A stretch of 64,000 nt of DNA from Anaerolineae bacterium. Lineage in GTDB: Bacteria; Chloroflexota; Anaerolineae; DRVO01. Where the stretch lies: positions 1 to 64,000 of the forward strand of contig JABLXR010000019.1 of the NCBI GenBank assembly GCA_013178015.1. The letters run 5' to 3'. The position numbers and the translations under genes are program-made. The notes below the pieces were generated by a model. The model was not told the origin of the DNA, ran no database searches, and was given only the letters and a program-made list of their open reading frames with translations. Positions 1 to 64,000 of the stretch are shown here, piece by piece; within the stretch, counting starts at the first letter, position 1, and each line of letters starts with the position of its first letter.

Positions 1-1054
1 TATCCTCTGGGGGCGATCGTGGGGATGCTGATACTGGGGGCGTTGCACGGAGAGCAGTCGCTGCGGGGGATGCGACTGTGGGGGGTGGGGCACTGGCAGG
101 AGATATGGCAGGCTTTGGGTTTTCGCAGTGGGCGGCGGCCTCCAGCCCACTCGACGGTATGGTATGCCCTGCGGGGTTTGGAGGAGGGGGCTCTGGAGGG
201 GGTGTTGGGGCAGTGGGCCCAGAAGCAGTATGGGGAAGCGGAGCACATAAGCGTGGACGGCAAGACCCTGCGGGGCAGCCGGCGGGGCCGGGAGCGGGCC
301 CTGGCGCTGGTGGTGGCGCTGGCCCAGGAGCTGCGGGTAGTGGTGGCCCAGCGGGGGGTGAAGGAGGGGGACGAACTGCAGGCGGCCCTGGGGGTGCTAA
401 GGAGCCTGGACCTGGAGGGCAAGGTGGTGACGGTGGATGCCGGGCTTATGCAGCGAGGGGTAGTGGAGGCGGTAGTGGAGGGGGGAGGGCAGTATCTGGG
501 CCCTCTCAAAGGCAACCACCCCGAGCTCAAGGCTCTGGTGGATGACTACATCCGACCCGAGGTTTTCCCCCCTGGGCCAGGAGCGAAGGGCTGATGTGTT
601 GCGCTGGGATAAGCAGCGGGGGCGGCTGGAGCGTCGAGAGCTGTGGGTGGTGGAGGCGGGGGAGTTGGGGGCCTACCTGGAGCGGGAGTGGAACTGGCGG
701 GGGCTGAGGCAGGCAGGTCTCATCAGGCGCACCAGGGTGGATATGGCCACGGGGCAGACGAAGGTAGAGACCACCACCTGGGTCACCAGCCTGAGCCCCC
801 AGCAGGCCGACCCCGAGACCATCGCCAAGCTGCTGCGGGACCACTGGCAAATCGAGAATGCCCTGCATCGGGTGCGTGACGTGACCCAAGGCGAGGACCT
901 CCACCATGCCCGAGTGACCGGCCTGGCCCTGGCAGCTATACGGAGCCTGGCCCTCAACCTCCTGCGCTCCCTAGGCTTCCCCCTTGTCCCCGACGCCATC
1001 CGTCACCTGCGTCTCCACCCTGAAGCCAGCCTCGCCCTCCTCACCCAACCATAG
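1..1054 (+). pseudogene. ISAs1-family transposase, frameshifted and cut by window edge
   Basis: This is a DDE transposase of the ISAs1 (H-repeat) group. The frame is open from base 1 to 594 (reading YPLGAIVGMLILGALHGEQS) and carries the family signature VDGKTLRGSRR. The second half reads in another frame (542-1054) and carries the family's C-terminal signature HWQIENALHRVRDVTQGED. The switch lies near 557-570, at a run of four T and six C, and is consistent with one extra base. The 5' end lies outside the window, so the N-terminus and left inverted repeat cannot be seen, and I could not identify the right repeat. As it stands the product is split and probably inactive, unless the extra base is a sequencing error in the homopolymer. 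Confidence 0.85.
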
Positions 1055-1145
1055 GAGGGTTGAAAAGCCCTGATCCCCTACGCCCTGCCGTTTGCCCGTA
1101 CTTCCCGCCCAAGTATACTCTGCCTGAGCGCTGGGGGGAGTCCGC

Positions 1146-1925
1146 ATGTCAGCAGAGCAACAGACCGGATCGGGGCCGCACCTGTCGGTGGTCATCCCCG
1201 TCTACAACGAACAGGCCTGCATCCAGGCCAACCTGCGCCAGGTCCTCGACTACCTGAGCCAGCAGCCGTTCCCCAGCGAGGTCATAGTGGTGGACGACGG
1301 CAGCCGCGACGACACCGCCGCCCTGGTCGGCGAGGTGGCTCATTCCGCCCCGTCGCTGCGCCTCATTCGCAACGACCACCGGGGCAAGGCCTATGCCGTT
1401 CGTACCGGAGTGCTGGCGGCCGAGGGCGATTACGTCCTCTTCGCCGATGCGGACCTAGCTACCCCCATCCACCAGGCAGAGAAGCTCTTGGCGGCCCTGG
1501 AGAGCGGTTACGACGTGGCCATCGGCTCCCGCGAGGGCTACGGTGCCCGGCGCTACAACGAGCCCTGGACCCGTCACCTCATGGGTCGGGTCTTCAACCT
1601 GGTCGTGCGAGCGCTGGTCATGGGCCAGCACCGCGACACCCAGTGCGGGTTCAAGGCCTTCACCCGGGCGGCGGCCCAGGACATATTCCGCTCCGTTCAC
1701 CTCTACGGTCCCTCGGCGCCGGTGCTCAACGCACCGCTAGTGACCGGTTTCGATGTGGAACTCCTCTACCTGGCGCATCTCAAGGGCTACCGAGTGGCGG
1801 ACTTGCCGGTGGAGTGGCACTACGGCCCCGGCAGCAAGGTGAACCCGCTGCGGGATTCCTGGCGCAACTTCAAGGACGTTCTGCGCGTGCGCTACTACGC
1901 CCTGTGCGGGCGGTATGGTGAGTAG
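1146..1925 (+). CDS. Family 2 glycosyltransferase, dolichyl-phosphate glucosyltransferase-like
   Basis: A 259-residue cytosolic or membrane-associated GT-A enzyme. VVIPVYNE is near residue 15, the nucleotide-binding DDGS is at 50-53 and the metal-binding DAD is at 101-103 in the context FADADLATP. DTQCGFKAF, around 165-175, is characteristic of dolichyl/polyprenyl-phosphate beta-glucosyltransferases, which make a lipid-linked sugar from UDP-glucose. There is no C-terminal membrane domain, so it resembles the short single-domain forms. The ATG is preceded by GGGGGGAG at good spacing. The flanking genes are unrelated and it seems to stand alone. The sugar donor and acceptor cannot be read from sequence. 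Confidence 0.85.
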   Translation: MSAEQQTGSGPHLSVVIPVYNEQACIQANLRQVLDYLSQQPFPSEVIVVDDGSRDDTAALVGEVAHSAPSLRLIRNDHRGKAYAVRTGVLAAEGDYVLFADADLATPIHQAEKLLAALESGYDVAIGSREGYGARRYNEPWTRHLMGRVFNLVVRALVMGQHRDTQCGFKAFTRAAAQDIFRSVHLYGPSAPVLNAPLVTGFDVELLYLAHLKGYRVADLPVEWHYGPGSKVNPLRDSWRNFKDVLRVRYYALCGRYGE

Positions 1926-2105
1926 AGGATAGTGAATGGCCCGACACCGCCACACGCGCGGGCCCGCCGGCCGATACCGGGCCACCAGACCCTGTCGTGA
2001 CGAGCCCACCCGAGGGCTCCTCTGCTCCTAAGCCCAACGTGAGACTGCAGAGAGCGTGGCCGATGCCAGTCACGAGTCGCTCGTCACGCATCACTATCCA
2101 CTACC

Positions 2106-3207
2106 CTACACCTTCTTGCGCTTCCAGCCTCCCCGGCGGAACCAGTAGGCCATGGCCACCGCGTTCGCCGCGCTTGCCAGGGCCCAGCCCACCCAGACCC
2201 CGTCGAGTGCGAGGGGAGTGAAGCGCGACAGGACCAGCCCCACCGGCACCTGCACCCCCCACAGAGTGGTCAGGTTCACCATCATGGCCGGCACCGTGTT
2301 CCCGGCACCATCCAGCGCTCGCCCCATCACCACGCCCACGGCGCCAAAGGCGTAGGCGATCGCCACCACCCGGATGGCGCGCACCGCCACCCCGGCCACA
2401 TCCTCGGTGCAGTTGAACCACTGCACCGCCTCGGGTGCCTTCAGGGCCATGAGCGCCATCGCCACCAGCATGAAGGCCAGGTTGATCCAGGCGATGGTCC
2501 AGGCGCTGCGCTCCGCCCGCTGTGGCTTCTGGGCCCCCAGGTTCTGGCCCACCAGGGTGCCGGCAGCATTGCCCATGCCGAAGCCAGGGGTCAGCAGCAT
2601 GACCGTGAGCCGAGTGGCCACCCCGTATCCGGCGATCGCCGCAGTGCCGAAAGGCGCCACGATGGCGATCATGGCCACTCGCGAGGAACTGCGCAGCACC
2701 GCCTGCACCGCGCTGGGAATGCCGATGGTCACCATGGTGCGGATGACGGCCCAATCGGGTCTTACCCGGCGCCACAGCAGCGCCACCCGGGCTCGGCCGC
2801 TGAGCAGCATTCCCGTGCCGGCAGTCACCGCGATCGCCTGCGCAAAGACGGTGGAGAGCGCCGCCCCGGCCACTCCCAGCGGCGGCAGGCCGATCATGCC
2901 CTGCACCAGGAGCGGCAGCAGGGCTACGTTAGCCAGATTCCCGATGATCGCTAGCCACAGGGCCTCCCTGGCGTTGCCCGCGCCCCGCAGCACCGCACTC
3001 AGGACCAGCGCCACCGTGATGATGGGCAGCCCCGCAAAAGTCAGACGCAGGTACAGCACCGCCGAAGGTAGCACGTCCTCGCCTGCCCCCAGGACCGTCA
3101 CCAGCGGCGTCGCACCTAGTATTCCAATCAGCCCCAGGCACACTCCCAGGGCGGTCCCGAAGAGCAGGGCTTGAGTGGCTGCGTGGCTGGCAGCACTGAG
3201 GTCGCGT
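2106..3207 (-). pseudogene. MATE-family efflux transporter, N-terminally truncated
   Basis: The frame encodes the later membrane helices of a MATE (multidrug and toxin extrusion) transporter, a Na+ or H+ antiporter. It contains the LRLTFAGLP/LSAVLRGAGNA region and a second half with IPSAVQAVLRSSSRVAMIAIV. The frame is open back only to about 3207, reading SAASHAATQALLFG, which aligns by eye with the segment after the second helix of intact MATE proteins. Roughly the first 90-100 residues of a usual 440-460 are missing. Directly upstream on the same strand is an amidohydrolase that lacks its C-terminus in a different frame, so the two genes seem joined by a deletion or a misassembly. No plausible start with a ribosome site remains, apart from internal GTG codons. 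Confidence 0.75.
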
Positions 3208-4014
3208 CAGGTGCGGCATGCGGTCCTGAGGCCCACCGAAGCAGACATCGGTGCCGAACGCCAGCCGGTCCTGGAACTCGTTGATGAAGCGCACGCCGTA
3301 CTCGGGATCGCGGGTGATGGCGTTGTGACCGCTGCCGGCCGAGATGTCGCCGTACAGGTTGGGGTACTGCCGCAGCAATCGAGGGAGGGCTCCCTCTTCC
3401 TCGATCGCTCCCTTGGGATAGCCCATCTTCTCCTGCATGGTGAGCCCCGCCCCGATCTCGGCCCAGAAGCCTTGGCCATGGCCGACGACGTTGGTCTGAG
3501 GGGCCGCCTCCAGCAGCTTGGCCAGGCCTGGCGCCCCGGGGTGGTCCTGGAGGCCGTAGGTGCCGGGCAGGTAACCCACGTTGTGGATCAGAACCGGGAG
3601 GCCACGGGCGCCAGCCTGGCGGAACATGTTCACCGTGCGGGGGTCGTCTATGGGCACGTTGGCCGTGATCTCCCCGATCCCTCGACAGCCTTGCTCCTGG
3701 AACCAGTCCAGCAGGGGACCGAAGTCCGCCTCGGGGCTGTTACCCAGCCACCGGGGATCGAGGTTGCCGAAGGGAATGATGCGGTCTTGGTAACGGGCAG
3801 CCTCGAGGACCTGAGTGCGGACGTCCAGACCGCCAGAGGTGAGGAAGGCCGGCCCGATGTAGTTCTCGGGCGAGGGGTAGACGGGCAGGAGCACCGCCTT
3901 GTCTATGCCCTCATCGTCCAGCCGCTCCATGAGGTTGTCCCAGGTGACGGGGATGCGTTCCGTGTCCCCCGCCCGGCGAAAGTCACCCACGTGAATGTGG
4001 AAGTCTAGGATCAT
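3208..4014 (-). pseudogene. Amidohydrolase family 2 (TIM-barrel metal hydrolase), C-terminally truncated
   Basis: The protein begins MILDFHIHVGD, giving the HxH metal-binding pair of amidohydrolase-2/ACMSD-type enzymes. It continues through IHNVGYLPG and VVGHGQGFWAE (later metal His) to RLAFGTDVCFGG, where the Asp completes the usual metal site. The homologous sequence stops just after DRMPHL near 3208. From there the frame runs on antisense-like through the neighbouring MATE gene to 2929. About 30-40 C-terminal residues are replaced. The start ATG follows GGGAGAGGGCAGC. Since all metal ligands remain, some activity is possible, but the terminal barrel helices are gone. The substrate is unknown. 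Confidence 0.75.
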
Positions 4015-4183
4015 GCTGCCCTCTCCCTGCCGAAGTCACCGCCATAGCCGCCTGCGCCAGGCGTACCATCGCCCCTCGCCCACCAGTCCCGACTATCCCA
4101 TGCAAGGGCAAACCACCGTGTGCCCGGTACCAGGACATGGTTGACACATCCGACACCACCGCGCTTGCCCCCGGTCCCCATCG

Positions 4184-5071
4184 TCATACATCCACCCCGA
4201 GGAACACGCGCACGAGGTATCCCAGCCCGAAGCTCACCACCGCCACCCCCAGGCTGATAGCGGCCATCTCCAGGAAGCGATCCTTGAAGGAGATGTCCCG
4301 GGCCACCGACACATAGTAGTTGAAGACAGCGATCAGGCCCACCGCGTTGATCCCGGTCCACGCCAGGGCAGCATAAGGGTTACCTAGGAGCAGGAAAGGC
4401 AACACCAGGAATGCCACTGCCAGCACGTACGCGGCACCAGTGTACAGCGAGGACTTGAGCGGGTCTTGCTCCCCCTCTTCCTCCCGAGCGGACAGGTATC
4501 CGGACGCGGCCATGGACAGGGAGGCGGCGATGCCGGTGATTAGCCCCGAGACGGCGATCAAGTCGGTGTTTCGCAGGGCGAAGGTGAGCCCGGCCAGCGT
4601 CCCGGTGAGCTCCACCAGAGCGTCGTTCAGGCCCAGGACCACCGAACCCACGTAGCGCAGCCTTTCCTCGTCTATGAGTTCGATCAGCTGCTGCTCATGC
4701 TTCTCCTCGTCCTGGGCCACCGCCTCGATCCCGGGTACGACACCTATAAGCCGTCGGTAGGCCACTTCGTGGGCGTACTCCTCGGCCCGCTCGAGCAGCC
4801 TCATGCCGAAAGTGAGCCCGAAGAGGCGAGAGATGAAGAGGTACCACCAAATGCGCCACCGGTCCGGCTTGGGCTCCTCGCCCGTCAGCCGGGCCCAGAA
4901 GCGGTAGTGGCGCAGCTCATCCTCTCCAATAGCGCGTAGCACCCGCGCATTGTCCTCGTCTTGGGTCGAATCCGCCAGGCGAGTGTAGACGTGGTACTCA
5001 GTGAGCTCGTTCGCCTGGGCTGCCAATGCCGCCCGCTTCGCTGCCACATCAAGCTGTATCGGGACCGCCAT
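4184..5071 (-). CDS. Ferritin-like domain fused to VIT1/CCC1-type iron/manganese transporter
   Basis: A 295-residue membrane protein. The first ~140 residues form a rubrerythrin/ferritin-like helical bundle with repeated Glu and ExxH iron-ligand patterns (TEYHVY, GEDELRHYRF, EEYAHEVAY, QDEEKHEQQ). The rest is a VIT1/CCC1 transporter domain, with GLNDALVELTGTLAGLTFAL as its signature helix and about five membrane segments. Related fused proteins are proposed to sense or load iron through the ferritin part and move Fe2+/Mn2+ across the membrane. The ATG at 5071 is chosen because GGGGAGGG lies just ahead of it; an upstream in-frame ATG at 5125 lacks a site. The preceding gene on the same strand is an integrase-like protein with no evident functional link. 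Confidence 0.88.
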   Translation of the reverse strand: MAVPIQLDVAAKRAALAAQANELTEYHVYTRLADSTQDEDNARVLRAIGEDELRHYRFWARLTGEEPKPDRWRIWWYLFISRLFGLTFGMRLLERAEEYAHEVAYRRLIGVVPGIEAVAQDEEKHEQQLIELIDEERLRYVGSVVLGLNDALVELTGTLAGLTFALRNTDLIAVSGLITGIAASLSMAASGYLSAREEEGEQDPLKSSLYTGAAYVLAVAFLVLPFLLLGNPYAALAWTGINAVGLIAVFNYYVSVARDISFKDRFLEMAAISLGVAVVSFGLGYLVRVFLGVDV

Positions 5072-5140
5072 CGCTCCCTCCCCGCTCGCTGCGGCCATGT
5101 TAGCCCCGCTAGAGCCGGACGCCAAGTCCAGCCCGAGCCT

Positions 5141-6115
5141 CTAGCCAGCATCGAGGCGCCGGGCGAGCCCCTCTAGCACGCGGAGGGCATCCTCCCAACC
5201 CACCGGGCTCAGGCCCAGCCGCTGGCGCACCTCGTCCGCAGGTAGCTCGAAGTACCAGCGCAGGGCACAGCTCCAGCGCATCACGTTCGGGGTCACCAGC
5301 ACTCCCGTGTGCGCCTCCCGGCCCAGCCGCTCCAGCACCCGGTGCAGAGTACGGGTGGAAGCGGCGAATACCCGCTCGTCGCCCGAAGGGTACTGGCTCA
5401 GGTAGGCCCGATACACCTCTCGGAAGCCGGCCGGAGCGGGCAGGGTGCGGTTCTTGTAGCGGTGGCGCCGACCGCGATGGTGGATGCGGATGGCCACCAC
5501 CGGCTCCGCCGTGAGCACCTGGCCGCGGGACAGCTCCTCTAGCTCCCCTCGGCGAAGGCCCAGCTCGAGGGTGAGCATGAGCAGCAAGAGCGGGCGGGAA
5601 TCAGGTCGGTCCGGTCGCCCGTGCGAGGCCCAGGCAACCTGACGCATGCGGTCTTGCTCCTCGGCTGTGACCACGTCCGGTAGGGGCACTTCCCCTCCCG
5701 GGGCGTAGAGGTCGGCCGCCGGGTTGTCGGGGAGGACGCCTTCCTCCTGGAGAAGCTCGAAGAAGCGGCGGATGCCCGTCACGCGCAGGGCGAGAGTCTT
5801 GACCGGTGTGTCCCGCCCCCGCTCCGACAGCCACTGTAGGTAACGCCGCAGGTGAGAGGCCCGGATCTGGCGCAGGCTCACGTCATCTCCCAGGAAACGA
5901 GCCAGCAGCTCTACCGCAGTGGTGTAGCTCTCCACGGTGTTGGCGCTGTAGTCAAGCGACGCCATGCGGCCGGCGAACCAGGCGTTGGCCCGGCGGAGAC
6001 TGGCCTGCGGGGCCGGAGGTCGCACCTGGCTGCCGGCCTGGATGGCCTGCTCGTCGCCGAACAGCGATAGCTGCACCGCCCCCGTGTCCTGTCGCCCCTG
6101 CCTGCGCCGCGCCAT
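5141..6115 (-). CDS. Tyrosine-recombinase-like protein lacking catalytic residues
   Basis: A 324-residue protein with a SAM-like N-terminal core-binding domain (about residues 45-130: WFAGRMASLDYSANTVESYTTAVELL) followed by a phage-integrase fold. The first catalytic Arg (LGLRRGELEEL) and the Lys strand (RRHRYKNRTLPAP) are present. In the C-terminal box the usual HxLRH, LGH and nucleophile Tyr positions read NVMRWSCA, LGLSPVGW and no Tyr. The protein therefore keeps the DNA-binding architecture but probably cannot cleave DNA. The start ATG follows GAGGTG. No attachment site, excisionase or phage gene was seen around it. It could be a domesticated DNA-binding protein or a decaying integrase with an intact frame. 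Confidence 0.75.
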   Translation of the reverse strand: MARRRQGRQDTGAVQLSLFGDEQAIQAGSQVRPPAPQASLRRANAWFAGRMASLDYSANTVESYTTAVELLARFLGDDVSLRQIRASHLRRYLQWLSERGRDTPVKTLALRVTGIRRFFELLQEEGVLPDNPAADLYAPGGEVPLPDVVTAEEQDRMRQVAWASHGRPDRPDSRPLLLLMLTLELGLRRGELEELSRGQVLTAEPVVAIRIHHRGRRHRYKNRTLPAPAGFREVYRAYLSQYPSGDERVFAASTRTLHRVLERLGREAHTGVLVTPNVMRWSCALRWYFELPADEVRQRLGLSPVGWEDALRVLEGLARRLDAG

Positions 6116-6231
6116 GACCACCTCGCAAGTCGTTCGCTGCGTACTACTTATGTCATGCTAGTGGACGGCAGGTGAGCCCGTCAAGGTGGAGCTATGCGAG
6201 GTCAGTCTCCTAGCCCGGGAAGCGGGCCCTG

Positions 6232-7668
6232 CTAGCCATCGCCCTGGGCGAAGGCGTTCTCCTCTTCGCCGGGACCAACCAACCCCAACTGCCCCTGTCC
6301 CGTCACCGGCAGGGCCTTGCCGTCCAGCCGGGGGTCCACGTACCGGTGGAACCACTGGCTCAGCTGCTGCCGCAGCTCGCGCACCGTCCCGGCGTGCTCG
6401 GCCCGTTCGGCCAGGTTGGCCCGCTCGTCCGGGTCGTCGGCCAGTCGGTAGAGCTCGTGAGGGCCGTAGGGGTAGCGGTGAACGTACTTCCACTCCCGGG
6501 TGCGTACCATGCGAGTGGAGCCATACTCGGAGAAGACCACCACGCTATCGTGCCCGGGGTCCTCCTGCCCCATCAGCGCGGGCACGAAGCTCCTTCCCGG
6601 CAATCGCTCGTCGCCCATGCCCGGCAGGCCAAGGTAGTCCAGCAGGGTGGGAGCGAAGTCATAGCCGCTGGTCAGGGCCTCCGTCACCGCACCCTGGGGC
6701 AGCCGGCCGGGCTGGGAGAAGATGAGAGGCACCTTGACCGAGTTCTCGTACATGTTGAGGGGGAAGGTGCCGTTACCCTTGCCCCAGAAGCCGTGGTGTC
6801 CGCAGCTGAACCCGTTGTCGCTGTTGAAGATGATGAGGGTGTTCTCCCGCAGGCTGAGTTCCTCCACCCGGTCCAGGATGCGGCCCACGTCGGCGTCCAT
6901 GGCGGTGACGGCGGCGAAGTAGCCCTTGAGCGACTCCCGGTTGCCCAGGTTCTGGTCCGTGAGCCAGATGGCCCAGGGGTGGCGGGGCTCCTGGGGGCAG
7001 CTCTCGAAGGGACAGTCGTCGTACGAGTCTACGATGTCCTGAGGATGGCCCGTCCAGGGGCTGTGAGGAGCGGTGTAGTGCACGCTCAGGTAGAAGGGAG
7101 CTTCCTCGCCCGCCCGCGCCTCCAGGAAGGCTAGGGCGTCGTCAGTGATAGCGTTGGTGACGTACCCTGGCTCGTTGATCAGCTTGCCGTCCCGAACCAT
7201 GGGGGCGTTGTGGTAGGGGCCGCCCCCCGACTGGTGGACGTACCAATGGCTGAAGTGGTGCTGTTGCAGCTGGCTGGCACCCAGGTGCCACTTGCCGCTG
7301 ATGCCGCAGTGGTAGCCGTGAGCGGCCAGGACGTCGGTGTAGGTGGTCTGGCCCTGGAGGTACTCCACCGCATTGGGAGGCACATTCCCCTCCCGGATCC
7401 AGTCGTGGACGCCGTGACGGGAAGGCACCCGCCCGGTCATGAGCGTGGCTCGGCTAGGGGAGCACACCGGCGAGGTGCAGAAGAAGTTGGAGAAGCGCAC
7501 TCCGGTGGCAGCCAGTCGGTCGATGTTGGGCGTGCGAATCTCGGGGTTGCCGTAGCAGCCCGAAGCCCAGATGCCCTGGTCGTCGGTGAGGATGAAGATG
7601 ACGTTGGTGCGTGTCCGGCTCGGCTCGGGAGTGAGCTTCTTCGCCGCCTGGGGCGGCCAGGCTACCAC
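6232..7668 (-). CDS. Type I sulfatase
   Basis: A 478-residue arylsulfatase-type enzyme that hydrolyses sulfate esters. Metal-binding DD is at about residues 29-30 (FILTDDQG). CSPSR at 69-73, followed by ATLMTGR, is the signature in which Cys is converted to formylglycine; SGKWHLG and FNSDNGF carry further active-site residues. No signal peptide is evident, so it may act in the cytoplasm on imported sugars. GTG at 7668 is taken as start: GAGGAGG lies five bases upstream and the GTG overlaps the stop of the preceding sulfatase (GTGGTAG), implying translational coupling. It is the last gene of the glycan operon. The formylglycine-generating enzyme is not in this window. Confidence 0.92.
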   Translation of the reverse strand: MVAWPPQAAKKLTPEPSRTRTNVIFILTDDQGIWASGCYGNPEIRTPNIDRLAATGVRFSNFFCTSPVCSPSRATLMTGRVPSRHGVHDWIREGNVPPNAVEYLQGQTTYTDVLAAHGYHCGISGKWHLGASQLQQHHFSHWYVHQSGGGPYHNAPMVRDGKLINEPGYVTNAITDDALAFLEARAGEEAPFYLSVHYTAPHSPWTGHPQDIVDSYDDCPFESCPQEPRHPWAIWLTDQNLGNRESLKGYFAAVTAMDADVGRILDRVEELSLRENTLIIFNSDNGFSCGHHGFWGKGNGTFPLNMYENSVKVPLIFSQPGRLPQGAVTEALTSGYDFAPTLLDYLGLPGMGDERLPGRSFVPALMGQEDPGHDSVVVFSEYGSTRMVRTREWKYVHRYPYGPHELYRLADDPDERANLAERAEHAGTVRELRQQLSQWFHRYVDPRLDGKALPVTGQGQLGLVGPGEEENAFAQGDG

Positions 7669-9092
7669 ATGTGCCTCCTCTGCGGCAGAGGATCCTCCGC
7701 CGCACAAAGACGCTCAAGAAGCAGTCGCTCCATTTCCTGTCTCTTGCCAGCATAGCGCGGCTTGGCCCAGAGGTTCTCGAACTCATCGGGGTCATTGATC
7801 AGGTCGTAGAGCTCACCGTACGGGCGTCCGGGGTAGTGGATCAGCTTCCATTCCCGCGTGCGCAGCGCCTTGACCTCGTGGCCGGTCGGGTCGACGCCAC
7901 GCGCCATCAGTTCCGGTGACTCCCGGTCTTGGCCGAGTACAGAGTCCCTCCCCTGAGCACCGGTTTCCTGGGCCAGCAGAAGACGGATGGACCGCCCCTG
8001 CACTCCTGCCGGCACCTCTACCCCGGCTAGATCGAGAATCGTCGGCATGATGTCCACGGACTCCACTAGGCTGTCGTCCACCTGGCCAGGACGTGTCATT
8101 CCCGGCACGCGCCATATCATGGGCACGTTCATCACCTGATCATAGAGGAAGGGGCCGTGGCGCCACTGCCAGTGATCGTTCAGGCATAGCCCGTGGTCAG
8201 AGGTGAAGAGCACGATGGTGTCGTCCCAGAGGGAATGCTCCTGTAGGCTGGCAGCCAGTCGTCCGAACTGGTGATCCAGGAACGTGGCCATGTCGTAGTA
8301 GCTGGCCAAGTAGCGCCTAAGGGTCTCATCGTCCGGATACGGCAAGATAGCATGCGCCTCATTGCGCATACGCAGCGACCCCTCGTAGCAGTCCTTGAGG
8401 TAGGGCGGCTTGGCGTCGAGTTCCCCCTCTCTGCGCTTCGGCTCTGGCATGTCCTCAGGACGATAACGCCCAGTGTACTCCTCGGGCGAGTGCGACGGCG
8501 GTATTAGCTCATGGTAGGAGCAGAAGCAGAAGAACGGCTGCGTACCGCCAGCGTTTCGGCCTATGAAGTCCATTGCCTGATCGGTGATCCACGTGATCTG
8601 ATGCGCCTCCTCGGGGACAGGTTGCCGGCTTCTGACCGCCTCGCTTAGGTCGGGGTAGTGTTCATCTACGAAGGCCAAGTAGTCGGGGCCCATCTTGTTC
8701 TCACTGAGCCGGACCTCTTGGAAGCCATAGTAGCTCTCCTCCCGGTCCAACGCTGGGGGATAGTCGGCAGCCTGTTGGGGCTCGAAGTGGATCTTGCCAA
8801 AGGCGCCCGTGCGGTATCCGTTCTCGGCTAGAACCTGCGCCAACGTCACCTCGCTTCGCGAGAGCGGGATGCCATTGGCCCACACTCCATGCACGTGCGG
8901 ATAGCGCCCGGTGAAGATGGAAGCTCGTGAGGGCATGCAGACAGTGTGTGCGCTAAAGCTGCCGGTGAAGCGCACCCCCTCCCGAGCCAGCGCATCGAGG
9001 TATGGCGTACGAAGGACCGGATTCCCGTAGCAGCCCAGAGCATCCGCCCGATGACCGTCGGTGAGGAACAGAAGAACGTTGGGCTTCGTCAT
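7662..9092 (-). CDS. Type I sulfatase
   Basis: A 476-residue sulfatase beginning MTKPNVLLFLTDGHRADALG. It carries CMPSRASIFTGRYP at 52-64, with Cys52 the predicted formylglycine, and FTSDHGLCLNDHW as the later metal-binding block. It is only distantly similar to the sulfatase encoded just downstream, so the two may attack different sulfate positions on one glycan. ATG at 9092 is chosen, with GGAG about nine bases upstream; a TTG at 9107 is a weaker alternative. It lies 42 bases after a deacetylase-like gene and overlaps the next sulfatase start. No signal peptide is evident. Confidence 0.92.
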   Translation of the reverse strand: MTKPNVLLFLTDGHRADALGCYGNPVLRTPYLDALAREGVRFTGSFSAHTVCMPSRASIFTGRYPHVHGVWANGIPLSRSEVTLAQVLAENGYRTGAFGKIHFEPQQAADYPPALDREESYYGFQEVRLSENKMGPDYLAFVDEHYPDLSEAVRSRQPVPEEAHQITWITDQAMDFIGRNAGGTQPFFCFCSYHELIPPSHSPEEYTGRYRPEDMPEPKRREGELDAKPPYLKDCYEGSLRMRNEAHAILPYPDDETLRRYLASYYDMATFLDHQFGRLAASLQEHSLWDDTIVLFTSDHGLCLNDHWQWRHGPFLYDQVMNVPMIWRVPGMTRPGQVDDSLVESVDIMPTILDLAGVEVPAGVQGRSIRLLLAQETGAQGRDSVLGQDRESPELMARGVDPTGHEVKALRTREWKLIHYPGRPYGELYDLINDPDEFENLWAKPRYAGKRQEMERLLLERLCAAEDPLPQRRHMW

Positions 9093-9134
9093 TGTACGGT
9101 GCTCCAAAGATGGTGGCCAGGCGCGGCTTCGCCT

Positions 9135-10271
9135 TCAGGCACCAAGGAAGCCTTCGTCCCAGAACACCGGAGCGTAGCCGTGCTCACTCAGCCATGAGAT
9201 GGCGGCGATGACCTTCTGCTGCACATCTGCCTGGTACAGGCTCAGCTCCGGTCGGAAGTACTGCTCATGGATAGTCAGCTCGATCACCTCACCAGTGTGA
9301 GGGTTGGCACTTACCTGCTCCAGTCTTGGCACTACTTCGGACACGGCCAGGTTGTTGACCACCGCCTCACAGGCGACGAACCGCATGTCGATGGAGGGGT
9401 CCCACCAGTAGTCGCGTCCACCTATGTGGTCAGCTAGAGCCTCGTCAAGGTAATACCTGGTCTCCGGCACCCGGCCCCGGTTGCGGGCGAACCGGCCCTT
9501 GAGGCCTGTGACGCCCCTGTCCCTCAAGGCACGCACGGATTCACGGCTGGCATCGGCCCAGTGCACAGTGGTGAAGCTGCTGATGAGGTCAGGCCCAGCA
9601 AAGCGCTCGATCTCCTGTGTGACCCACTCATAGTCATGAGTCATCTGCTCATAGGTCGAACTCTGATAGGGGTGGTCCGGCTTGTTCTGCCAGGCATGGA
9701 AGGTCAGCCGTAGCCAGTCGGCGTTGGCCGTCCACTCTGCCCTGAACCGGTCCGGCATCTCTGGGAGTCTGAAGGGGCGTCCGCCAAAGACACTCGCGTC
9801 GGTCTGATAGTAGATGTTGAAGTGGAACTTCGCTCCATACCGCTCGTGAAGGCTCTTCCAGAAAGCCAGGTACCAGTGGTCGAAAACAGAAGTGTAGTCT
9901 CCTCGAGCCAGGTCCTTGAGAAACAAGATGTTGTCGTCGATGGAGAAGCGACAGCGCGGGTAGGAGTCCCTGTCCCAAAGCACCTCAATGGACGCCTGCT
10001 GGCCGGCACCTCTGGCGGTGATGCGGTTGTGGCGGTCCTGTAGGGGCACCTGGGCTTCGAAGCAGTCGCCTCGGACTGTGGCATCGACTTGGACACGGCT
10101 CCGTGCCTGCTGGTTGACACCGGGGGCGCCTTCCACAGACACGCTGACACCCGCCTCAGCCGGGCAGCTCCCCTCGATGGCGACGACCAGGCCCTCGGCT
10201 CTGGCGGTGCCGTCGTGCCTGTTGAGGATGTCTCCGTGTACCGGATTCGTGATACGCAAGGTGGTGGTCAT
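9135..10271 (-). CDS. Polysaccharide-deacetylase-like protein with N-terminal beta domain (copy 2)
   Basis: A 378-residue protein beginning MTTTLRITNPVHGDILNRHDG. The first ~110 residues look like an Ig-like or carbohydrate-binding beta-sandwich. The remainder, starting RFSIDDNILFLKDLA, resembles a NodB/GH57-type barrel: paired acidic residues (SIDDN), LRLTFHAWQNKPDHPY with a His, and FTTVHWADAS with another. Catalysis on an N- or O-acetylated sugar is inference from fold resemblance; I do not recognise a named family. It is clearly a paralogue of the gene 19 bases upstream. ATG at 10271 has GAGGAG three bases away. In this operon it may trim glycan fragments alongside the sulfatases. Confidence 0.6.
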   Translation of the reverse strand: MTTTLRITNPVHGDILNRHDGTARAEGLVVAIEGSCPAEAGVSVSVEGAPGVNQQARSRVQVDATVRGDCFEAQVPLQDRHNRITARGAGQQASIEVLWDRDSYPRCRFSIDDNILFLKDLARGDYTSVFDHWYLAFWKSLHERYGAKFHFNIYYQTDASVFGGRPFRLPEMPDRFRAEWTANADWLRLTFHAWQNKPDHPYQSSTYEQMTHDYEWVTQEIERFAGPDLISSFTTVHWADASRESVRALRDRGVTGLKGRFARNRGRVPETRYYLDEALADHIGGRDYWWDPSIDMRFVACEAVVNNLAVSEVVPRLEQVSANPHTGEVIELTIHEQYFRPELSLYQADVQQKVIAAISWLSEHGYAPVFWDEGFLGA

Positions 10272-10290
10272 GCTCTCCTCAGGCAAGCAG

Positions 10291-11427
10291 CTACGCTCCG
10301 AGGAAACCCTCGTCATAGTGCACCGGCTTGTACCCCCGCTCGGCCACCCACGCCACGGCTGTAACCACCTTCTCCTGGGCATCGGGTTGATAGATCGACA
10401 ACTCCGGGCGAAAGTACTGTTCGTGGATCATTAAGTCGATGACCTCAGAGGTGTGTGGACTGGCAGACACCTCTTCCAGTCTGGGCACAATGGCATCTAG
10501 GGGGAAGTTGTTCAGCACGGCGTCGCCTGCGACCATGATCAAGTCCATCTCCGGGTCCCACCAATAGTCCCGGCTGCCAACGTAGGCGCCCATGGCCTCG
10601 TCGAGGTAAAGGCGCGTCGTCCGCGGGTAGTTCCGCTGCCCTCCGAAGGTGCCCTTCAGGCCCACCACTCCCCGATCCCTGAGGGCGCGGATGGCGTCCC
10701 GAGGTGCTTGGGACCAGTGCACCGTGGTGAATGTGCTCAGTAACTCCGGTCCAGCGAAGCGCACGATCTGCTCGGTGATCTTGTCGTAGTCATGAGCCAT
10801 CTGCTCATACGTAGCATGCTGGTACGGGCGGTCAGGCTTGTTCTGCCAGGCGTGGAAGGTCAGCCGCATCCAGTCGCTGTTTGCCTGCCACTCCTCCTTG
10901 AAGCGCTCCGGCATGTCGGTCAGCCGGAAGAACCCGTTAGCGTAGACGCTCTCGTCGGTCTGGTAGTAGATGTTGAAGTGTATCTTGGCCCCATACCGCT
11001 CGTGCAGCCCCCTCCAGAAAGCGAGGTACCAGTGGTCGAACAGCGACGAGTAGCTGCTCTGGGCCAGGTCCTTGAGGAATAGGATGTTGTCATCGATTGA
11101 GAAGCGGAAACGGGGGAACGAATTCCGATCCCATAGAACCTCAACCGAGGCCTCCTGCCCCCCAGCCCTGGCGCTGATGCGGTTGTGATGGCCCTGCAGG
11201 AGCACCCGTGCCTCGAAGGTCTCCCCTCGAGTTGTGGCGTGAGCCTCGAAGCGGCGCTCTGGTGACCGTCCCACGGCAGAGGCACCCTCAACGGAAACCA
11301 CGACATCAGCCCCGGCAACACAAGTGCCCCTGACAGTGGCCATGAGTCCCTCGGGCGTTGCGGTACCGTCGTGGCGGTTCAGTATGTCCCCGTGCACGGG
11401 GGACGTGATTCGCAGTGCTTGGCTCAC
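10291..11427 (-). CDS. Polysaccharide-deacetylase-like protein with N-terminal beta domain (copy 1)
   Basis: A 378-residue protein, the same length as its downstream paralogue and collinear with it throughout: both share HGDILNRHDGTA near the start, RFSIDDNILFLKDLA, GAKxHFNIYYQTD, LRLTFHAWQNKPD and a C-terminal HEQYFRPELS...DEGFLGA. The pair arose by tandem duplication followed by clear divergence. The GTG start is preceded by CAGGAGG. It sits 78 bases after the second permease gene in the sugar-transport operon. A metal-dependent carbohydrate deacetylase or related barrel enzyme is the best guess; direct assignment is not possible from sequence inspection. Confidence 0.6.
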   Translation of the reverse strand: MSQALRITSPVHGDILNRHDGTATPEGLMATVRGTCVAGADVVVSVEGASAVGRSPERRFEAHATTRGETFEARVLLQGHHNRISARAGGQEASVEVLWDRNSFPRFRFSIDDNILFLKDLAQSSYSSLFDHWYLAFWRGLHERYGAKIHFNIYYQTDESVYANGFFRLTDMPERFKEEWQANSDWMRLTFHAWQNKPDRPYQHATYEQMAHDYDKITEQIVRFAGPELLSTFTTVHWSQAPRDAIRALRDRGVVGLKGTFGGQRNYPRTTRLYLDEAMGAYVGSRDYWWDPEMDLIMVAGDAVLNNFPLDAIVPRLEEVSASPHTSEVIDLMIHEQYFRPELSIYQPDAQEKVVTAVAWVAERGYKPVHYDEGFLGA

Positions 11428-11505
11428 TGTGGCCCTCCTGAGTAGCAGCTCGGGGGCTCAAGAGACGCACGGGACCCGCCGCCTCATGGCAAACATCGCT
11501 CCCGG

Positions 11506-12393
11506 TTACCCCTTGAGCCCGGACAGCGTTATCCCCTGGATGAAGTAGCGCTGGGAGAAGAAGAACACGAGCAGGCAGGGGAGCATGACCATCAGCGAGT
11601 AGGCCATGATCTGCTCCCACTTAGTCAGATACTGCTGCCTGAACCCGAGCAACCCTAGTGACAGCGGCCACATGACCGAGCGCTGCAGGTAAATGAGTGG
11701 CCCCATGAAGTCATTCCAGTGGCCGATGAAGGAAAAGATCGCCACTGCTGCCAGCGCCGGCCCGGCTAGGGGTAAGGTGATCTTCCACCAGATGACAGGC
11801 GGGATGGCGCCATCCATCGTCGCCGCCTCATCCATCTCCCGGGGAATGCTGAGGAAGAACTGACGCAAGAGGAAGATGTAAAAGGCGCTACCGAACAGCG
11901 ACGGGACGAGCAACGGGCGAAAGGTATTCACCCACCCAAGACGGTGAAAGCCAACAAAGACGGGTATCATCGTCACCTGTCCGGGCAGCATCATGGTGGA
12001 CAGCAGCAGAGAGAACCAGAGGTTGCGGCCCCGCCACTCAAGCCTAGAGAAGGCAAACGCCACGCAAGACGATGCTAGCAGGGTGGCGGCGGTGGGAAAC
12101 AGGGTGATGATCAACGTGTTGCGCAGGTACCGAATCGTGGGAACCGACCTGATGGCGTCGGTGTAGTTCTGTAGCACGGGAGGGTCCGGGATCCACACGG
12201 GCGGGATGGCCCACACTTGCTCCGGTACCTTGAGAGAAGTGGACAGCATCCAAATGAAGGGAAACAGGAAAGTCAGGGCGAAAATGGCCATCAGGGCGTA
12301 CAACACCACCACCCGGGCGATGATCATGACCCTGGCAACTCGATCCCGCTTTCGGCGACGCATCGTCCGCTGCACAAGCGTCTCAGCTATCAT
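11506..12393 (-). CDS. Carbohydrate ABC transporter permease, MalG type
   Basis: A 295-residue inner-membrane permease with six predicted helices, beginning with VVVLYALMAIFALTFLFPF. The cytoplasmic EAA loop reads DEAATMDGAIPPVIWWKITLPL, the surface that docks the ATPase. It belongs to the CUT1 family, which imports di- and oligosaccharides, and pairs with the MalF-type permease 45 bases upstream. No ATPase gene is in the operon. In CUT1 systems a shared MsmX/UgpC-type ATPase encoded elsewhere often serves several importers, and that is the likely arrangement here. Confidence 0.93.
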   Translation of the reverse strand: MIAETLVQRTMRRRKRDRVARVMIIARVVVLYALMAIFALTFLFPFIWMLSTSLKVPEQVWAIPPVWIPDPPVLQNYTDAIRSVPTIRYLRNTLIITLFPTAATLLASSCVAFAFSRLEWRGRNLWFSLLLSTMMLPGQVTMIPVFVGFHRLGWVNTFRPLLVPSLFGSAFYIFLLRQFFLSIPREMDEAATMDGAIPPVIWWKITLPLAGPALAAVAIFSFIGHWNDFMGPLIYLQRSVMWPLSLGLLGFRQQYLTKWEQIMAYSLMVMLPCLLVFFFSQRYFIQGITLSGLKG

Positions 12394-12438
12394 CAGTCCT
12401 CAGTTTGTGTCCATTATGCCTACTGCAAAACCGCCACA

Positions 12439-13410
12439 CTAGGCAGCCCTGGCTCGCGAGGCTGGCATCTCGTAGTACACCCACTTCCCGGACGTGTAGA
12501 ACTGCACCAGGGTAAAGGCCATGATGATGAAGAAGAGAACCCAAGCCAGGGCGCACGCGTACCCCATCTCGAAGTAACGGAAGGCACTCTCGTACAGGTA
12601 GAGGACGTAGAACAGCGTTGAGTTGACTGGGCCCCCGTTGGTCATGACGTAGGCCGAGGTGAAGACTTGGAATGAGCCTATGACCCCCATGATGAGGTTG
12701 AAGAAGATCGTAGGTGTGATCAGCGGCACGGTCACGAAGCGGATCTTGTGCCACCAACTGGCCCCGTCCACCATGGCAGCCTCGTACATCTCCTGTGGCA
12801 CCCCCTGCAGGCCCGCCAGGAAGATGACCATCTGGCCACCGATGCCCCACATACTCATGAGAACCAGTGCCGGCTTCGACCAGTTGGGATCCATTAGCCA
12901 GACTGGTCCTTGGATGCCGACCCAGCCCAGCACCACGTTCACTAGCCCAAGGTTGGGGTCGAACAGCCAGAGCCAGAGCATGGACACGGCCACCCCTGAC
13001 ACCACCGAGGGCATGTAGTAGATGGTACGTAAGACGTTCTCCCCTGGCAGCCCCTGATTCAGCAAGATGGCAACGGTGAGAGCAAGGATCATAGACAACG
13101 GGACATGCAGGACGGTGTAGTACATGGTGTTATACAGGACGGTGAAGTACCTGGGATCCTCGAAGAACATCACCCGGAAGTTGTCCAGTCCCACGAAGCG
13201 GGGTGGCTGCAACACGCTGTAGTCCGTCAGGCTGAAGTAGACCGAGGCCAGCATTGGGCCCAGGGTGAGGGTGAAGAAGCCGACTATCCACGGGGCAGCC
13301 ATGACGTTGCCCCAGAACTGCCGGGCGAGTCGCGGAGTGGCGAGGCGGGAGGAAAAGCCGGCTTGCCTTCCAAGACTTCGACCGGTTGCGCTCACGGTAG
13401 CCTCGTCCAC
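12439..13410 (-). CDS. Carbohydrate ABC transporter permease, MalF type
   Basis: A 323-residue CUT1 permease. After a ~35-residue cytoplasmic N-terminus there are six helices (WIVGFFTLTLGPMLASVYFSL first) and the loop KFVGLDNF/RFVGLDNF typical of MalF/UgpA proteins without the large periplasmic insert. The EAA loop reads YEAAMVDGASWWHKIRFVTVPL. It lies between the binding-protein gene (98 bases upstream) and the MalG-type gene. Together they form an importer for a sugar or oligosaccharide, presumably the substrate of the sulfatases and deacetylase-like proteins in the same operon. Confidence 0.93.
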   Translation of the reverse strand: MDEATVSATGRSLGRQAGFSSRLATPRLARQFWGNVMAAPWIVGFFTLTLGPMLASVYFSLTDYSVLQPPRFVGLDNFRVMFFEDPRYFTVLYNTMYYTVLHVPLSMILALTVAILLNQGLPGENVLRTIYYMPSVVSGVAVSMLWLWLFDPNLGLVNVVLGWVGIQGPVWLMDPNWSKPALVLMSMWGIGGQMVIFLAGLQGVPQEMYEAAMVDGASWWHKIRFVTVPLITPTIFFNLIMGVIGSFQVFTSAYVMTNGGPVNSTLFYVLYLYESAFRYFEMGYACALAWVLFFIIMAFTLVQFYTSGKWVYYEMPASRARAA

Positions 13411-13508
13411 ATGGAGACACTCCCCAGGATGGGCCTGCAGAAGGCCAGATTGGGCTTTCTGCAGGCGCCGCTACTCAGAGAATCCCGCCAAGCCGACTAC
13501 GAGCGTCC

Positions 13509-14873
13509 TTACACGTCAGGCCAGTTGGGGTACTCCGCCATGATGGTGTTGGTCTCCGTCTCGGCCTCGGCCAGGGCCTGTTCGATGGTCTTGGTGCCTA
13601 GGATAGCTGCCTCTACCATAGGCTGCAGGACCCGGTTGAGCTTCGCCCACGACGGATACAGGGGCTGGGGCTCGCCGTAGTTCCGCATGTTGCTAATCAC
13701 CTTCTGCATAAGGGGCTCCTGCAGGTACTCGGCCTGCTCAAAGGCGGACTGGCGCGGAGGCAGGTAGCCAATATCCTGGTTGTAGGCGATCAGCGCTTCT
13801 GGGCTCATGTGGAGCTTCAGCAACTCCCAGGCTGCGTCCGGATGCTTCGAGGTAACGCCGATGGCGATCCAATCGGTGTTGGTCTTCGCAACTCTACGGG
13901 CCTTCATAGGCGGCTGCGGCACCGTGACGAACTGTAGCTTGTCGGGAGCGTGCCGCCTGACGTTCACCGCGTGGTTGCCCGGGTGTCCGTAGGCAATCAC
14001 CCACTGGCCTGTAGCCAGATAGGGGATGGGCGAGTCCGGCAGTGGGGCGTAGCCTTGTGGCGTGATAGTGTTGTTGCGCTCCTTGAGCCAGCTAAGCGAC
14101 CAGACGCCAGCCTCATTGTTGAATCCGGCCTTGCCATCCTTCACCACCATACCACCGCCGGAGTAGAGGACACCGAGCCACTCCTGCCGATCCATGTGGC
14201 ACGAAGATCCCATGCGGACCACCTTGGTGCCATCGTGCACGGTACAAGCGATGGCGGCCTCCAGGTAGGCGTCCCAGTCCCAGTCATCCGCGATGGTAAC
14301 ACCTGCCTCGTCTGCAAGGTCCTTTCGGTAGCAGTAGTGCCGAGGGCTGGTCAACTGTGGCAGACCCCAGGTCTTGCCCTCCCACTGGCAAGTGGTCAGT
14401 GAAGCTTTGAGGAAGTCGTCTCTGACACCCCATTCGTCCAGCCGGTCATCCAAGACAATGGCGAGACCGTTCAGCGCGGCCAAGGGCACGAAAGCGGCAC
14501 CCATCCTGTACAGGTCCGGCATGGAGCCGCCCGCCTTGGTGGTGAGGAGTTGCTCCTCGAGGCGGTTCCAGTCCAGTGGCAGGTTCTCCACCGTGGCGTT
14601 CGGGTACATCTCCTTTAGGAGCGGCGTGATGTTCTCATCCACGAATGCCAGATACTCGGGCGAGAAATCCACTAGAACCTCAATGGTGAAGGCCTCCTCA
14701 GTTCTCTCACCTCCAGATGGGGCCGCCGCTGCGGTAGCCTCGCCCTCAGGCCCTACAGTCGGCGCCGGAGTGGCCCCACCACAGGCTCCGAGAACAGACG
14801 CCCCCACGGCAGCAGCGAAACTAGTGGCGATGGCGCTAAGGACGGTACGTCGCGCGAGCCTACGACTTTCCAT
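13509..14873 (-). CDS. Extracellular sugar-binding lipoprotein of ABC importer
   Basis: A 454-residue solute-binding protein (family 1). The N-terminus MESRRLARRTVLSAIATSF is a Tat-like signal ending in a lipobox with Cys31 (SVLGACGG), so it should be exported and lipid-anchored. A Thr/Pro/Ala/Glu-rich linker follows. The mature part has the usual two-lobed features (FSPEYLAFVDENITPLLKEMYPNA, GGSMPDLYRMGAAFVP, HPDAAWELLKL). ATG at 14873 is chosen because AAGGAGG lies just upstream; an earlier GTG at 14990 would place the signal internally. It is the first gene of the seven-gene operon and is preceded by a strong promoter. Confidence 0.92.
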   Translation of the reverse strand: MESRRLARRTVLSAIATSFAAAVGASVLGACGGATPAPTVGPEGEATAAAAPSGGERTEEAFTIEVLVDFSPEYLAFVDENITPLLKEMYPNATVENLPLDWNRLEEQLLTTKAGGSMPDLYRMGAAFVPLAALNGLAIVLDDRLDEWGVRDDFLKASLTTCQWEGKTWGLPQLTSPRHYCYRKDLADEAGVTIADDWDWDAYLEAAIACTVHDGTKVVRMGSSCHMDRQEWLGVLYSGGGMVVKDGKAGFNNEAGVWSLSWLKERNNTITPQGYAPLPDSPIPYLATGQWVIAYGHPGNHAVNVRRHAPDKLQFVTVPQPPMKARRVAKTNTDWIAIGVTSKHPDAAWELLKLHMSPEALIAYNQDIGYLPPRQSAFEQAEYLQEPLMQKVISNMRNYGEPQPLYPSWAKLNRVLQPMVEAAILGTKTIEQALAEAETETNTIMAEYPNWPDV

Positions 14874-14903
14874 CGTTCCCTCCTTGGGGAAAGCAGTGGC
14901 GAA

Positions 14904-14919
14904 GATAGCCGCAGCTATC
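14904..14919. other. Small hairpin in the leader of the sugar operon
   Basis: GATAGC and GCTATC form a perfect six-base-pair stem with a four-base loop, about 30 bases upstream of the binding-protein start in the transcribed leader. It could affect mRNA stability or translation; nothing more can be said from the sequence. Confidence 0.4.
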
Positions 14920-14954
14920 GGCCCGGAAAGGCCTCGCGAGCATCCTGGTAAAGC

Positions 14955-14984
14955 ATTGTAGTTCGTGCGTAATCGGGCTGTCAA
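14955..14984 (-). promoter_or_regulatory. Sigma-70-type promoter of the sugar/sulfatase operon
   Basis: On the minus strand TTGACA (14984-14979) is followed after 18 bases by TACAAT (14960-14955). Both hexamers are near consensus. Transcription would begin near 14948, giving a leader of about 75 bases before the binding-protein ATG. Confidence 0.75.
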
Positions 14985-14993
14985 CACCAACCC

Positions 14994-15016
14994 ACTGTTT
15001 GGGCCACGGAAACAGT
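14994..15016. promoter_or_regulatory. Inverted repeat upstream of the sugar operon, probable regulator site
   Basis: ACTGTTT and AAACAGT are perfect seven-base arms separated by nine bases, ending about ten bases upstream of the -35 hexamer of the operon promoter. Its location suits a dimeric activator, or a repressor acting from upstream. No regulator gene is adjacent, so the binding protein is unknown. Confidence 0.55.
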
Positions 15017-15058
15017 AAATAGCATATAACTAGGCCACTACGTCATATCTGACCATAC

Positions 15059-16261
15059 CTATACAAAGTCCAGCTGGTGATACGCCCAGCGCGCCCATGG
15101 CAGCGCATCCACTACCGCCGCTAGGTCGGCTCCGCACGCGCCGGGCGCCGTCACCAGGCCCATCTCCAGGGCCGCCGTCAGGTCCAGCCGGCCCAACAGC
15201 AGCCGCGCCAGGCTCGACTCCTTCATCTCCAGCATCAGGCGCCGGCCCTCCCCTCCCGATGCACCATGGAGGATCACCTCCCGCTCGGGGGTCCAGACCG
15301 TGACCTCCAGCCCTCGCGTGGCTTCGGAGGGTCGCCATGCCGCCTCCGCCAGGCCCTCCGGGTCGAGCACGCGCCCCAGGATCATCATGCCCCCTCGTGA
15401 GCGCGCCCGGGGATGGAAGCCGAGCGCCTGAAGCACGGGCGCGTACGGGCTACCGCCCCCCAGGCGCGCGTGCGCGGGCACTCCTCGCTCGGTGGCCAGG
15501 TCGGCGTAGGCCGCCAGTAGCGGCAGGGCCACACTGAGGTCGCTGCCCTCCGTCGCTATCTCCAACAGGTGCAGCGCCGGCACCAGCTTCTCCTCGCCTA
15601 CGATGGCATAGCCCCGCATGCTCCCCTCCGCCGGGACCTGCAACACCGACAGGTCCAGTGGCACCTCCTCGTATTGAGGCGTCTGCACCGCTACCTCGTA
15701 GTAGCCGCAGAAGCGAGGCGGGTAGCCCGCCTGGTTGCCGTAGGCGCTGCGGAAGAGGTCTACGGCCCTTTCCTGCTGCTCCAGGAACTCGGCATAGGCG
15801 ACCCGTCTCACCCCTGCCGAAGGCCACACCGGCGCTGGCTCTCGCACCCACGAGGTCAGGTACGCCAGGTCCTCGTGGCCCGTCCGTCGGTAGAAGCGGT
15901 ACGCCCGACTGCGTTCGTCCTCTCGGTAGACCATCATGGCCAGGCACCGTCCTCGCAGGAACTCAGCAGCCACTTCCATCAGGCGGGAGCCCACCCCCGT
16001 GCCCCTCACATCCTCGCGCGTGCAGACGGAGTACTCCCACGCCACTGGGACCGATACGCCCGGACGGATGAGGAAATCGCGAAACTGGAAGGGCACTGCC
16101 CCCACCACCTCGCCATCCCTGAGGGCCACGGCGGCGGTCACCTGGCCCCTGGACCAGTCCGCCCAGTACTCGGGCGACATGCGGGGGAAGACGCTGTCGT
16201 GCAGGCGCAGGAAGCTCTCGGCGTCCTCCGGTCGGTACTCCCGGTACTCCACCTTCGCCAT
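15059..16261 (-). CDS. GNAT-family N-acetyltransferase
   Basis: A 400-residue protein whose first ~150 residues form a GNAT fold: YRPEDAESFLRLHDSVFP, AVALRDGEVVGAVPFQF and the acetyl-CoA loop TREDVRGTGVGSRLMEVAAEF (RGxGxG/S). The C-terminal ~240 residues may contain a second, degenerate acetyltransferase-like part and a terminal lipid-carrier-like domain, as in the Eis-type and related two-part GNATs, but I cannot align them confidently. ATG at 16261 is preceded by GGGAG; a TTG at 16288 is in frame further up. The acetyl acceptor is unknown. It is on the same strand as the sugar operon but upstream of that operon's own promoter. Confidence 0.75.
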   Translation of the reverse strand: MAKVEYREYRPEDAESFLRLHDSVFPRMSPEYWADWSRGQVTAAVALRDGEVVGAVPFQFRDFLIRPGVSVPVAWEYSVCTREDVRGTGVGSRLMEVAAEFLRGRCLAMMVYREDERSRAYRFYRRTGHEDLAYLTSWVREPAPVWPSAGVRRVAYAEFLEQQERAVDLFRSAYGNQAGYPPRFCGYYEVAVQTPQYEEVPLDLSVLQVPAEGSMRGYAIVGEEKLVPALHLLEIATEGSDLSVALPLLAAYADLATERGVPAHARLGGGSPYAPVLQALGFHPRARSRGGMMILGRVLDPEGLAEAAWRPSEATRGLEVTVWTPEREVILHGASGGEGRRLMLEMKESSLARLLLGRLDLTAALEMGLVTAPGACGADLAAVVDALPWARWAYHQLDFV

Positions 16262-16537
16262 CTGCTGCTCCCACTCCTCAATCAGCAATGCGGATGAGCG
16301 CTACAGCGTCGGCAGTGCTCTCCTGGATTCCTTTCTTATACACGAGGTCGAGGGCCGGTGGTAGGCTCCGACGGGCGCGAGGGCGGAGCACGGGCACAGC
16401 CGGCTGCGGCGGCCGAGTTGCCCCGCGGCCCTGTTGGCCGACAGACTTGAGGGGACGGCGTTACCTTGGCGCTTGTGCCCCGATATAACCCATAGAGAAG
16501 CCCTGCAAGCTGCGGCGCGGCGCCGAGAGGGGAACCG

Positions 16538-17113
16538 ATGCCGAGTCTCTCACTGGCCCAACAAGGGGCCACGACCTCCGAGCCGGAGGACGCACGGCTG
16601 GTACAGGCAGCCCAGCGCGATCGGGCCGCCTTCGCCGACCTGTACGATCGTTACGTGGCCCGCGTCTACCGCTACCTCTACAGCCGCATCGGCGACGTGC
16701 ACGAGACTGAGGACGCCACCGCCCAGGTTTTCACCGAGGCGCTGGCCGGGCTGGATGGCTACCGGGAGCAGGGGCGGTTCGCCCCCTGGCTATTCAGCAT
16801 CGCCCGCCGGCGCGCCGCCGATCATCACCGTCGGCGGCAGCACGCTCCCCTGTGCGATGCCCTGACGTGTCCCAGCGATGACGACCCTCTGGCGACGCTG
16901 GTGCACGAGGAGGACCTGCGACGCCTGGCCGGCCTGCTGCGCGAGCTAGATGAGGAGGCGCAGGAGCTGCTGCGCCTGCGCTACGCCGCCGGACTGACCT
17001 ATGGCGAGATCGGCCGGCTGGTGGGCCGCAGTGAGGATGCTGTCAAGATGGCTATTCACCGGCTGCTGCGCCGGCTGCACCGATCCTGGGAGTTGAGCGA
17101 TGGTCCCAAGTGA
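16538..17113 (+). CDS. ECF-type RNA polymerase sigma factor
   Basis: A 191-residue sigma-70-family factor with region 2 (AFADLYDRYVARVYRYLYSRIGDVHETEDATAQVF, about residues 30-65) and region 4 (ELLRLRYAAGLTYGEIGRLVGRSEDAVKMAIHRLLRRL, about 140-180) joined by a variable linker. Regions 1 and 3 are absent, as expected for ECF factors. It directs RNA polymerase to a small regulon in response to a signal usually held by a partner anti-sigma protein. The next gene starts inside its last codons (14-base overlap) and encodes a membrane-anchored protein with a cytosolic N-terminus, the probable partner. Confidence 0.92.
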   Translation: MPSLSLAQQGATTSEPEDARLVQAAQRDRAAFADLYDRYVARVYRYLYSRIGDVHETEDATAQVFTEALAGLDGYREQGRFAPWLFSIARRRAADHHRRRQHAPLCDALTCPSDDDPLATLVHEEDLRRLAGLLRELDEEAQELLRLRYAAGLTYGEIGRLVGRSEDAVKMAIHRLLRRLHRSWELSDGPK

Positions 17114-19441
17114 GATGAACGACAGGGGCATACAGGCTACCGAGGAGGCTCTGGCTCGGCTGTTCGCTGCCGCCGAACCGGACCGCGAGTTTCTGCGAGC
17201 CCTGAGGGAGCGGCTGTTGACTAAGGGGGAGGGTGCGGCTGAGCCTGTCAGGCCGCCATCGCCGCCAAGGCAGCTGAGGGGGCTTGGCGCCCGTCTGGGA
17301 GCCTTCCTCGAGCGCCACGCCTGGGTTCCGGCGGCGCTGGCGCTCGCCCTCGTGCTGGCCCTGGCGGTGGCGCTGGGAGGGCCGGCCCAGGTGCTGGCCG
17401 AACTGGGCCGGCTGCCGGGCTACTTCTTCGGCATCGGCTTCGTGGACCTGACCGATACCCGGGCCCTTCCGGCCCCCGTGTCCGTTACCCGCGAGGGCGT
17501 CACGCTCACCGTGGAACAGGTGCTAGCCCAGCCGAACCGCACCGTCGTCCGTATCCGGGCTGAGGGGCTTCCTCCCCTGGCGGACGAGTCTCTGGCCGAC
17601 GGCGATCCCGGCTTTCTCCTCCGGCTGCCGGACGGCAGCACCTTGGCCCCCACGGGGTGGAGAGCCCGCCGGGGCGAGGCCACCGTGGACTTCCCGCCCC
17701 TGCCGGCCGACGTGTACCGGGTGGACCTGCTGGTGGAGCGCCTTCCCATCGTGCTGCCCGGGACGGCGCCCGAGAACTGGAAGGTGGCTCTGGGACTGCA
17801 CCCCACGAGCGGAGAGATGATGGGGGCCGGCTATACTGCCCCGTACACACCTGAGGACGCGACCGACAGCCACCACGGTGTCACCCTGCGCCTGCTGGAG
17901 GTGGCCCAGGGCCCCGAGAGCACCGCCCTCAACCTGCAGGTGAGCTGGCCGGACCCGGAGTGGCGCTTCCCCCGCCTGGGCTACGAGAGGACTGCCACCC
18001 TGCGGGACGACCTCGGCCACGTCTACTACGAGGGCGCCGGCCCCTCTGCCGCCAGCCTTGCGGCAGAGAGACAGGTGGCGGTGGCCATCGAAAGCCACGT
18101 CATCGAGCTCGGCGCTGCTCCCACACCGACGCCGCAACCCGGCAGCGAGATGTGCACCCTTACCTTCGGCCCGGTGTCGCCCGCGGCCAGCCGGCTGACG
18201 CTGATCGTAGACTCCATCGCCTTCAACGTCCCCCTCGAAGCCGAGTCACCCTCGACCTGGGCGACGACCCCCAGCTGGGTCAGGAGTGGCCCCTGGATGT
18301 GTGGCTGGACGTGGCCGGGCTGCCCCTGCACGTCACGGGAGCGCGCCTGCAGCAGAACAACTACACGGGGGAGAACGAGCCCCCCTTCGCTCTAGCCCTC
18401 TTCACCGACCCCTTCCCCCGAACCGACGACCGCAGCCTGGTCGCCGTATCTTTCAGTGCCGCTGCTGAAGGCTACCGTGGCAGCCGGGGGAACTTCGATC
18501 CCCAGAGTCGAATCGGGCAGACCAGCCTGCTGTTCGACACCCCGCCCCGCGGCATCGTCACCATCGAGGTCGGTGGCCCCGGGTTCGGGGCTCAGGTGAG
18601 CCTCCACGGCCCCTGGGAGATCACCTGGGCCGTGCCCGGAGGGCCGCCCGTGCCCATGGAGCCGGTATCGCTTAGGCCGGGTGCCTCGCAGGAGCGCAAC
18701 GGATTGACCCTCCGGGTGGAACGGGTGGACCTGACCGATCGGCTCACCGCCGTCACCCTAGGTATGGATCCGGGACCGGACGATGAGACCCTGGTGGGGG
18801 CCTCGGCCCGCCTGCCCGGCAGCGACGGCGTTGACCTCTATCACCTGACCGACGAGCGCGGCAACCGCTACGACCCCGGCGTGGCCCTGGCCTGGGAGCC
18901 GGCCGATGGCCCCGACTTCGACCCCCATCGGCTCCTCTTCCCGCCGCTGGCGCCTCTGGCGGGGCGGGTCACCTTCCACGTTCCGGCCATCGTGGTCCTG
19001 AGGCCCGCTGCCGCCTCCTTCGAGGTGACCGTCCCGCAGGGCGCTGAAGAGGAGGGGCCGTGGCCGGTGGACGTGGCCCTGTCGGTGGGAGGCTACCCGC
19101 TCCGCTTCACCGAGGCTCGGCTGCAGTACCAGCTTCTGGTCCTCAGCGCCGCGCTGGGGGACAACGGAGAACGGGACGGACGCCTGCTGGCCGGGTTGTC
19201 CTTCACTTCGGTGACCGGGCCGGACGGAGTGGCGCGTCCCCTGGCCACGGACGCCGCCCTGGTCGAGCAGTTCGGACAGGTGGTCACTCCCGAGGGGGCG
19301 GGCGAGCCGCTGTTTCTGGTCGGCTTCAGCGCCGGGGCCGGTGGCGGGCCCATTCGGCCGGGCACCTACCGGGTGCAGGTGACCGGGGTCAACGAGGCCG
19401 TGCCGGGGCCGTGGGAGCTGACCTGGGAGATGCCGCAGTGA
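17100..19441 (+). pseudogene. Membrane-anchored putative anti-sigma regulator, split by a frameshift
   Basis: Two frames together encode one protein of about 780 residues. The first (17100-~18243) has a cytosolic N-terminus with an Asp/Glu/Arg-rich helix (ATEEALARLFAAAEPDREFLRAL), one membrane helix near residues 75-95, and then extracytoplasmic beta-rich modules. The second (~18244-19441) continues with the same kind of module (SRVTLDLGDDPQ). The two modules SVTREGVTLTVEQV and SQERNGLTLRVERVDL show internal repetition. Restoring one base near 18241-18245 (GCCGAG to GCCCGAG) makes a continuous frame. The layout suits a transmembrane anti-sigma factor with an outside sensor (DUF4179-like), but no known anti-sigma zinc motif is visible. 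A sequencing error is possible. Confidence 0.65.
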
Positions 19442-20265
19442 GCGCCATCGCGGAAGCCACTGGGCCGGCCCGGCGGAGGGCAGCGCCCACCTCAGGGGGA
19501 CGCCTGTGGGTGAGTATCCTGGCGCTGGCCGTCACCGGCCTGCTCTTCGGCCAGTCCTACGTCCTCCTGCCGTTACTGAGCCTGGCCCAGCGGCTCGACC
19601 TCCACGGGCTCCTGATGGGGGGTGCCCTGCCTTGGCTGGTGGGGCTGCTGCGCCTGCCCCAGATCGTCTTCTTCGGCAGCCTGGCCGGGTACCTGCTGGC
19701 GAGCCTGGTGACGGTGGCTCTGCTGCTGGCGGCCCTGGTCTGGGGCCGGCCGGGCCCAGCAGGCAGGGTCGTGCTGGCGCTGGGATTGCTGGCGGTGGCC
19801 GCCTTCCCCTGGCTGAGCCGCTACCGTCCGGCGCTGGGCCCCGCCTCCGGCTACCGGATGCAGCTGGCCACCGCGCCGGGGCTGCTGGAGGGCGTGATCA
19901 AACAGACGCAGGTAGCGCGCGAGATCAGGCCTTGCCGGTACTCTCTGCTGGGGTGGAGCCAGGAGGGCGTCCTATACTACCAGGGCACCTGCGCGGGGAA
20001 GGAGCCCCAGGTGTGGGCGTACGACCCAGTCGTGGCCCAGGGAAGGGCTATCGCCATCGCTCCCGCGGCCCTGGTGCAGCAGCCACCGGTAGTCTCGCCC
20101 CTGGAACAGGTGCGGGCGTCGGTGTACCCCCGGGCCCTGGAGCCTTCGGTTAGGCGCCTGGCCCTGCATGGCTCCGCCCTGACGTCTCCGGACGGGCGCT
20201 GGCTGGCGTTGGTTGCCGGGCACCTCTACGGCCCCGAGGACGTGCTGGTACTAGAACACAGATGA
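19438..20265 (+). CDS. Membrane protein of unknown function, possible secreted-domain sensor
   Basis: A 275-residue protein starting at GTG 19438, which overlaps the stop of the preceding gene as GTGA, so it is translationally coupled to the sigma/regulator pair. It has three or four hydrophobic segments between residues ~20 and 125 (LALAVTGLLFGQSYVLLPLL, LGLLRLPQIVFFGSLAGYLLASLV, VLALGLLAVAAFPWL). A C-terminal domain contains short WD/beta-propeller-like pieces (GWSQEGVLYYQG, LTSPDGRWLALVAGHLYG). No family is recognised. Position suggests a role in the same envelope-signal circuit. Confidence 0.7.
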   Translation: MSAIAEATGPARRRAAPTSGGRLWVSILALAVTGLLFGQSYVLLPLLSLAQRLDLHGLLMGGALPWLVGLLRLPQIVFFGSLAGYLLASLVTVALLLAALVWGRPGPAGRVVLALGLLAVAAFPWLSRYRPALGPASGYRMQLATAPGLLEGVIKQTQVAREIRPCRYSLLGWSQEGVLYYQGTCAGKEPQVWAYDPVVAQGRAIAIAPAALVQQPPVVSPLEQVRASVYPRALEPSVRRLALHGSALTSPDGRWLALVAGHLYGPEDVLVLEHR

Positions 20266-20354
20266 CGCCAATGGTGCGTTGATCTCCGCTGATGGCGCCC
20301 GCCTGCCCCGTCGCCTGATCGGCGTGAATTAGCGTGACATCAGCGCCATCAGCG
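20266..20354. repeat. Dispersed CGCTGAT inverted-repeat element (copy A)
   Basis: The gap between two convergent genes holds CGCTGATGGCG (20287-20297) and its exact inverse CGCCATCAGCG (20344-20354), with further CGCTGAT/ATCAGCG-like words between. Similar elements lie at 31018-31114 and 32245-32324. It may act as a bidirectional terminator here. Confidence 0.7.
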
Positions 20355-20369
20355 TGCCACCGTCATCCT

Positions 20370-21443
20370 CTACAGGTCCAGCGGCGGCAGCCCGAACATG
20401 TCCCGGTACGTCTCGATCACCGCCAGGTAGTTGCGCAAGGGCACGCTGGCGGTGATGGCGTTGCTGGCGCAGAGGATGTGACCACCGCTCCCCCTCCCCT
20501 TCTCCAGGCACTCCCGAGTATGCCGCTTCACCTCATCTGGGGTGGCGAAGCTCAGGATGTTGCCCGGGTCCAGGTTGCCGTAGAAGGTGATCCGATCGCC
20601 GTAGGCCGCCTTGAGCCGGCCCAGGTCCATCCCCGCGTGCAGGTCTATCTCCAGGTACCCATCCACCTCGCAGCCCACCAGGAAATCCTCGATCACCGGC
20701 CACAGGTCGCCGTCGCTGGCGTTCACCGCCCAGCCGCCCAGTTCGTGCACCCGGCGGGACACCGTGCGCACCTCGGGCATGATGAACTCGCGGTAGGCCC
20801 GGGGAGAGATGAGGGGCCGCGTGCCGGCGAAATCGCCGCCCACGCCGTACTGGTCCACCCCCACCTGAGCATAGCCTTCCACCAGCGCCAGCGCCCGCCG
20901 GGTGGCCAGAGCGAAGTGGCGATGAGCCACCTCCGGAGCCAGCAGCATGGTCTGCATCAAGTCCACGTCGGTCCAGACGCCGTGGGCATACGCCGGGGCC
21001 AGGACGGGCAGGTCAATCCCCCGCCGGTCCATCTCTTCCTTGACGCAGACGTAGATGAAGAACCGGTCGTCGTTGGCGGGCGCGGCGAGGTCCCGCTCGG
21101 TTGCCTCGTTCCGCAGCCTGACTCGCTCCACCGGATCGTCGGGCAACTCGGGAGAGGGAACGTCGGAGGCCGGCTCCAGGGCATGGCGGGAGCCGGTGGA
21201 GTAGACGTAGAGCATGTCGTGGTCCAGAAGCTGGGCCAGGTCCAGCCGATCTGCTGCCACCCGGCGCACCGCCCCCTCCCAGCCCAGCTCCCGCAGCAGG
21301 CCACGCCAGTGAACGGGGTCGCCGCCGTAGGGTCGGCCCAGGAGCTGATCGGCCAGCGGGGCGAGGAGGACGTACTCGAAGATGGGAGTGCGGTCGGGCT
21401 CGCGGTGCTGCAGAGCAGCCTCGACTCGCTCGCGAGAGGTCAT
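20370..21443 (-). CDS. Uroporphyrinogen decarboxylase-family protein (methyltransferase-like)
   Basis: A 357-residue TIM-barrel protein starting MTSRERVEAALQHREPDRTPIFEY, the opening typical of the UroD/MtaA superfamily. FAGTRPLISPRAYREFIMPEVRTVSRRVHELGG and ITFYGNLDPGNIL are further family landmarks. True UroD enzymes make haem precursors; many relatives, especially in anaerobes, are corrinoid-dependent methyltransferases. The absence of other haem genes and the length favour the second group, but the substrate cannot be told. The gene converges on the one before it and ends just past the CGCTGAT repeat element. Confidence 0.8.
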   Translation of the reverse strand: MTSRERVEAALQHREPDRTPIFEYVLLAPLADQLLGRPYGGDPVHWRGLLRELGWEGAVRRVAADRLDLAQLLDHDMLYVYSTGSRHALEPASDVPSPELPDDPVERVRLRNEATERDLAAPANDDRFFIYVCVKEEMDRRGIDLPVLAPAYAHGVWTDVDLMQTMLLAPEVAHRHFALATRRALALVEGYAQVGVDQYGVGGDFAGTRPLISPRAYREFIMPEVRTVSRRVHELGGWAVNASDGDLWPVIEDFLVGCEVDGYLEIDLHAGMDLGRLKAAYGDRITFYGNLDPGNILSFATPDEVKRHTRECLEKGRGSGGHILCASNAITASVPLRNYLAVIETYRDMFGLPPLDL

Positions 21444-21714
21444 GCGCCACCCCCAGGTCGCCCGGCGACGGGCGAGTCGCGACGGTTCAATGGCAGCGCT
21501 CTCCCGCCGGTGCTCAGCGATCTCACCTCAGAGCCTCCCAGCAGCCCGCCGGGCCTAAAGTGACCACACCCTCATCGTTCTTCCTCTCCTGCAACCGGCG
21601 CACCGGACGCGCACAGACATCCCAGCGGCCACCGGGCTACCTGCTGCCAGACGCCCAGCGGGTCAGCGAACAGGTAGCGCTCGGTGAGCCGGAGGACACC
21701 TCTGCCCTGTCCCG

Positions 21715-22617
21715 TCAGCGGCTGTGTTGTCTGGCCGGCACCGCCCCTACCGCGGCAGGCCCTTTCTGGCGCCGCACTCTGGCCGGGCGCAGGTAGATGG
21801 ACCAGTAGGCCAAGCCAACCATCACCGAGCCGCCGATGATGTTGCCGATGGTCACTGGAAGCAGGTTAACGAACAGAAAGTTGGTCAGGGTGAGGTGAGG
21901 GAACTCCGAGGCCGCCACGCCTGCCGCTGCCAGGAAGGCGGCGTCGCTCTTGATCAGCAGCCCCACAGGGATGAAGTACATGTTGGCCACGCTGTGCTCG
22001 AAGCCGCTGGCGACAAAGGCGCTGATGGGGAAGATGGTGGCCAGAATCTTGTCGGTAGTCGAATGGCCCCCCATGATCAGCCAGACGGCGATGCACACCA
22101 GGGCGTTGCAGAGCATGCCCAGGGCGATCGCCTGCACCAGCCCCAGCGAGCACTTGGCCTCGGCGATGCGCAGGGCCTGCAGCCCAACCGCGGTGCCGCC
22201 GCCAAAGTGGTAGCGAGCCAAGACCACCAGGACAGCGGTGATCACCGAGCCGAAGAAGTTCCCGGCGTAGACCAGACCCCAGTTGCGCAGTAGCCTGCGC
22301 GTGGTGACCCGGCCGCTAGCCCAGGCCATGATGATCAGGTTGTTGCCGGTGAACAGCTCGGCTCCGGCGACCACGACCAAGATCAGGCCCAGACAGAAGG
22401 CGAGACCAACTAGCAGACGTGCTACACCGAAAGGCAGAGCGCTGCTGCCGGTGGCCACGGTGGTGCTGAAGACCGCACCCATGGAGATGAAGCCACCGGC
22501 CAGAGTGGCCAGGCCCAGAGTGGTGATCGCATCGAGCGCAGTACGGGCCTCCCCCGTTACCTCCGCCCGCTCGGCGATCTCCCTCGGCAATAGGGCATCA
22601 AAAGGATTCTCGGCCAT
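21715..22617 (-). CDS. Formate/nitrite transporter family channel
   Basis: A 300-residue pentameric channel protein of the FNT family (FocA, NirC, HSC) with six helices. Diagnostic segments are GAELFTGNNLI and the re-entrant FVASGFEHSVANMYFIP, which hold the pore-gating Thr and His regions. A ribosome site AGGAGG precedes the ATG. It is divergent from the hdr/fdh operon encoding a formate dehydrogenase, so formate import or export is the likely job, although nitrite or hydrosulfide cannot be excluded by sequence. About 420 bases separate it from hdrC. Confidence 0.92.
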   Translation of the reverse strand: MAENPFDALLPREIAERAEVTGEARTALDAITTLGLATLAGGFISMGAVFSTTVATGSSALPFGVARLLVGLAFCLGLILVVVAGAELFTGNNLIIMAWASGRVTTRRLLRNWGLVYAGNFFGSVITAVLVVLARYHFGGGTAVGLQALRIAEAKCSLGLVQAIALGMLCNALVCIAVWLIMGGHSTTDKILATIFPISAFVASGFEHSVANMYFIPVGLLIKSDAAFLAAAGVAASEFPHLTLTNFLFVNLLPVTIGNIIGGSVMVGLAYWSIYLRPARVRRQKGPAAVGAVPARQHSR

Positions 22618-22952
22618 CCGACCTCCTACGACGAGGCACTGAGTGGCACCACCTCCGCGTGGTGCCGCTGGCCGCGCCGGGCGTCAGCAGGACAGCCCAG
22701 AGAGATAGCTCAGTCACGCGGGCGCGGCCCAGCATCGCCAGGCGCAGCAATAGCCTCTCTTCAGGCACTGGTGATGCAGGAAGCCCGACCAGTCGCCGGC
22801 CAGGCTGCAGTTATCGCGAAGCGTTGGCCGCGCCCCAACTCCGGGCGCCGAGCGCACCCGGCACGGCAGCGATCTCATGCTAGCAGGTCCCCGGCGGGAC
22901 TGCAAAAGATTGTGCCTGGAGGAGCGATCGGAGGGACGTACAGGCTCTGCTG

Positions 22953-22982
22953 TTTGACAAAAAGCAGGCCGCCGTCGAAAAT
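22953..22982 (+). promoter_or_regulatory. Candidate promoter of the hdr-fdh operon
   Basis: TTGACA (22953-22958) is followed after 18 bases by GAAAAT (22977-22982), a perfect -35 and a fair -10 in the 426-base divergent gap between the FNT gene and hdrC. Transcription from it would start after the in-frame ATG at 22981, which supports the downstream GTG as the hdrC start. Nothing else recognisable was seen in this gap. Confidence 0.5.
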
Positions 22983-23043
22983 GCTACTGATCCTATCCGG
23001 ATTAGCCGGTTCTGCCGACGTCTGTGAGGCCGCGGAGACGCCC

Positions 23044-23622
23044 GTGAGACAGCAATCGGTGGTGGACTTGGCCGCCCTACGACAAGAGCCCGACCTGGTG
23101 GACCGAATCTCGTCTCGCGGACGCGAGATCCACCGCTGCCTGCAATGTGGCACCTGCAGCGCCTCCTGTCCCGCGGCGGCAGCCATGGACGTCACTCCCC
23201 GGATCATGTGGCGCATGGTGCACTTGGGCATGACGGACGAGGTGCTACAGAGCAAGACCATGTGGCTCTGTAGCCTGTGCTACCAGTGCCAGGTTCGTTG
23301 CCCCCGAGGCATTCCTCTCACGGAGCTGATCACCAGCCTCAAGGAACTGGCGCTCGAGAGAGGCCTCGTCTCCTCGCGGGAGAGCGGCGCCTTCTACCGC
23401 TCCTTCGCCCACGTCATGCGTCGCTACGGCCGCATGCGCGAGTTCGAGTTCATGGCCCGCTACCTGCTGGCAGCCAACCCCCTTAAGGCAGCCAACTTCG
23501 CTCCCCTGGGGCTCACCCTCTTCCGGCGAGGGAAGGTCCGGCCGGAGGTGCCCGCGTTTGGGGGCGAGGGGCGTCTGGACCGCCTTTTCCAACGGGTGGC
23601 GGAACTGGAGGCAGCTCCGTGA
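23044..23622 (+). CDS. hdrC: Heterodisulfide reductase-like iron-sulfur subunit C
   Basis: A 192-residue cytosolic electron-transfer protein with two [4Fe-4S] motifs: Cys 32/35/38/42 (CLQCGTCSASCP) and Cys 76/79/82/86 (CSLCYQCQVRCP). HdrC passes electrons from the flavin subunit HdrA to HdrB. The length matches the family. GTG at 23044 is preferred: GGAG lies just upstream and a candidate promoter's -10 overlaps the other possible start (ATG 22981). The stop overlaps the hdrB start as GTGA, implying a tight complex. It is the first gene of an Hdr-formate dehydrogenase operon. Confidence 0.88.
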   Translation: MRQQSVVDLAALRQEPDLVDRISSRGREIHRCLQCGTCSASCPAAAAMDVTPRIMWRMVHLGMTDEVLQSKTMWLCSLCYQCQVRCPRGIPLTELITSLKELALERGLVSSRESGAFYRSFAHVMRRYGRMREFEFMARYLLAANPLKAANFAPLGLTLFRRGKVRPEVPAFGGEGRLDRLFQRVAELEAAP

Positions 23623-24503
23623 GGTACCTTCTCTACCCCGGCTGCTCGGCCGAGGGATCGGCCCTCGAGTATCTCAAGTCCACCCTGGCCGTCATGCGGG
23701 TGTTGGATGTGGAGCTCCAGGAACTGGACGACTGGACCTGCTGCGGTGCCAGCGTGGCCCCGGTGATGAGCGAGCTCCTGGGCCTAGTGCTGCCCGCCCG
23801 CAACCTGGCTCTGGCCGAACGGGACGGCGCGGGCCTCGACGTGTTGACCATCTGTAGCGCCTGCTACACCAACTTCCGCCGCACCGATGCGGCTGCCGCC
23901 AAACCGGCGACGTTGAAGAAGATTAACCAGGCTCTGGAGGTGGAGGGACTCACCTACCGGGGCAAGGCGCGGGCCCGCCATCTGTTGGATGTGCTGGCCA
24001 ACGATATCGGCGCCGATGCCATCGCCGCCCGGGTGCGCCGGCCCCTCACGGGGCTCACCGTGGCCCCCTACTACGGCTGCCAGACCGTGCGTCCCTACAG
24101 CCCCTTCGACGACGACGAACGCCCTACCTCCATGAACGCCATCCTGGAAGCACTGGGAGTGGCCGTCCACCACCATGCCCGCCAGGCGTACTGCTGCGGC
24201 ACTTCCCTTATGGTGACCAAGCCGGAGGTGGCGCAGCCCATGGTGGGAGCGATTCTGGAGGCGTGCAGCCCGGCCGACTGCATCGTCACCGTTTGCCCTA
24301 TGTGCCACATGAACCTAGACAGCTACCAGGAGGCAGCTTCGCGCGCGGTGGGAGGACCCTTCAGAGTGCCGGTGCTGTTTCTGCCCCAACTGTTGGGCCT
24401 GGCCTTCGGCCTGCCCCAGGCGGAGATGATGTTCCACCGACACGTGGTGCCGGTGGCCCCGGCCCTGGCCCGGCTGGTGCAGCCGGAGGTACAGACCGCG
24501 TGA
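23619..24503 (+). CDS. hdrB: Heterodisulfide reductase-like subunit B (CCG protein)
   Basis: A 294-residue protein with two CCG domains: CCGASVAPVM...CSACYTNF and YYGCQTVRP...CCGTSLMVTKP...CPMCHMNLD. In methanogen HdrB these cysteines bind two non-cubane iron-sulfur clusters that cleave the CoM-S-S-CoB disulfide. In bacteria the disulfide partner is generally unknown. The start GTG overlaps the hdrC stop. It starts MRYLLYPGCSAEGSA, which fits HdrB. A 350-base gap filled by repeats separates it from hdrA, an unusual interruption in this operon. Confidence 0.92.
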   Translation: MRYLLYPGCSAEGSALEYLKSTLAVMRVLDVELQELDDWTCCGASVAPVMSELLGLVLPARNLALAERDGAGLDVLTICSACYTNFRRTDAAAAKPATLKKINQALEVEGLTYRGKARARHLLDVLANDIGADAIAARVRRPLTGLTVAPYYGCQTVRPYSPFDDDERPTSMNAILEALGVAVHHHARQAYCCGTSLMVTKPEVAQPMVGAILEACSPADCIVTVCPMCHMNLDSYQEAASRAVGGPFRVPVLFLPQLLGLAFGLPQAEMMFHRHVVPVAPALARLVQPEVQTA

Positions 24504-24589
24504 TGGGCAAGGCCGCACCGGAGGGCGACGTGCACCATGTCGGGCGGCCCCACGACGACGGACGGGGGTTACCCCATGAGCAGCGTAGC

Positions 24590-24640
24590 GAAGGCTCTCG
24601 ACCAGCGGCCTGGAGATGCTTCACTTCGTTCAGCATGACA
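24590..24640 (-). repeat. Dispersed intergenic repeat (HAERSEAS-type)
   Basis: The minus strand reads GTCATGCTGAACGAAGTGAA followed by GCATCTCCAGG, and one frame translates as the CHAERSEASP-like string. From general knowledge such CATGCTGAACGAAGTGAAGC words recur in intergenic DNA of many bacteria, including Chloroflexota. It abuts the 42-base tandem repeat and may have seeded it. Confidence 0.6.
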
Positions 24641-24826
24641 CAAGGGGCGCTCGGCATGACGCAAGAGCCGCTCAACGTCATGCAAGGGGCGCTCGGCATG
24701 ACGCAAGAGCCGCTCAACGTCATGCAAGGGGCGCTCGGCAGGGCACAGGAGCCGCTCAGCGTGATGCAAGGGGCGCTCGGCAGGGCACAGGAGCCGTTCA
24801 ACGTGATGCAAGGGGCGTTCGGCTGA
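24641..24826. repeat. 42-base tandem repeat between hdrB and hdrA
   Basis: Units begin at 24641, 24683, 24725, 24767 and 24809, exactly 42 bases apart, for about 4.5 copies. Each unit splits into two related 21-base halves, CAAGGGGCGCTCGGCATGACG and a degenerate CAAGAGCCGCTCAAC-type half. The first two copies are near-identical and the later two share GGCAGGGCACAGGAG. The period is a multiple of three, so frames stay open on both strands (MQGALGMTQEPLNV), but there is no sign of a real gene. Confidence 0.9.
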
Positions 24827-24851
24827 GCCGTCTTGAGAGGAGTCTGACCTT

Positions 24852-26807
24852 ATGGAACAGCCGCGCATAGGAGTCTACGTGTGCGAGTGCGGCGTGAATA
24901 TCGCTGCCACCGTGGACGTACCGGCGGTGGTGGCGATGGCTGCCGATCTGCCGGGGGTAGTGGTGGCCCGTCAGCACAAGTACACCTGCTCCGACCCGGG
25001 CCAGCAGATGATACAGCAGGACATCAAGGAGTTGGGGCTGAATCGGGTGGTGGTAGCTTCCTGCAGCCCCCGTATGCACGAGCCCACCTTCCAGCGGGCG
25101 GTGGCCGCTGCCGGCCTCAACCCCTACTACTTCGAGATGGCCAACATCCGGGAACACGTCTCCTGGGTCATCCAGGACAAGGAGGCCGCCACAGAGAAAG
25201 CCAAGCGGCTGGTGCGCGCCGCCGTGGCCCGGGTGAGGTTGCACGCCCCGCTCGAGGCGCGCGAGGCGCCCGTCAACCAGACCGCTCTGGTGATAGGGGG
25301 AGGCATCGCCGGCATTCAGACAGCCCTCTCCATCGCCGATTCCGGCTATCGCGTCTACCTGGTGGAGAAGGAACCGTCCATCGGCGGGCGCATGGCCCAG
25401 CTAGACAAGACCATCCCCACCCTGGACTGCAGTACCTGAATACTCGGTCCAAAGATGATGGATGCCGGTCGGCATCGAGACATCACTCTACTGACCTACA
25501 GCCAGGTGGAAGCCGTCTCCGGTTACGTAGGCAACTTCACCGTCAAGGTGCGCAAGCGGGCCCGCTCGGTGAATGAAGAGCTGTGCACCGGCTGCGGGCT
25601 GTGCCAGGAGAGGTGCCCGCGCCAGGTGGTGGACGAGGTCTTCGAGGCCGGGATGGGCAAGAGGAAGGCCATCTACCGACCCTCGGCTCAGGCCGTCCCC
25701 AACATCCCGGTGATAGACCGAGAGAACTGCCTCTACTTCACCCGAGGCCGTTGCCGAATCTGTGAGAGGACTTGCCCCATCGGGGCCATTGACTACGAGC
25801 AGGAGGACCAGATCCTCGAGCTGCAGGTGGGGGCCATCGTGGTGGCCACGGGGCTGGGCATGTGGGACCCCAGGAAGCTGCCCCAGTACTCCTATGGCCT
25901 CTCGCCCAACATCCTCACCGGCATCCAGTTCGAGCGGCTTACCAGCGCCGGAGGCCCCACCAGCGGCAAGCTGGTCACCGCCGAGGGCAGAGTGCCGGAG
26001 GCGGTCGCCATATTCCATTGCGTGGGCAGCCGTGACGAGAACGCCCACAATTACTGCTCCCGTATATGCTGCATGTACGCCCTGAAGCACGCCCATCAGA
26101 TCCGCGACAAGACCGGTGCCCAGGTGTACAGCTTCTACATGGACATCCGCGCCTTCGGCAAGGCCTACGACGAGTATTACACCCGGGTGCAGGAAGAGGG
26201 GGTGGTCTTCGTCCGCGGCCGGGGCGCGGAGGTACAGGTCCTGCCCGACGGCAAGCTCCGGGTGAGAGCGGAGGACACCGACCTGGGACGGCTGGTGCAG
26301 GTGGACGTAGACATGGTGGTCCTGGCCACCGCCGTCGAAGCTCAGCCCGATGCTGGCGACCTGGCCAAGCTCCTGGGGCTGAGCTTCACCCCGGACGGCT
26401 TCTTCGCCGAAGCCCACCCCAAGCTACGTCCGGTGGAGACGAACACGGGCGGCGTGTTCCTGGCGGGGAGCTGCCAGGCACCGCGCGACGTCCTGGACAC
26501 GGTGGCCCACGCCGGAGCCGCTGCCATGGAGGTGGTGCGCCTGTTCAACCGGGGACGGGTGACCATCGCCCCTACCGTGGCCCAGGTGGAGGTGTCCAGG
26601 TGCGTGGGCTGCGGCGACTGCGTGCTGGTTTGTCCGTACAGCGCCATCCTCCTGAATGCCGAGGGCAAGGCCGAGGTCAACCCGGCTCTGTGTCAGGGGT
26701 GCGGCACCTGCGACGCTGCCTGCCCCGCCGGGGCTATCACCTCGCTGCACTTCACGGACGAGGAGATCGTGGCCCAGATCGAGGGGCTACTGGCAGAGCC
26801 GGCGTGA
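24852..26807 (+). CDS. hdrA: Heterodisulfide reductase-like subunit A, predicted selenoprotein
   Basis: A 651-residue flavin-iron-sulfur protein if the in-frame TGA at 25437-25439 is read as selenocysteine 196. The frame is continuous on both sides, and the site reads TLDCST-U-ILGPKM, where HdrA proteins have Cys or Sec. The order is: N-terminal CECGVN (Cys 11/13), FAD-binding GGGIAG (149-154), Sec196, ferredoxin motifs around 245-255 and 293-308, and a C-terminal pair (about 585-625: [24 protein letters not shown]). HdrA bifurcates electrons between ferredoxin and the HdrBC disulfide site. The length equals that of complete HdrA. GAGAGGAG precedes the ATG. Reading TGA as stop would leave two useless fragments. 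Confidence 0.9.
25461..25476 (+). promoter_or_regulatory. Candidate bacterial SECIS hairpin in hdrA
   Basis: GATGCC-GGTC-GGCATC forms a perfect six-base-pair stem with loop GGUC. The loop begins 28 bases after the in-frame TGA, inside the roughly 16-37-base distance known for bacterial SECIS elements. The apical sequence GCCGGUCGGC resembles the E. coli fdhF loop region GCAGGUCUGC that SelB recognises. Stem bulges further down were not resolved. Confidence 0.7.
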
Positions 26808-26894
26808 TGTCAGTTGGTAGCGCCGGCTCGGCACAGGTTCAGGGCAGGCACGGTGGCCGGCCCCTGCAGCAGTCGAATGGATGGGGCCTCGTAG

Positions 26895-26916
26895 GGGCGG
26901 ACCACCGCGTCCGCCC
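26895..26916. repeat. GGGCGGAC hairpin repeat upstream of mvhD
   Basis: GGGCGGAC and GTCCGCCC form an eight-base-pair stem around a six-base loop, preceded by GTAGG. It belongs to the same GTAGGGGCG(A/G)AC class as the two hairpins at 28802-28822 and 28888-28908. It lies in the 129-base gap after hdrA. Confidence 0.7.
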
Positions 26917-26936
26917 TCTCGACCGAGGATGACGGG

Positions 26937-27410
26937 ATGAGTGAGATGTCAACCGCAACCAAAGGCGCGACTGGGCCCGAGACGGCAGAGTCTACCCCGT
27001 TCGAGCCCCGCATCGTCGCCTTCATGTGCAACTGGTGTTCCTACGCCGGGGCGGACAACGCCGGCGTCGCTCGCATACCCTCCCCCGCCAACATCCTGCC
27101 CATCCGGATGATGTGCTCCGGGAGGGTCTCCCCTGAGATGATACTGCGGGCTTTCCGGCAGGGAGCGGACGGGGTCCTGGTGCTGGCCTGTCATATCGGC
27201 GACTGCCATTACTCCACCGGCAACCACCGCACCGCCAAGCGGATGCCCGTCCTGCGCCGCATCCTGGGATACGTTGGGATCAACCCCGATCGCCTGGAGC
27301 TGGATTATGTCTCCTCGGCGGAGGCGACCCGCTACGCCCAGGTCACCACGGCGTTCGTGGAGCGCATCCGCGCCCTAGGACCGGCGGCACTGGAGACACA
27401 GGACGGGTAG
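26937..27410 (+). CDS. mvhD: MvhD/FlpD-family iron-sulfur subunit linking formate dehydrogenase to Hdr
   Basis: A 157-residue protein with the MvhD signature FMCNWCSYAGAD and later RMMCSGRVSP and ACHIGDCHYSTGN, supplying the Cys ligands of a [2Fe-2S] cluster. In methanogens MvhD (or FlpD/VhuD) carries electrons from hydrogenase or formate dehydrogenase to HdrA. No hydrogenase large subunit is nearby and a formate dehydrogenase is, so here it should couple Fdh to HdrA. The first ~20 residues are Thr/Glu-rich and variable; an internal ATG at 26946 is equally possible. Confidence 0.88.
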   Translation: MSEMSTATKGATGPETAESTPFEPRIVAFMCNWCSYAGADNAGVARIPSPANILPIRMMCSGRVSPEMILRAFRQGADGVLVLACHIGDCHYSTGNHRTAKRMPVLRRILGYVGINPDRLELDYVSSAEATRYAQVTTAFVERIRALGPAALETQDG

Positions 27411-27436
27411 CGTGGAGGGCGTCCGGGAGGAAGCAA

Positions 27437-28255
27437 TTGTCGCAGGAGACTGACACCCGCGCTCGGGCGGCGGAGAAGCTGCCCGAGCTAGACGGCATTC
27501 TGGCCGTGCGGCGGACGGTGGAAGGAGCGGCCCCTTACCTCTTCCGACCGGGGGACGACCTCACCGGTCTGGTGCTGGAGCCGCGCTACCCTCTGGCATC
27601 CATTGTCGCCCTGCTCCAGCGGCGCCACCCGGAGGCACGGCTGGGGGTGGTGGCTCGGGGGTGTGACGTCCGGGCTCTGGTGGAGATGGCCAAGCGCCAT
27701 CAGGTAGATCCGGACCGCCTGTACCTTCTCGGCGTGGCCTGCACCTCCGAGGAGGCCGAGGAGTGCTACTGCCCCGATCCGGCGCCGCGCCTGGAAGGCT
27801 GGCCCGAGGGGGAACTGCTGGGCGAGAGAGTACCTGGAGCCGGCCCGCACCCGCTGGTGGCCCGGTACGACGAGATGGCGCTCGAGGAGCGCCGGGAGTT
27901 CTGGCAGGAGCAGTTCCGCAAGTGCATTAAGTGCTACGGCTGCCGCAACATCTGCCCGGAGTGCTTCTGCGAAGCCTGTGCCCTGGAGAACCCACTGTGG
28001 GTGGAACCGGGGATGCTGGCCCCGCCCTTCCCCACCTTCCACCTCATCCGGGCCATGCACATGGCCAACCGCTGCGTGGGCTGTCGCCAGTGTGAGCTCA
28101 CCTGCCCCGCTCATATCCCTCTGACCGTGCTCTACGACTTGATCCGCCAGGACGTGGCCCAGCTGCTGGACTACGAGCCGGGCGCCGACCTCGAGGCGCC
28201 GCCACCGCTCTCGCTCACCCTCACCGACGCCCCACTGCGAGGAGAGCACCATTGA
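27437..28255 (+). CDS. FrhB/FdhB-like iron-sulfur protein of the formate dehydrogenase-Hdr complex
   Basis: A 272-residue protein. The first half resembles coenzyme F420 hydrogenase/formate dehydrogenase beta subunits (ARLGVVARGCDVRALVEMAKRHQV, LYLLGVACTSEE). The second half has a Cys-rich stretch CIKCYGCRNICPECFCEAC and CVGCRQCELTCPAHIP, enough for two [4Fe-4S] clusters. It should pass electrons between FdhA and MvhD/HdrA. The start is TTG at 27437 with GGAGG six bases upstream; no better start exists. It lies 26 bases after mvhD. Whether it binds a flavin, as FrhB does, is not clear. Confidence 0.8.
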   Translation: MSQETDTRARAAEKLPELDGILAVRRTVEGAAPYLFRPGDDLTGLVLEPRYPLASIVALLQRRHPEARLGVVARGCDVRALVEMAKRHQVDPDRLYLLGVACTSEEAEECYCPDPAPRLEGWPEGELLGERVPGAGPHPLVARYDEMALEERREFWQEQFRKCIKCYGCRNICPECFCEACALENPLWVEPGMLAPPFPTFHLIRAMHMANRCVGCRQCELTCPAHIPLTVLYDLIRQDVAQLLDYEPGADLEAPPPLSLTLTDAPLRGEHH

Positions 28256-28321
28256 GCCCCAGTCCGCACAGTGAAGCACAATACGAGATGCAACTCATTG
28301 ATCGCGCGATAAGGAGCAACT

Positions 28322-28567
28322 GTGGCCCGTCTGCGGCATGTGGTTCAGGCGGTGATCTACCCGGACGAAGAGGCCGGCTACGTGGCCGGGTGCCTCGATC
28401 TAGCGGTGGTCACCCAGGGAGACGCCCTGAACGAGACGGTGCGCAACCTGCGACAGGCGGTCTAGCTCTACCCGGAGGGAGACGACGTGCCCGAATTCCG
28501 GTTGGCGTCCTCGGTGTCCGTCGGCGCACAGATAGAGCTGACCGCCGGAGCGCGATGTTTCCCAGTG
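28322..28567 (+). pseudogene. HicB-family antitoxin remnant with an amber codon
   Basis: From GTG at 28322, with AAGGAG just upstream, the frame reads VARLRHVVQAVIYPDEEAGYVAGCLDLAVVTQGDALNETVRNLRQAV, the conserved N-terminal part of HicB antitoxins. It then meets TAG (28463-28465) and continues in frame with LYPEGDDVPEFRLASSVSVGAQIEL, the expected C-terminal part. HicB normally neutralises HicA, an mRNA-cleaving toxin. No hicA is next to it. The nonsense codon and degenerate end mark it as decayed. It lies in a repeat-rich 700-base gap between the FrhB-like gene and fdhA. Confidence 0.75.
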
Positions 28568-28751
28568 AAGCTGCGCGGCCGGGATGTGCCGGCGCGCACT
28601 CCACGCCCGGCCGTGGGGGCAGGGCTTTCCCAAAGCCGAGCCAGGGTTGGGCGAGCTGCCATCTGGCGCGGGCCAGGAACCACCACCGGCCAGCCAGCAG
28701 ACGCGGAACAGAGGCGATGCAGCGCCCGATAGCGCCCAGACTGGCTCCGAT

Positions 28752-28912
28752 AGTCATCTCTGCTCGCCTGCCGCAGGACTCTGAGAGCGCCCTAGCCGTA
28801 GGGGCGAACCTCGTGTTCGCCCGCAGTGTTCTGCGGGAGTCATCTCTGCTGGCCTGCCGCAGGACTCTGAGAGCGCCCTAGCCGTAGGGGCGAACCTCGT
28901 GTTCGCCCGTAG
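28752..28912. repeat. 75-base direct repeat carrying GGGCGAAC hairpins
   Basis: Two copies (28752-28826 and 28838-28912), 86 bases apart, differ at about two positions. Each ends with GGGCGAAC-CTCGT-GTTCGCCC, a perfect eight-base-pair hairpin at 28802-28822 and 28888-28908. The same hairpin class occurs before mvhD. From general knowledge GTAGGGGCGAACC-type words are common dispersed intergenic repeats. The pair sits directly upstream of fdhA. Confidence 0.88.
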
Positions 28913-28956
28913 CGCCCTGGTCGGACTGAGCGACCGTAAGGAGAGGCAGCGTTAGC

Positions 28957-31002
28957 ATGGAATACCGGAACGTACTCACCGCCTGTCCCTATTGCGGCTC
29001 TGGCTGCCAGCTCTACCTGCAAGTGCTGGACGGTGAACTCGTCGGCGTCCTCCCCGCCAAGGAAGACCCCATCAGCCGCGGTCGGATGTGCATCAAGGGC
29101 TGGAACGCCGCCGCCTTCGTCCGTCATTCCGAGCGCCTGAAGGCGCCCCTCATCCGCCAGGGCGATTCCCTGGTGGAAGCCTCCTGGGAGGAGGCCCTGG
29201 GCCTAGTGGCGGAGCGACTGGCCGCCGCGCGGGACGACTCCGGTCCAGACAGCGTGGGCTTCTTCACCTCGGCCAAGTGCACCAACGAAGAGAACTACCT
29301 GCTGCAGAAACTGGCTCGCGCCGTCATCAAGACCAACAATGTGGATCACTGCGCCCGGCTTTGACACGCCCCCACAGTGGCCGGTCTGGCCGCAGCGTGC
29401 GGCAGTGGGGCGATGACCAACTCCGTGCCTGAGTTCAGCACCGAGACGCAGTGCTTCCTCATAACCGGCTCCAACACCACCGAGGCCCATCCTCTGGTGG
29501 CCAGCCATGTGCTGTCGGGACGGGAGCGAGGCGCCAAGGTGATCGTGGTGGACCCGCGTCGGGCCCAGATCGCCCGCCTGGCCGACATCTACCTCCAGCC
29601 TCACCCTGGAACCGACGTGGCCTGGATCAACGGCATGATGAACGTCATCATCGCCGAGGGGCTGGCCGACGAGAGCTTCATCGCCGAGCGCACCGAGGGG
29701 TTCGAGGAACTCAAGCAGACGGTGGCGGAGTACACCCCCGAGCGGGTGGAGGAGATCGCCGGCATCCCCGCCGATAGCCTACGGGAGGCGGCCCGCCTCT
29801 ATGCCCGAAGCAAGCCAGCCGCCATCCTCTACGCCATGGGCATCACCCAGCACACCACCGGCACCGACAACGTCAAGTCCATCGCCAACCTGGCCCTGCT
29901 CACCGGCAACCTGGGCCTGCCCGGCGGCGGCGTAAACCCGCTGAGGGGTCAGAACAACGTCCAGGGGGCCTGCGACGTGGGCGGGCTGCCCAATGTGTAC
30001 ACCGGCTATCAGCGGGTGGACCAGCCCGAGGTCAGGGCCAAGTTCGAGCAGGCCTGGGGCGTCGAAGGCCTGTCCGAGCGGGTAGGCCTCACCGCAACGG
30101 AAATGACCACGGCCGCCGCCAAGGGATCGCTTCGCGCCCTCTATATCATGGGCGAGAACCCGATGCTCTCCGACCCGGACAGCCACCACACCCGGCATTG
30201 TCTGGAGCAGCTAGACTTCCTGGTGGTGCAGGACATCTTCCTCACCGAGACCGCCCAACTGGCGGACGTGGTGCTGCCCGGGGCTCCTTTCGCCGAGAAG
30301 GACGGCACCTTCACCAGCACCGACCGGCGCCTCCTGCGCGTGCGCCGGGCGATCGAGCCTCTGGGTCAGGCCAGACCGGACTGGCAGATCATCTGCTCGG
30401 TGGCTCAGGCGATGGGCGCGTCCGGGTTCGACTTCGGCTCCCCAGCGGAGGTAATGGAGGAGATCGCTCGCCTTACCCCCAGCTACGCTGGCGTGTCCTA
30501 CGATCGGCTGGATAAGGAGGGGTTCCTTCAGTGGCCCGTTCCTGCCGCCGACCATCCCGGCACTCCTATCCTCCACCAGGGGCGGTTCGCCCGTGGGCTG
30601 GGCCGCTTTCACCCGGTCCGATTCCAGGAGGCAGCCGAACTGCCGGACGAGGAATACCCTCTGACCCTCACCACCGGCCGGCTGATGTTCCAGTATCACA
30701 CCGGCTCCATGTCCCGACGGTCGGAGAAACTGGAGCAGGAAGCGAAGGAGCCCTACCTGGAGATACACCCCGACGACGCCCGGGCCATCGGCCTGAACGG
30801 TCAGCGGCGAGTGAAGGTGGCTAGCCGCCGGGGCCAGATCGAGCTACAGGCTCAGCTCACTCGGCGGGTGAAGCCGGGGGTGGTGTTCATCCCCTTCCAC
30901 TTCGCCGAGGCGGCGGCTAACGTACTCACCCACGCTGCCCTCGATCCCGTGGCCAAGATCCCCGAGTTCAAAGTCTGCGCCGTGCGGGTGGAGCCGGCGT
31001 AG
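28957..31002 (+). CDS. fdhA: Formate dehydrogenase catalytic subunit, predicted selenoprotein
   Basis: A 681-residue molybdopterin (Mo or W, bis-MGD) enzyme that oxidises formate to CO2 or runs in reverse. Cys 10/13/17/45 (CPYCGSGC...MCIKGW) bind a [4Fe-4S] cluster. An in-frame TGA at 29362-29364 gives Sec136 in the active-site context NNVDHCARL-U-HAPTVAGL, exactly where FDHs carry Sec or Cys. The downstream part has the cofactor-binding blocks (NLGLPGGGVNPLRGQNNVQGACD, GENPMLSDPD, DVVLPGAPFAEKDGTFTSTDRR) and the C-terminal domain with LTTGRLMFQYHTGSMSRRS. No twin-arginine signal is present, so it is cytoplasmic. It ends an operon with hdrCBA, mvhD and the FrhB-like gene. Confidence 0.93.
29377..29393 (+). 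promoter_or_regulatory. Candidate bacterial SECIS hairpin in fdhA
   Basis: GTGGCC-GGTCT-GGCCGC folds into a six-pair stem (one G-U) with loop GGUCU. The GGUC begins 19 bases after the TGA, the same offset as in E. coli fdhF by my count, and the loop sequence matches the fdhF AGGUCU loop closely. Confidence 0.78.
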
Positions 31003-31017
31003 CAGGTGGGATAGAAT

Positions 31018-31114
31018 AGAACGCTGATTGCGCTGATACCACGCTGATCGGAAAGCGAATACAGAGAGGGATCAGCGAGAATCAACGTAGTATCAGCGTG
31101 GTCAGCGTTCTGTT
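31018..31114. repeat. Dispersed CGCTGAT inverted-repeat element (copy B)
   Basis: AGAACGCTGATTGCGCTGAT at the left is matched on the opposite strand by the right end TATCAGCGTGGTCAGCGTTCT (split arms), giving a long imperfect hairpin with CGCTGAT words repeated every 10-12 bases. It fills most of the gap between fdhA and transaldolase, which are on the same strand. Confidence 0.75.
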
Positions 31115-31130
31115 CTTCAGGAGGGCTACC

Positions 31131-32228
31131 GTGACCAAGATGCAGCAGCTGGCCGAGCTGGGCCAGTCCGTGTGGCTGGATTTCATAAGGAGGTCGCTCA
31201 TCGCCTCCGGTGAGCTGCAGCGGCTCATCGAGCGGGGCCTGCGGGGCATGACCTCCAACCCCAGCATCTTCGCCAAGGCCATCGGCGGCAGCGACGACTA
31301 CGACGACCAGCTCCGCCGCCTGGCCGCCAGCGACATGCCCCTCATGGACCTCTACGAGGCCCTGGCCATCGAGGACATCCGGGCCGCGGCCGACCTTTTC
31401 CGGCCGCTGTACGACCGCACCGACGGGCGAGACGGCTACGTCAGCCTGGAGGCCGATCCGCGGCTGGCCGACGACACCGATGGCACCCTCAAAGAGGTGC
31501 GGCACCTGTGGGCCACGGTGGACCGGCCCAACCTCATGGTCAAGGTGCCCGCCACCGCGGCCGGCATCCCCGCCATTCGCACCTTGATCGCTGAAGGGAT
31601 CAACATCAACGTGACCCTCATGTTCTCCCTGGCCCACTACGATGCCGTGGCCGAGGCTTACATCTCGGGGCTGGAAGACCTGGCAGAGCGAGGGGGGGAC
31701 CTGGCTCGGGTGGCGTCGGTGGCCTCCTTCTTCGTCAGCCGGGTGGATACGGCGGTGGACCGCGAGCTGGAGAGGATCGGGAACACCGACCTGCAGGGCA
31801 AGATCGCGGTGGCCAACGCCAGGCTGGCCTATGCCCGCTTCCGAGAGACCTTCTCCGGGGAGCGCTGGGAGAGGCTGGCGGGCCGCGGGGCCCGGGTGCA
31901 GCGGCCTCTGTGGGGCAGCACCAGCACCAAGAACCCCAGCTACCCGGACACCAAGTACGTGGACGAGCTCATCGGCCCGAACACGGTCAACACCATCCCG
32001 CCGGAGACCCTGCAGGCTTTCGAGGACCACGGCAAGGTGGCCTTGACCCTGGAGAAGGGAGTGGACGAGGCTCGGGAGCGGGTGCGGCGCCTGAGCGAGA
32101 TGGGCATTGACCTGGACGCCATCACCGAGGAGCTGCAGCGGGACGGGGTGAAGGCCTTCGCCGACTCCTTCGAGGACTTGCTGCAGGCTATCGAGGCCAA
32201 GCGGGAGAAGATAGGCGCGGGTGGCTGA
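31131..32228 (+). CDS. tal: Transaldolase
   Basis: A 365-residue enzyme of the non-oxidative pentose phosphate pathway that moves a dihydroxyacetone unit between sugar phosphates. MTSNPSIFAKAI (about 40-51) is the family phosphate-site motif, MVKVPAT carries the Schiff-base Lys (Lys138), and GININVTLMFSLAHY follows as expected. The length matches the longer Tal/TalA forms often linked with glucose-6-phosphate isomerase. GTG at 31131 is chosen for its AGGAGG site; the in-frame upstream codons fall in the repeat element. No other pentose-pathway gene is adjacent. Confidence 0.93.
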   Translation: MTKMQQLAELGQSVWLDFIRRSLIASGELQRLIERGLRGMTSNPSIFAKAIGGSDDYDDQLRRLAASDMPLMDLYEALAIEDIRAAADLFRPLYDRTDGRDGYVSLEADPRLADDTDGTLKEVRHLWATVDRPNLMVKVPATAAGIPAIRTLIAEGININVTLMFSLAHYDAVAEAYISGLEDLAERGGDLARVASVASFFVSRVDTAVDRELERIGNTDLQGKIAVANARLAYARFRETFSGERWERLAGRGARVQRPLWGSTSTKNPSYPDTKYVDELIGPNTVNTIPPETLQAFEDHGKVALTLEKGVDEARERVRRLSEMGIDLDAITEELQRDGVKAFADSFEDLLQAIEAKREKIGAGG

Positions 32229-32244
32229 ATGGGGTACGCAGATA

Positions 32245-32324
32245 ACGCTGATGGTACGCTGATCTCCGCTGATCCTCCTTTCGTTTCTTCCTTGTGATCA
32301 GCGTGAATCAGCGTACCATCAGCG
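32245..32324. repeat. Dispersed CGCTGAT inverted-repeat element (copy C)
   Basis: ACGCTGATGGTACGCTGAT (32245-32263) pairs with ATCAGCGTACCATCAGCG (32307-32324), an 18-base near-perfect inverted repeat with further ATCAGCG copies around it. It lies exactly between the convergent transaldolase and mannosidase genes and could terminate transcription from both sides. Confidence 0.85.
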
Positions 32325-32343
32325 CTGATCAGCGTTCCATTCC

Positions 32344-35058
32344 CTAGAACTCCAGCCCTACCGTGACCACCTGCTTGGGGCCGGCCTCGACCGTTACCGC
32401 AGTGCCCCTCTTGGTCACTCGGCCGGCGTCGCCCGGTCCCTCGGCCAGATTCAGCAGACGAGCCCGGGAGACCTTGCGCCAGAGCCGGATGCGCTCCGTC
32501 TGCGCCTCCTCGGTAGGATTCCACAGGCGCACCACCAGACCGCTGCCGTCCTCGGCCGGCTTGAGCGCCGAGAGCACCAGCGTGCCCCGCTCCTGCTCCA
32601 GGTAGCTGATCTGCGGCCGCTCGCTTCCCGTCATGGGCGGGAAGCCGGAGGGAAGCAGCCCCGTCTGGCGCACCATGAGCCCCGCCTGGAGGGCCGCCAG
32701 TTCGCGCAGCGCCTCGATGCGGGGCAGTTCCCCGGCGAAGGGCATGAGGGCGTAGCGGTAGGCGCGGGTGCCCAGCTCCAGGCCATCGCGCTCACCGGTG
32801 GTGCCCACCGTGCGGCCATAGGAGCGCAGCAGCGTCACCTGCATGGTACGGCGGGCGTCGTCCTGCACCCCGCCTTCGTGCAGCCCCCCGGCCGAGAGAA
32901 AGGCCAGCCCCCGGTTGCCGGCGCCCACCGCCTGGAGGCCCTGGAAAGGCTTCTCGGCGATCTCCGGCTCCTGCCAGTCCGCGGTCTCCGGCTCGAGGGC
33001 GATGTCGCGTTCCAGCACGTCATAGGGTTGGTGGGCCAACCAGGTCTTGGCCTGAGGGACGTCGGTGGGCAAGAGGAGCCGCAGCCGGTGGTCCTCCACG
33101 TTATTGTCCACCACCGTCTCCACCTCGACGGTGCGGGCCCCTCGGCGCAGGCTGATGAAGCTGGTGAGGCGAAGCTCGGCCCGGCCGTCGGAGCGCTTCT
33201 CCCTATGCCAGTCGTAGCGTTCGGGCAGGCTCATGGCGGTCTCGATGCGGAAGGTGACCATCTCGGGTCCGTCGTTCATCACCGATATCTGAGCCTGAGA
33301 GCCGGTCGAAAGGGCGATTTCGTCGTTGACGGTGTCGCCGTGGAACCAGCCGTCACCGATCTCGCTGCGGTCCTCGAAGGTGAGCAAGTCGGTGTAGATC
33401 TCGCCTGATGCCTTGTGGGTGAGGGTGACGGTCCCGTTGGATTCGACGTAGAGGGCCAGGTGTTCGTTCTCGGCGCTGTTGGGGCCGGTGCGCAGGGAGC
33501 CCATGCGCCGGACGGGCCGCTCGCTGGGCTTGACCAGTAGCGAGGTGAAGCCCAGGGCGGGCAGGTCCACCTCAGCGGCCACGGTGTAGCGGGTGTGCTC
33601 CGGGTCGCCCACGAAGGCGGGAAGAGCGTAGCGCGAGCGCGAGGAGGTCCTGGGGTCGAGACTCAGTCGCTGATAGGGCACTTCGTTGCCATCGGCGTCC
33701 TGCAGCTGGAAGGACTTGACGTCCTGGGAGCGGAAGCCCTCCTTGAACGAGGTAGGATAGTCCAGGGGCAGGTCCACATCGAAGACCACCACCTCGCGGC
33801 GGGCCACGGGGAGGGGGTTGGCGATGGTGAGGGTGAACTCGTGCTCCTTCCGGGCGATATCGGCGCAGCCCGCGGTCAGGAACCCGTAGGCCTGGTGTCG
33901 CAGTTGCAGCGCCAGGACGCGGGCCTGGTCGAAGCGGTACATCATGTCCCGGTGGACCTGGTCCACCGAGCAACCGCAGATGCTGTCGTGGGCGTGGTTG
34001 AGCAGTACGTTCTCCCAGGCGATGCGCAGGAACCGCTCCGGGATGCCGGCGCCCTGGAGGTTGGCCAGCCCCACCCAGGGCTCGGCCCACCGCTCCAGCA
34101 GCATCAGGCATTCGTCGTTGGCCTGCTTCATCTGCACCCGCGAGGAGACGCAGTTGGGGATGAGCCAGAGGTAGGGAGCGGGGCCCTTGCTGGGCTCGCG
34201 ACGCTCGCCCCGCTTCAGGGGCAGGTCGGTCGCCTTCTGTTCCGCCTCCCGGAAGAAGTCCGGCAGGGCGGAGTGGATCGCATCTATCTCAGGCATGGCC
34301 TGGTGGAGTAGGCGCAAGTAGCGGGCGGCGTCGGTGGCCGGGGGCATGTGATCCAGCGCGTCCATGAGGCACAGCACCGGGGCATTGGAGCGGCTGATCT
34401 CGTGGCCCACGTACCGGCGCATGCTCTCCTTGGCCTCGGCCTCCACTTGGGGATCGTTCGGGTCGGTGGCGTTCTCCAGCACCCGGCGCGACCCCACGAA
34501 GGCGCCGTAGCCCATGTAGTCCTGGAGCTTGAAGGTGAAGACCCGGCTGCCATCGGGGGCCTCCCAGGTGAAGAAGGCGGGGGTGGTGTGCTCGTTGGTG
34601 CCCCGACCGAGGACGCAGTATGGCAGGCCGAAGCCCCGGTAGATCTGGGGCATCTGAGAAGGATGTCCGAACATGTCGCAGGTGTAGGCCACGCCCATGG
34701 GCTCCACGCCCCACTCGTGGCTGATGCGCTGGCCCAGGAGCAGGTTGCGCACCAGGGCCTCGTCGTCGCCGGGGCAGAAGAGGTCGGGCATGGTGAACCA
34801 GGGGCCGATGAGGATGCGGCCCTCGGAGATGAGGCGCTGGAGCCGATCGCGGTTCTCGGGTCGGACCTCGAGGTAGTCGGCCAGGACGCAGGTCTGACCG
34901 TCCAGGTGGAAGTAGCGGAAGTCGGTGCTGGTCTCCATGAGATCGAGGAGCTGATCGAGGATCTGCACCAGGAGGAAGCGGTACTCCTGGAAGGGTCGGT
35001 ACCACTCCCGGTCCCAGTGGGTGCCGGAGATGTAGTGGGCGGAATAGCGGTCGGTCAT
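32344..35058 (-). CDS. Alpha-mannosidase, glycoside hydrolase family 38
   Basis: A 904-residue retaining alpha-mannosidase. SGTHWDREWYRPFQEYR near the N-terminus supplies zinc ligands (His14, Asp16), and YTCDMFGHPSQMPQIYRGFG carries the catalytic nucleophile Asp128. NHAHDSICGCSVDQVHRDMMYRF holds another conserved metal His. The C-terminal ~450 residues are the family beta-sandwich domains. There is no signal peptide, so it probably degrades imported mannosides in the cytoplasm. ATG at 35058 has a GAGGGGG site; the in-frame upstream extension is not conserved-looking. The neighbouring peptidase and sulfatase operons fit a glycoprotein- or glycan-degrading lifestyle. Confidence 0.93.
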   Translation of the reverse strand: MTDRYSAHYISGTHWDREWYRPFQEYRFLLVQILDQLLDLMETSTDFRYFHLDGQTCVLADYLEVRPENRDRLQRLISEGRILIGPWFTMPDLFCPGDDEALVRNLLLGQRISHEWGVEPMGVAYTCDMFGHPSQMPQIYRGFGLPYCVLGRGTNEHTTPAFFTWEAPDGSRVFTFKLQDYMGYGAFVGSRRVLENATDPNDPQVEAEAKESMRRYVGHEISRSNAPVLCLMDALDHMPPATDAARYLRLLHQAMPEIDAIHSALPDFFREAEQKATDLPLKRGERREPSKGPAPYLWLIPNCVSSRVQMKQANDECLMLLERWAEPWVGLANLQGAGIPERFLRIAWENVLLNHAHDSICGCSVDQVHRDMMYRFDQARVLALQLRHQAYGFLTAGCADIARKEHEFTLTIANPLPVARREVVVFDVDLPLDYPTSFKEGFRSQDVKSFQLQDADGNEVPYQRLSLDPRTSSRSRYALPAFVGDPEHTRYTVAAEVDLPALGFTSLLVKPSERPVRRMGSLRTGPNSAENEHLALYVESNGTVTLTHKASGEIYTDLLTFEDRSEIGDGWFHGDTVNDEIALSTGSQAQISVMNDGPEMVTFRIETAMSLPERYDWHREKRSDGRAELRLTSFISLRRGARTVEVETVVDNNVEDHRLRLLLPTDVPQAKTWLAHQPYDVLERDIALEPETADWQEPEIAEKPFQGLQAVGAGNRGLAFLSAGGLHEGGVQDDARRTMQVTLLRSYGRTVGTTGERDGLELGTRAYRYALMPFAGELPRIEALRELAALQAGLMVRQTGLLPSGFPPMTGSERPQISYLEQERGTLVLSALKPAEDGSGLVVRLWNPTEEAQTERIRLWRKVSRARLLNLAEGPGDAGRVTKRGTAVTVEAGPKQVVTVGLEF

Positions 35059-35555
35059 GGCGCGCCCCCTCGTGTTAGTGCGGGTTGGGGGGAGTGTAGC
35101 ACAAGGGGAAGGGGTCGGGGAGAGAGCGAGATGTGCACGGGGTGAATCCGCCTGCCGGAGACGCATAGCGGCCCTTCCGGATTCCGCCGGCACGACGACA
35201 CCGTACCTGGCGCTAGAAGCCGGGGGTGAAAGGCCTACAACCGGGCGTTGGCCGCTGGGCCCGGCTCTACTGTGTCCGCCTTCCCCGATGCCCGGTGACA
35301 CAGCCAGCCGCTCCACCGAAAGAAGCGGGTGATCCGTGAATGAGGAGTGCGCACGACGTAGCTACCACGGAGCTGGGGGCGATCCCGGCTGATCGGTTCC
35401 TGGCCGATCAGTCCCTCATCCGGTGGATGGGCCGGCGATGGCCTTGTGGAGCCGCTCCTCTATACGCTACACTCGCCCTGGTCCCCGTGGCCAGCCCCAC
35501 TCACGGGCGCATCCGCTGCGGGGCCCCTTCCACCATGATCCGGAGGCGAACCGCC
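35059..35555. other. Gap between divergent mannosidase and M14 peptidase genes
   Basis: No convincing gene lies here, although the peptidase frame stays open upstream to 35340. A weak promoter-like pair, TTGTGG (35444-35449) and TACACT (35468-35473) with 18 bases between, faces the peptidase. I saw no other structure. Confidence 0.4.
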
Positions 35556-37052
35556 GTGGCTCAGCAGAAAGACATCCTTCTCCTCACGGACCGGCCGAAC
35601 GGCGCCCTGGCCCAGGACCTTGACCTACTCTACCCCGAGCGCGTCGAGCACCTCGACTTCACCACCGAGGCCCACGACCTGAGCGTGCTTTCCCCCTACC
35701 AAACCGTCATCACCATGGTGACCGCCGGCGGCAACGTGGAAAAGCTCGACTACGGCGCCATCACCGAGTACGCCCGCGGCGGTGGGCGGGTGCTGTCCTG
35801 CCTCTTCGAGTATGCCCACAACCGCGGCCTGCACTTCAGCAAGAGCCACGTCCTCGATCGGATGCTACCCGGAATGCGCATCGAGGTGGAGTGCGACATC
35901 ACGCGCGGCTACGCCGTGGGCGACGTTCTGTGGTGGTTTGGCACCGTCTCCGGGGCCGCCGAGGAGGTCTACGACAACCAGGCCCTCCAGCGCCAGGTGA
36001 TGGGCGTGCGGGAGGGCGACGGCGTGACTATCCTGGGCACCTCCACCGTCAATGGAGGGGCGGTGATGGTGGAGGAGCGGGTGGGCCGAGGGCGCGTCCT
36101 GGCTCTGGACCTGCTGTCGCTCGGGCGACCCTACTTCAACTCCAAGGGTGCCACCAACAAGTACCTCTTCCTGGGCAACCTGATGGGCTCAGGCGTGCGC
36201 TACGGACGCCACTACCCCCGAAGGCTGGACTATGACGGGTTCGTAGACCTGATGCGCGCCACGGCCGATCGTTACCCCGAACTGACCATGCAGGCCGAGG
36301 GGCCTTGCAGCGACGGCCGCCAGATGTGGTCCCTGAATCTGGGCGACCCCGGCAAGCCTACTATCTACCTGGGGGCCGCCATTCACGGGTGGGAGTGGGA
36401 GAATGCCTTCGGGCTACTGCGCTTCGCCGAGGTGATATGCGAGGACCGGAGCGTGGAGGGTCTGGATACCCGGCGCCTACACTACAAGATCCTGCCCATA
36501 CAGAATCCGTGGGGCTACGACCACTTCACCCGCCAAAACGCTCGCGGGGTGGACCTGAACCGCAACTTTGACTGGGGTTGGCGGCCAGCCACGGACGGGC
36601 AGGACGTCCTCGTGCCTTGGGACTACAACTACAACGGTGCCCGACCTGCCTCCGAGCCTGAGACCCAGATCATCCAGGGAATCGTGGACCGGCTCCGGCC
36701 CATGTGCGTCATAGACTTCCACACTGCCGACTATATCATGCTGCGGGCTCACCGGGGCGACAAGGAGCTCTTCGATGCCATCCAGGCGGACGTGAAGGCC
36801 CGGCTCAAGGACCGGTTCCTGGTGCAGAAGCCCTACGGCGGGCCCTACCAGCAGGTCAACTTGGAGCGCACTACTGACATCGGACCTGACCAGCCCTACC
36901 TCGTGTCATATGCCGCCGAGCGGGGAGCTACCGCCGCCTTCCTGCTGGAGATGTCCGGCAACCGGGATGACGTCCACGCCCTGGTGATCAACACCGATAC
37001 GGTGGTGGAGATATGCCTGGCGGCAGTGAAGCAGTGCCTGGGCAGGTTATAG
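35556..37052 (+). CDS. M14-family zinc carboxypeptidase with N-terminal glutamine-amidotransferase-like domain
   Basis: A 498-residue protein. The first ~210 residues (KDILLLTDRPNGALAQDLDLL...GGNVEKLDYGAITEYARGGGRVL) resemble a ThuA/amidotransferase-like Rossmann domain. From about residue 230 it is a carboxypeptidase: zinc ligands His277 and Glu280 (IHGWEWEN), Arg336 in LNRNFDW, His389 (DFHTAD) and the general base Glu465 (LLEMSGN). All catalytic positions are present. GTG at 35556 has GGAGG nine bases upstream; ATG at 35535 is an alternative. No signal peptide is seen. The substrate is unknown; peptidoglycan-like or amide substrates are possible. Confidence 0.82.
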   Translation: MAQQKDILLLTDRPNGALAQDLDLLYPERVEHLDFTTEAHDLSVLSPYQTVITMVTAGGNVEKLDYGAITEYARGGGRVLSCLFEYAHNRGLHFSKSHVLDRMLPGMRIEVECDITRGYAVGDVLWWFGTVSGAAEEVYDNQALQRQVMGVREGDGVTILGTSTVNGGAVMVEERVGRGRVLALDLLSLGRPYFNSKGATNKYLFLGNLMGSGVRYGRHYPRRLDYDGFVDLMRATADRYPELTMQAEGPCSDGRQMWSLNLGDPGKPTIYLGAAIHGWEWENAFGLLRFAEVICEDRSVEGLDTRRLHYKILPIQNPWGYDHFTRQNARGVDLNRNFDWGWRPATDGQDVLVPWDYNYNGARPASEPETQIIQGIVDRLRPMCVIDFHTADYIMLRAHRGDKELFDAIQADVKARLKDRFLVQKPYGGPYQQVNLERTTDIGPDQPYLVSYAAERGATAAFLLEMSGNRDDVHALVINTDTVVEICLAAVKQCLGRL

Positions 37053-37084
37053 GGAATAGGGGACAGGTTACAGGGGACAGGGGG
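37052..37084 (+). other. G-run tract, possible quadruplex
   Basis: Four runs of three to five G (37052-37054, 37059-37062, 37073-37076, 37080-37084) are separated by short AATA/ACA-type spacers directly after the peptidase stop. It may fold as a G-quadruplex or be one of the common AGGGGACAGG-type dispersed repeats. Confidence 0.4.
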
Positions 37085-37191
37085 TGCGCAGACCAGTCAC
37101 GCTTCTCAGGGCTTGGGCTCAGGGCGAGCTTCGGCCGTCCGGGCGCGGGTGTACCCTCCGATCCTGTTGTGGGTCCATGCCCGTTCCGCAC

Positions 37192-37219
37192 TTGACATGT
37201 GGAGTCGTTGCGATATACT
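37192..37219 (+). promoter_or_regulatory. Sigma-70-type promoter of the LPVTG-protein gene
   Basis: TTGACA (37192-37197), a 16-base spacer and TATACT (37214-37219). This is the closest match to consensus on the plus strand here. It gives a leader of roughly 190 bases. The leader holds AAGGAGGATATACC (about 37264), a very good ribosome site with no start codon after it, and a GGGTGC/GCACCC hairpin near 37335. Confidence 0.75.
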
Positions 37220-37416
37220 CCGGCCACGGTGCCGTGACGGTAGTGTGTTAGTGTCTGAGTTAGAAGGAGGATATACCGTCCCTGAGTCGCTCTTCCCCGT
37301 TCGTGCCTGAGCCCGCCAGTCCGTCGCCGGGTGCCCGAGAGCACCCCGCGCATCGGTGCCGCGCGGTCTGAGGGAGTCTAGTCACCAAGTTTCTGTCTCA
37401 ATTGGAGGAACATCAG

Positions 37417-38061
37417 ATGAGTGGATTACGAGCTTCTTTCGCTGTGCTTCTGGCTCTGGCAGTGGTGGCGCTCCTGGCCCTGCCAGTGACGGCCCAAGTC
37501 ACCCCTTCGGTTACGGTAGTGGACCAGCCCATCGTGGACGGGACGGTCACCGTAGCTTCAGTGGTCTCCGATGGGCCCGGCTGGATAGTGATTCACCGGC
37601 AGGAGGGCGACAGCTTCGGCGCTCTCATCGGCTTCGCGCCGGTGCAGGACGGCGAGAACACGGACGTGGTGGTCGAGATAGACGTGGCCCAGGCTACCGA
37701 GACCCTGTACGCCATGCTCCATGCCGACACCGGCACCGAGGGCCAGTTCGAGTTCCCCGGCGGCGACCCGCCCGTGACGGTGGACGGCCAGATCGTGTCC
37801 CCGCCGTTCCGAGTGACCGGCGGCCTTGAGGCCCAGCAGGAAGCCACTGCGACGCCCGAGGCTGAGACTCCCACCCCCGAAGCTGAGGCCACCCCACAGG
37901 CCGAAGCGACCGCCACCGCCACTCCGGCTCCGGCCCTGCCGGTGACGGGCACCGGGCCGTCGTCCACCTCGTGGGCCACACTGGCTCTGGTGCTGGGCGC
38001 CGTGCTCTTGCTGGGCGGCATAGGCCTGTCCCTGGCCATGCAGCGCTCTCGCACGCGGTAG
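37417..38061 (+). CDS. Surface protein with DUF7282-like domain and LPVTG anchor
   Basis: A 214-residue exported protein. A signal peptide (residues 1-26: MSGLRASFAVLLALAVVALL, cut near PVTAQ) precedes a ~110-residue beta domain, DQPIVDGTVTVASVVSDGPGWIVIH, that resembles DUF7282. This is followed by a Thr/Pro/Glu linker of ATPEAETPTPEAE type. The C-terminus is LPVTGTG, a hydrophobic segment and RSRTR, the three-part sortase sorting signal. ATG at 37417 follows GGAGGA. It has its own strong promoter. A sortase is not in this window. The function of the domain is unknown; surface adhesion or matrix binding is a guess. Confidence 0.8.
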   Translation: MSGLRASFAVLLALAVVALLALPVTAQVTPSVTVVDQPIVDGTVTVASVVSDGPGWIVIHRQEGDSFGALIGFAPVQDGENTDVVVEIDVAQATETLYAMLHADTGTEGQFEFPGGDPPVTVDGQIVSPPFRVTGGLEAQQEATATPEAETPTPEAEATPQAEATATATPAPALPVTGTGPSSTSWATLALVLGAVLLLGGIGLSLAMQRSRTR

Positions 38062-38083
38062 CACCGGTCCGAGCTGATCATCG

Positions 38084-38111
38084 GGGCGCGGGGGGTTGGC
38101 TCCCCGCGCCC
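38084..38111 (+). terminator. GC hairpin after the LPVTG-protein gene
   Basis: GGGCGCGGGG and CCCCGCGCCC form a perfect ten-pair stem with an eight-base loop, 22 bases after the stop. There is no T tract, so it may be a weak or Rho-assisted terminator or an mRNA 3'-end stabiliser. Confidence 0.55.
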
Positions 38112-38141
38112 GACGCTGTAGACTGCCGCCCGGAGTAGGGC

Positions 38142-39233
38142 ATGGGCAGGCGAATCCTCATAGTGTGCGTGGACGGGCTGGGACCGGACTACCTGGAAGC
38201 ATCCGATACGCCGGTGCTCGATGGCCTGGCCCGGTCGGGCTGTGTGGTAAAGGGGCGTTCGGCGCTGCCGTCGGTGACCAACGTCAACAACGTCTCCATC
38301 ATCACCGGCACCCCTCCCCGGCTGCACGGCATAACCTCCAACTACTGGCTAGATGGGCGCACGGGCCAGGAGCAGTACATGGAGTCGCCCGAGTTCATCC
38401 TGCAGCCCACCATGCTGGAGCGAGCCCATCGACTGGGAATGACCACTGCGCTCCTCACCTCCAAGGCCAAGCTGCTGCACCTGCTCGATGCCGGCGCCGA
38501 CTATGCTCTCTCCGCCGAGTCGCCACCGGCCGAGGTGGTGGCCGAGGTGGGCCCGGCCGAGCACATCTACTCCCCCAGGGTGAACCTCTGGCTGCTGCGC
38601 GCCCTTCGGGTCGTCCTGCGCCACCGCGATCCCCAGGTGGTGTACTGCGCCACCACGGACGGAGTCATGCACCGTCACGCCCCTGAGGAAGAGGAATCGG
38701 TGCAGCACGTGGAGGCATTGGACCACCTCCTGGGGCAGATCATGGAGGATCGGCCCGACCGGGAGCTGTACCTGACCGCCGATCACGGCATGTCGGCCAA
38801 GAGCAGAGGGGTGGACCTGCAGCAGCTCCTGAGCCGGGCAGGGATCCGGGCTCGGGCGCTGCCCATCATCAAGGACCGCTACGTCGCCCACCATCAGAAC
38901 CTGGGCGGGGCATCGTACGTGTACCTGGAACAGTGGGAGCAGGCTCCCGAGGCAGCTCAGGCCCTGAGGGAGTGCGCGGGAGTAGAGGAGGTGTACACCC
39001 GGAAGGAGGCAGGCCGGGAGTTGGAGCTGATGCCGGAGCGCATCGGAGACCTGGTGGTGCTGGGCGACGCGGAGACCGTGTTCGGCGAGTTCCCGGAGAC
39101 GTCGGTCGAGGTGCGGGTGCGGACGCACGGCTCCCGCCACGAGAGTGACGTGCCAGTGTTCTCCTCCAGGCCCTTGGAGCTGCCGCCTGCGCCCCGCAAT
39201 TACGACCTCACGGCGAGGGTGGATCTAGAGTAG
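38142..39233 (+). CDS. Alkaline-phosphatase-superfamily hydrolase, phosphonoacetate hydrolase-like
   Basis: A 363-residue enzyme of the nucleotide pyrophosphatase/phosphodiesterase group. VCVDGLGPDYL near the start holds the first metal Asp. LPSVTNVNNVSIITG carries the nucleophile Thr and matches phosphonoacetate hydrolase (PhnA) closely. TTDGVMHRHAPEEE and LTADHGMSAKSRG complete the two-zinc site. It could release phosphate or acetate plus phosphate from an organophosphorus substrate. No phn genes flank it, so exact activity is open. The start ATG follows GGAG. No signal peptide is evident. Confidence 0.82.
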   Translation: MGRRILIVCVDGLGPDYLEASDTPVLDGLARSGCVVKGRSALPSVTNVNNVSIITGTPPRLHGITSNYWLDGRTGQEQYMESPEFILQPTMLERAHRLGMTTALLTSKAKLLHLLDAGADYALSAESPPAEVVAEVGPAEHIYSPRVNLWLLRALRVVLRHRDPQVVYCATTDGVMHRHAPEEEESVQHVEALDHLLGQIMEDRPDRELYLTADHGMSAKSRGVDLQQLLSRAGIRARALPIIKDRYVAHHQNLGGASYVYLEQWEQAPEAAQALRECAGVEEVYTRKEAGRELELMPERIGDLVVLGDAETVFGEFPETSVEVRVRTHGSRHESDVPVFSSRPLELPPAPRNYDLTARVDLE

Positions 39234-39251
39234 ACCGGGCTCGAGGGGCAG

Positions 39252-39280
39252 TTGCCCTTGAGCGGGTTGGAAGGTATCAT
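39252..39280 (+). promoter_or_regulatory. Promoter of the tRNA-Arg gene
   Basis: TTGCCC (39252-39257) and TATCAT (39275-39280) are spaced by 17 bases; the tRNA begins 11 bases after the -10 element. Confidence 0.6.
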
Positions 39281-39290
39281 TGTTACGTAT

Positions 39291-39364
39291 CCCCCCGTAG
39301 CTCAGATGGACAGAGCAGCGGTTTCCTAAACCGCGTGCCGCAAGTTCGAGTCTTGCCGGGGGGA
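39291..39364 (+). tRNA. tRNA-Arg (anticodon CCT)
   Basis: The 74-base cloverleaf is complete: acceptor CCCCCCG with CGGGGGG and discriminator A, D stem GCTC/GAGC, anticodon stem GCGGT/ACCGC with loop TTCCTAA (anticodon CCT, reading AGG), and T stem GCAAG/CTTGC around TTCGAGT. CCA is not encoded. No integrase or duplicated tRNA end is next to it, so there is no sign of an integrated element here. Confidence 0.95.
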
Positions 39365-39598
39365 CTACCTGTAGTAGGCGTTCGCCTGCCACGTGCCACT
39401 GGTGGGGACCAGTGGCCAGCGGGCAGCCGCTCCCTGCTTCCCCCGTCCGCGCGCCAGAGCTCGTGCCCCGAATCGGTTCGTCCTCGCGCCTGAGCGCGAT
39501 CCCGGTCTGCCTCCCAAGTAAGCCGCATTGACGGCTGCCAAGCGCTAATCCCCCGCTCCCGCCCCAGGAGCGCGATTCCAGTCGCTCCAGGGAGTCGA

Positions 39599-39653
39599 TT
39601 GATATATCAAGTTATACTATGCTATTGCGGACTTGACCGATCGTCTGATCGGT
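39599..39653 (+). promoter_or_regulatory. AT-rich regulatory region with two palindromes upstream of the PocR-type regulator
   Basis: TTGATATATCAA (39599-39610) is a perfect 12-base palindrome next to TATACT (39613-39618), a good -10 element. ACCGATC-GTCT-GATCGGT (39636-39653) is a perfect seven-base inverted repeat just before the ribosome site. The rest of the gap after the tRNA shows nothing. The sites suit autoregulation by the downstream DNA-binding protein. Confidence 0.55.
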
Positions 39654-39686
39654 GCTATGATCTTGGGCCACAGGAGGGAGGCGGCA

Positions 39687-40439
39687 GTGGATGACCTGCT
39701 GACGACGAGACAGCTGGAGCAGTTGCTCCAGGTAGATCGCATCACCATCTATCGAATGCTGGACGATGGTCGGCTGAAGGGCTTCAAAGTGGGCGGCCAC
39801 TGGCGATTCCCGCGGGCGGAGCTAGAAGCTTGGCTTCGCGATTGCCGCCAGAGCCACCGGGTCGAGTACGACTTCGGATCCACTTCGTCAGAGCGTCAGC
39901 CCTTGCCCCTGGCCTGCGTCCAGGCTATCCAGTCAGTCTTCGCCGAGGCTCGCGGTGTGGCCTCCGTCACTACCGACCTGAAGGGCAACCCCCTCACCGA
40001 CCTGAGCAACTCCTGCGGCTTCTGCACCCTGGTGCGCTCAACCGAGCAGGGCCGAGCCCGCTGCACCGCTTCCTGGCGCCAAGCCAAGACGACGCCCCGT
40101 CCCTGCCATGCCGGGCTGCAGTGCGCCGCCGCACCTGTTCGCCTCGAGGGACGGCCCGTTGCCAAGGCGGTGTCTTGCCAGTTCGCCCTCCAGAGCGAAG
40201 ACGGCGCTGCCGTCAGCTGGGTCGCTGATACCTCTCGCCTGGCCACTGACCTGGGGCTCGATGCCGATGAGTTGCAGGAGGCTGCAGGCCGGGTGCACCT
40301 TCTGCCGGAGAAGGACCTGCCCAAGATGGAGCGCTTGTTGCGTTCAGTAGCTAGCACCTACGCTGAGATCGGACGCGAACGGCTCAAACTGGTCGGCCGT
40401 CTCCAGCGTATCGCCGAGATCACCGCCCTCGACAATTGA
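39687..40439 (+). CDS. Helix-turn-helix regulator with PocR sensory domain
   Basis: A 250-residue regulator. Residues 1-52 are an excisionase/MerR-like helix-turn-helix (LLTTRQLEQLLQVDRITIYRMLDDGRLKGFKVGGHWRFPRAELEAWL). Residues ~70-220 are a PocR domain with conserved cysteines (SNSCGFCTLVRSTEQGRARCTASW, PCHAGLQCAAAPVRLEGRPVAKAVSCQF). PocR domains bind small metabolites or respond to redox state. GTG at 39687 is preceded by GGAGGGAGG. It lies 30 bases before a DsrE-like gene and probably controls that sulfur operon. The many Cys make a redox or Fe-S sensor plausible, which is inference. Confidence 0.85.
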   Translation: MDDLLTTRQLEQLLQVDRITIYRMLDDGRLKGFKVGGHWRFPRAELEAWLRDCRQSHRVEYDFGSTSSERQPLPLACVQAIQSVFAEARGVASVTTDLKGNPLTDLSNSCGFCTLVRSTEQGRARCTASWRQAKTTPRPCHAGLQCAAAPVRLEGRPVAKAVSCQFALQSEDGAAVSWVADTSRLATDLGLDADELQEAAGRVHLLPEKDLPKMERLLRSVASTYAEIGRERLKLVGRLQRIAEITALDN

Positions 40440-40469
40440 CCCTATCCTTAGGCTAGAGAGGAACGCGAG

Positions 40470-41003
40470 ATGGCCGTAGACCACAGCACCACAGACGTGG
40501 CCCAACTTGCTGCCGAACAGACCGAGGAGGAGAAGCCCAAGAAGTGCGCCATCGTTATGATGAGTGGAGACATGGACAAGGCCATGGCTGCCCTCAGCAT
40601 CGCCACCGGTGCTGCCGCCATGGGCTACCAGACCTCCATCTTCTTCACCTTCTGGGGCCTGAAGATCATCCAGAAAGGCGGGCCCACTGGCCGCAGCCTA
40701 TTTGGGCGCATGCTCAGTCTCATGAACCGGGGTGGGATAGACCGCATCGGCCCGTCGCGCCTGAACATGGGTGGCCTCGGCCGCTGGATGTTCAAGAGAA
40801 TGATGGCCGCCAAGGGCGTTACCCCCCTTCTCGAGCTGCGCCAGACCGCCATTGACCTCGGGGTGCGCCTGATACCCTGCCAGATGAGCATGGACGTCAT
40901 GGAGATCACCGAGGACGACCTCATCCCCGAGGTGGAAGACTGCGCCGGCGTGGCCACCTTCATCGCCGAGGCCGGCCAAGCCGAGATCAACCTGTTCATA
41001 TAG
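40470..41003 (+). CDS. DsrE/DsrF-like (DsrE2-type) sulfur-carrier protein
   Basis: A 177-residue protein of the DsrE/F/H-like family, with CAIVMMSGDMDKAMAALSIATGAAAMGYQTSIFFTFWGL as the conserved first half and Cys137 in LIPCQMSMDVMEI as the probable persulfide-carrying residue. The first ~24 residues are acidic and variable. The internal Phe/Gly-rich stretch fits DsrE2 proteins, which partner with TusA. GAGAGGAA precedes the ATG. It lies in a row with a PocR regulator, tusA, a cytochrome b and an HdrD-like protein, suggesting sulfur transfer coupled to membrane electron flow. Confidence 0.87.
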   Translation: MAVDHSTTDVAQLAAEQTEEEKPKKCAIVMMSGDMDKAMAALSIATGAAAMGYQTSIFFTFWGLKIIQKGGPTGRSLFGRMLSLMNRGGIDRIGPSRLNMGGLGRWMFKRMMAAKGVTPLLELRQTAIDLGVRLIPCQMSMDVMEITEDDLIPEVEDCAGVATFIAEAGQAEINLFI

Positions 41004-41101
41004 GAGCAGTGGACGGTGCAAGGTGAGGACGAAGCACGCCTGGCTCGTCACTCCCGCTATCGCCAGCCGCTGTTCACAATGCGCTACTAAGGAGACCGAC
41101 A

Positions 41102-41344
41102 GTGTCTGAGGAGTTGAAGGCCGATCTGGTACTGGACCTCAAGGGGCTCATGTGCCCCATACCGGTAGTGAGGGTGAGCAAGGCCATCAAGGAAGTCCCG
41201 GTGGGTGGGGTCATCGAGGCTACCGCCACCGACCCTGGCGTCCTGGCCGATATCCCCGCCTGGGCCAAGAGCACCGGCAACGAGATGGTCAAGACCGAGA
41301 GAGAAGGCAAGGCGATCAAGTTCTGGGTGCGGCGCCTCAAGTAG
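41102..41344 (+). CDS. tusA: TusA/SirA-family sulfurtransferase
   Basis: An 80-residue protein with VLDLKGLMCPIPVVRVSKAI. The Cys18-Pro-x-Pro motif is the persulfide site of TusA. It hands sulfur to partners such as DsrE-type proteins. The length is typical. The start is GTG with AAGGAG eight bases upstream. It lies 98 bases after the DsrE-like gene and 18 before the membrane subunit gene. The neighbours make a role in a dissimilatory or thiol-redox sulfur relay likelier than tRNA thiolation. Confidence 0.93.
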   Translation: MSEELKADLVLDLKGLMCPIPVVRVSKAIKEVPVGGVIEATATDPGVLADIPAWAKSTGNEMVKTEREGKAIKFWVRRLK

Positions 41345-41362
41345 CCTCAGAAAGGGGCAACC

Positions 41363-42010
41363 ATGGAAGACTCCTTCCTGCGCTTCGTGAAGTTCGAGCT
41401 GCAGATCGTGGCGCTGTCCTGGCTCGGTCTGGCCTACGGCTACAAGATCTACCAGCTGCTGCGCCTGCCATGGCCCAAGGAAGTGGCGCCCGAGCGGGGC
41501 AGCGAAGAGACGGGCGTCAAGGTGTCGTTCCTGCGGCTGTTCCAGCCCCGGGCCATGAGCAGCACCGAGGAGCACTTCTGGCGCTGGTTTGAGTTCGGCG
41601 CCTATCACCTCGGCGCCCTGGCGGCCATCACCGCCACCTTCACCATCCCCTTCGCGCCCTTCCTGATGACCCGGCCAGTGAGCCTGCTGTTCGCCCTGCT
41701 GGTGGCCGGAGCGTTCGGGGCCGGGATGTTCAAGCTGCACCGTCGCATCGTCCGGCCGGAACTGCGGCTGGTGAGCACTCCTGACGACTACTTCGCCCTG
41801 GCCGGGGTGGAGGTATTCTTCTTCTTCACCATCATGGCCCTGCTCACGGAGGCGCGCGGCTGGATGATCGCCTATTTCCTCACCACCGCCGCCTTCCTCT
41901 TCTACGTGCCCTTCAGCAAGATCTCTCACTACGTGCAGTGGTTCTTCGCCCGCGCTTTCTTCGGCCTGCGCTTCGGCCGCCGCGGCGTGATCGCCCCTAG
42001 GAAGGCGTAA
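41363..42010 (+). CDS. NarI/DsrM/HdrE-like cytochrome b membrane subunit
   Basis: A 215-residue protein with five predicted membrane helices (LQIVALSWLGLAYGYKIYQL; FGAYHLGALAAITATFTI; SLLFALLVAGAFGAGMF; LAGVEVFFFFTIMALL; YFLTTAAFLFYVPFSKISHYV). His residues in helix 2 (AYHLG) and at the end of helix 5 (SKISHY), with others near the faces, could bind two b haems as in NarI, DsrM and HdrE. The next gene starts one base after it and encodes an HdrD/DsrK-like protein, so the pair should form a quinone-linked thiol/disulfide oxidoreductase. Confidence 0.82.
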   Translation: MEDSFLRFVKFELQIVALSWLGLAYGYKIYQLLRLPWPKEVAPERGSEETGVKVSFLRLFQPRAMSSTEEHFWRWFEFGAYHLGALAAITATFTIPFAPFLMTRPVSLLFALLVAGAFGAGMFKLHRRIVRPELRLVSTPDDYFALAGVEVFFFFTIMALLTEARGWMIAYFLTTAAFLFYVPFSKISHYVQWFFARAFFGLRFGRRGVIAPRKA

Positions 42011-42011
42011 C

Positions 42012-43310
42012 GTGGCCCAAGAACTTAGCCTCGTACAACAGGCGGAAGAGGAACTGCAGAGGCGACACAGCCGGACGCTGGCGGTGGCCTCTTCCAACCT
42101 GTGCGTCCACTGCGGCCTGTGCATTGACCAGTGCCACTACTACATGGCCACTCAGGATCCGGAGGTCAGCCCGGTGGCCAAGGCCGAGCACGTGCGCCGC
42201 GTCATCAAGAGCCGGCACGACTGGCTGGGCCGCCTCTTCCCCCGCTGGGTGGGGGCCAAGAAGCTGACCGAACCGGACCTGGATCGCTGGGTGGAGGCCG
42301 CCTTCCGCGACTGCTCCCTCTGCCAGCGCTGCTTGGTGAACTGCCCCATGGGAGTGGATACGCCCCTGGTGCTCTCCACCGCCCGCGGCGTGCTCACCGC
42401 CGTCGGCAAGGCGCCGGAAATCCTGGTGCAACTGGCCGATGCTTCCATCGCCCGCGAGGAGAACCTGGAGTTCTTCCAGGAGTACTTCCTGGATCAGATC
42501 AAGGAGATGGAGGCGGAACTCCAGGAGAGAGTGGGCGACCCGGAGGCGCGCATCCCGGTGAACGTCGAGGGGGCCAAGATCCTCTACGTACCTCTCTCCG
42601 GAGCCCACACCATCATGCCCGAGGCGGAGATCTTCTACCATGCGGGCGAGTCCTGGACCATGAGCATGTTCGAGGCGGCCAACTACGGCATCTTCCTAGG
42701 AGACACCGAACGGGCCAGGCGCATCACCGAACGCATCGTGCGCGAGGCGGAGCGACTGGGAGTACAGGAAGTGGTGATCACCGAGTGCGGCCATGCCTAC
42801 GCCGTCTCCCGCTGGGAGGCGCCCAAGTGGTTCCAGGACAGGCCCTTCGCCTTCCGGGTACGCAGTATCCTGGAGGTCATGGACGAGTACATCCGCGAGG
42901 GCCGCATCCAGGTTGACGCCAACCGCAACCAGATGTCGGTGACCTACCACGACTCCTGCAACTTGGGCCGCAATAGCGGTCTCTTCGAGGAGCCGCGCCG
43001 GATCCTGCAGGCGGTCGTCTCGGACTTCCGGGAGATGACCCCCAACCGGGAGCGCTCCATCTGCTGCGGCGGCGGGGGCGGCCTGGTAGCCCTGAGCGAG
43101 TACGAAGAGACTCGGCTGAAGGCCGGGGAGCCCAAAGCCAGGCAGATCCGCGCTACCGGAGCCGAGGTTGTAGTAGCCTCCTGCGACAACTGCCGCCACC
43201 AGTTGGGCGAGATCAGCCAGCACTACGAGTTGGGCGTGACCGTCATGGGAATGGCGGAACTGGTCGCCAACGCCATCGTCCCTCGGCCCGAGAGGGCAGA
43301 GGCCTCCTAA
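42012..43310 (+). CDS. HdrD/DsrK-like iron-sulfur oxidoreductase
   Basis: A 432-residue protein. Two ferredoxin motifs (Cys 31/34/37/41, CVHCGLCIDQCH; Cys 101/104/107/111, CSLCQRCLVNCP) are followed by CCG-type cysteine sets: TECGHA near 258, YHDSCNLGR near 318, SICCGGGGG near 353 and CDNC near 395. The CCG sets bind the unusual 4Fe cluster of HdrB/HdrD and DsrK, which reduces disulfides or trisulfides. The start is GTG at 42012, one base after the membrane subunit. With TusA and DsrE upstream, the substrate may be a protein-bound persulfide or trisulfide. Confidence 0.88.
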   Translation: MAQELSLVQQAEEELQRRHSRTLAVASSNLCVHCGLCIDQCHYYMATQDPEVSPVAKAEHVRRVIKSRHDWLGRLFPRWVGAKKLTEPDLDRWVEAAFRDCSLCQRCLVNCPMGVDTPLVLSTARGVLTAVGKAPEILVQLADASIAREENLEFFQEYFLDQIKEMEAELQERVGDPEARIPVNVEGAKILYVPLSGAHTIMPEAEIFYHAGESWTMSMFEAANYGIFLGDTERARRITERIVREAERLGVQEVVITECGHAYAVSRWEAPKWFQDRPFAFRVRSILEVMDEYIREGRIQVDANRNQMSVTYHDSCNLGRNSGLFEEPRRILQAVVSDFREMTPNRERSICCGGGGGLVALSEYEETRLKAGEPKARQIRATGAEVVVASCDNCRHQLGEISQHYELGVTVMGMAELVANAIVPRPERAEAS

Positions 43311-43342
43311 CCCCTAGTCGGGTTGGCTCATCCTTCGCTCCT

Positions 43343-43371
43343 GAGAGGCGACCCCTGAAGGGCCGCCTCTC
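43343..43371 (+). terminator. Probable terminator hairpin after the sulfur operon
   Basis: GAGAGGCG and CGCCTCTC are perfect eight-base arms around a 13-base loop that can itself pair CCC with GGG. CCTT follows but there is no long T run. The remaining ~340 bases to the next gene show nothing clear. Confidence 0.6.
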
Positions 43372-43708
43372 TCCTTGCCCCTGGCTTCGCCGCGAGAGGC
43401 CCCGCCCCACGATTGGAGCGGCCTCTAGGCCGACATTAATGGCCTCTTTATGACCTGAGGGCCACTCTTGTACTAGATGGTAGCCGACGCTGTCCGGTGC
43501 AGTGTTGGAGTAGGAGCTGCGGCCCATCACCCGATCCGGAACAGCATGGAAGCACCCGAGCGTCTGGCCACTCCCTTCCCCGCTCATACCTCTCGCCCAA
43601 CACGGGCTAGTTGATGGAGGCGCCTATGAAGTGAGATGAGCGCATGCGTCGTGCCGCAAGCGCTAGAGGGACAGGTGGTTAGTGTGAGTAGTTGGAGTGG
43701 AGGTTCGT

Positions 43709-46093
43709 ATGCACAACGACTCTGGCCTTCGCCCGTCCCGCAGAGTCGGAAGTACGCCTAGGGGCAAGACCCCGCTATCGTTACGCGTCAGAGTGCTTCT
43801 GGGCCTGGTAGTGGCCCTATCGCTTGTATCCGTGATGTCGGCGTTCGCCGCGTCGGTGGAGCCGACGCTCCTCCCGGGAGCAGCAAACACCGACAAGACC
43901 TGTGCCCTGGTCATGCCGGGCACTACCGAGCTCAAGATCGAACCGGTACCTGATGGCAGTTATCTTGCTAGCGATGGCCTGCTTACCGTCAGTATAGTCA
44001 AGCCGAGCACGCTGGCGGGATCCCTGAACAGCTTCGACTGGACCTCGAACGTCCTGGTCGAGGGCGTGATCGTCAAGAACGGCGTTGACGGCGCGAACTG
44101 GTACAACTACAGCCCCGCCGGCAGCATGGGCGACACTTATCTCACCACACCGTCCTATGGCAACAAGGAGATCAGCCACATCTCCTTCTGCTATTACCCC
44201 AGACTGACCGCCGCCAAGACGGCCGTCACCGAGTACACCCGCACCTATAGCTGGACCATCGACAAGAGCGTGGACCCTGCCGCGCACGTGGGGTTTGCCG
44301 GGGACAGCTTCGTCTCCGACTATGAGGTGACGGTCGACCTGACAGTTGTCGACTCGGACTTCAGGGTGACGGGCGAGATCACCATCAACAACCCCACCCC
44401 GTTTGAGGTCGGCTTCGAGGTCACCGACTCGGTCAATGGCACGGCGGCTGTCGTCGACTGCGACCCCGAAACCGCCGGAAATCAGGCGTCCGGCACGCTG
44501 CCGGCGGGCGGAAGCGACGTCTGCACCTATGTGGCAGAGCTGGGCGATGAGCTTCCCGCAGACGGTACCAACACCGCCACTGTGACCAGCCTGAACCCGA
44601 GTGTTCTGGGCGCCGTCGCCACGGAGGACTATGCCTTCGGTGACCCGACCACGGTCGAGGGCTACGCTAAGATCAACGTCACCGACTACTTCGACGGCGA
44701 CCTGGTCGGCGATCCCCTAGGGTCAGCTACAGACGACTTCACCTTTGAGTACGACCGCAGCTTCGCCTGCCCCACCGACGAGGCCTGGTATGAGGACGGC
44801 GTCTACACGGACTCCTTCCCCAACACCGCCGAGATCGATGAGACGGAGGACTCTGCCGACGCCAACGTCGACCTCACCTGCTATCTGATCGACGTCACCA
44901 AGGACGCCGACACCTCCTTGACCCGCACTTGGGAGTGGGACATCGAGAAGACAGGCGACCAGACCGAACTCACCCTCTCCGTGGGTCAGCAGTTCCCGGT
45001 CAACTACACGGTCACGGTCAGCGCCATCTTCGAGGACACCGACCATGCGGTCAGCGGCAACATCTGGGTGTACAACCCGGCTCCCATGGCGGCCACGATC
45101 AACGACGTGTCGGACGTGATCTCCCCCGACATCGACGCCACGGTGGATTGTGGGGTGACCTTCCCCTACAGCCTGGCGGCGGGTGACACCCTGCAGTGCA
45201 CCTACGAGGCAGACCTGCCGGACGCGGAGGCTCGAACCAACACGGCCACCGCCACCCTGCAGAACTTCGCCTATGACAGCGAGGGGATCGGCACGCCGTC
45301 CGGCACGACCGACTTCAGTGGCACGGCGGACGTGGACTTCAGCGACGCCACGGTCACGGAGATCGATGAGTGCATCGATGTCTCTGACAGCATCTACGGC
45401 GATCTTGGCACTGTCTGCGCGGCCGATCTAGATGAAGAGACGTACGACTTCGAGCTCAAGTACAGCCTCTACGTCGGCCCGTACGATGTGTGCGGTCAGT
45501 ACGAGTTCACCAACTGCGCCGACTTCGTGACCAACGATACCGGGACCACAGGCCAGGCATGCCACACTGTCACGGTGGATGTGCCCTGTGAGGGCTGCAC
45601 CCTCACCCCCGGCTACTGGAAGACGCACTCCGAGTTCGGCCCCGCGCCTTACGATGACACCTGGGCCATGCTCCCCAACGGAGCCAGCACCCCGTTCTTC
45701 CTGAGCGGGCAGACCTACCACCAGGTGCTGTGGACCCCACCCCAAGGTGGCAACGCCTACTACATCCTGGCGCACGCTTACATCGCCGCAGAGCTGAACC
45801 TGCTCAACGGCTCCTCCTCCACGCCGGAAGTGGACGCAGCGCTGGCGCAGGCGGAGACCTGGTTCTCCACCTACACGCCGGCCCAAGTGGCCGCTCTGAA
45901 GGGCAAGGCGGGCAATGACCTTCGCGCTCAGATGATCGCCAAGGCCTACCTGCTCGATCAGTACAACAACGGCTACATCGGCCCCGGTCACTGCTCGGAG
46001 GACCCCAGTAACTTCATCGTCTACTTGGGCTCAGGACTTGGGGGCTCGCAGGTAGAGGCCGCTTTCCTCCCTCTAGTGCTGTACCGCCGGTAG
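43709..46093 (+). CDS. Large secreted repeat protein with GYWKTH-type domain
   Basis: A 794-residue exported protein. A basic N-terminus and hydrophobic stretch (VRVLLGLVVALSLVSVMSAF, about 28-47) form a signal peptide cleaved near AFA-AS. The body is Asp/Thr-rich with at least two similar beta modules: YTRTYSWTIDKSVD...VTVDLTVVDSDFRVTGEITINNPTPF and LTRTWEWDIEKTGD...YTVTVSAIFEDTDHAVSGNIWVYNPAPM. CTLTPGYWKTHSEFGP near residue 630 starts a domain seen in diverse secreted bacterial proteins. The end, AAFLPLVLYRR, resembles C-termini of Anaerolineae exported proteins. ATG at 43709 follows GGAGG. It is probably cell-surface or matrix; no enzyme motif. Confidence 0.8.
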   Translation: MHNDSGLRPSRRVGSTPRGKTPLSLRVRVLLGLVVALSLVSVMSAFAASVEPTLLPGAANTDKTCALVMPGTTELKIEPVPDGSYLASDGLLTVSIVKPSTLAGSLNSFDWTSNVLVEGVIVKNGVDGANWYNYSPAGSMGDTYLTTPSYGNKEISHISFCYYPRLTAAKTAVTEYTRTYSWTIDKSVDPAAHVGFAGDSFVSDYEVTVDLTVVDSDFRVTGEITINNPTPFEVGFEVTDSVNGTAAVVDCDPETAGNQASGTLPAGGSDVCTYVAELGDELPADGTNTATVTSLNPSVLGAVATEDYAFGDPTTVEGYAKINVTDYFDGDLVGDPLGSATDDFTFEYDRSFACPTDEAWYEDGVYTDSFPNTAEIDETEDSADANVDLTCYLIDVTKDADTSLTRTWEWDIEKTGDQTELTLSVGQQFPVNYTVTVSAIFEDTDHAVSGNIWVYNPAPMAATINDVSDVISPDIDATVDCGVTFPYSLAAGDTLQCTYEADLPDAEARTNTATATLQNFAYDSEGIGTPSGTTDFSGTADVDFSDATVTEIDECIDVSDSIYGDLGTVCAADLDEETYDFELKYSLYVGPYDVCGQYEFTNCADFVTNDTGTTGQACHTVTVDVPCEGCTLTPGYWKTHSEFGPAPYDDTWAMLPNGASTPFFLSGQTYHQVLWTPPQGGNAYYILAHAYIAAELNLLNGSSSTPEVDAALAQAETWFSTYTPAQVAALKGKAGNDLRAQMIAKAYLLDQYNNGYIGPGHCSEDPSNFIVYLGSGLGGSQVEAAFLPLVLYRR

Positions 46094-46155
46094 CCGCGGT
46101 CCCTCAACTGGACCGAGGCGGCCCCTGCGCCGCCTACCGAACCTGAAGACCGAGA

Positions 46156-46191
46156 AGTAGGAGACAGGACCAGCCGGTCCTGTCTCCTACT
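46156..46191 (+). terminator. Strong hairpin terminator after the secreted protein
   Basis: AGTAGGAGACAGGACC and its exact inverse form a 16-base-pair stem with loop AGCC, 62 bases after the stop. CGTTGCC follows instead of a T run, but stem stability suggests termination or 3'-end protection. Confidence 0.75.
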
Positions 46192-46362
46192 CGTTGCCCC
46201 CTGCCACAGCCTACAGCCGGCCCCGAACCAGCCTCACCGGTCCCAGCAGTCCTGAGGGCAGGCCGGATTAGAGTCCCCTCATGTGGTGGAAAGGTGGGTT
46301 GACGAAAGGGTCACCGTGTGCTTCTTGAGCTTGTCCGGTAAGACAGCAGCAAGGACGACACA

Positions 46363-46680
46363 GTGGCCGAGGACAGGACGAGAGCGGTTGAGCGGTTGTG
46401 CAAGGGGCAGGGAGGGGAGCTGGACTTCCTGCGAGAGACGGTGCGCCGGTCTGTGCATTGGCTGATGGAAGAGGAGATGGGGGCCGGTCGGTGGGAGCGC
46501 ACCGAGGAGCGTACCACCTACCGCAACGGGCTGCGCCATGCCCAGCGGAGCACCCTAGTGGCCGCCCTGGACCGGGCCATCCCCAAGCTACGCTCGGGCA
46601 GCTACTTCTTCGGCTGGCTGGAGCCCAGGCGCCGCTCAGAGCAGGCCCTGGTGACGGTGGTGGCGGCCACACTCGTCACC
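46363..46680 (+). pseudogene. IS256-family transposase N-terminal fragment
   Basis: GTG at 46363 opens a frame with WLMEEEMGAGRWERTEERTTYRNGLRHAQ...LDRAIPKLRSGSYFFGWLEPRRRSEQALVTVVAATLVT, the N-terminal third of Mutator/IS256 transposases. Homology ends around 46680 and the frame runs out at 46761 in unrelated sequence. The DDE catalytic domain is absent. The fragment lies 84 bases beyond the end of the convergent brxL gene, so this insertion sequence probably marks the edge of the defence island, and its loss may have involved a rearrangement. Confidence 0.85.
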
Positions 46681-46764
46681 CGCCGCTCTGCCGTTCCACC
46701 CCCCTTCGCTCCGCCGATCGTCATATCATGCCGCCGACCGGTGCGAATCGGATGCGGGTGACCC

Positions 46765-48228
46765 TTAAGCACACTGGATGTCCGGCAGCGCCTCTGTATA
46801 CTCCATGTCCATCAAGCTCAGTTGACGGCGTATGGTTCCCCGCATATCCCTAGCCGGGCCCAGACAGTGCCGCTCGAAGGTATCCGAAGCTATTGCCCCT
46901 GCCATGGGAGCGTGGGGGAACAGAAGCTTCAGCCAGGCAGTCGACATCCGCTTGATGGCTTCCGTATCACGCGTGTCCGCTCCCCTCGGCACATGAAGAC
47001 GCTCATCCACCAGTGCTCTGTAGCGGAGATCACCCCTCAAAGCATGTAGAATCTCCGACAGATACTCCACGTTGAGCCCCCAGCCCGAAGCCTTCATGTC
47101 CTCGCGCATCCTGGGGATGTGCCAGCCGCGAATGAACCCGTGGAAGCGGTCTATGAGGGCCGATTCCTGAAAGGCGTTTGGCAGCGCACTGAGCATGTAG
47201 GCATGATCGTTCATCACTTGGCTGTCAATGTTCCCCAGAAGCACGATCCCAGCCTCACCGAGACCGCGGTAGTCCGCTATCCGGTACTCGCCACTCTCTA
47301 GGTAACCCTTCAGCGCCCCCCGCACCTCGTCTTCGTCGCTGAAGCTGATACTCTGTACCTCGTCCAGAGCCACGTAGTCGCAGCGGCTGACTAGGCCCGG
47401 AATCCGTCTTCGCTTGTCGTAGAACAGGCTCACACGGCCAACGCTCCCGCCACTTACCAGCCATCCGTGTTTGCTAATCTGGGAGAAGACCGTGGATTTC
47501 CCCGTTCCCTTGGGCGCCAGCTCGATGAGGTTGAGCCGTCTCTCTGCGAACGGCAGCAGCCGGCCTAGCAGCGTGAGCTTCTCCCTCAGGTTGAGGAATG
47601 CCAGCGGGTTATAGTCAATTCCCATGAGCAGCACATCGACCCACTCGGTGAGGGTGAACTCCTGCCGAGCCTCTTGGTAGAACTCAACCTCCACCCGGTA
47701 GGGTCGGAAAGGCTTGAAGTCCACCAGGATCACCCGGCCCTCTGCTGGTCTGCCCTGGAGACTGTGAAATCGCCACTCCAACTCCACCACACCCCAAGTC
47801 TCGGCTGCCCCCAGCAGCTCCTCCTGCCGCTCCTTGCTGCTCACCAGCCTGGAATCCACCAGGGCATCGGTACGACGCGACGGGAATCCGAAGTCGGGCA
47901 GGCTGAAGAATGCTTCACCCGTCCTCACGTCCAGCTCAACCCGAAGCTTGGTCAGAAAGCGTACGGGCTGCCCTTCGTTGACCATCCGGCTCTTGAGAAG
48001 CTCCCACTGATCGCGACCAGGCATGTACTGCCGTACGTAAGCCTGGACCTCATCGCTATCCAGTGTCCCGTCTGGATCGGCAAGTCGCATAACCAGCCAG
48101 TCGCGCAGGTACGACGGAACACCGAGGGCAGAGAAGTACTTGTAGCGCCCGGGATCCTTGAATACTACCATGTCGGCGAAAACGTCTCTCACCTTGGCCG
48201 CCAGGCCCTCCGCAGCTGGCTTAGCCAC
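46765..48228 (-). CDS. brxL: BrxL-like AAA+ ATPase of BREX (short form)
   Basis: A 487-residue ATPase. After a ~230-residue N-terminal domain come Walker A APKGTGKST (about 238-246), SKHGWLVSGGSVGRVSLFYD, Walker B DYVALDEVQSI (about 284-294) and LIDRFHGFIRGWHIPRM, all matching the BrxL/TIGR02688 group. E. coli-type BrxL is ~680 residues and has a Lon-like C-terminal domain; this protein stops right after the ATPase. It may be a natural short form or may be cut by the adjoining IS256 remnant. GTG at 48228 overlaps the pglZ end by eight bases. BrxL is needed for BREX phage restriction, probably by acting on DNA. Confidence 0.85.
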   Translation of the reverse strand: MAKPAAEGLAAKVRDVFADMVVFKDPGRYKYFSALGVPSYLRDWLVMRLADPDGTLDSDEVQAYVRQYMPGRDQWELLKSRMVNEGQPVRFLTKLRVELDVRTGEAFFSLPDFGFPSRRTDALVDSRLVSSKERQEELLGAAETWGVVELEWRFHSLQGRPAEGRVILVDFKPFRPYRVEVEFYQEARQEFTLTEWVDVLLMGIDYNPLAFLNLREKLTLLGRLLPFAERRLNLIELAPKGTGKSTVFSQISKHGWLVSGGSVGRVSLFYDKRRRIPGLVSRCDYVALDEVQSISFSDEDEVRGALKGYLESGEYRIADYRGLGEAGIVLLGNIDSQVMNDHAYMLSALPNAFQESALIDRFHGFIRGWHIPRMREDMKASGWGLNVEYLSEILHALRGDLRYRALVDERLHVPRGADTRDTEAIKRMSTAWLKLLFPHAPMAGAIASDTFERHCLGPARDMRGTIRRQLSLMDMEYTEALPDIQCA

Positions 48229-50506
48229 TCCACACCCCCTGCAGCCCCATGTCGTCCTCTGCTATGCCGCGGCGTACCTCGAACTCCACCTGGCCTGGGC
48301 TCTGGCCAGGTGATTCCAGCCTTCCCTTGTAGTGACCTGCCCTTAATCTCGACACATCGAAAGCCCAGCGGTCTCTGCCCGTGCGGCTGCCCTTCAGCCA
48401 GTGCCCAGCAACCACGAGCCGCAACTCCTCCAGGGGCAAGCTAGTGACGGTCTCAAGGTGCCCTTCTCCGCGAGCACTGACTCGCACCGTCGGGGATAGC
48501 ACCTTGAACGTGACCGGCAGGCGGACGAGCTCTGGCCCAGCGCGCTGGACGAGAATGACGGGCACGAGGCACTCTTCATACGTTGCGCCACCGTGCACCT
48601 CTCCTCGGTTACTGCCACCGCCACTGAAGCGACCGTGAACCGCCAGGTGCGCCCATCCATCGTAGAAGAGGCAGCAATCCGTCAGTGCCCTCCGGTGACA
48701 CTCACCACCTGCGATGTCGGCATACCGACCCCAGTGGTGCACGCGCCATTCCCTCGGTGCCGCCACTGGCTGCCCGTCTGCGCCAAACCTGGTGAGGCCA
48801 TGGTCTGCAGTCAGCAGCGCAGTCTCCCCGGGGTCCAAGGTGGACGCGAGCTCGTGGCACACCGAGCTGATGAACTCCAGCTGCCGTACCAGGGAGTCGG
48901 GATATCGGTAGTCGTAGGAGTGCGCTTCTTTGTCCATGTCTCGTGGTGGCCGCTCCTCTTCACCCCACTCCCTGTTGTGCTCGGTCGTTGACGGCAGATT
49001 GGCTCGGGCGACGTGGACACGCACCTGATGCCCTCTACGCACCAGCAGTTCGCTCATCAGTCCCGCCCACTCGAGACCCACGGCGTCTAGCCACACAATC
49101 TTGGCACCGCCTGGACACGCAGCCTTGATCGTCTCTGCGCGAGTGGGAAACTCCCACAGAGCCTTCCGCTCGGCGGCTGCTGTGGCCATCGCCACCAGCC
49201 CTGGGAGAAGACGGTCACACACTCGGGACCGAGCGTACAAGCGGAAGTATTTCATCACCTCAGGGTGATCAGGATACGGATAGGCAGTAAGGTAGATCGC
49301 CAGCTCTGGGTAACAGACTTCGAGCACCGGAAGCCAGACGTCTTCGCTCACCTCTGTCTCCAGCAGCTCCGCTGTAGCCAGCACTGCCTCCCGTTTCTCT
49401 CGCTCGGAGAGGCCTGACAGCGCGCGCAATCGCTTCAGGGGTGTCTGCAGCGTTCGGAACCCCTGCCAGAAAGACGATGGTGGCTGGTCAACCCCCAGGT
49501 GCTCCAGTAGCTGCCGCCGCTCGCGAAGGTGCCCGAAGCTGAGGTTCCGGCCCAATGCCGCTGTAGCCGCTACCTGTGGAAGCGCCTCAGCACTCTGGCT
49601 CTCCTCGAGCACCAGCCCGTAGTACGAATCGCGCGGAGCCTCAAGCTTGCTCCACACCCAGAGCAGCCAACGCGCTTCGGGCTCCAGGTCAAGCCACTGC
49701 CCAAGCAGACGGTCGGGATCGTACTTCACCACATTCAGCTGACGGGCGGCGAGGGTAGAAACGCTGTCGTGCTGGTGGGCCTGTTCCACCAGCCAGCGCC
49801 ACTGGTCTTCCGTACCCCAGTCACTCGCGGCTGAGTCCAGTCCGGCGATCTCCTGACACGCCTGGGCAAAGGCGCTTGTGTACACCGTGATCGCAACTCG
49901 ACCTGCCCTACCTGATAGCACCTGCGGTCGGCTCGTCACTAGGCATCCGTCTGCCATCTCCCCACGTTCCCACCTTCGGAAGTACTCCCGCAACCCGGGG
50001 ATAGAATGAGGTCGGCGCCATTGCGGCACGCTGGCAGACACGCTGATGCTGATCTCGCCGGTGCCAACCAAGCGCCATCCCGGGTGTAGGGCCCCGGCCA
50101 GGTACCGATCCATCCTGGCCACTGTCTCCCCAAAGAGGTCCTCTACCTCCAACAGCGGCACGTAGATCCTCTGATGCCCGGGCTTCTCTAGTTGGGCCAA
50201 CTGGCTGAGCAGAGAGGAGCTGGCAGGATGGAGACGGAGCGCTTCTGCCACAGGCAGAACCACAGCGCGAGGTACCTCTTGGCTCCTGGCCAACGCCAGG
50301 ACCTTGGGCAGATACGGCAGCACATCCTCTGACTCGCAGAGCGACGACAAGTCTATGCAGGCATCCATCTGGGCTCGCAGAGCCGGGATCAGCTCACGCC
50401 AGGCATTGACACCCGTCACCAGGATGAACCGGACTGGGAACCGGGTGTAGCTCACAGCCTCATAAGACACCTCTGTGAGCAGCGTCTCCACGTCGTGGAC
50501 AGTCAT
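48221..50506 (-). CDS. pglZ: BREX phosphatase-like protein PglZ
   Basis: A 761-residue protein of the PglZ family, the one component found in nearly all BREX types. The alkaline-phosphatase-like core is in the C-terminal half: KIVWLDAVGLEWAGL with Asp474 and LLTADHGLTRFG with Asp568-His569 as probable metal ligands, then RHxHWGRYAD and HGGATYEECLVPV. The N-terminal half is helical and variable. ATG at 50506 overlaps the brxC stop as ATGA, so the two are translationally coupled; an upstream in-frame start would lie deep in brxC. PglZ from other systems binds zinc and has nuclease or phosphodiesterase activity. Confidence 0.9.
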   Translation of the reverse strand: MTVHDVETLLTEVSYEAVSYTRFPVRFILVTGVNAWRELIPALRAQMDACIDLSSLCESEDVLPYLPKVLALARSQEVPRAVVLPVAEALRLHPASSSLLSQLAQLEKPGHQRIYVPLLEVEDLFGETVARMDRYLAGALHPGWRLVGTGEISISVSASVPQWRRPHSIPGLREYFRRWERGEMADGCLVTSRPQVLSGRAGRVAITVYTSAFAQACQEIAGLDSAASDWGTEDQWRWLVEQAHQHDSVSTLAARQLNVVKYDPDRLLGQWLDLEPEARWLLWVWSKLEAPRDSYYGLVLEESQSAEALPQVAATAALGRNLSFGHLRERRQLLEHLGVDQPPSSFWQGFRTLQTPLKRLRALSGLSEREKREAVLATAELLETEVSEDVWLPVLEVCYPELAIYLTAYPYPDHPEVMKYFRLYARSRVCDRLLPGLVAMATAAAERKALWEFPTRAETIKAACPGGAKIVWLDAVGLEWAGLMSELLVRRGHQVRVHVARANLPSTTEHNREWGEEERPPRDMDKEAHSYDYRYPDSLVRQLEFISSVCHELASTLDPGETALLTADHGLTRFGADGQPVAAPREWRVHHWGRYADIAGGECHRRALTDCCLFYDGWAHLAVHGRFSGGGSNRGEVHGGATYEECLVPVILVQRAGPELVRLPVTFKVLSPTVRVSARGEGHLETVTSLPLEELRLVVAGHWLKGSRTGRDRWAFDVSRLRAGHYKGRLESPGQSPGQVEFEVRRGIAEDDMGLQGVWSG

Positions 50507-53500
50507 GGATGCGGCTCCGTGCCTGCCAGTAACCTCAGCCCTACCGACGGATCCTCGGCCAGGACCTGGAGCTGTCGCCGGGCGTCTGTCTCCGACATGC
50601 TGCTGATGTAGTCCAGCACTCTCTGGTACAATCGCTCCCTGTAGGAGGCAGCCACCCATTCCTTCGCCACGGACCGGGCCCTATCCCGCGTCCAGCGCCC
50701 CACATCGCGCCCCAGCCGCATCCGGATATGGTCGTGCATTTTGGCTACGTCCGACTCAGTTAGCACTCCATCGTACTCAGGGACTAGCGCCAAGAGCGCG
50801 TCAGTCACGGGGGTACCACTGCCCAAAGCCTGTAGCGCCCCACCCTGAGCATCCAGATAAGCCAACAGATCTCCGAGGCTGGATTCGCTCTGACCACTCG
50901 GGTCGTTCAACCGTCCCAGCATCTCGAGAGCCGCAGGAGAGTCGAGCAGCCACTGGATCGGCAGCCCGCGAGCCTCACTCCAGGCCCGCGGGGATGCGCT
51001 GCCTGTCAGACGCTGCCAAGTTGCCACTGCTTCCGCTGCCAGACGGTTGCGGTGGAGTTCGCCTGCCTGACGCAGCACCTCCTGGCGCAGGTCGGCCGGC
51101 GGGCGGTCGCTCATGTCGGGCAGTCTCTGCCACACATCGTAGCCATCGGAATCACTGAGGGTGATCTCGGCAATGCGATCAGCCCACCGGACCAGCGCTG
51201 CCTGCGGCCCATCGAGCGCACGCCTGACTGACTCGCGCCTGGCGTTCAGCTCCTCTGCCAGCGTGCCCAGCCCTCCTGCTGCCTCTTTCGGATCCAGGAT
51301 CGTCGCCAGTTTCTGCAGCACTCTGGCTGTGCTGTCATCGGAACCAGCCGCCAACACGGCAAGTGGCAGCTTACTCCCCCTGACTCTGCCACGAAGTCGG
51401 TCCAGAGCGGTGACCAAGTTCCTGTCGTGGACGCCCAACAGGTCGTTGAGGGCTTTCAGCAGCTTCAGGCGCCCGGCCGCTTCCGGGAGCCGCTCACGGA
51501 TCTGCTCCTCTCGCCAGAGCCACACTTCCTCATGCATCACCGCCTTGAGCTGGGCCACGACCTCATCGAGTTCCAGTCCGAGGGCCTTCGCTTCTTCCAG
51601 CACCCCAGGCTCCGCCTCCTCAAGGAACCGCAGCATGTTGGTACTGAGATGCGAGGAGGACAGACCTGCCTGGATGGCCTCGGCGTGAGGGGTAACCGCT
51701 TCCACAAATCGGCGCAGAACCTCGCCCTCTAGGGCCTGAGCAGACTCGTTCGTGTCTCGGAGAAGCTCTTCCAGGGCGACAACTGCCTGGCGCAGCGGTG
51801 GACCGTCGTCCAGTCTGAGCAGCCAAATCGGATATCCGATCCTCTTGAGCGCCTCCCGCGCTGCGCGCCGGGCAGTGTCGGGATAGTCAGCCTCTCCCGC
51901 CGGCAAGGAGAATAGGGTAGATACCAGCTGGCAGAAGTCCTGGGCTTCGCGCGTCATGGCGCAAACTGTGGCGTTGCTCTTGCCCTTCATGACGCCGTCA
52001 ATCAACTCAGCCAACTTGCTGGGGTTTAGAGGGAATGTGCTGATGCCGTCTGCCCAGAAGTGACCGTCACAGTAGTCTCGAAGCAACAACCCCATGAGGA
52101 CGATGCCCATAGGCGAGGGCATGAGGCCAATCGGTTCGTCTTGAAGTCTGCCCCACAACTGGCGAAGGCTGACGCCGTTGCTCTGAGCGAAGGCTGCGTC
52201 CACGACTTGCTGCATCTTGCTGAGGGGATGCTCGGGTTGGCGCTGAATGCTAGCCCGGTAGGTCGAGGGATCCCAGAGCCCAAGCCGCTGCAGGTCGTTC
52301 ACGAAATCCCGGTATGGGTTGTTCTTGGGGCGCTCGGCCCCCAGGCTGATGCTTGCACCCTTTCGCCCAAACGTATCCCTGTGCAGTGTGCTTACCGGAG
52401 AGATGAGCTCGGGCCGGTACCGATAGACCGAAGCGATGACCCGACGGAGGAAGGCCCCGTACCCACTGGCACCGCTCGCAATCTCTTCCATCTCGCGGAA
52501 GAAGACACGCAAGCTCTGCTTCGCTAGCTCCTGCCCCCAGCCTTCTAGCAGCCGCTTAGCCCTATCGGCGTGAACGGTGGCGTTAGCGGTGTCGCGGATC
52601 TCCTGGTAGTAGAGCTCGTGAGCGCGCTGCTCGCGCCAGTCCTCCCAGCGTTGCCGACCAAATGGTACTTGGCTGACGGCGATTAGGCCGCGGGGCAAGT
52701 CCCTGGCCAAGCTTCTTGACAACTGCTCCGCGCTGCGCACTTCCTCGTCGTCCTGGCTCACGATGAGCACAGCGGCTATCTGGTAGGGCTCCACTCTCGG
52801 CGAAAACACCCTCTCTCGCCGTTTCAGGAACTCAGCGGCTGAGGCAACGGTCAGCGCCTGCCGCCTTGCAGCCACATCGTCGGAGACACTGAACCACCTC
52901 AGTGCCTCATCGGCGATGAGGGCCTCGCCCCTGGCGTGCTGTTGCACCAACTGCTCGAACCGAGGCAGGCCTTCCTTTAGCCCCCGGACTCGGACATGGT
53001 CCACGCTGCTGGCAGCAATGGTGTATTCCTTCTCCGGGCCAGGGAGCTGCCGCACGACATCCTGATGCACCAGGGACTCGATCGTGGCCATGGCCTCAGC
53101 TTCTTTCCGGGTGCCCACCAGCATCAGCAGTACGTTCTTCTGTCTAGGTAACAGCCGAGGGTCCACCTGCCCCATTTGTCGCTCCAGGGCGATCAAAAGG
53201 AGGACAGCCCGCAGGGCCTGCCGTTCCCGGTCACCCAGGTTGGCAGAGCGAGAACGGTAATAGGAGACAATGTCTCGTACCTTGTCCGCCAGCTCTAGGT
53301 TCTCGTCCAGGAAGAAGTAGTCCCAGAGTGCGTCTGCCGTCAGCCAGGCCGGCTCCGTGTCCACATCCTGGCGCAGGAAGCGGGGGAATGATCCCAGTGG
53401 ATCCTCCTGTCCCTTCTCTCCCCTCAGCCAGCGGAACAGGGTGCGCTCACTCGAGCTGAACTCCCGCGAGATCGTTGACAGCAGGAACGCCGCATAGGGA

Positions 53501-54639
53501 TGGATGGGCACGAGTGCCTTGAAGTCCTCTCGTCGCTCCCCTTCCCGCGCCGCAGTCACCAACATCTTCGCGGCTGCGGCCACCCAGCCCCACATGGCTT
53601 CCCGTCTGCTTTCCCATTCCTCCTGGCGCTGGGGGTTGACGTTGATTGCCCCTGCCATGAGGTGGTACGCGGTCACCGTAGCCATCTGATAGGGGATCAC
53701 GGTGAACCGGTCGAGCAGACGTCTCCAATCCGCCTGATCTCCGTACTGGCGGGCCACTTCCGGGGCCTTGTGAGTGATCAGGAACAGATAGAACGGTTCG
53801 CTGGCGGACAGATGGGCCAGCTCCTGGAGGGTGGTGGTAGACGGATTCTGACGGAAGTACTCGGTGAACTCATCCCAGATGAAGAGGATGGACTTCAGCT
53901 GGGCAGCCTCGATCACTTCGCCTAGCCAAGCCTTCACCGCCTCGGGATCGCCCAGGACCATGTAACCTTCCTCAGACATGACCTGGTGCACCCGCGCCAG
54001 CAACTCGGCGTTCTCCTCATTGTCTACCCCGGTTCGTAGCCGGCGTATCACCCCGTCCGCGTCGGAGAAGTCAGGGAAGGTTGACTCATGGCGACGAAAA
54101 GCGGCCTGCCAGTTGAAGGAACTGTCAGGTCCATCCAGCTTTTCCAGCACCGCCTGGTACAACGTAGGGGTCATGGGGAGCTCGTATCCCCGCGCCAGCA
54201 GCGCCTGCCGCACACCCTCCTGGACCTGCCCCAAAAGGGTGAAGCTGTTTGTCACATGGGCGGACCCGGAGCGGTATGCCACGAGGTGATCGCCCTGCTC
54301 TCGGGCTGCCAAGAGCCGCCGCTCGAGATCGCCCTGCTCCCGAAAGGCTCTCTGGGTCGCCAGGTAGGATCTGACCTCGTCCAGGTCATCCTCCAGCAGG
54401 TGCTTGAGCACGAAGGCGGCGAAGGTCTTGCCGGTCCCGTAGGCACCGTGGAGCAGCAGCGGACGCCGGTCGCTGGCTGTACCGCGCTCCAGGGCCCTCA
54501 GCAGGTGGTCAAGGGTTTTGAGCCAGTCGGCGTGCGGTATGAAGGACCTCCAGGCGTTGGTATCGCGACGATCCACTTCCTGGCTGAAGATGGGCTCGAA
54601 GTCCTGGTTGACCGAGATGTAGTCAGCATAGATCGGCAT
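50503..54639 (-). CDS. brxC: BREX large ATPase BrxC
   Basis: A 1378-residue protein, the size expected for BrxC/PglY. It begins MPIYADYISVNQDFEPIFSQEVD and has Walker A LLLHGAYGTGKTF (about 61-73) and Walker B SILFIWDEFTEYF (about 250-262), followed by LFLITHKAPEV. The long C-terminal region is helical with several Leu/Glu/Arg stretches and no other recognisable enzyme motif. BrxC is essential for BREX DNA modification and phage exclusion and probably forms a large complex with the other subunits. It overlaps pglZ by four bases and lies 30 bases after the DUF4007 gene. Confidence 0.93.
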   Translation of the reverse strand: MPIYADYISVNQDFEPIFSQEVDRRDTNAWRSFIPHADWLKTLDHLLRALERGTASDRRPLLLHGAYGTGKTFAAFVLKHLLEDDLDEVRSYLATQRAFREQGDLERRLLAAREQGDHLVAYRSGSAHVTNSFTLLGQVQEGVRQALLARGYELPMTPTLYQAVLEKLDGPDSSFNWQAAFRRHESTFPDFSDADGVIRRLRTGVDNEENAELLARVHQVMSEEGYMVLGDPEAVKAWLGEVIEAAQLKSILFIWDEFTEYFRQNPSTTTLQELAHLSASEPFYLFLITHKAPEVARQYGDQADWRRLLDRFTVIPYQMATVTAYHLMAGAINVNPQRQEEWESRREAMWGWVAAAAKMLVTAAREGERREDFKALVPIHPYAAFLLSTISREFSSSERTLFRWLRGEKGQEDPLGSFPRFLRQDVDTEPAWLTADALWDYFFLDENLELADKVRDIVSYYRSRSANLGDRERQALRAVLLLIALERQMGQVDPRLLPRQKNVLLMLVGTRKEAEAMATIESLVHQDVVRQLPGPEKEYTIAASSVDHVRVRGLKEGLPRFEQLVQQHARGEALIADEALRWFSVSDDVAARRQALTVASAAEFLKRRERVFSPRVEPYQIAAVLIVSQDDEEVRSAEQLSRSLARDLPRGLIAVSQVPFGRQRWEDWREQRAHELYYQEIRDTANATVHADRAKRLLEGWGQELAKQSLRVFFREMEEIASGASGYGAFLRRVIASVYRYRPELISPVSTLHRDTFGRKGASISLGAERPKNNPYRDFVNDLQRLGLWDPSTYRASIQRQPEHPLSKMQQVVDAAFAQSNGVSLRQLWGRLQDEPIGLMPSPMGIVLMGLLLRDYCDGHFWADGISTFPLNPSKLAELIDGVMKGKSNATVCAMTREAQDFCQLVSTLFSLPAGEADYPDTARRAAREALKRIGYPIWLLRLDDGPPLRQAVVALEELLRDTNESAQALEGEVLRRFVEAVTPHAEAIQAGLSSSHLSTNMLRFLEEAEPGVLEEAKALGLELDEVVAQLKAVMHEEVWLWREEQIRERLPEAAGRLKLLKALNDLLGVHDRNLVTALDRLRGRVRGSKLPLAVLAAGSDDSTARVLQKLATILDPKEAAGGLGTLAEELNARRESVRRALDGPQAALVRWADRIAEITLSDSDGYDVWQRLPDMSDRPPADLRQEVLRQAGELHRNRLAAEAVATWQRLTGSASPRAWSEARGLPIQWLLDSPAALEMLGRLNDPSGQSESSLGDLLAYLDAQGGALQALGSGTPVTDALLALVPEYDGVLTESDVAKMHDHIRMRLGRDVGRWTRDRARSVAKEWVAASYRERLYQRVLDYISSMSETDARRQLQVLAEDPSVGLRLLAGTEPHP

Positions 54640-54669
54640 AGATGCGTTCCTCCGTCGGCGGTCGCAGCC

Positions 54670-55353
54670 TCAGTTCGCCATCTCGTATCGTCCCCATGGT
54701 TGACACAGCGTGGCGAGCGTAATCAGTGCATCGTCTCGATCACATCCAAAGATGATCCAGGGCCAGGTAAGGTCCTCGTCCAGCCCTAGTGTCATCCTGC
54801 CCTGGCCTTGGCCCAGTCTGACGCTGGCGTACAGAAGCGCACCGGGGGAGGGATTTGAAAGGCCCCAGCGCTTGACCAAGCGTGGGCTTCCGGGGAACAC
54901 CTCGCCCTGACCCAACTCCCGGCCGATAGGTGTTCGCTCCAGAAGACCGACCAGCTCAAGGATGGCGTCATAACAAGTCCTGTAGGAAAGCGCAGGATGG
55001 AACCCTTGCAGTGCCTTAGCCAGTTCTATGGTCGTCTGCTGGGTGCTTGGGGAACACTGACGCACATACCAGTGGGCTGTGGCAAACCCCAGGGCGCAGT
55101 GTGCCCAGAGCAGCTGCCAGACTAGGCTATCGTCTGGCCCAGCAGCTCGAGCATGGGCGCAGAGGAAAGTCTCGCGTCCGTTCGAATCCAGAAGGCCAGT
55201 TGTCCGTAACCACCTGGCTAGCGCATCCACCTGCTTGTTGCCGAGGTGTCCTTGGTCCATCCAATCATCCGGACGTTCCAGATAGAGCTGCACCCACTCC
55301 CGCCTCAAGCCGAACGTCCGATGCACTGACCATCCCTTGTCGTAGACGGTCAT
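54670..55353 (-). CDS. DUF4007-family protein
   Basis: A 227-residue protein beginning MTVYDKGWSVHRTFGLRREWVQLYL and GHLGNKQVDALARWLRTTGLL, which matches the DUF4007 domain (FxLRxGWLxK..., LGVGxxMVxAIRxWL pattern). DUF4007 proteins are encoded beside PAPS-reductase-like genes in phosphorothioation (Dnd/Ssp) and BREX type 4 loci; their activity is not established. The C-terminal half of the upstream BrxP-like protein carries a second copy of the same kind of domain (IGRISTYQTFGMRLSWLKEFME, GNRQIEAMRAWLREAELI). It overlaps that gene's stop by four bases, so the two are coupled. Confidence 0.82.
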   Translation of the reverse strand: MTVYDKGWSVHRTFGLRREWVQLYLERPDDWMDQGHLGNKQVDALARWLRTTGLLDSNGRETFLCAHARAAGPDDSLVWQLLWAHCALGFATAHWYVRQCSPSTQQTTIELAKALQGFHPALSYRTCYDAILELVGLLERTPIGRELGQGEVFPGSPRLVKRWGLSNPSPGALLYASVRLGQGQGRMTLGLDEDLTWPWIIFGCDRDDALITLATLCQPWGRYEMAN

Positions 55354-57650
55354 TGAGGCAGATCCAGCACATCGCTAGACGTTTTTCCGCTGTCCATATG
55401 GATGTTATCTAAGTCCCTCGTGAGTTCGACGGATATCCAGTCCGGCCACAATGATGACATGCCCCGCAGAAGTCTGCTTAGCAGGTCCACATCTAACCCG
55501 AAGACTGCATGGGGGCCCTCTACCGCTCCGTCTAGGAGTTCCGATAAGGTGATCCTGTGTCTACCCATACGTTCAGCATATCGGTACAGCGAGTAGAGGA
55601 CCGCATGCCCGCTTGGTGACCGCCATCCCAGCTTGTGCACTCTGGGACCTCTTTCTTTGTCTGAGAGCACTTCGCCAGCCCCGATGCTCCCCAGAGGGGT
55701 GGCGCGTAGCGTTCCGAGGAGAGCCGTTGCCGCATTCTCGCGAGTCCGCTCACTTGCGCCTGCGGGCATATGCTCGATGAGCTCTCGCCTGGACCAGTTG
55801 CCTCCCCAGGGCACGTCCGTCGTGTACCATGCTATAAGTGAGGAGTTTCTTACCAGATTGCACCAGATCACGCTCCATGTAATGGGAGACTCCGGACCGA
55901 ACCGGCTCAGCTTACCGACAAGCTCTGTGATGTGAAGGGCACTGCCCCTAATGAGTTCCGCTTCCCGTAGCCAGGCCCTCATCGCTTCGATCTGTCGATT
56001 GCCCAGATCACTGCTGCCCCACCATGACTCTCGCTTCTCCATGAACTCCTTTAGCCAGGACAGCCTCATTCCGAAGGTCTGGTAGGTACTGATTCGTCCC
56101 ATCCTCCCGCCCCCATTAGTGGTGCCGAGTGACTTAGCTGCCCAGCAGCCCTTCTCTGTGAGCTTCAGACATTGGTAGCAGTGACAACATAGCGCCTCAT
56201 TGACATGGACTCTATCTCCCATCGAGAGGGCCCCTGTAGGGCATTCCACCGCGCACCCACGGCAGTGAGTGCAGTATGCTGTCTTGTAGACGGTGGCGCG
56301 AATGTAGCTCTTGAGGACGCGGTAGTCCGCCTCGATGCCGCTCAATTGCACGGTCAGGCTGTCACTGCTGCGATGAATCTGATAACGGCAGTGCTTGTCT
56401 TCCATTCTGATCACGCCCTGAGCCCTGTCCTCGAGGCTGATGCTGCCCAACACCTTAGCCCACTCAAGCCAGTTCTCAGATGGATGCCGAAGGACGAATG
56501 TCAAGGTGCCATCTTGCTCGTGTTCCGCGACTCGAAGACCCCCTGCCTCAATGTCTCGCCCGCCTGATCTGACCTTCCATTGGCCTTGATTCACGTACTC
56601 CTCAGCTCTTTCGGGTGCTAGTCCTGAACTCGCCGCGCAGTCGTACAAGATAGCTGTCAGGGCACTAACATCGTCAGGACAGGCCATGCTGAGAACCGCT
56701 TCGCTCCAGCTTGAGCCGAAGGGGCACACACTGCAGCCTACACGGCCCAGCCCGTACCGGTATCCAGTATTCAGAGGCAGGTCACGTTGCAGAATGTATA
56801 GGAGCGTTTGCAGGGGGCCCCACTGCAGGATGGGACTCACATTCACCTGCGTGGCGTGCTTGCCGCCTACCGATATCTCTCCGTACTGTGAGCGCCTCTG
56901 GCTCTCAGCGGCTCTCACTCCGTCGAATACCAGCGCAGATACCGTCGGTTTGCCCACCAGCTCTCGCAGTAGCAGGAGGTTCGGAGCAGTCTTGTGTACC
57001 GTACAGCACCATCGCATGATCCGGCTCGGCGGCCCCAGCTCCCGCCAGGTCTGAGTGGCCGGCTTGTGCGACCGAGCGGTCAGGAACGTCAGCTCAGGAA
57101 ACCGTGCCTTCGCCCGCTCCACCGCTTCGTAAGTAGCACTGATTTCCATTGTGGTGTCGCTAAAGACGACCACGAACTGGTCCGGCGGCAGAGTCCGCTG
57201 CACCAGGTCCAGCACCACCAGAGAGTCCTTGCCGCCGCTGAAGGCCACGGTGGCAATATCCACTTTGTCGCGGTACTGATTGTAGGTACGGTCAATGAAC
57301 TCGATCGCCCGGTGGACCAGTCCGCTCATTATGTAAGCGTTCTTTCTCAACATCACCGGCACATCTGCCGGCTCCAACTGCAGGCCTTTCTCTTGAAACT
57401 CGATCTTCGGCTTCTCGAAGAAGCCTCCGCCCTTGGCTTCTGCCACCTGGCGGCCTCGGTAGTAGTAGCGCCGATCCACCGCCCAGAGCAGTGGCTCTTG
57501 TATTCGGTCGTACTGCCACTCGGTGTCGAACCCGAAAAGATCCAGTTCCTCGAAGAAGACAGGGCGCACCTCACCCTGGATGGCGCCGTCGTCCCCATCG
57601 GTGAGAAGGACACCTCCCGTCTCTTCGTCCCAGATGGTGCGGTAGCTCAC
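55350..57650 (-). CDS. brxP: BrxP-like PAPS-reductase/ferredoxin/DUF4007 fusion
   Basis: A 766-residue protein with four parts: an N-terminal ~120-residue domain; a PAPS-reductase-type PP-loop ATPase with SGGKDS at 138-143 (TVAFSGGKDSLVVLDL); cysteines at WCCTVHK (214-216) and GCSVCPFGSSW (306-309) that could bind Fe-S; a ferredoxin-like segment with CTHCRGCAVECPTGAL (460-470) and CCHCYQC; and a C-terminal DUF4007 domain from about 520. DndC/SspD-type relatives insert sulfur into DNA. BrxP takes the place of the methyltransferase in type 4 BREX, so sulfur-based DNA marking is an attractive inference. GTG at 57650 has GGGGGAG upstream; an earlier start at 57707 is possible. Confidence 0.87.
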   Translation of the reverse strand: MSYRTIWDEETGGVLLTDGDDGAIQGEVRPVFFEELDLFGFDTEWQYDRIQEPLLWAVDRRYYYRGRQVAEAKGGGFFEKPKIEFQEKGLQLEPADVPVMLRKNAYIMSGLVHRAIEFIDRTYNQYRDKVDIATVAFSGGKDSLVVLDLVQRTLPPDQFVVVFSDTTMEISATYEAVERAKARFPELTFLTARSHKPATQTWRELGPPSRIMRWCCTVHKTAPNLLLLRELVGKPTVSALVFDGVRAAESQRRSQYGEISVGGKHATQVNVSPILQWGPLQTLLYILQRDLPLNTGYRYGLGRVGCSVCPFGSSWSEAVLSMACPDDVSALTAILYDCAASSGLAPERAEEYVNQGQWKVRSGGRDIEAGGLRVAEHEQDGTLTFVLRHPSENWLEWAKVLGSISLEDRAQGVIRMEDKHCRYQIHRSSDSLTVQLSGIEADYRVLKSYIRATVYKTAYCTHCRGCAVECPTGALSMGDRVHVNEALCCHCYQCLKLTEKGCWAAKSLGTTNGGGRMGRISTYQTFGMRLSWLKEFMEKRESWWGSSDLGNRQIEAMRAWLREAELIRGSALHITELVGKLSRFGPESPITWSVIWCNLVRNSSLIAWYTTDVPWGGNWSRRELIEHMPAGASERTRENAATALLGTLRATPLGSIGAGEVLSDKERGPRVHKLGWRSPSGHAVLYSLYRYAERMGRHRITLSELLDGAVEGPHAVFGLDVDLLSRLLRGMSSLWPDWISVELTRDLDNIHMDSGKTSSDVLDLPQ

Positions 57651-57732
57651 CGCCACTCCCCCGTATCCGCTCGGATTTGCTCGCGCGGGCCTGTGGACGC
57701 GCGACACCCCATTAGGTGCCTTGTTCGTCCCG

Positions 57733-60156
57733 TCAACCTAGAGACGGTCTGGCGATTCCGATCTCGTGCTCTAGTAGGTACCTACCATCACCGAGAGCAC
57801 GAAACTCCTGCCGTCCCAGGGCGACCATCACTTCCTCATAGCCTGGAGACAACCCCAGCAGAGGCAACTGCGCCGCTATCTGCTCTGAGGTGAGGGCGCA
57901 GCCAGCCATCTCTAGGATCTGGCCGATGGCTTGGGCCAGCTCCTGGTGTGCATCCGCCCCTGGGGTGGGCGAGGTGCCTAAGTCCCGACCCTCTTTGGCC
58001 CACTCGCTCAGGGCATACATATCACCCAGAGCCGTGAACCTGGCCGTCTCAGACTCCAGAATGGCCCGTGCTGTCTCCGGAGTCAGGTGCTGGTCTGAAG
58101 GAAGCCTCCCATTTGCCTGGACCGTCAGCTCCTCCAAGCTCATCGGCCGGCAGTACGAACGCAGGGTAGCCAGGATGGCCCTGGACTGAGCTCCGACTAC
58201 CGCACGGCCACGTCTGGGCAGATCCATGAGCCCCCACTCAGTCAGGCCATAGGTACCTCGCTTGCCCACCCACGCGAAGTAGGACGGCTCGCTGCTGAGA
58301 CGAGCATGTACGCTCCTCGAGGCCATGGCCTGGTCTGGACCCAGATAGGCATTGACCTCGGCGGCAATCTCGCTGTAATGGGCTGGCTCGCCAATACGGC
58401 GCAGCGCCAGCGCTATCTGACGCGTGCGAGAGCGCACTCTCCCCTTCAGGTACCAGTCGCCCGTTCGAGGATCATGGCGTAAGCCCGGACAGGTGCGCAG
58501 ACACGCGGAGATGAAAGCGCCGTCCAAGTCAGTGCCCTGTTCGCCAGGCGCCTGGCATTCCCAGAGTCGCGTGATCAACTCGGTCCTGGACAGGCCAAGA
58601 GGGTGTTCCCAGAGCAGGTCCCGCAGCGCCTGCCACATCTGGCGCACCTGTGCCGGATCCCGCTCTCGGTGCACCCAGACTCCAAGCTTGCCATGCCAAC
58701 CCGGGAGGATGTCGGCCTCCGTAATCAGCCGTACTACTCCCGCTGGATCAATCGCACCTGGCCGCACTACCCGAGCTAGTGCTCTCGCCAGTCGCTGCGG
58801 GGTCATGACCCCTCCCGCCTCAGCTAGAACCTCCTGCAGGAGCAGGAGGAGCGGATCTCCGGCCTGCAAGTACACATGGTACCGTAGAACGCGGAGTGAC
58901 TTCGCCTGCAGTTGTCTGATCCGCTCTCGTGTAAGGCCCAGCTGGCGACCGATCTCCTCCAGAGTCTGTGACTCGCCTTGTAGACCCAGCCTAAGCCTGA
59001 GTATCCGAGTGTTGCGTTCACCCACAAAGCTCAGCCAAGCACCAACAATCTCTTCCAGTGTCTGTCGGCGCAGTGCCTCCCGCTGGAACGGGTTCAACTC
59101 TAGCCCGAGCGCCTCTCGCTCGAGAGCACCTTCATCCTGCGCCAAGAGCCATTCCGTGTAGAGCCGCAGCTGCTCATGGGCCTCCGGCTTGGAGTGGGGG
59201 TCTCCTACGGCACCATCCGCGAGCCGCTGTACTGTATGAATGCCTGAGGCGACCAGGCGGGCTGTCTCTTGAGCGTCTAGTCCGAGGCGTGATATGCCGA
59301 TCGCCAGCCCTGTGTGGACGGCTCTATACGCAGGCAGCGAGAGTGCTGAAGGCTCCCTAGGTTCATCCTGGCGCAGGTCGGGAGCGGGATCGCGGTCTCG
59401 ACCGAGCTGAAGGTACTCTGCCTGTTTCTGACGCACTTCCGCCAGAGACTTCCGGCCGAGGTTGCGGATGGACAGCAACTCGTCGTCACTCAGGACCTCA
59501 AGCTGCTCCACCGTCATCACCCGGGCTCTCATCAGGGCGTTCAGCGGCCGAGGCGACAGGTCCAGGCGATCTATGGGAGTGCCTGGCTCCTGCCCGGTGG
59601 GCTCGCCCGGTACGTTTGGGCTGCTGTCCTCTCCTAGGAGCGCCGCCAGCCTACCCAGTGCCTCCCTGGCCGAAAACACATCCAGGTAGCCGGTGTCGGT
59701 CAGGGCTTCCGCGGTCAGGCCCCTGAAGTGCCCGACCTGCGTGAGCCCCAGGCGAAGCAGCGCGAACTGGGTACCATCTGCCAGCCCCATCGCGTCAACG
59801 GGGGTATCGGCGATCTTGGCCCATGCCCCCTGGCCGGATTCGCACTCCCAACTGCTTGCGAACTGGCGTAGTCTGTCCCGCAGCTCTGAGAGGGACTTGG
59901 TCCCGAAGTTCCTGAGCTCAAGCAGCTCAGCGCAGGTTGCACTAGCCAGCTGGCCTACCGTCACCAGGTTGGCCCGTTCCAGGCAGTTCCGGGCACGGCG
60001 TGAGAGGCCCAGACACAAGACTGGCGCCGTGAGAGCCACGTCCGGCAAGCAGATCTGCAGCTCTTCAAGCAGAGTGGGCCAGGTGGTCGGCTCCTGCCAG
60101 TGTCGCTCCGTCTCCATACTTGCTTCCGTCTTCTTGAGGTCACCCAGGCACGTCAC
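57733..60156 (-). CDS. Composite transcription-machinery-like protein: alpha-CTD repeats, sigma region 4, HARE-type winged helices
   Basis: An 807-residue protein (GTG at 60156; ATG at 60117 also possible). Helix-hairpin-helix modules like the RNA polymerase alpha C-terminal domain lie at ~46-100 (ANLVTVGQL, LLELRNFGTKSLSELRDRL) and ~196-250 (LLSIRNLGRKSLAEVRQK), with degenerate copies near 125-175 and 283-315. Residues ~365-428 form a sigma-70 region 4 (RILRLRLGLQGESQTLEEI then LTRERIRQLQAKSLRVLR). Residues ~435-800 hold about five winged-helix units of HARE/RpoE-delta type, e.g. RRIGEPAHYSEIAAEVNAYL and RGTYGLTEWG. It has no catalytic motif. As first gene of the BREX operon, it may regulate transcription or recognise modified DNA. 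Confidence 0.78.
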   Translation of the reverse strand: MTCLGDLKKTEASMETERHWQEPTTWPTLLEELQICLPDVALTAPVLCLGLSRRARNCLERANLVTVGQLASATCAELLELRNFGTKSLSELRDRLRQFASSWECESGQGAWAKIADTPVDAMGLADGTQFALLRLGLTQVGHFRGLTAEALTDTGYLDVFSAREALGRLAALLGEDSSPNVPGEPTGQEPGTPIDRLDLSPRPLNALMRARVMTVEQLEVLSDDELLSIRNLGRKSLAEVRQKQAEYLQLGRDRDPAPDLRQDEPREPSALSLPAYRAVHTGLAIGISRLGLDAQETARLVASGIHTVQRLADGAVGDPHSKPEAHEQLRLYTEWLLAQDEGALEREALGLELNPFQREALRRQTLEEIVGAWLSFVGERNTRILRLRLGLQGESQTLEEIGRQLGLTRERIRQLQAKSLRVLRYHVYLQAGDPLLLLLQEVLAEAGGVMTPQRLARALARVVRPGAIDPAGVVRLITEADILPGWHGKLGVWVHRERDPAQVRQMWQALRDLLWEHPLGLSRTELITRLWECQAPGEQGTDLDGAFISACLRTCPGLRHDPRTGDWYLKGRVRSRTRQIALALRRIGEPAHYSEIAAEVNAYLGPDQAMASRSVHARLSSEPSYFAWVGKRGTYGLTEWGLMDLPRRGRAVVGAQSRAILATLRSYCRPMSLEELTVQANGRLPSDQHLTPETARAILESETARFTALGDMYALSEWAKEGRDLGTSPTPGADAHQELAQAIGQILEMAGCALTSEQIAAQLPLLGLSPGYEEVMVALGRQEFRALGDGRYLLEHEIGIARPSLG

Positions 60157-60194
60157 GGCGCGCGAAGACCGTGGGGCATGTCAGAACCGATCGC

Positions 60195-60228
60195 GCTCAT
60201 TCGCTTCTGTCATCTTAGGCGGATGAGC
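60195..60228. promoter_or_regulatory. Inverted repeat upstream of the BREX island
   Basis: GCTCATTCGC (60195-60204) and GCGGATGAGC (60219-60228) pair at nine of ten positions with a 14-base spacer, 39 bases upstream of the first island gene on the minus strand. An operator for the composite HTH protein is possible. I could not find a clear minus-strand -35/-10 pair. Confidence 0.45.
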
Positions 60229-61243
60229 GAATTTGACCGGTTGCAGCGCATGCGCCCACGGCCCGGACGCGTTGGCCCGCGGCTTGGTACACCTGAGATA
60301 GTCGCGGAAGCTCCCCCAATGCCCTAACCCATATGAGGCACCCGGCCAGGCGCCGATGCTCACGGCAACCCTCGGCACCTGCGGCGAGCCGTCTACTCGC
60401 CCAACGATCAAGCGCAGGCCACTGAGCTGCCAGGTCTCCAACAGACCTAGAGACGGGCCGACTGCGCCCCTTTCCGTGCCCATGCGTGCCGATGTGCCAT
60501 GCTAGCTAACTATCGGCCAAATGACAAGCGGCCTTGAGCCATAGTCGAGACTAAGACTTGACCTATGCTCACCCTCAGCCAGCCGGGCCATGGTGTTCAT
60601 CTGAGTGGAGTACGCATTGAAGGCCCGTGGCTCTGGACTTCGCAAGGATACGCACTTCAGCAGGCTACGGACGGCTTACGGACCCGCCGGATAGCTCTGC
60701 CCAAAGCGAACAGCGGTAACGGTCCGCAAGAGGGCGAGCCCAGGCATTCCAGGAAGAGTCGCCTGCTGGTCACCGAATGGTTACGGGAGGCGCTAGACGG
60801 CCGGGACGGCTTGGCAGGCCTAGACGCATGTCGGTCTGCTCTTGGTGGCAGAGGCCCGTTCTCGGAGCTCCGGCACGAGGTCGCACACTCCGACGCAGGA
60901 ACAGCGTACGCACTCAGGCGGCAAGATCAGGAAGGAGTACGGGCGACGTTGGAGGGCAGGAAGTGCGGGGAGGCCGCCACCAGTGGGCAGAGTGTAGCAG
61001 ATCAACTGGTGCACCTGCCCGTGGAACTGGTGGCATTCGAGGCTTCCCGCTCGCTGGAGATGGAACGGCGCGATGCCGGATCAGTGTCGTGGGGGCCATG
61101 GCCATCGCCAGCCCCTAACCAGACACTCACTCCACCCCAGACCCTGACCACCTTCGCTCCCTCATGCTGACACGCCTTAGCCGGCCCTCACCACCTACTC
61201 TCCAGAACCTGCAATCTACTCCCCACAACTCGTCCCCTGTGAC
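60229..61243. other. Gene-free interval of about 1 kb
   Basis: Open frames here (for example 60565-61170 on the plus strand) have low-complexity, antisense-like compositions, no ribosome site and no family resemblance. I see no repeats, tRNA or insertion sequence. It may be decayed sequence at the outer edge of the defence island. Confidence 0.5.
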
Positions 61244-64000
61244 CTACAACCTACCCCGAACCAGGCGGACGGGGCCCAGCAGCCCGGCGGGCAGGCCGGC
61301 GGCCCGGTTGCGGTTGGCAGGGCCGTTGGTGACTTCAATGGATAGCTCGTGCTCCCCCGGCGCCACGTCCGTCAGAGTGCAGGTGTACGGAGGCCAGCCC
61401 AGGGAAGCCAAACGCCGCCCATCCACCCGTACCACCGCCACGTCCTCCACCCTCCCCAGGTCCAGCATCAGATCAGGCTCCGCCGGGATCCGCACCAACC
61501 GGCGATACACCGCCGACCCGGAGAACGTAGGGTATCCCATGGCGCCCCAAGGCTGAAGGTGAGTCAAGACCGGCGTTCCGGCCGAGCCCCGGATGAAGGG
61601 CAAGGAGAGATGGGCATACCGGTACTCGCAGGTGAAGTGCCCGTAGAGGTAGGGCACCTCCCGCAGGCCCCTCCCGGGCCCCTCGGCATCTATGCTCACT
61701 ACATTCAGCGTGGGAGTGCTGCCGCTCCGCAGGGCAGACCCAATGGGCGCCTGGATGTTCCGACAGTCGAACACCACCGCCCGTCGCCAGGCCTCGATTG
61801 GCTCCCCGTTCACGCACACCCGCCAGCGCCCTGCCAGCGAGCTCTCCTCCGTGACCAGCCATACATCGCGGACCTCGCCGGAGAGGAAGAAGCGGCAGCA
61901 GTAGCGCACCGGGCCCTCGCCGGCCGGCGTCGGATCCGGCTCGCGCCGGAGCAAATCGAACCCGGGAGCAGTGAAGTCCGGCGGGGCATGCTCGTCACCT
62001 AACGGACTGGCGTGCCAGTAGGCCAAGGGCAGGTGGTTGGGCTCGAACTCGACGGTCCAGTCGTCGCACCATTGCTCTAGCACCTCGGGAGCTAGCTTCA
62101 GGGACGAGAGCCGCCGGGCGGGCGGCCGCCCCGGCGACTCATTCAGCAGTACGCTCCCCCGCCCTGGAACCGACACCGCCGTGCCATCCACCCGTCCAGT
62201 GAACTCGGCTTCGCGGCGGTTGAAGACGAAAGTGTACTCCCCCCCGTCCCTGCGCCGACGCAGCACGAACAGGTCGCGCGCCCCCTGCCCCCATACATCC
62301 GTACCGGGCAACTCCCCTAGCACGCTTGGGCTCAGGGCCGACACCGTCGTGACCCCCGCCGGCTCCCACCGTTCCTGGGCATCGTCCGGACGCGAGCCCA
62401 GAACGCGCGGCAGGCCGCCCACGGCGATGACCCGTCCCCCGGCGCCGGCGTAGCGCTCCAGCGCTCGAGCGGTACCGGCATCCACGAAGCGCAGGTACGG
62501 CAGGATGACCACGCTGTACGGCTCAGGCGTGCTGAGCCTGCCGTCCGGGCCTACCCTCTCTTGCAGCGTCACCTCGTCTATGAAGTCGAAGTCCCGCTGA
62601 TGGCTGAGCAGCTGCTCCACCAGATCGTGGAGGCGCCGCTCGTCTTCGAGCACGGCCCGGGGCTCCTGCGCCGACAACTGGCAGGCCAGGCTGGTAGAGG
62701 GGTAGAGGACGGCGATGCCGCATACGTGCTCGCCCCCGGTCAGGGCCTGGCAGGTGCGATGCACGTGCTCCAGCAGGAGAGGCATGTGCTTCCATTCGCT
62801 GTGCTGGTAGAACAGGGAAGGGGGGACCTCGTCTTTGCGCGGCCCATCCACGGAGTAGCTCAGCCCATGGACGGCGAAATGGTTGATGCCCAAGGCCATC
62901 TGGTAGTCCAGGTGATACTTTAGATCGCGCAAGCGGGCTTCGTCCCCCACCACCGCCAGAGCATCGCTCCCGGCCTGCTCCCGGCCGAACAGGTGGGCTG
63001 CGGAGGAAGCTACCTTAAGCCCGGTGTGATAGGGAGCAGCGTCCGTCCAGCCCTCGCTCCCGCCGAGAGGGTCGGCGCAGGGAATGTGCAGGGGCCGGTA
63101 GGATCGGAGCTGGTTGGGCCACCAGGCAGCCGACAGCGTGAGCCACTCCGTGCGGGTCAGGTGCCCCGCTGCCTGGATGCCGTGTTCCTCGCACCAGCGG
63201 GCGATCTCACTTACGTAAGACTCGGTCTGCAGCCGGTGTTGCGTCTGGCGATAGTGGTGCCGGACCATCGCCGAGCGCTCGTCCACCTCCACCGCCAGAT
63301 GGGCCAAATATGGCTCCAGTTCATAGCCGTGATCCTCGCGGAAGGCCTCAGGAAAGGCCGGCGTCCACGGGTAGAGGAAGCCACCAGGACTAGGCTCGTC
63401 CGTGAAAGCCCCTCGGATGGTGACGCCGAACTCCTCCGGATACCGGCGCAGGTAGAGCTCGTGGCTGAGTTCCAGGAATCGCCTCACGGGCCCAGGGCGG
63501 AGAATGTCGGGATGTACGCCCGCATGAGGCACCACTCGGGCAGCAACCACCAGGTATCGGCCCGGCTCCGGGGGCGTCCAAGCCAAGGCGAACCGGTTGT
63601 CCACCATGGAGGTGCGCCAATGGGGGTGCCCCACCGGGTCCATGAGGGGAGAATAGGCCGAGTGCCGCAGGCTGCGGGCGGTCCAGCGCTGGCGGCGCGT
63701 ACCGCACCGGGCGGTCACGTCGAGTGGCTCGCCCAACCTCTCGCCTTCTCGCTTCAGGACGAAGGCCCGCAGCAGCTGCCCGGGCTCGAAGTCCACCTCG
63801 AACGGACCGGCGCCCTCCCTCTCCGCCAGGCTGAACTCCAGCCCTCGGGCGATGAACCCCGGCTCCTCCCACACCACCCGGCCCCCGGCAAGGCCACTGG
63901 GGTAGTAGTCCTCGTCCCAGATCCAGAACTCCATCCCGTAGGCCCGGCAGGCCGCCACTATGGTGTCCACCGCTCGCCACCAGTCCTCCGAGAGGTAGGG
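61244..64000 (-). CDS. GH106-like glycosidase (putative alpha-L-rhamnosidase), N-terminus outside window
   Basis: At least 918 residues are visible and the frame is open to the window edge (PYLSEDWWRAVDTIVAACR upstream of the GTG at 63970), so the N-terminus is missing. The barrel signature EFWIWDEDYYPSGLAGG and AFTDEPSPGGFLYPWTPAFPEAFREDHGYELEPYL resemble GH106 and related rhamnosidase-type enzymes. VILPYLRFVDAGTARALERYAGAGGRVIAVGG marks a beta-galactosidase-like Rossmann domain. The C-terminal ~250 residues are galactose-binding-like sandwiches (YCCRFFLSGEVRDVWLVTE, VAVVRVDGRRLASLGWPPYTC). The substrate is inferred only from family resemblance. Confidence 0.75.
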   Translation of the reverse strand, partial: PYLSEDWWRAVDTIVAACRAYGMEFWIWDEDYYPSGLAGGRVVWEEPGFIARGLEFSLAEREGAGPFEVDFEPGQLLRAFVLKREGERLGEPLDVTARCGTRRQRWTARSLRHSAYSPLMDPVGHPHWRTSMVDNRFALAWTPPEPGRYLVVAARVVPHAGVHPDILRPGPVRRFLELSHELYLRRYPEEFGVTIRGAFTDEPSPGGFLYPWTPAFPEAFREDHGYELEPYLAHLAVEVDERSAMVRHHYRQTQHRLQTESYVSEIARWCEEHGIQAAGHLTRTEWLTLSAAWWPNQLRSYRPLHIPCADPLGGSEGWTDAAPYHTGLKVASSAAHLFGREQAGSDALAVVGDEARLRDLKYHLDYQMALGINHFAVHGLSYSVDGPRKDEVPPSLFYQHSEWKHMPLLLEHVHRTCQALTGGEHVCGIAVLYPSTSLACQLSAQEPRAVLEDERRLHDLVEQLLSHQRDFDFIDEVTLQERVGPDGRLSTPEPYSVVILPYLRFVDAGTARALERYAGAGGRVIAVGGLPRVLGSRPDDAQERWEPAGVTTVSALSPSVLGELPGTDVWGQGARDLFVLRRRRDGGEYTFVFNRREAEFTGRVDGTAVSVPGRGSVLLNESPGRPPARRLSSLKLAPEVLEQWCDDWTVEFEPNHLPLAYWHASPLGDEHAPPDFTAPGFDLLRREPDPTPAGEGPVRYCCRFFLSGEVRDVWLVTEESSLAGRWRVCVNGEPIEAWRRAVVFDCRNIQAPIGSALRSGSTPTLNVVSIDAEGPGRGLREVPYLYGHFTCEYRYAHLSLPFIRGSAGTPVLTHLQPWGAMGYPTFSGSAVYRRLVRIPAEPDLMLDLGRVEDVAVVRVDGRRLASLGWPPYTCTLTDVAPGEHELSIEVTNGPANRNRAAGLPAGLLGPVRLVRGRL

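What the first reader, a model, noticed from the sequence alone, without database searches (positions are those of the whole stretch)
46765..60156. Type 4 BREX island without a methyltransferase
The gene order brxP-like (PAPS reductase), brxC, pglZ, brxL matches the type 4 BREX architecture, in which BrxP replaces the PglX methyltransferase. Overlapping starts and stops (ATGA at brxC/pglZ, eight-base overlap pglZ/brxL, four-base overlap brxP/DUF4007) show a coupled operon. Type 4 is among the least studied BREX types, and how self-DNA is marked is unclear.
Basis: partly seen in the sequence, partly recalled or inferred. Interest (0 to 1): 0.7.

Follow-up and report, generated by a model that had tools for sequence, protein, structure and literature searches.

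The report
Type 4 BREX with sigma-like head gene
This is a genuine type 4 BREX anti-phage operon, of the kind reported to mark DNA with sulfur instead of methyl groups, and it belongs to a lineage that carries two extras I found no description of: a second DNA-binding DUF4007 gene and, usually, a first gene built from pieces of the transcription machinery.

Summary
On the minus strand, 57707-46765 encodes BrxP, a stand-alone DUF4007-like protein, BrxC, PglZ (type-4 model) and BrxL, with the three overlaps as described. No amino-methyltransferase motif occurs in any window ORF of at least 100 aa, and the contig is only 64,396 bases. It is type 4 BREX. The claim that self-marking is unclear is out of date: papers citing Yuan et al. 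2024 state that brxPCZL makes phosphorothioates.

Two features appear undescribed. (1) BrxP already ends in a fused DUF4007 domain, yet a second DUF4007 gene follows. It is found only in one BrxP clade (11 rows, support 96/96) plus Thermodesulfatator. (2) The first gene (60156-57733, 807 aa) has two RNA-polymerase alpha-CTDs, sigma region 4 and HARE-like winged helices, but no sigma region 2 or 3. In 8 of 12 loci of this clade the gene just upstream of brxP carries sigma-family sequence; two of these are complete sigma-70 factors.

Best reading: a phosphorothioate BREX whose expression, or infection sensing, is controlled by an RNA-polymerase-derived head protein. The core is known; the regulatory layer is inferred.

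The parts
57733..60156 (-). Head gene, 807 aa: RNAP alpha-CTD (res. 44-97), second alpha-CTD (190-248), sigma-70 region 4 (380-425), then winged-helix/HARE-HTH-like C-terminal half; no sigma region 2/3, no kinase
   Evidence: PF03118 114 bits in 2 stretches; PF04545 41 bits; PF05066 HARE-HTH 21.8 bits, below cut-off 25.9, but 27.0 in homologue L039
60194..60229 (.). 11-nt inverted repeat (14-nt loop) 38-73 bp upstream of the head gene's GTG; candidate operator, unproven
55350..57707 (-). brxP: PP-loop (SGGKDS) PAPS-reductase-type domain, ferredoxin-like Cys cluster, fused C-terminal DUF4007-type domain; likely true start GTG near 57650 (homologues begin at residue 20-22)
54670..55353 (-). DUF4007b: stand-alone second copy of the BrxP C-terminal domain (30% identical to it), 227 aa
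50503..54639 (-). brxC (1378 aa AAA+ ATPase, related to SspC)
48221..50506 (-). pglZ, type-4 subfamily; DAV/TADHG metal-site-type motifs; start in ATGA overlap with brxC
46765..48228 (-). brxL, short form (487 aa; aligns to PDB 8emc residues 14-458, lacks the C-terminal Lon-like part)
46363..46761 (+). Mutator-family transposase remnant abutting the 3' end of brxL

Best explanation
A type 4 BREX operon of a distinct lineage. BrxP (PP-loop ATP pyrophosphatase with a ferredoxin-like cluster) with BrxC and DUF4007 would install phosphorothioate marks on self-DNA, with sulfur from housekeeping cysteine desulfurases encoded elsewhere in the genome; PglZ and BrxL would then block unmarked phage DNA. 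The two DUF4007 copies, one fused to BrxP and one free, probably split DNA scanning or nicking between the modification and the restriction complexes. The head protein (alpha-CTD, alpha-CTD, sigma-R4, HARE) most likely binds the operon promoter and/or RNA polymerase and controls BREX expression, as the sigma-type head genes of relatives probably do. Shown here: gene identities, clade, head-gene domains, recurrence of sigma-domain head genes. Inferred from literature: phosphorothioation. Inferred by me: regulation and the division of DUF4007 roles.
For: Core HMM hits and motifs. No methyltransferase motif in the window. Five Aminotran_5 (class V) proteins elsewhere in the genome, two scoring near 280 bits, fit the statement that housekeeping desulfurases can substitute (PMC12839542). 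BrxP tree: window in an 11-row clade, 96/96. Second DUF4007 in every clade-A locus whose brxP-brxC interval is intact, plus L026; 2 changes on the tree. Sigma-domain head gene directly upstream of brxP in 8 of 12 clade-A loci: window; L085 (sigma-R4); L090 and L119 (L090 has regions 1.1, 1.2, 2, 3 and 4; L119 is 75% identical along its length); L014, L096, L117, L118 (region-1.1-like). Background: 23 above-cut-off sigma-R4 genes in the whole 4.57-Mb genome. A relative of the head protein also heads a methyltransferase-DUF4007-AAA-SspC/BrxC-PglZ-BrxL operon on plasmid pIAD-21, and another is fused to a phosphorothioate-DNA-binding-type domain (L040).
Against: No other type 4 locus found here has this exact head protein; its nearest chromosomal homologues (L039, L042) sit among housekeeping genes, so its link to BREX in this genome rests on strand and a gap of 25-82 bp. 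The sigma-head proteins of relatives are mostly not homologous to it beyond sigma-R4. Three of 12 clade-A loci have no sigma head (L080, L093, L116) and L084 has it downstream of brxL. No structure prediction was possible. Phosphorothioates were not measured in this organism. Promoter scan at chance level.
Confidence: 0.72

Rival explanations
1. The head protein is a working part of the BREX complex rather than a transcription regulator: a DNA-scanning/scaffold subunit equivalent to the C-terminal half of PglW of type 2 BREX (alpha-CTD followed by winged helices).
For: P0001 residues 190-461 match PglW model positions 795-983 and homologue L039 matches 797-982; PMC12839542 describes alpha-CTD plus three wHTH modules in PglW as a BrxA-like unit; related proteins occur in a methyltransferase-based BREX-like operon and fused to a phosphorothioate-DNA-binding-type domain.
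Against: This clade already has two DUF4007 (BrxA-like) domains; relatives carry true sigma factors or isolated sigma-1.1 domains in the same position, which fits transcription better; homologues exist outside defence loci.
Confidence: 0.25
2. The head gene is an unrelated neighbour, a chromosomal alpha-CTD/sigma-R4/HARE regulator of this phylum that happens to lie upstream.
For: Homologues in 4 of 400 genomes of the phylum; the stretches read around three of them (L039, L042, L041) show no BREX gene.
Against: Same strand, 25-82 bp gap; lies inside the lower-GC stretch with the brx genes; sigma-domain genes recur in the same slot in 7 clade relatives, against about 0.5% of genes as background (23 in the genome; gene count estimated).
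Confidence: 0.2
3. The stand-alone DUF4007 is a redundant duplicate of the BrxP C-terminal domain with no separate role.
For: Recognisable paralogue, 30% identical.
Against: Orthologues stay 40-43% identical to the window's copy, more than the fused copy is, with many invariant residues, and are kept across the clade and in Thermodesulfatator, so it is selected for.
Confidence: 0.1

Closest known systems
Type 4 BREX (brxPCZL), phosphorothioate-based
   Same: All four core genes, order P-C-Z-L, DUF4007 fused to BrxP, ferredoxin-like cluster, no methyltransferase
   Different: Additional stand-alone DUF4007; alpha-CTD/sigma-R4/HARE head gene; no linked cysteine desulfurase (reported in 56% of taxa in PMC12839542)
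Ssp phosphorothioate systems (SspBCD)
   Same: BrxC related to SspC, BrxP to SspD, DUF4007 to SspB
   Different: PglZ and BrxL present; no SspE/SspFGH gene found in the locus
PglW of type 2 BREX
   Same: alpha-CTD followed by sigma-R4-like/winged helices (model 795-986)
   Different: No NERD nuclease, no kinase, no C-terminal iSTAND found; 807 aa against about 1400
MzaA (sigma-70 family protein of the MZA defence system)
   Same: Sigma region 4 in a defence operon
   Different: P0001 lacks sigma regions 2/3 and is far below the MzaA cut-off (57.6 of 800 bits)

Membership tests
Type 4 BREX | BrxP: PAPS-reductase/PP-loop protein in place of PglX | tested here: met
   PDLC02510 880 bits, PF01507 88.5 bits, SGGKDS
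Type 4 BREX | BrxC, type-4 PglZ, BrxL in order P-C-Z-L on one strand | tested here: met
Type 4 BREX | No PglX-type methyltransferase in the locus | tested here: met
   no [DNS]PP[YFW] motif in window ORFs of 100 aa or more; no methyltransferase hit in the genes scanned
Type 4 BREX | Phosphorothioate DNA modification | not testable with these tools
   needs mass spectrometry; reported for other members
Type 4 BREX | Protection against phage | not testable with these tools
   needs plaque assays
Sigma-70 factor (for the head protein) | Regions 2 and 4 | tested here: not met
   only region 4 found; relatives in L090 and L119 are sigma-70 factors
PglW | NERD nuclease and Ser/Thr kinase plus C-terminal half | tested here: not met
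   64 bits against a cut-off of 990; only model 795-983 matched
HARE-HTH (head protein C-terminal half) | PF05066 domain above the curated cut-off | tested here: inconclusive
   21.8 bits against 25.9 in P0001, 27.0 in homologue L039
DUF4007 / SspB (for 54670-55353) | Homology to the DUF4007 domain | tested here: inconclusive
   matches the C-terminal domain of the BrxP model and P0002 540-741, but PF13182 itself is not reached

The most novel reading that the evidence does not exclude
A lineage of type 4 BREX has recruited RNA-polymerase-derived proteins (complete sigma-70 factors, isolated sigma-1.1 or sigma-R4 domains, or alpha-CTD/sigma-R4/HARE fusions) several times into the slot before brxP. 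They would form an undescribed control or sensing layer that couples phosphorothioate BREX to the state of host RNA polymerase during phage infection, together with a second, free DUF4007 subunit.
Probability: 0.45. Interest if true: 0.65.

Novelty: new variant of a known kind. Interest (0 to 1): 0.48.

Why it matters
Type 4 is among the less studied BREX types, and how its expression is held safe is not described in the papers read here. A recurrent sigma-type head gene gives a concrete, testable regulator. If it senses or bypasses phage takeover of RNA polymerase, it would link a DNA-modification defence to transcription. The second DUF4007 separates two roles that the fused BrxP hides.

Tried and rejected
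Viral contigs: no relative of the head protein. Phage and plasmid records: mostly sigma-R4 alone. Idea that the clade-B head family (UPG) and P0001 share a conserved C-terminal half: profile comparison 2% probability, rejected, although two clade-B members do carry sigma-R4. Direct homology of the L014 region-1.1 protein to P0001: rejected. Island boundaries by tRNA repeat: no attL/attR-like repeat of the tRNA-Arg end. Promoter and terminator scans at chance. PDB profile search for the stand-alone DUF4007: no hit. The paper describing phosphorothioation by type 4 BREX (Yuan et al.) and the HARE-HTH paper are not held; statements about phosphorothioation rest on papers that cite the former.

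Full report
WHAT IS THERE. On the minus strand the order is head gene (60156-57733), brxP (57707 or, more likely, about 57650, to 55350), a 227-aa protein (55353-54670), brxC (54639-50503), pglZ (start 50506 in an ATGA overlap, to 48221) and brxL (48228-46765). Family models name each core gene: BrxP 880 bits over nearly the whole model, BrxC 574, PglZ by the type-4-specific NCBIfam model (355 against a cut-off of 140), BrxL 653. Motifs expected of working enzymes are present: SGGKDS in BrxP and a Cys-rich ferredoxin-like stretch, Walker A and B in BrxC, DAV and TADHG in PglZ. BrxL aligns to the solved BrxL (8emc) over residues 14-473 and ends before the Lon-like part.

NO METHYLTRANSFERASE. 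The flanks are a Mutator transposase remnant, DsrK-like and DsrE-like genes and a rhamnosidase. A search of the whole genome with the BrxP model found only this locus plus a short ferredoxin-like piece elsewhere.

SELF-MARKING. The open question as stated has moved on. PMC11931770 lists brxPCZL (BREX type 4) among three gene families that make phosphorothioates, and PMC12839542 has a section on type 4 as a phosphorothioation-based BREX; both cite Yuan et al. 2024, which is not held. Cysteine desulfurase is linked in 56% of taxa there and is said to be replaceable by housekeeping homologues; here none is linked, but the genome has five class-V aminotransferase-family proteins, two scoring near 280 bits.

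SECOND DUF4007. BrxP already contains the DUF4007-type domain at its C-terminus. The 227-aa protein is a second copy (30% identity to BrxP 540-741). Orthologues lie between brxP and brxC in L014 (Fermentithermobacillus), L026 (Thermodesulfatator), L080, L084, L085, L090 (interrupted by stops), L116-L119; the three aligned with it (L014, L026, L080) are 40-43% identical to the window's copy. They were not found in the gut Bacillota, Bacteroidota and methanogen type 4 loci, where tblastn hits only the fused copy. On the BrxP tree the trait changes twice; the window sits in an 11-row clade with support 96/96. DUF4007 corresponds to SspB (PMC12839542), whose nicking activity is reported as essential for Ssp modification (PMC8092258), and has a BrxA-like three-HTH architecture by modelling (PMC12839542). 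A split of scanning or nicking between the two copies is my inference.

HEAD GENE. The 807-aa protein has two alpha-CTDs, sigma-70 region 4 and a C-terminal half with a HARE-HTH-like domain; no sigma region 2 or 3 was found, so it is unlikely to be an ordinary sigma factor. It resembles PglW only in the alpha-CTD/sigma-R4 part. Relatives occur in 4 of 400 genomes of the phylum: two in matching housekeeping neighbourhoods (L039, L042), and one (L040, 1612 aa) whose N-terminus matches the phosphorothioated-DNA-binding restriction endonuclease model. Another heads an operon of Eco57I-type methyltransferase, DUF4007, small AAA, SspC/BrxC, PglZ and BrxL on an Abditibacteriota plasmid.

RECURRENCE. 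In 12 loci of this BrxP clade (11 on the tree, plus L119, whose brxP is broken) the gene immediately upstream of brxP carries sigma-family sequence in 8: window; L085 (sigma-R4, 120 aa); L090 (sigma-70 with regions 1.1, 1.2, 2, 3 and 4, 29 bp from brxP); L119 (75% identical to L090's along its length, 28 bp from brxP); L014 and L096 (region 1.1 by Pfam); L117 and L118 (matched to L090 residues 25-205 and 20-194 by BLAST). L084 has one after brxL; L080, L093 and L116 have none. Sigma-R4 genes above cut-off number 23 in the window's genome, roughly 0.5% of genes if there are about 4,500, so this is far beyond chance even allowing for shared descent; the tree needs 4 changes, counting also two sister-clade loci (L086, L087) whose head genes contain sigma-R4. 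The clade of gut-type loci instead has a head gene with a conserved C-terminal block of about 450 aa and variable N-termini, with no family found for the conserved block.

MECHANISM. Most likely: phosphorothioate marking by BrxP/BrxC/DUF4007, restriction by PglZ/BrxL, and control by the head protein acting on promoter or polymerase; an inverted repeat 38-73 bp upstream of the head gene is a candidate operator. The marking step is taken from the literature, the control step is inference. The rival that the head protein is a PglW-like complex subunit is live; that it is an unrelated neighbour is less likely but not excluded.

LIMITS. Whether supplementary tables of PMC12839542 list these head genes could not be checked; its type 4 section does not mention them.

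Noticed in passing
L012:13956-16442, L018:2219-5005, L027:6052-7788 and 12 others (alignment A3): Type 4 BREX loci of gut Bacillota and relatives carry, directly upstream of brxP, a gene with a conserved ~450-aa C-terminal block and variable N-termini (EH-signature in L012, sigma-R4 in L086/L087); no Pfam, NCBIfam, PADLOC or PDB family for the conserved block. Possibly an undescribed component.
   Followed up: partly
L038:10509-24866 (plasmid pIAD-21, Abditibacteriota): Composite BREX-like operon: sigma-R4/HARE protein, Eco57I-type methyltransferase, DUF4007, small AAA, SspC/BrxC-like ATPase, PglZ-like, BrxL.
   Followed up: partly
L040:7919-12757: 1612-aa protein joining a phosphorothioated-DNA-binding endonuclease-like N-terminus to alpha-CTD and sigma-R4, in a stretch with a 1391-aa gene weakly like an nSTAND NTPase.
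   Followed up: no
L011:9830-17243: Treponema saccharophilum plasmid: PAPS-reductase, DUF4007, BrxC/SspC-like ATPase and class-V aminotransferase, followed by helicase and phospholipase D genes; a phosphorothioate-type system with other effectors.
   Followed up: no
window 39291-39365 and 39000-60500: tRNA-Arg (CCT) at the start of a lower-GC stretch (about 58-65% against 65-68% in the preceding 10 kb and above 67% beyond 61 kb), with a Mutator transposase remnant at 46363-46761; island-like, but no flanking tRNA repeat found.
   Followed up: partly

Follow-up and report, generated by a model that had tools for sequence, protein, structure and literature searches.

BREX systems are widespread, and to our knowledge it is largely unknown how they are switched on and what they sense. 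The window analyzed here, a 64,000-nt stretch of an Anaerolineae contig, contains a type 4 BREX operon that opens with a gene for an 807-residue protein, named M here, in which parts resembling the transcription machinery are strung together. What does such a protein do at the head of a defense operon? The reading that we tentatively prefer is that M is a DNA reader of the promoter-binding type, recruited to control its operon or to sense for it.

A sequence-only reading of the window had given the boundaries of the M gene correctly; as a correction, our ORF check put it on the minus strand, with a GTG start (Table 1). The same reading had M as the first gene of a co-directional run down to brxL, and this was borne out: M is followed on the same strand by brxP, an extra DUF4007 gene, brxC, pglZ and brxL, with 25 bp between M and brxP and later gaps or overlaps of −4, +30, −157 (with the annotated starts) and −8 bp. 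PADLOC and NCBIfam profiles identified BrxP (2.9e-265), BrxC (7.7e-173), PglZ (1.6e-128) and BrxL (8.3e-197), and the co-directional presence of these four, with a PglZ of the BREX-4 type, assigns the operon to BREX type 4. DUF4007 occurs twice, in the extra gene and inside BrxP, and the tripartite DNA-binding part appears to have been duplicated. Convergent with brxL lies a 798-aa ORF (43697-46093, plus strand), possibly a gene of the island, for which no match was found in Pfam, PADLOC or NCBIfam.

Table 1 Positions in the window of the M gene, its domains, the downstream BREX genes and the upstream palindrome.
Feature	Position	Strand	Remark
M, alpha-CTD / sigma-4 / winged-helix mosaic	57733..60156	-	first gene of operon
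alpha-CTD 1, residues 44-97	59866..60027	-	DNA-contact positions R/N/C and G/K/S kept
alpha-CTD 2, residues ~194-247	59416..59577	-	DNA-contact positions R/N and G/K/S kept
sigma-70 region 4, residues 380-425	58882..59019	-	recognition helix TRERIRQ
tri-helical HTH, residues 435-481	58714..58854	-	GGVMT motif common to PglW
winged helix 2, residues 501-570	58447..58656	-	AF2 model
winged helix 3, HARE-like, residues 577-638	58243..58428	-	most conserved block PAHYxxIA...GxxGLxEWG
winged helix 4, HARE-HTH, residues 656-716 (Pfam 665-719, sub-threshold in M)	58009..58191	-	
winged helix 5, residues 734-795	57772..57957	-	AF2 model
brxP, PAPS-reductase/4Fe-4S/DUF4007, predicted phosphorothioation enzyme	55350..57707	-	profiles
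second DUF4007-like protein, BrxP C-terminal-like	54670..55353	-	BrxP profile 1.3e-27
brxC ATPase	50503..54639	-	7.7e-173
pglZ, BREX-4 type	48221..50659	-	NF033445 355 bits, cut-off 140
brxL	46765..48228	-	profile matches
imperfect palindrome CGCTCATCCGC-N14-GCGAATGAGCG	60194..60229	-	37 bp upstream of M GTG start; candidate operator or leader hairpin

The domain composition of M largely agreed with what had been read from the letters. Pfam RNA_pol_A_CTD matched two stretches (whole-protein E = 3e-33), the first being the better match, and Sigma70_r4 matched above the cut-off (E = 1.1e-10); additional, more degenerate alpha-CTD-like stretches were seen by eye only at residues ~117-172 and 288-320. 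The claim of about five HARE-like winged helices held for the count, as one tri-helical unit and four winged helices, and in part for the family: the HARE-HTH profile stayed below threshold in M (17.9 bits, Pfam cut-off 25.9) and exceeded it at the aligned position in the three homologs L009, L010 and L011 (3.5e-9, 6.3e-11 and 6.8e-8, respectively). A catalytic domain, likewise absent from the earlier reading, was not found with Pfam, PADLOC or NCBIfam profiles. Sigma regions 1-3 and the alpha N-terminal domain are lacking, and M was ruled out as a sigma factor, since no Pfam or NCBIfam match to region 2, which would serve core binding and −10 melting, was obtained.

An AF2 model of M, built with six alignment rows, was usable for residues 355-800. 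Before residue 355 the full-length model was poor, with few or no aligned rows there, and the alpha-CTD assignment therefore rests on sequence profiles. In the usable part the model places the sigma-4 domain, the tri-helical HTH and then four winged helices with the order helix-helix-helix-strand-strand, the latter with pLDDT values of mostly 55-90. The modeled sigma-4 domain superposes on region 4 of Taq sigmaA (1rio_H) with a TM score of 0.93 at 0.8 Å and 50% identity; overall the two share ~45-52% identity over 54-64 residues. Foldseek searches with two M models gave no match at E ≤ 0.001, the sigma-4 part being matched at a probability of 1.00; the match of M to RNAP delta was weak (E 1.8).

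The residues expected to touch DNA are well conserved. In the alignment, the equivalents of the −35-reading residues R586, R588 and Q589 are invariant in all eight M homologs, and those of R584 and E585 are kept in seven of the eight (K and Q in the remaining cases). T409, R410-R412, R414 and Q415 of M are invariant also when short CPR relatives are aligned, the core of the −35 recognition helix is kept in every M homolog examined, and the helix of M matches that of RpoD from the same genome. Both alpha-CTDs retain the equivalents of R265, N268, G296, K298 and S299 of RpoA, which we take to be the residues used to bind DNA. Judged from these alignments, the kept −35 helix and alpha-CTD contacts form the pattern that would be expected if M still binds promoter-type DNA. 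M thus resembles region 4 of RpoD/sigmaA and the C-terminal domain of RpoA in fold or profile and in DNA-contact residues, but it is neither a sigma factor nor an RNAP subunit. In the model it shares the winged-helix fold with HARE-HTH proteins (RNAP delta and restriction endonuclease fusions), and differs from them by its tandem array of four units, by the added sigma-4 and alpha-CTDs and by its own sub-threshold score. As in MzaA, the sigma-like protein of the MZA defense system, a sigma-4 domain is found in a defense operon; M scored 57.6 bits against the MzaA profile NF041931 (cut-off 800), over the sigma-4 residues 354-427 only.

An intact sigma-4 fold, −35 helix and set of alpha-CTD contacts, together with a HARE fold related to RNAP delta, would also suit a protein that engages RNAP or phage promoters, either as a decoy or sensor on −35/UP sites of incoming DNA or at the beta flap via sigma-4, and that detects or blocks phage transcription. 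We regard this as improbable, because binding to its own promoter would explain the conserved contact residues equally well and M carries no effector domain. Of the three roles offered by the sequence-only reading (switch, sensor, RNAP-engaging effector), that of an effector found no support. As a search with the M alignment was swamped by ordinary sigma factors, we turned to the C-terminal block (A2). Among viral contigs the alignment matched almost nothing but sigma-4 and A2 matched nothing, and phage records gave sigma-4 matches only, so that a phage origin of M is not supported.

Where else do such proteins occur? When 298 genomes of the class were searched with the whole protein, three homologs besides M were returned; a single-protein search of genome contigs with M gave no match. 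Two of the three (L010, 855 aa; L011, 747 aa) lead operons composed of genes for TGT, DUF4007, a small P-loop protein, a BrxC-like ATPase, PglZ and HerA, which is the gene content given for BREX-Related Capture (BRC) in the main text of PMC12839542. In L011, the M homolog has an SNF2-helicase-like gene just upstream of it and is separated from TGT by a 144-aa ORF. Plasmid pIAD-21 of Abditibacteriota (AP024153.1, 88508-102865) encodes a 568-aa relative annotated as rpoD, in which sigma-4 passes the cut-off and HARE does not, followed by an Eco57I/PglX/DrmMI-like methyltransferase, DUF4007, a P-loop protein, a BrxC/SspC ATPase, PglZ and BrxL. The parts of this plasmid operon are BREX-4-like, with methylation replacing phosphorothioation. 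M-type genes hence lead operons of three kinds, with chemically different modification enzymes (BrxP, TGT or an adenine methyltransferase), and in all four of these operons the modification enzyme is the next gene, with the 144-aa ORF intervening in L011.

Two further loci illustrate the range of BRC-like operons. On a Haloplanus plasmid (L231), such an operon adjoins queC, queE and a 6-pyruvoyl-tetrahydropterin synthase gene, neighbors that fit a 7-deazaguanine DNA mark for TGT-type BRC systems. In G048 (L257), a BRC-type HerA operon follows DndA-like cysteine desulfurase, GIY-YIG-like and DGQHR/DndB-like genes, as recognized by eye, and this locus is possibly a phosphorothioation variant of BRC.

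A larger relative of 1612 aa, in G379, heads an operon ending in a HerA ATPase (L206/L225). Its residues 37-164 match the phosphorothioate-reading sulfur-binding domain (SBD) 8h0l (E 8.8e-12). Of the ScoMcrA sulfur pocket they retain the histidine-lysine and the proline positions, with the tyrosine replaced by isoleucine (pocket residues from PMC6224610). The recurrence with BREX genes that the sequence-only reading had proposed to look for was thus found, in three kinds of modification-defense operon and in addition to this fusion. The operon partners of the SBD-M fusion were not identified by Pfam or BRC-profile comparison; several proteins of 323-547 aa fall below all Pfam cut-offs and stand beside a 1391-aa ATPase, in what is possibly an undescribed modification-sensing system.

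Other relatives lie apart from defense genes. The third homolog of the class (L009) adjoins ABC-transporter-like genes on a contig of 6.4 kb, and L204, L205 and L250 adjoin housekeeping genes; at least these four are outside visible defense loci, as are short versions from CPR bacteria. The short sigma-4/HARE form, of ~350 aa, was found among CPR bacteria and also in two genomes of the class. G192 has two M pieces, located at contig ends (L248/L249) and one of them beside a DDE transposase; they resemble an interrupted gene, the tail piece lying ~0.9 kb upstream of the type I R-M genes HsdM and HsdS. A quick tree put the BREX-4, BRC and methyltransferase-BREX members into one loose group together with stand-alone members and the SBD fusion elsewhere, with weak deep support. 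M is therefore not a dedicated BREX part, given its relatives outside defense loci. That M is a stand-alone transcription factor located beside BREX by chance in this genome, as the stand-alone relatives and the short CPR forms might suggest, appears very improbable to us: the family repeatedly heads operons, of three kinds, in a sample where BREX-4 (2 of 400 genomes) and BRC (4 of 100) are rare, two of the three homologs first found lead BRC operons, and the spacing between M and BrxP is tight. The sequence-only reading had named homologs residing mostly outside defense loci as an outcome that would speak against it; several relatives are outside, and the leadership of defense operons is recurrent.

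The association has clear limits. In what is a small sample, BrxP was present in two of 400 genomes of the phylum, that of the window, with M, and G529, without it, and the BRC-type ATPase was found in four of 100 genomes of the class, M leading the two TGT-type loci and being absent from the other two. A BREX-4 locus of Methanosphaera also has no M and carries an XRE-type HTH regulator and an ImmA/IrrE protease in the leader slot. M as a requirement for BREX-4 was ruled out by the G529 and Methanosphaera loci. In G529 (L209), an unrelated 828-aa gene (10456-12942, minus strand) with a weak match to ZorC (EH signature) overlaps brxP in the leader slot. M is absent from the closest sampled genomes, as expected of a mobile island. 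The association of M with modification-defense operons is recurrent and not obligatory.

The BREX-4 and BRC operons described in the main text of PMC12839542 have the same gene content as the M-led operons, but an M-like component is not listed there for either type, which fits the earlier statement that M is not a described BREX component; among openly readable papers combining the domain names of M with BREX, we found no other description. The closest likeness is to PglW of BREX-2 (NF033442), the C-terminal half of which contains an alpha-CTD, a sigma-4-like HTH and the GGVMT HTH in the same order as M. The alpha-CTDs of M and PglW align in hhalign at 93.5% (E 2.4e-7), and the sigma-4-like and GGVMT HTHs at a probability of 84-87% (E 4.5e-6). 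According to the main text of PMC12839542, this half of PglW comprises an alpha-CTD plus three winged HTHs, the first of which, from the sequence comparison, we infer to be sigma-4-derived. PglW has a NERD nuclease, kinases and a C-terminal iSTAND, all lacking in M, whereas it has no detectable HARE and has lost the −35-reading residues that M kept; against NF033442, M reached 63.9 bits (cut-off 990) over the DNA-binding part only. NF033442 matches in the phylum were ruled out as PglW, being kinase-domain matches whose neighbors resemble DndFGH genes. In four BREX-2 loci, PglW lies upstream of PglX as the first large BREX gene, preceded in two of them by a small HTH gene.

This likeness raises the possibility that M is a physical part of the BREX machinery and corresponds, as a separate protein, to the DNA-binding half of PglW; it would then guide the BrxC/PglZ complex and the modification enzyme to DNA and report the modification state. 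Such a role would be consistent with the gene order in operons of three kinds, where M is directly followed by the modification enzyme (again with the 144-aa ORF between in L011), with the leading position and domain order of PglW, and with the HerA-operon relative that is fused to a phosphorothioate reader. We nevertheless consider it somewhat unlikely, since M is missing from one of the two BREX-4 and two of the four BRC loci sampled in the phylum and class, respectively, is not in the BREX-4 core listed in the main text of PMC12839542 and is thus dispensable to the machinery, has kept the −35-reading residues that the PglW HTH lost, and has stand-alone relatives.

A role of M in control or sensing is favored by its place at the head of the operons in the window, L010, L011 and pIAD-21, by the ordinary regulators that fill its slot in the Methanosphaera locus, by relatives that stand alone as expected of a transcription factor, by the kept −35-reading and alpha-CTD contact residues, by the sulfur-binding domain fused to the G379 homolog in a HerA operon, by the lack of a catalytic domain and by the palindrome preceding the M start, which arises in ~2% of shuffles. 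Against it speak the size of M, since 807 aa with at least seven DNA-binding units is a great deal for a local regulator, and the similar array in PglW, an integral BREX-2 protein, which would point to a machinery part; moreover, the palindrome was not found upstream of other M homologs, the only promoter match upstream of M is a single weak one of the sigma-70 type, and the reading of modified DNA by HARE-type domains is a proposal from the literature. If M is a control or sensing protein, it would be a non-catalytic, multi-contact DNA reader drawn from a family of promoter-binding proteins of the sigma-4/HARE kind. Its two alpha-CTDs and sigma region 4 would contact promoter-type DNA at the UP and −35 elements, respectively, and the row of HARE-type winged helices may read the state of the neighboring DNA, for example whether it is modified. 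Bound at the promoter of its own operon, M could make the expression of both the modification enzyme and the restriction machinery depend on that signal; DNA binding, promoter choice and modification sensing are what we infer for M, which may activate or repress.

That relatives of M head other DNA-marking defense operons suggests a shared part for control or sensing. A broader and rather unlikely extension is that a common, previously unlisted component mimicking the transcription machinery serves phosphorothioation, 7-deazaguanine-type TGT and adenine methylation systems, fused into PglW in BREX-2, and that it would read promoters, possibly those of phages, together with the modification state and gate modification or attack. 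One family heading operons with three DNA marks, and with an architecture that recurs in PglW, points to a module for control or sensing that these systems have in common, and the likeness between M and PglW suggests a role for the uncharacterized C-terminal half of PglW.
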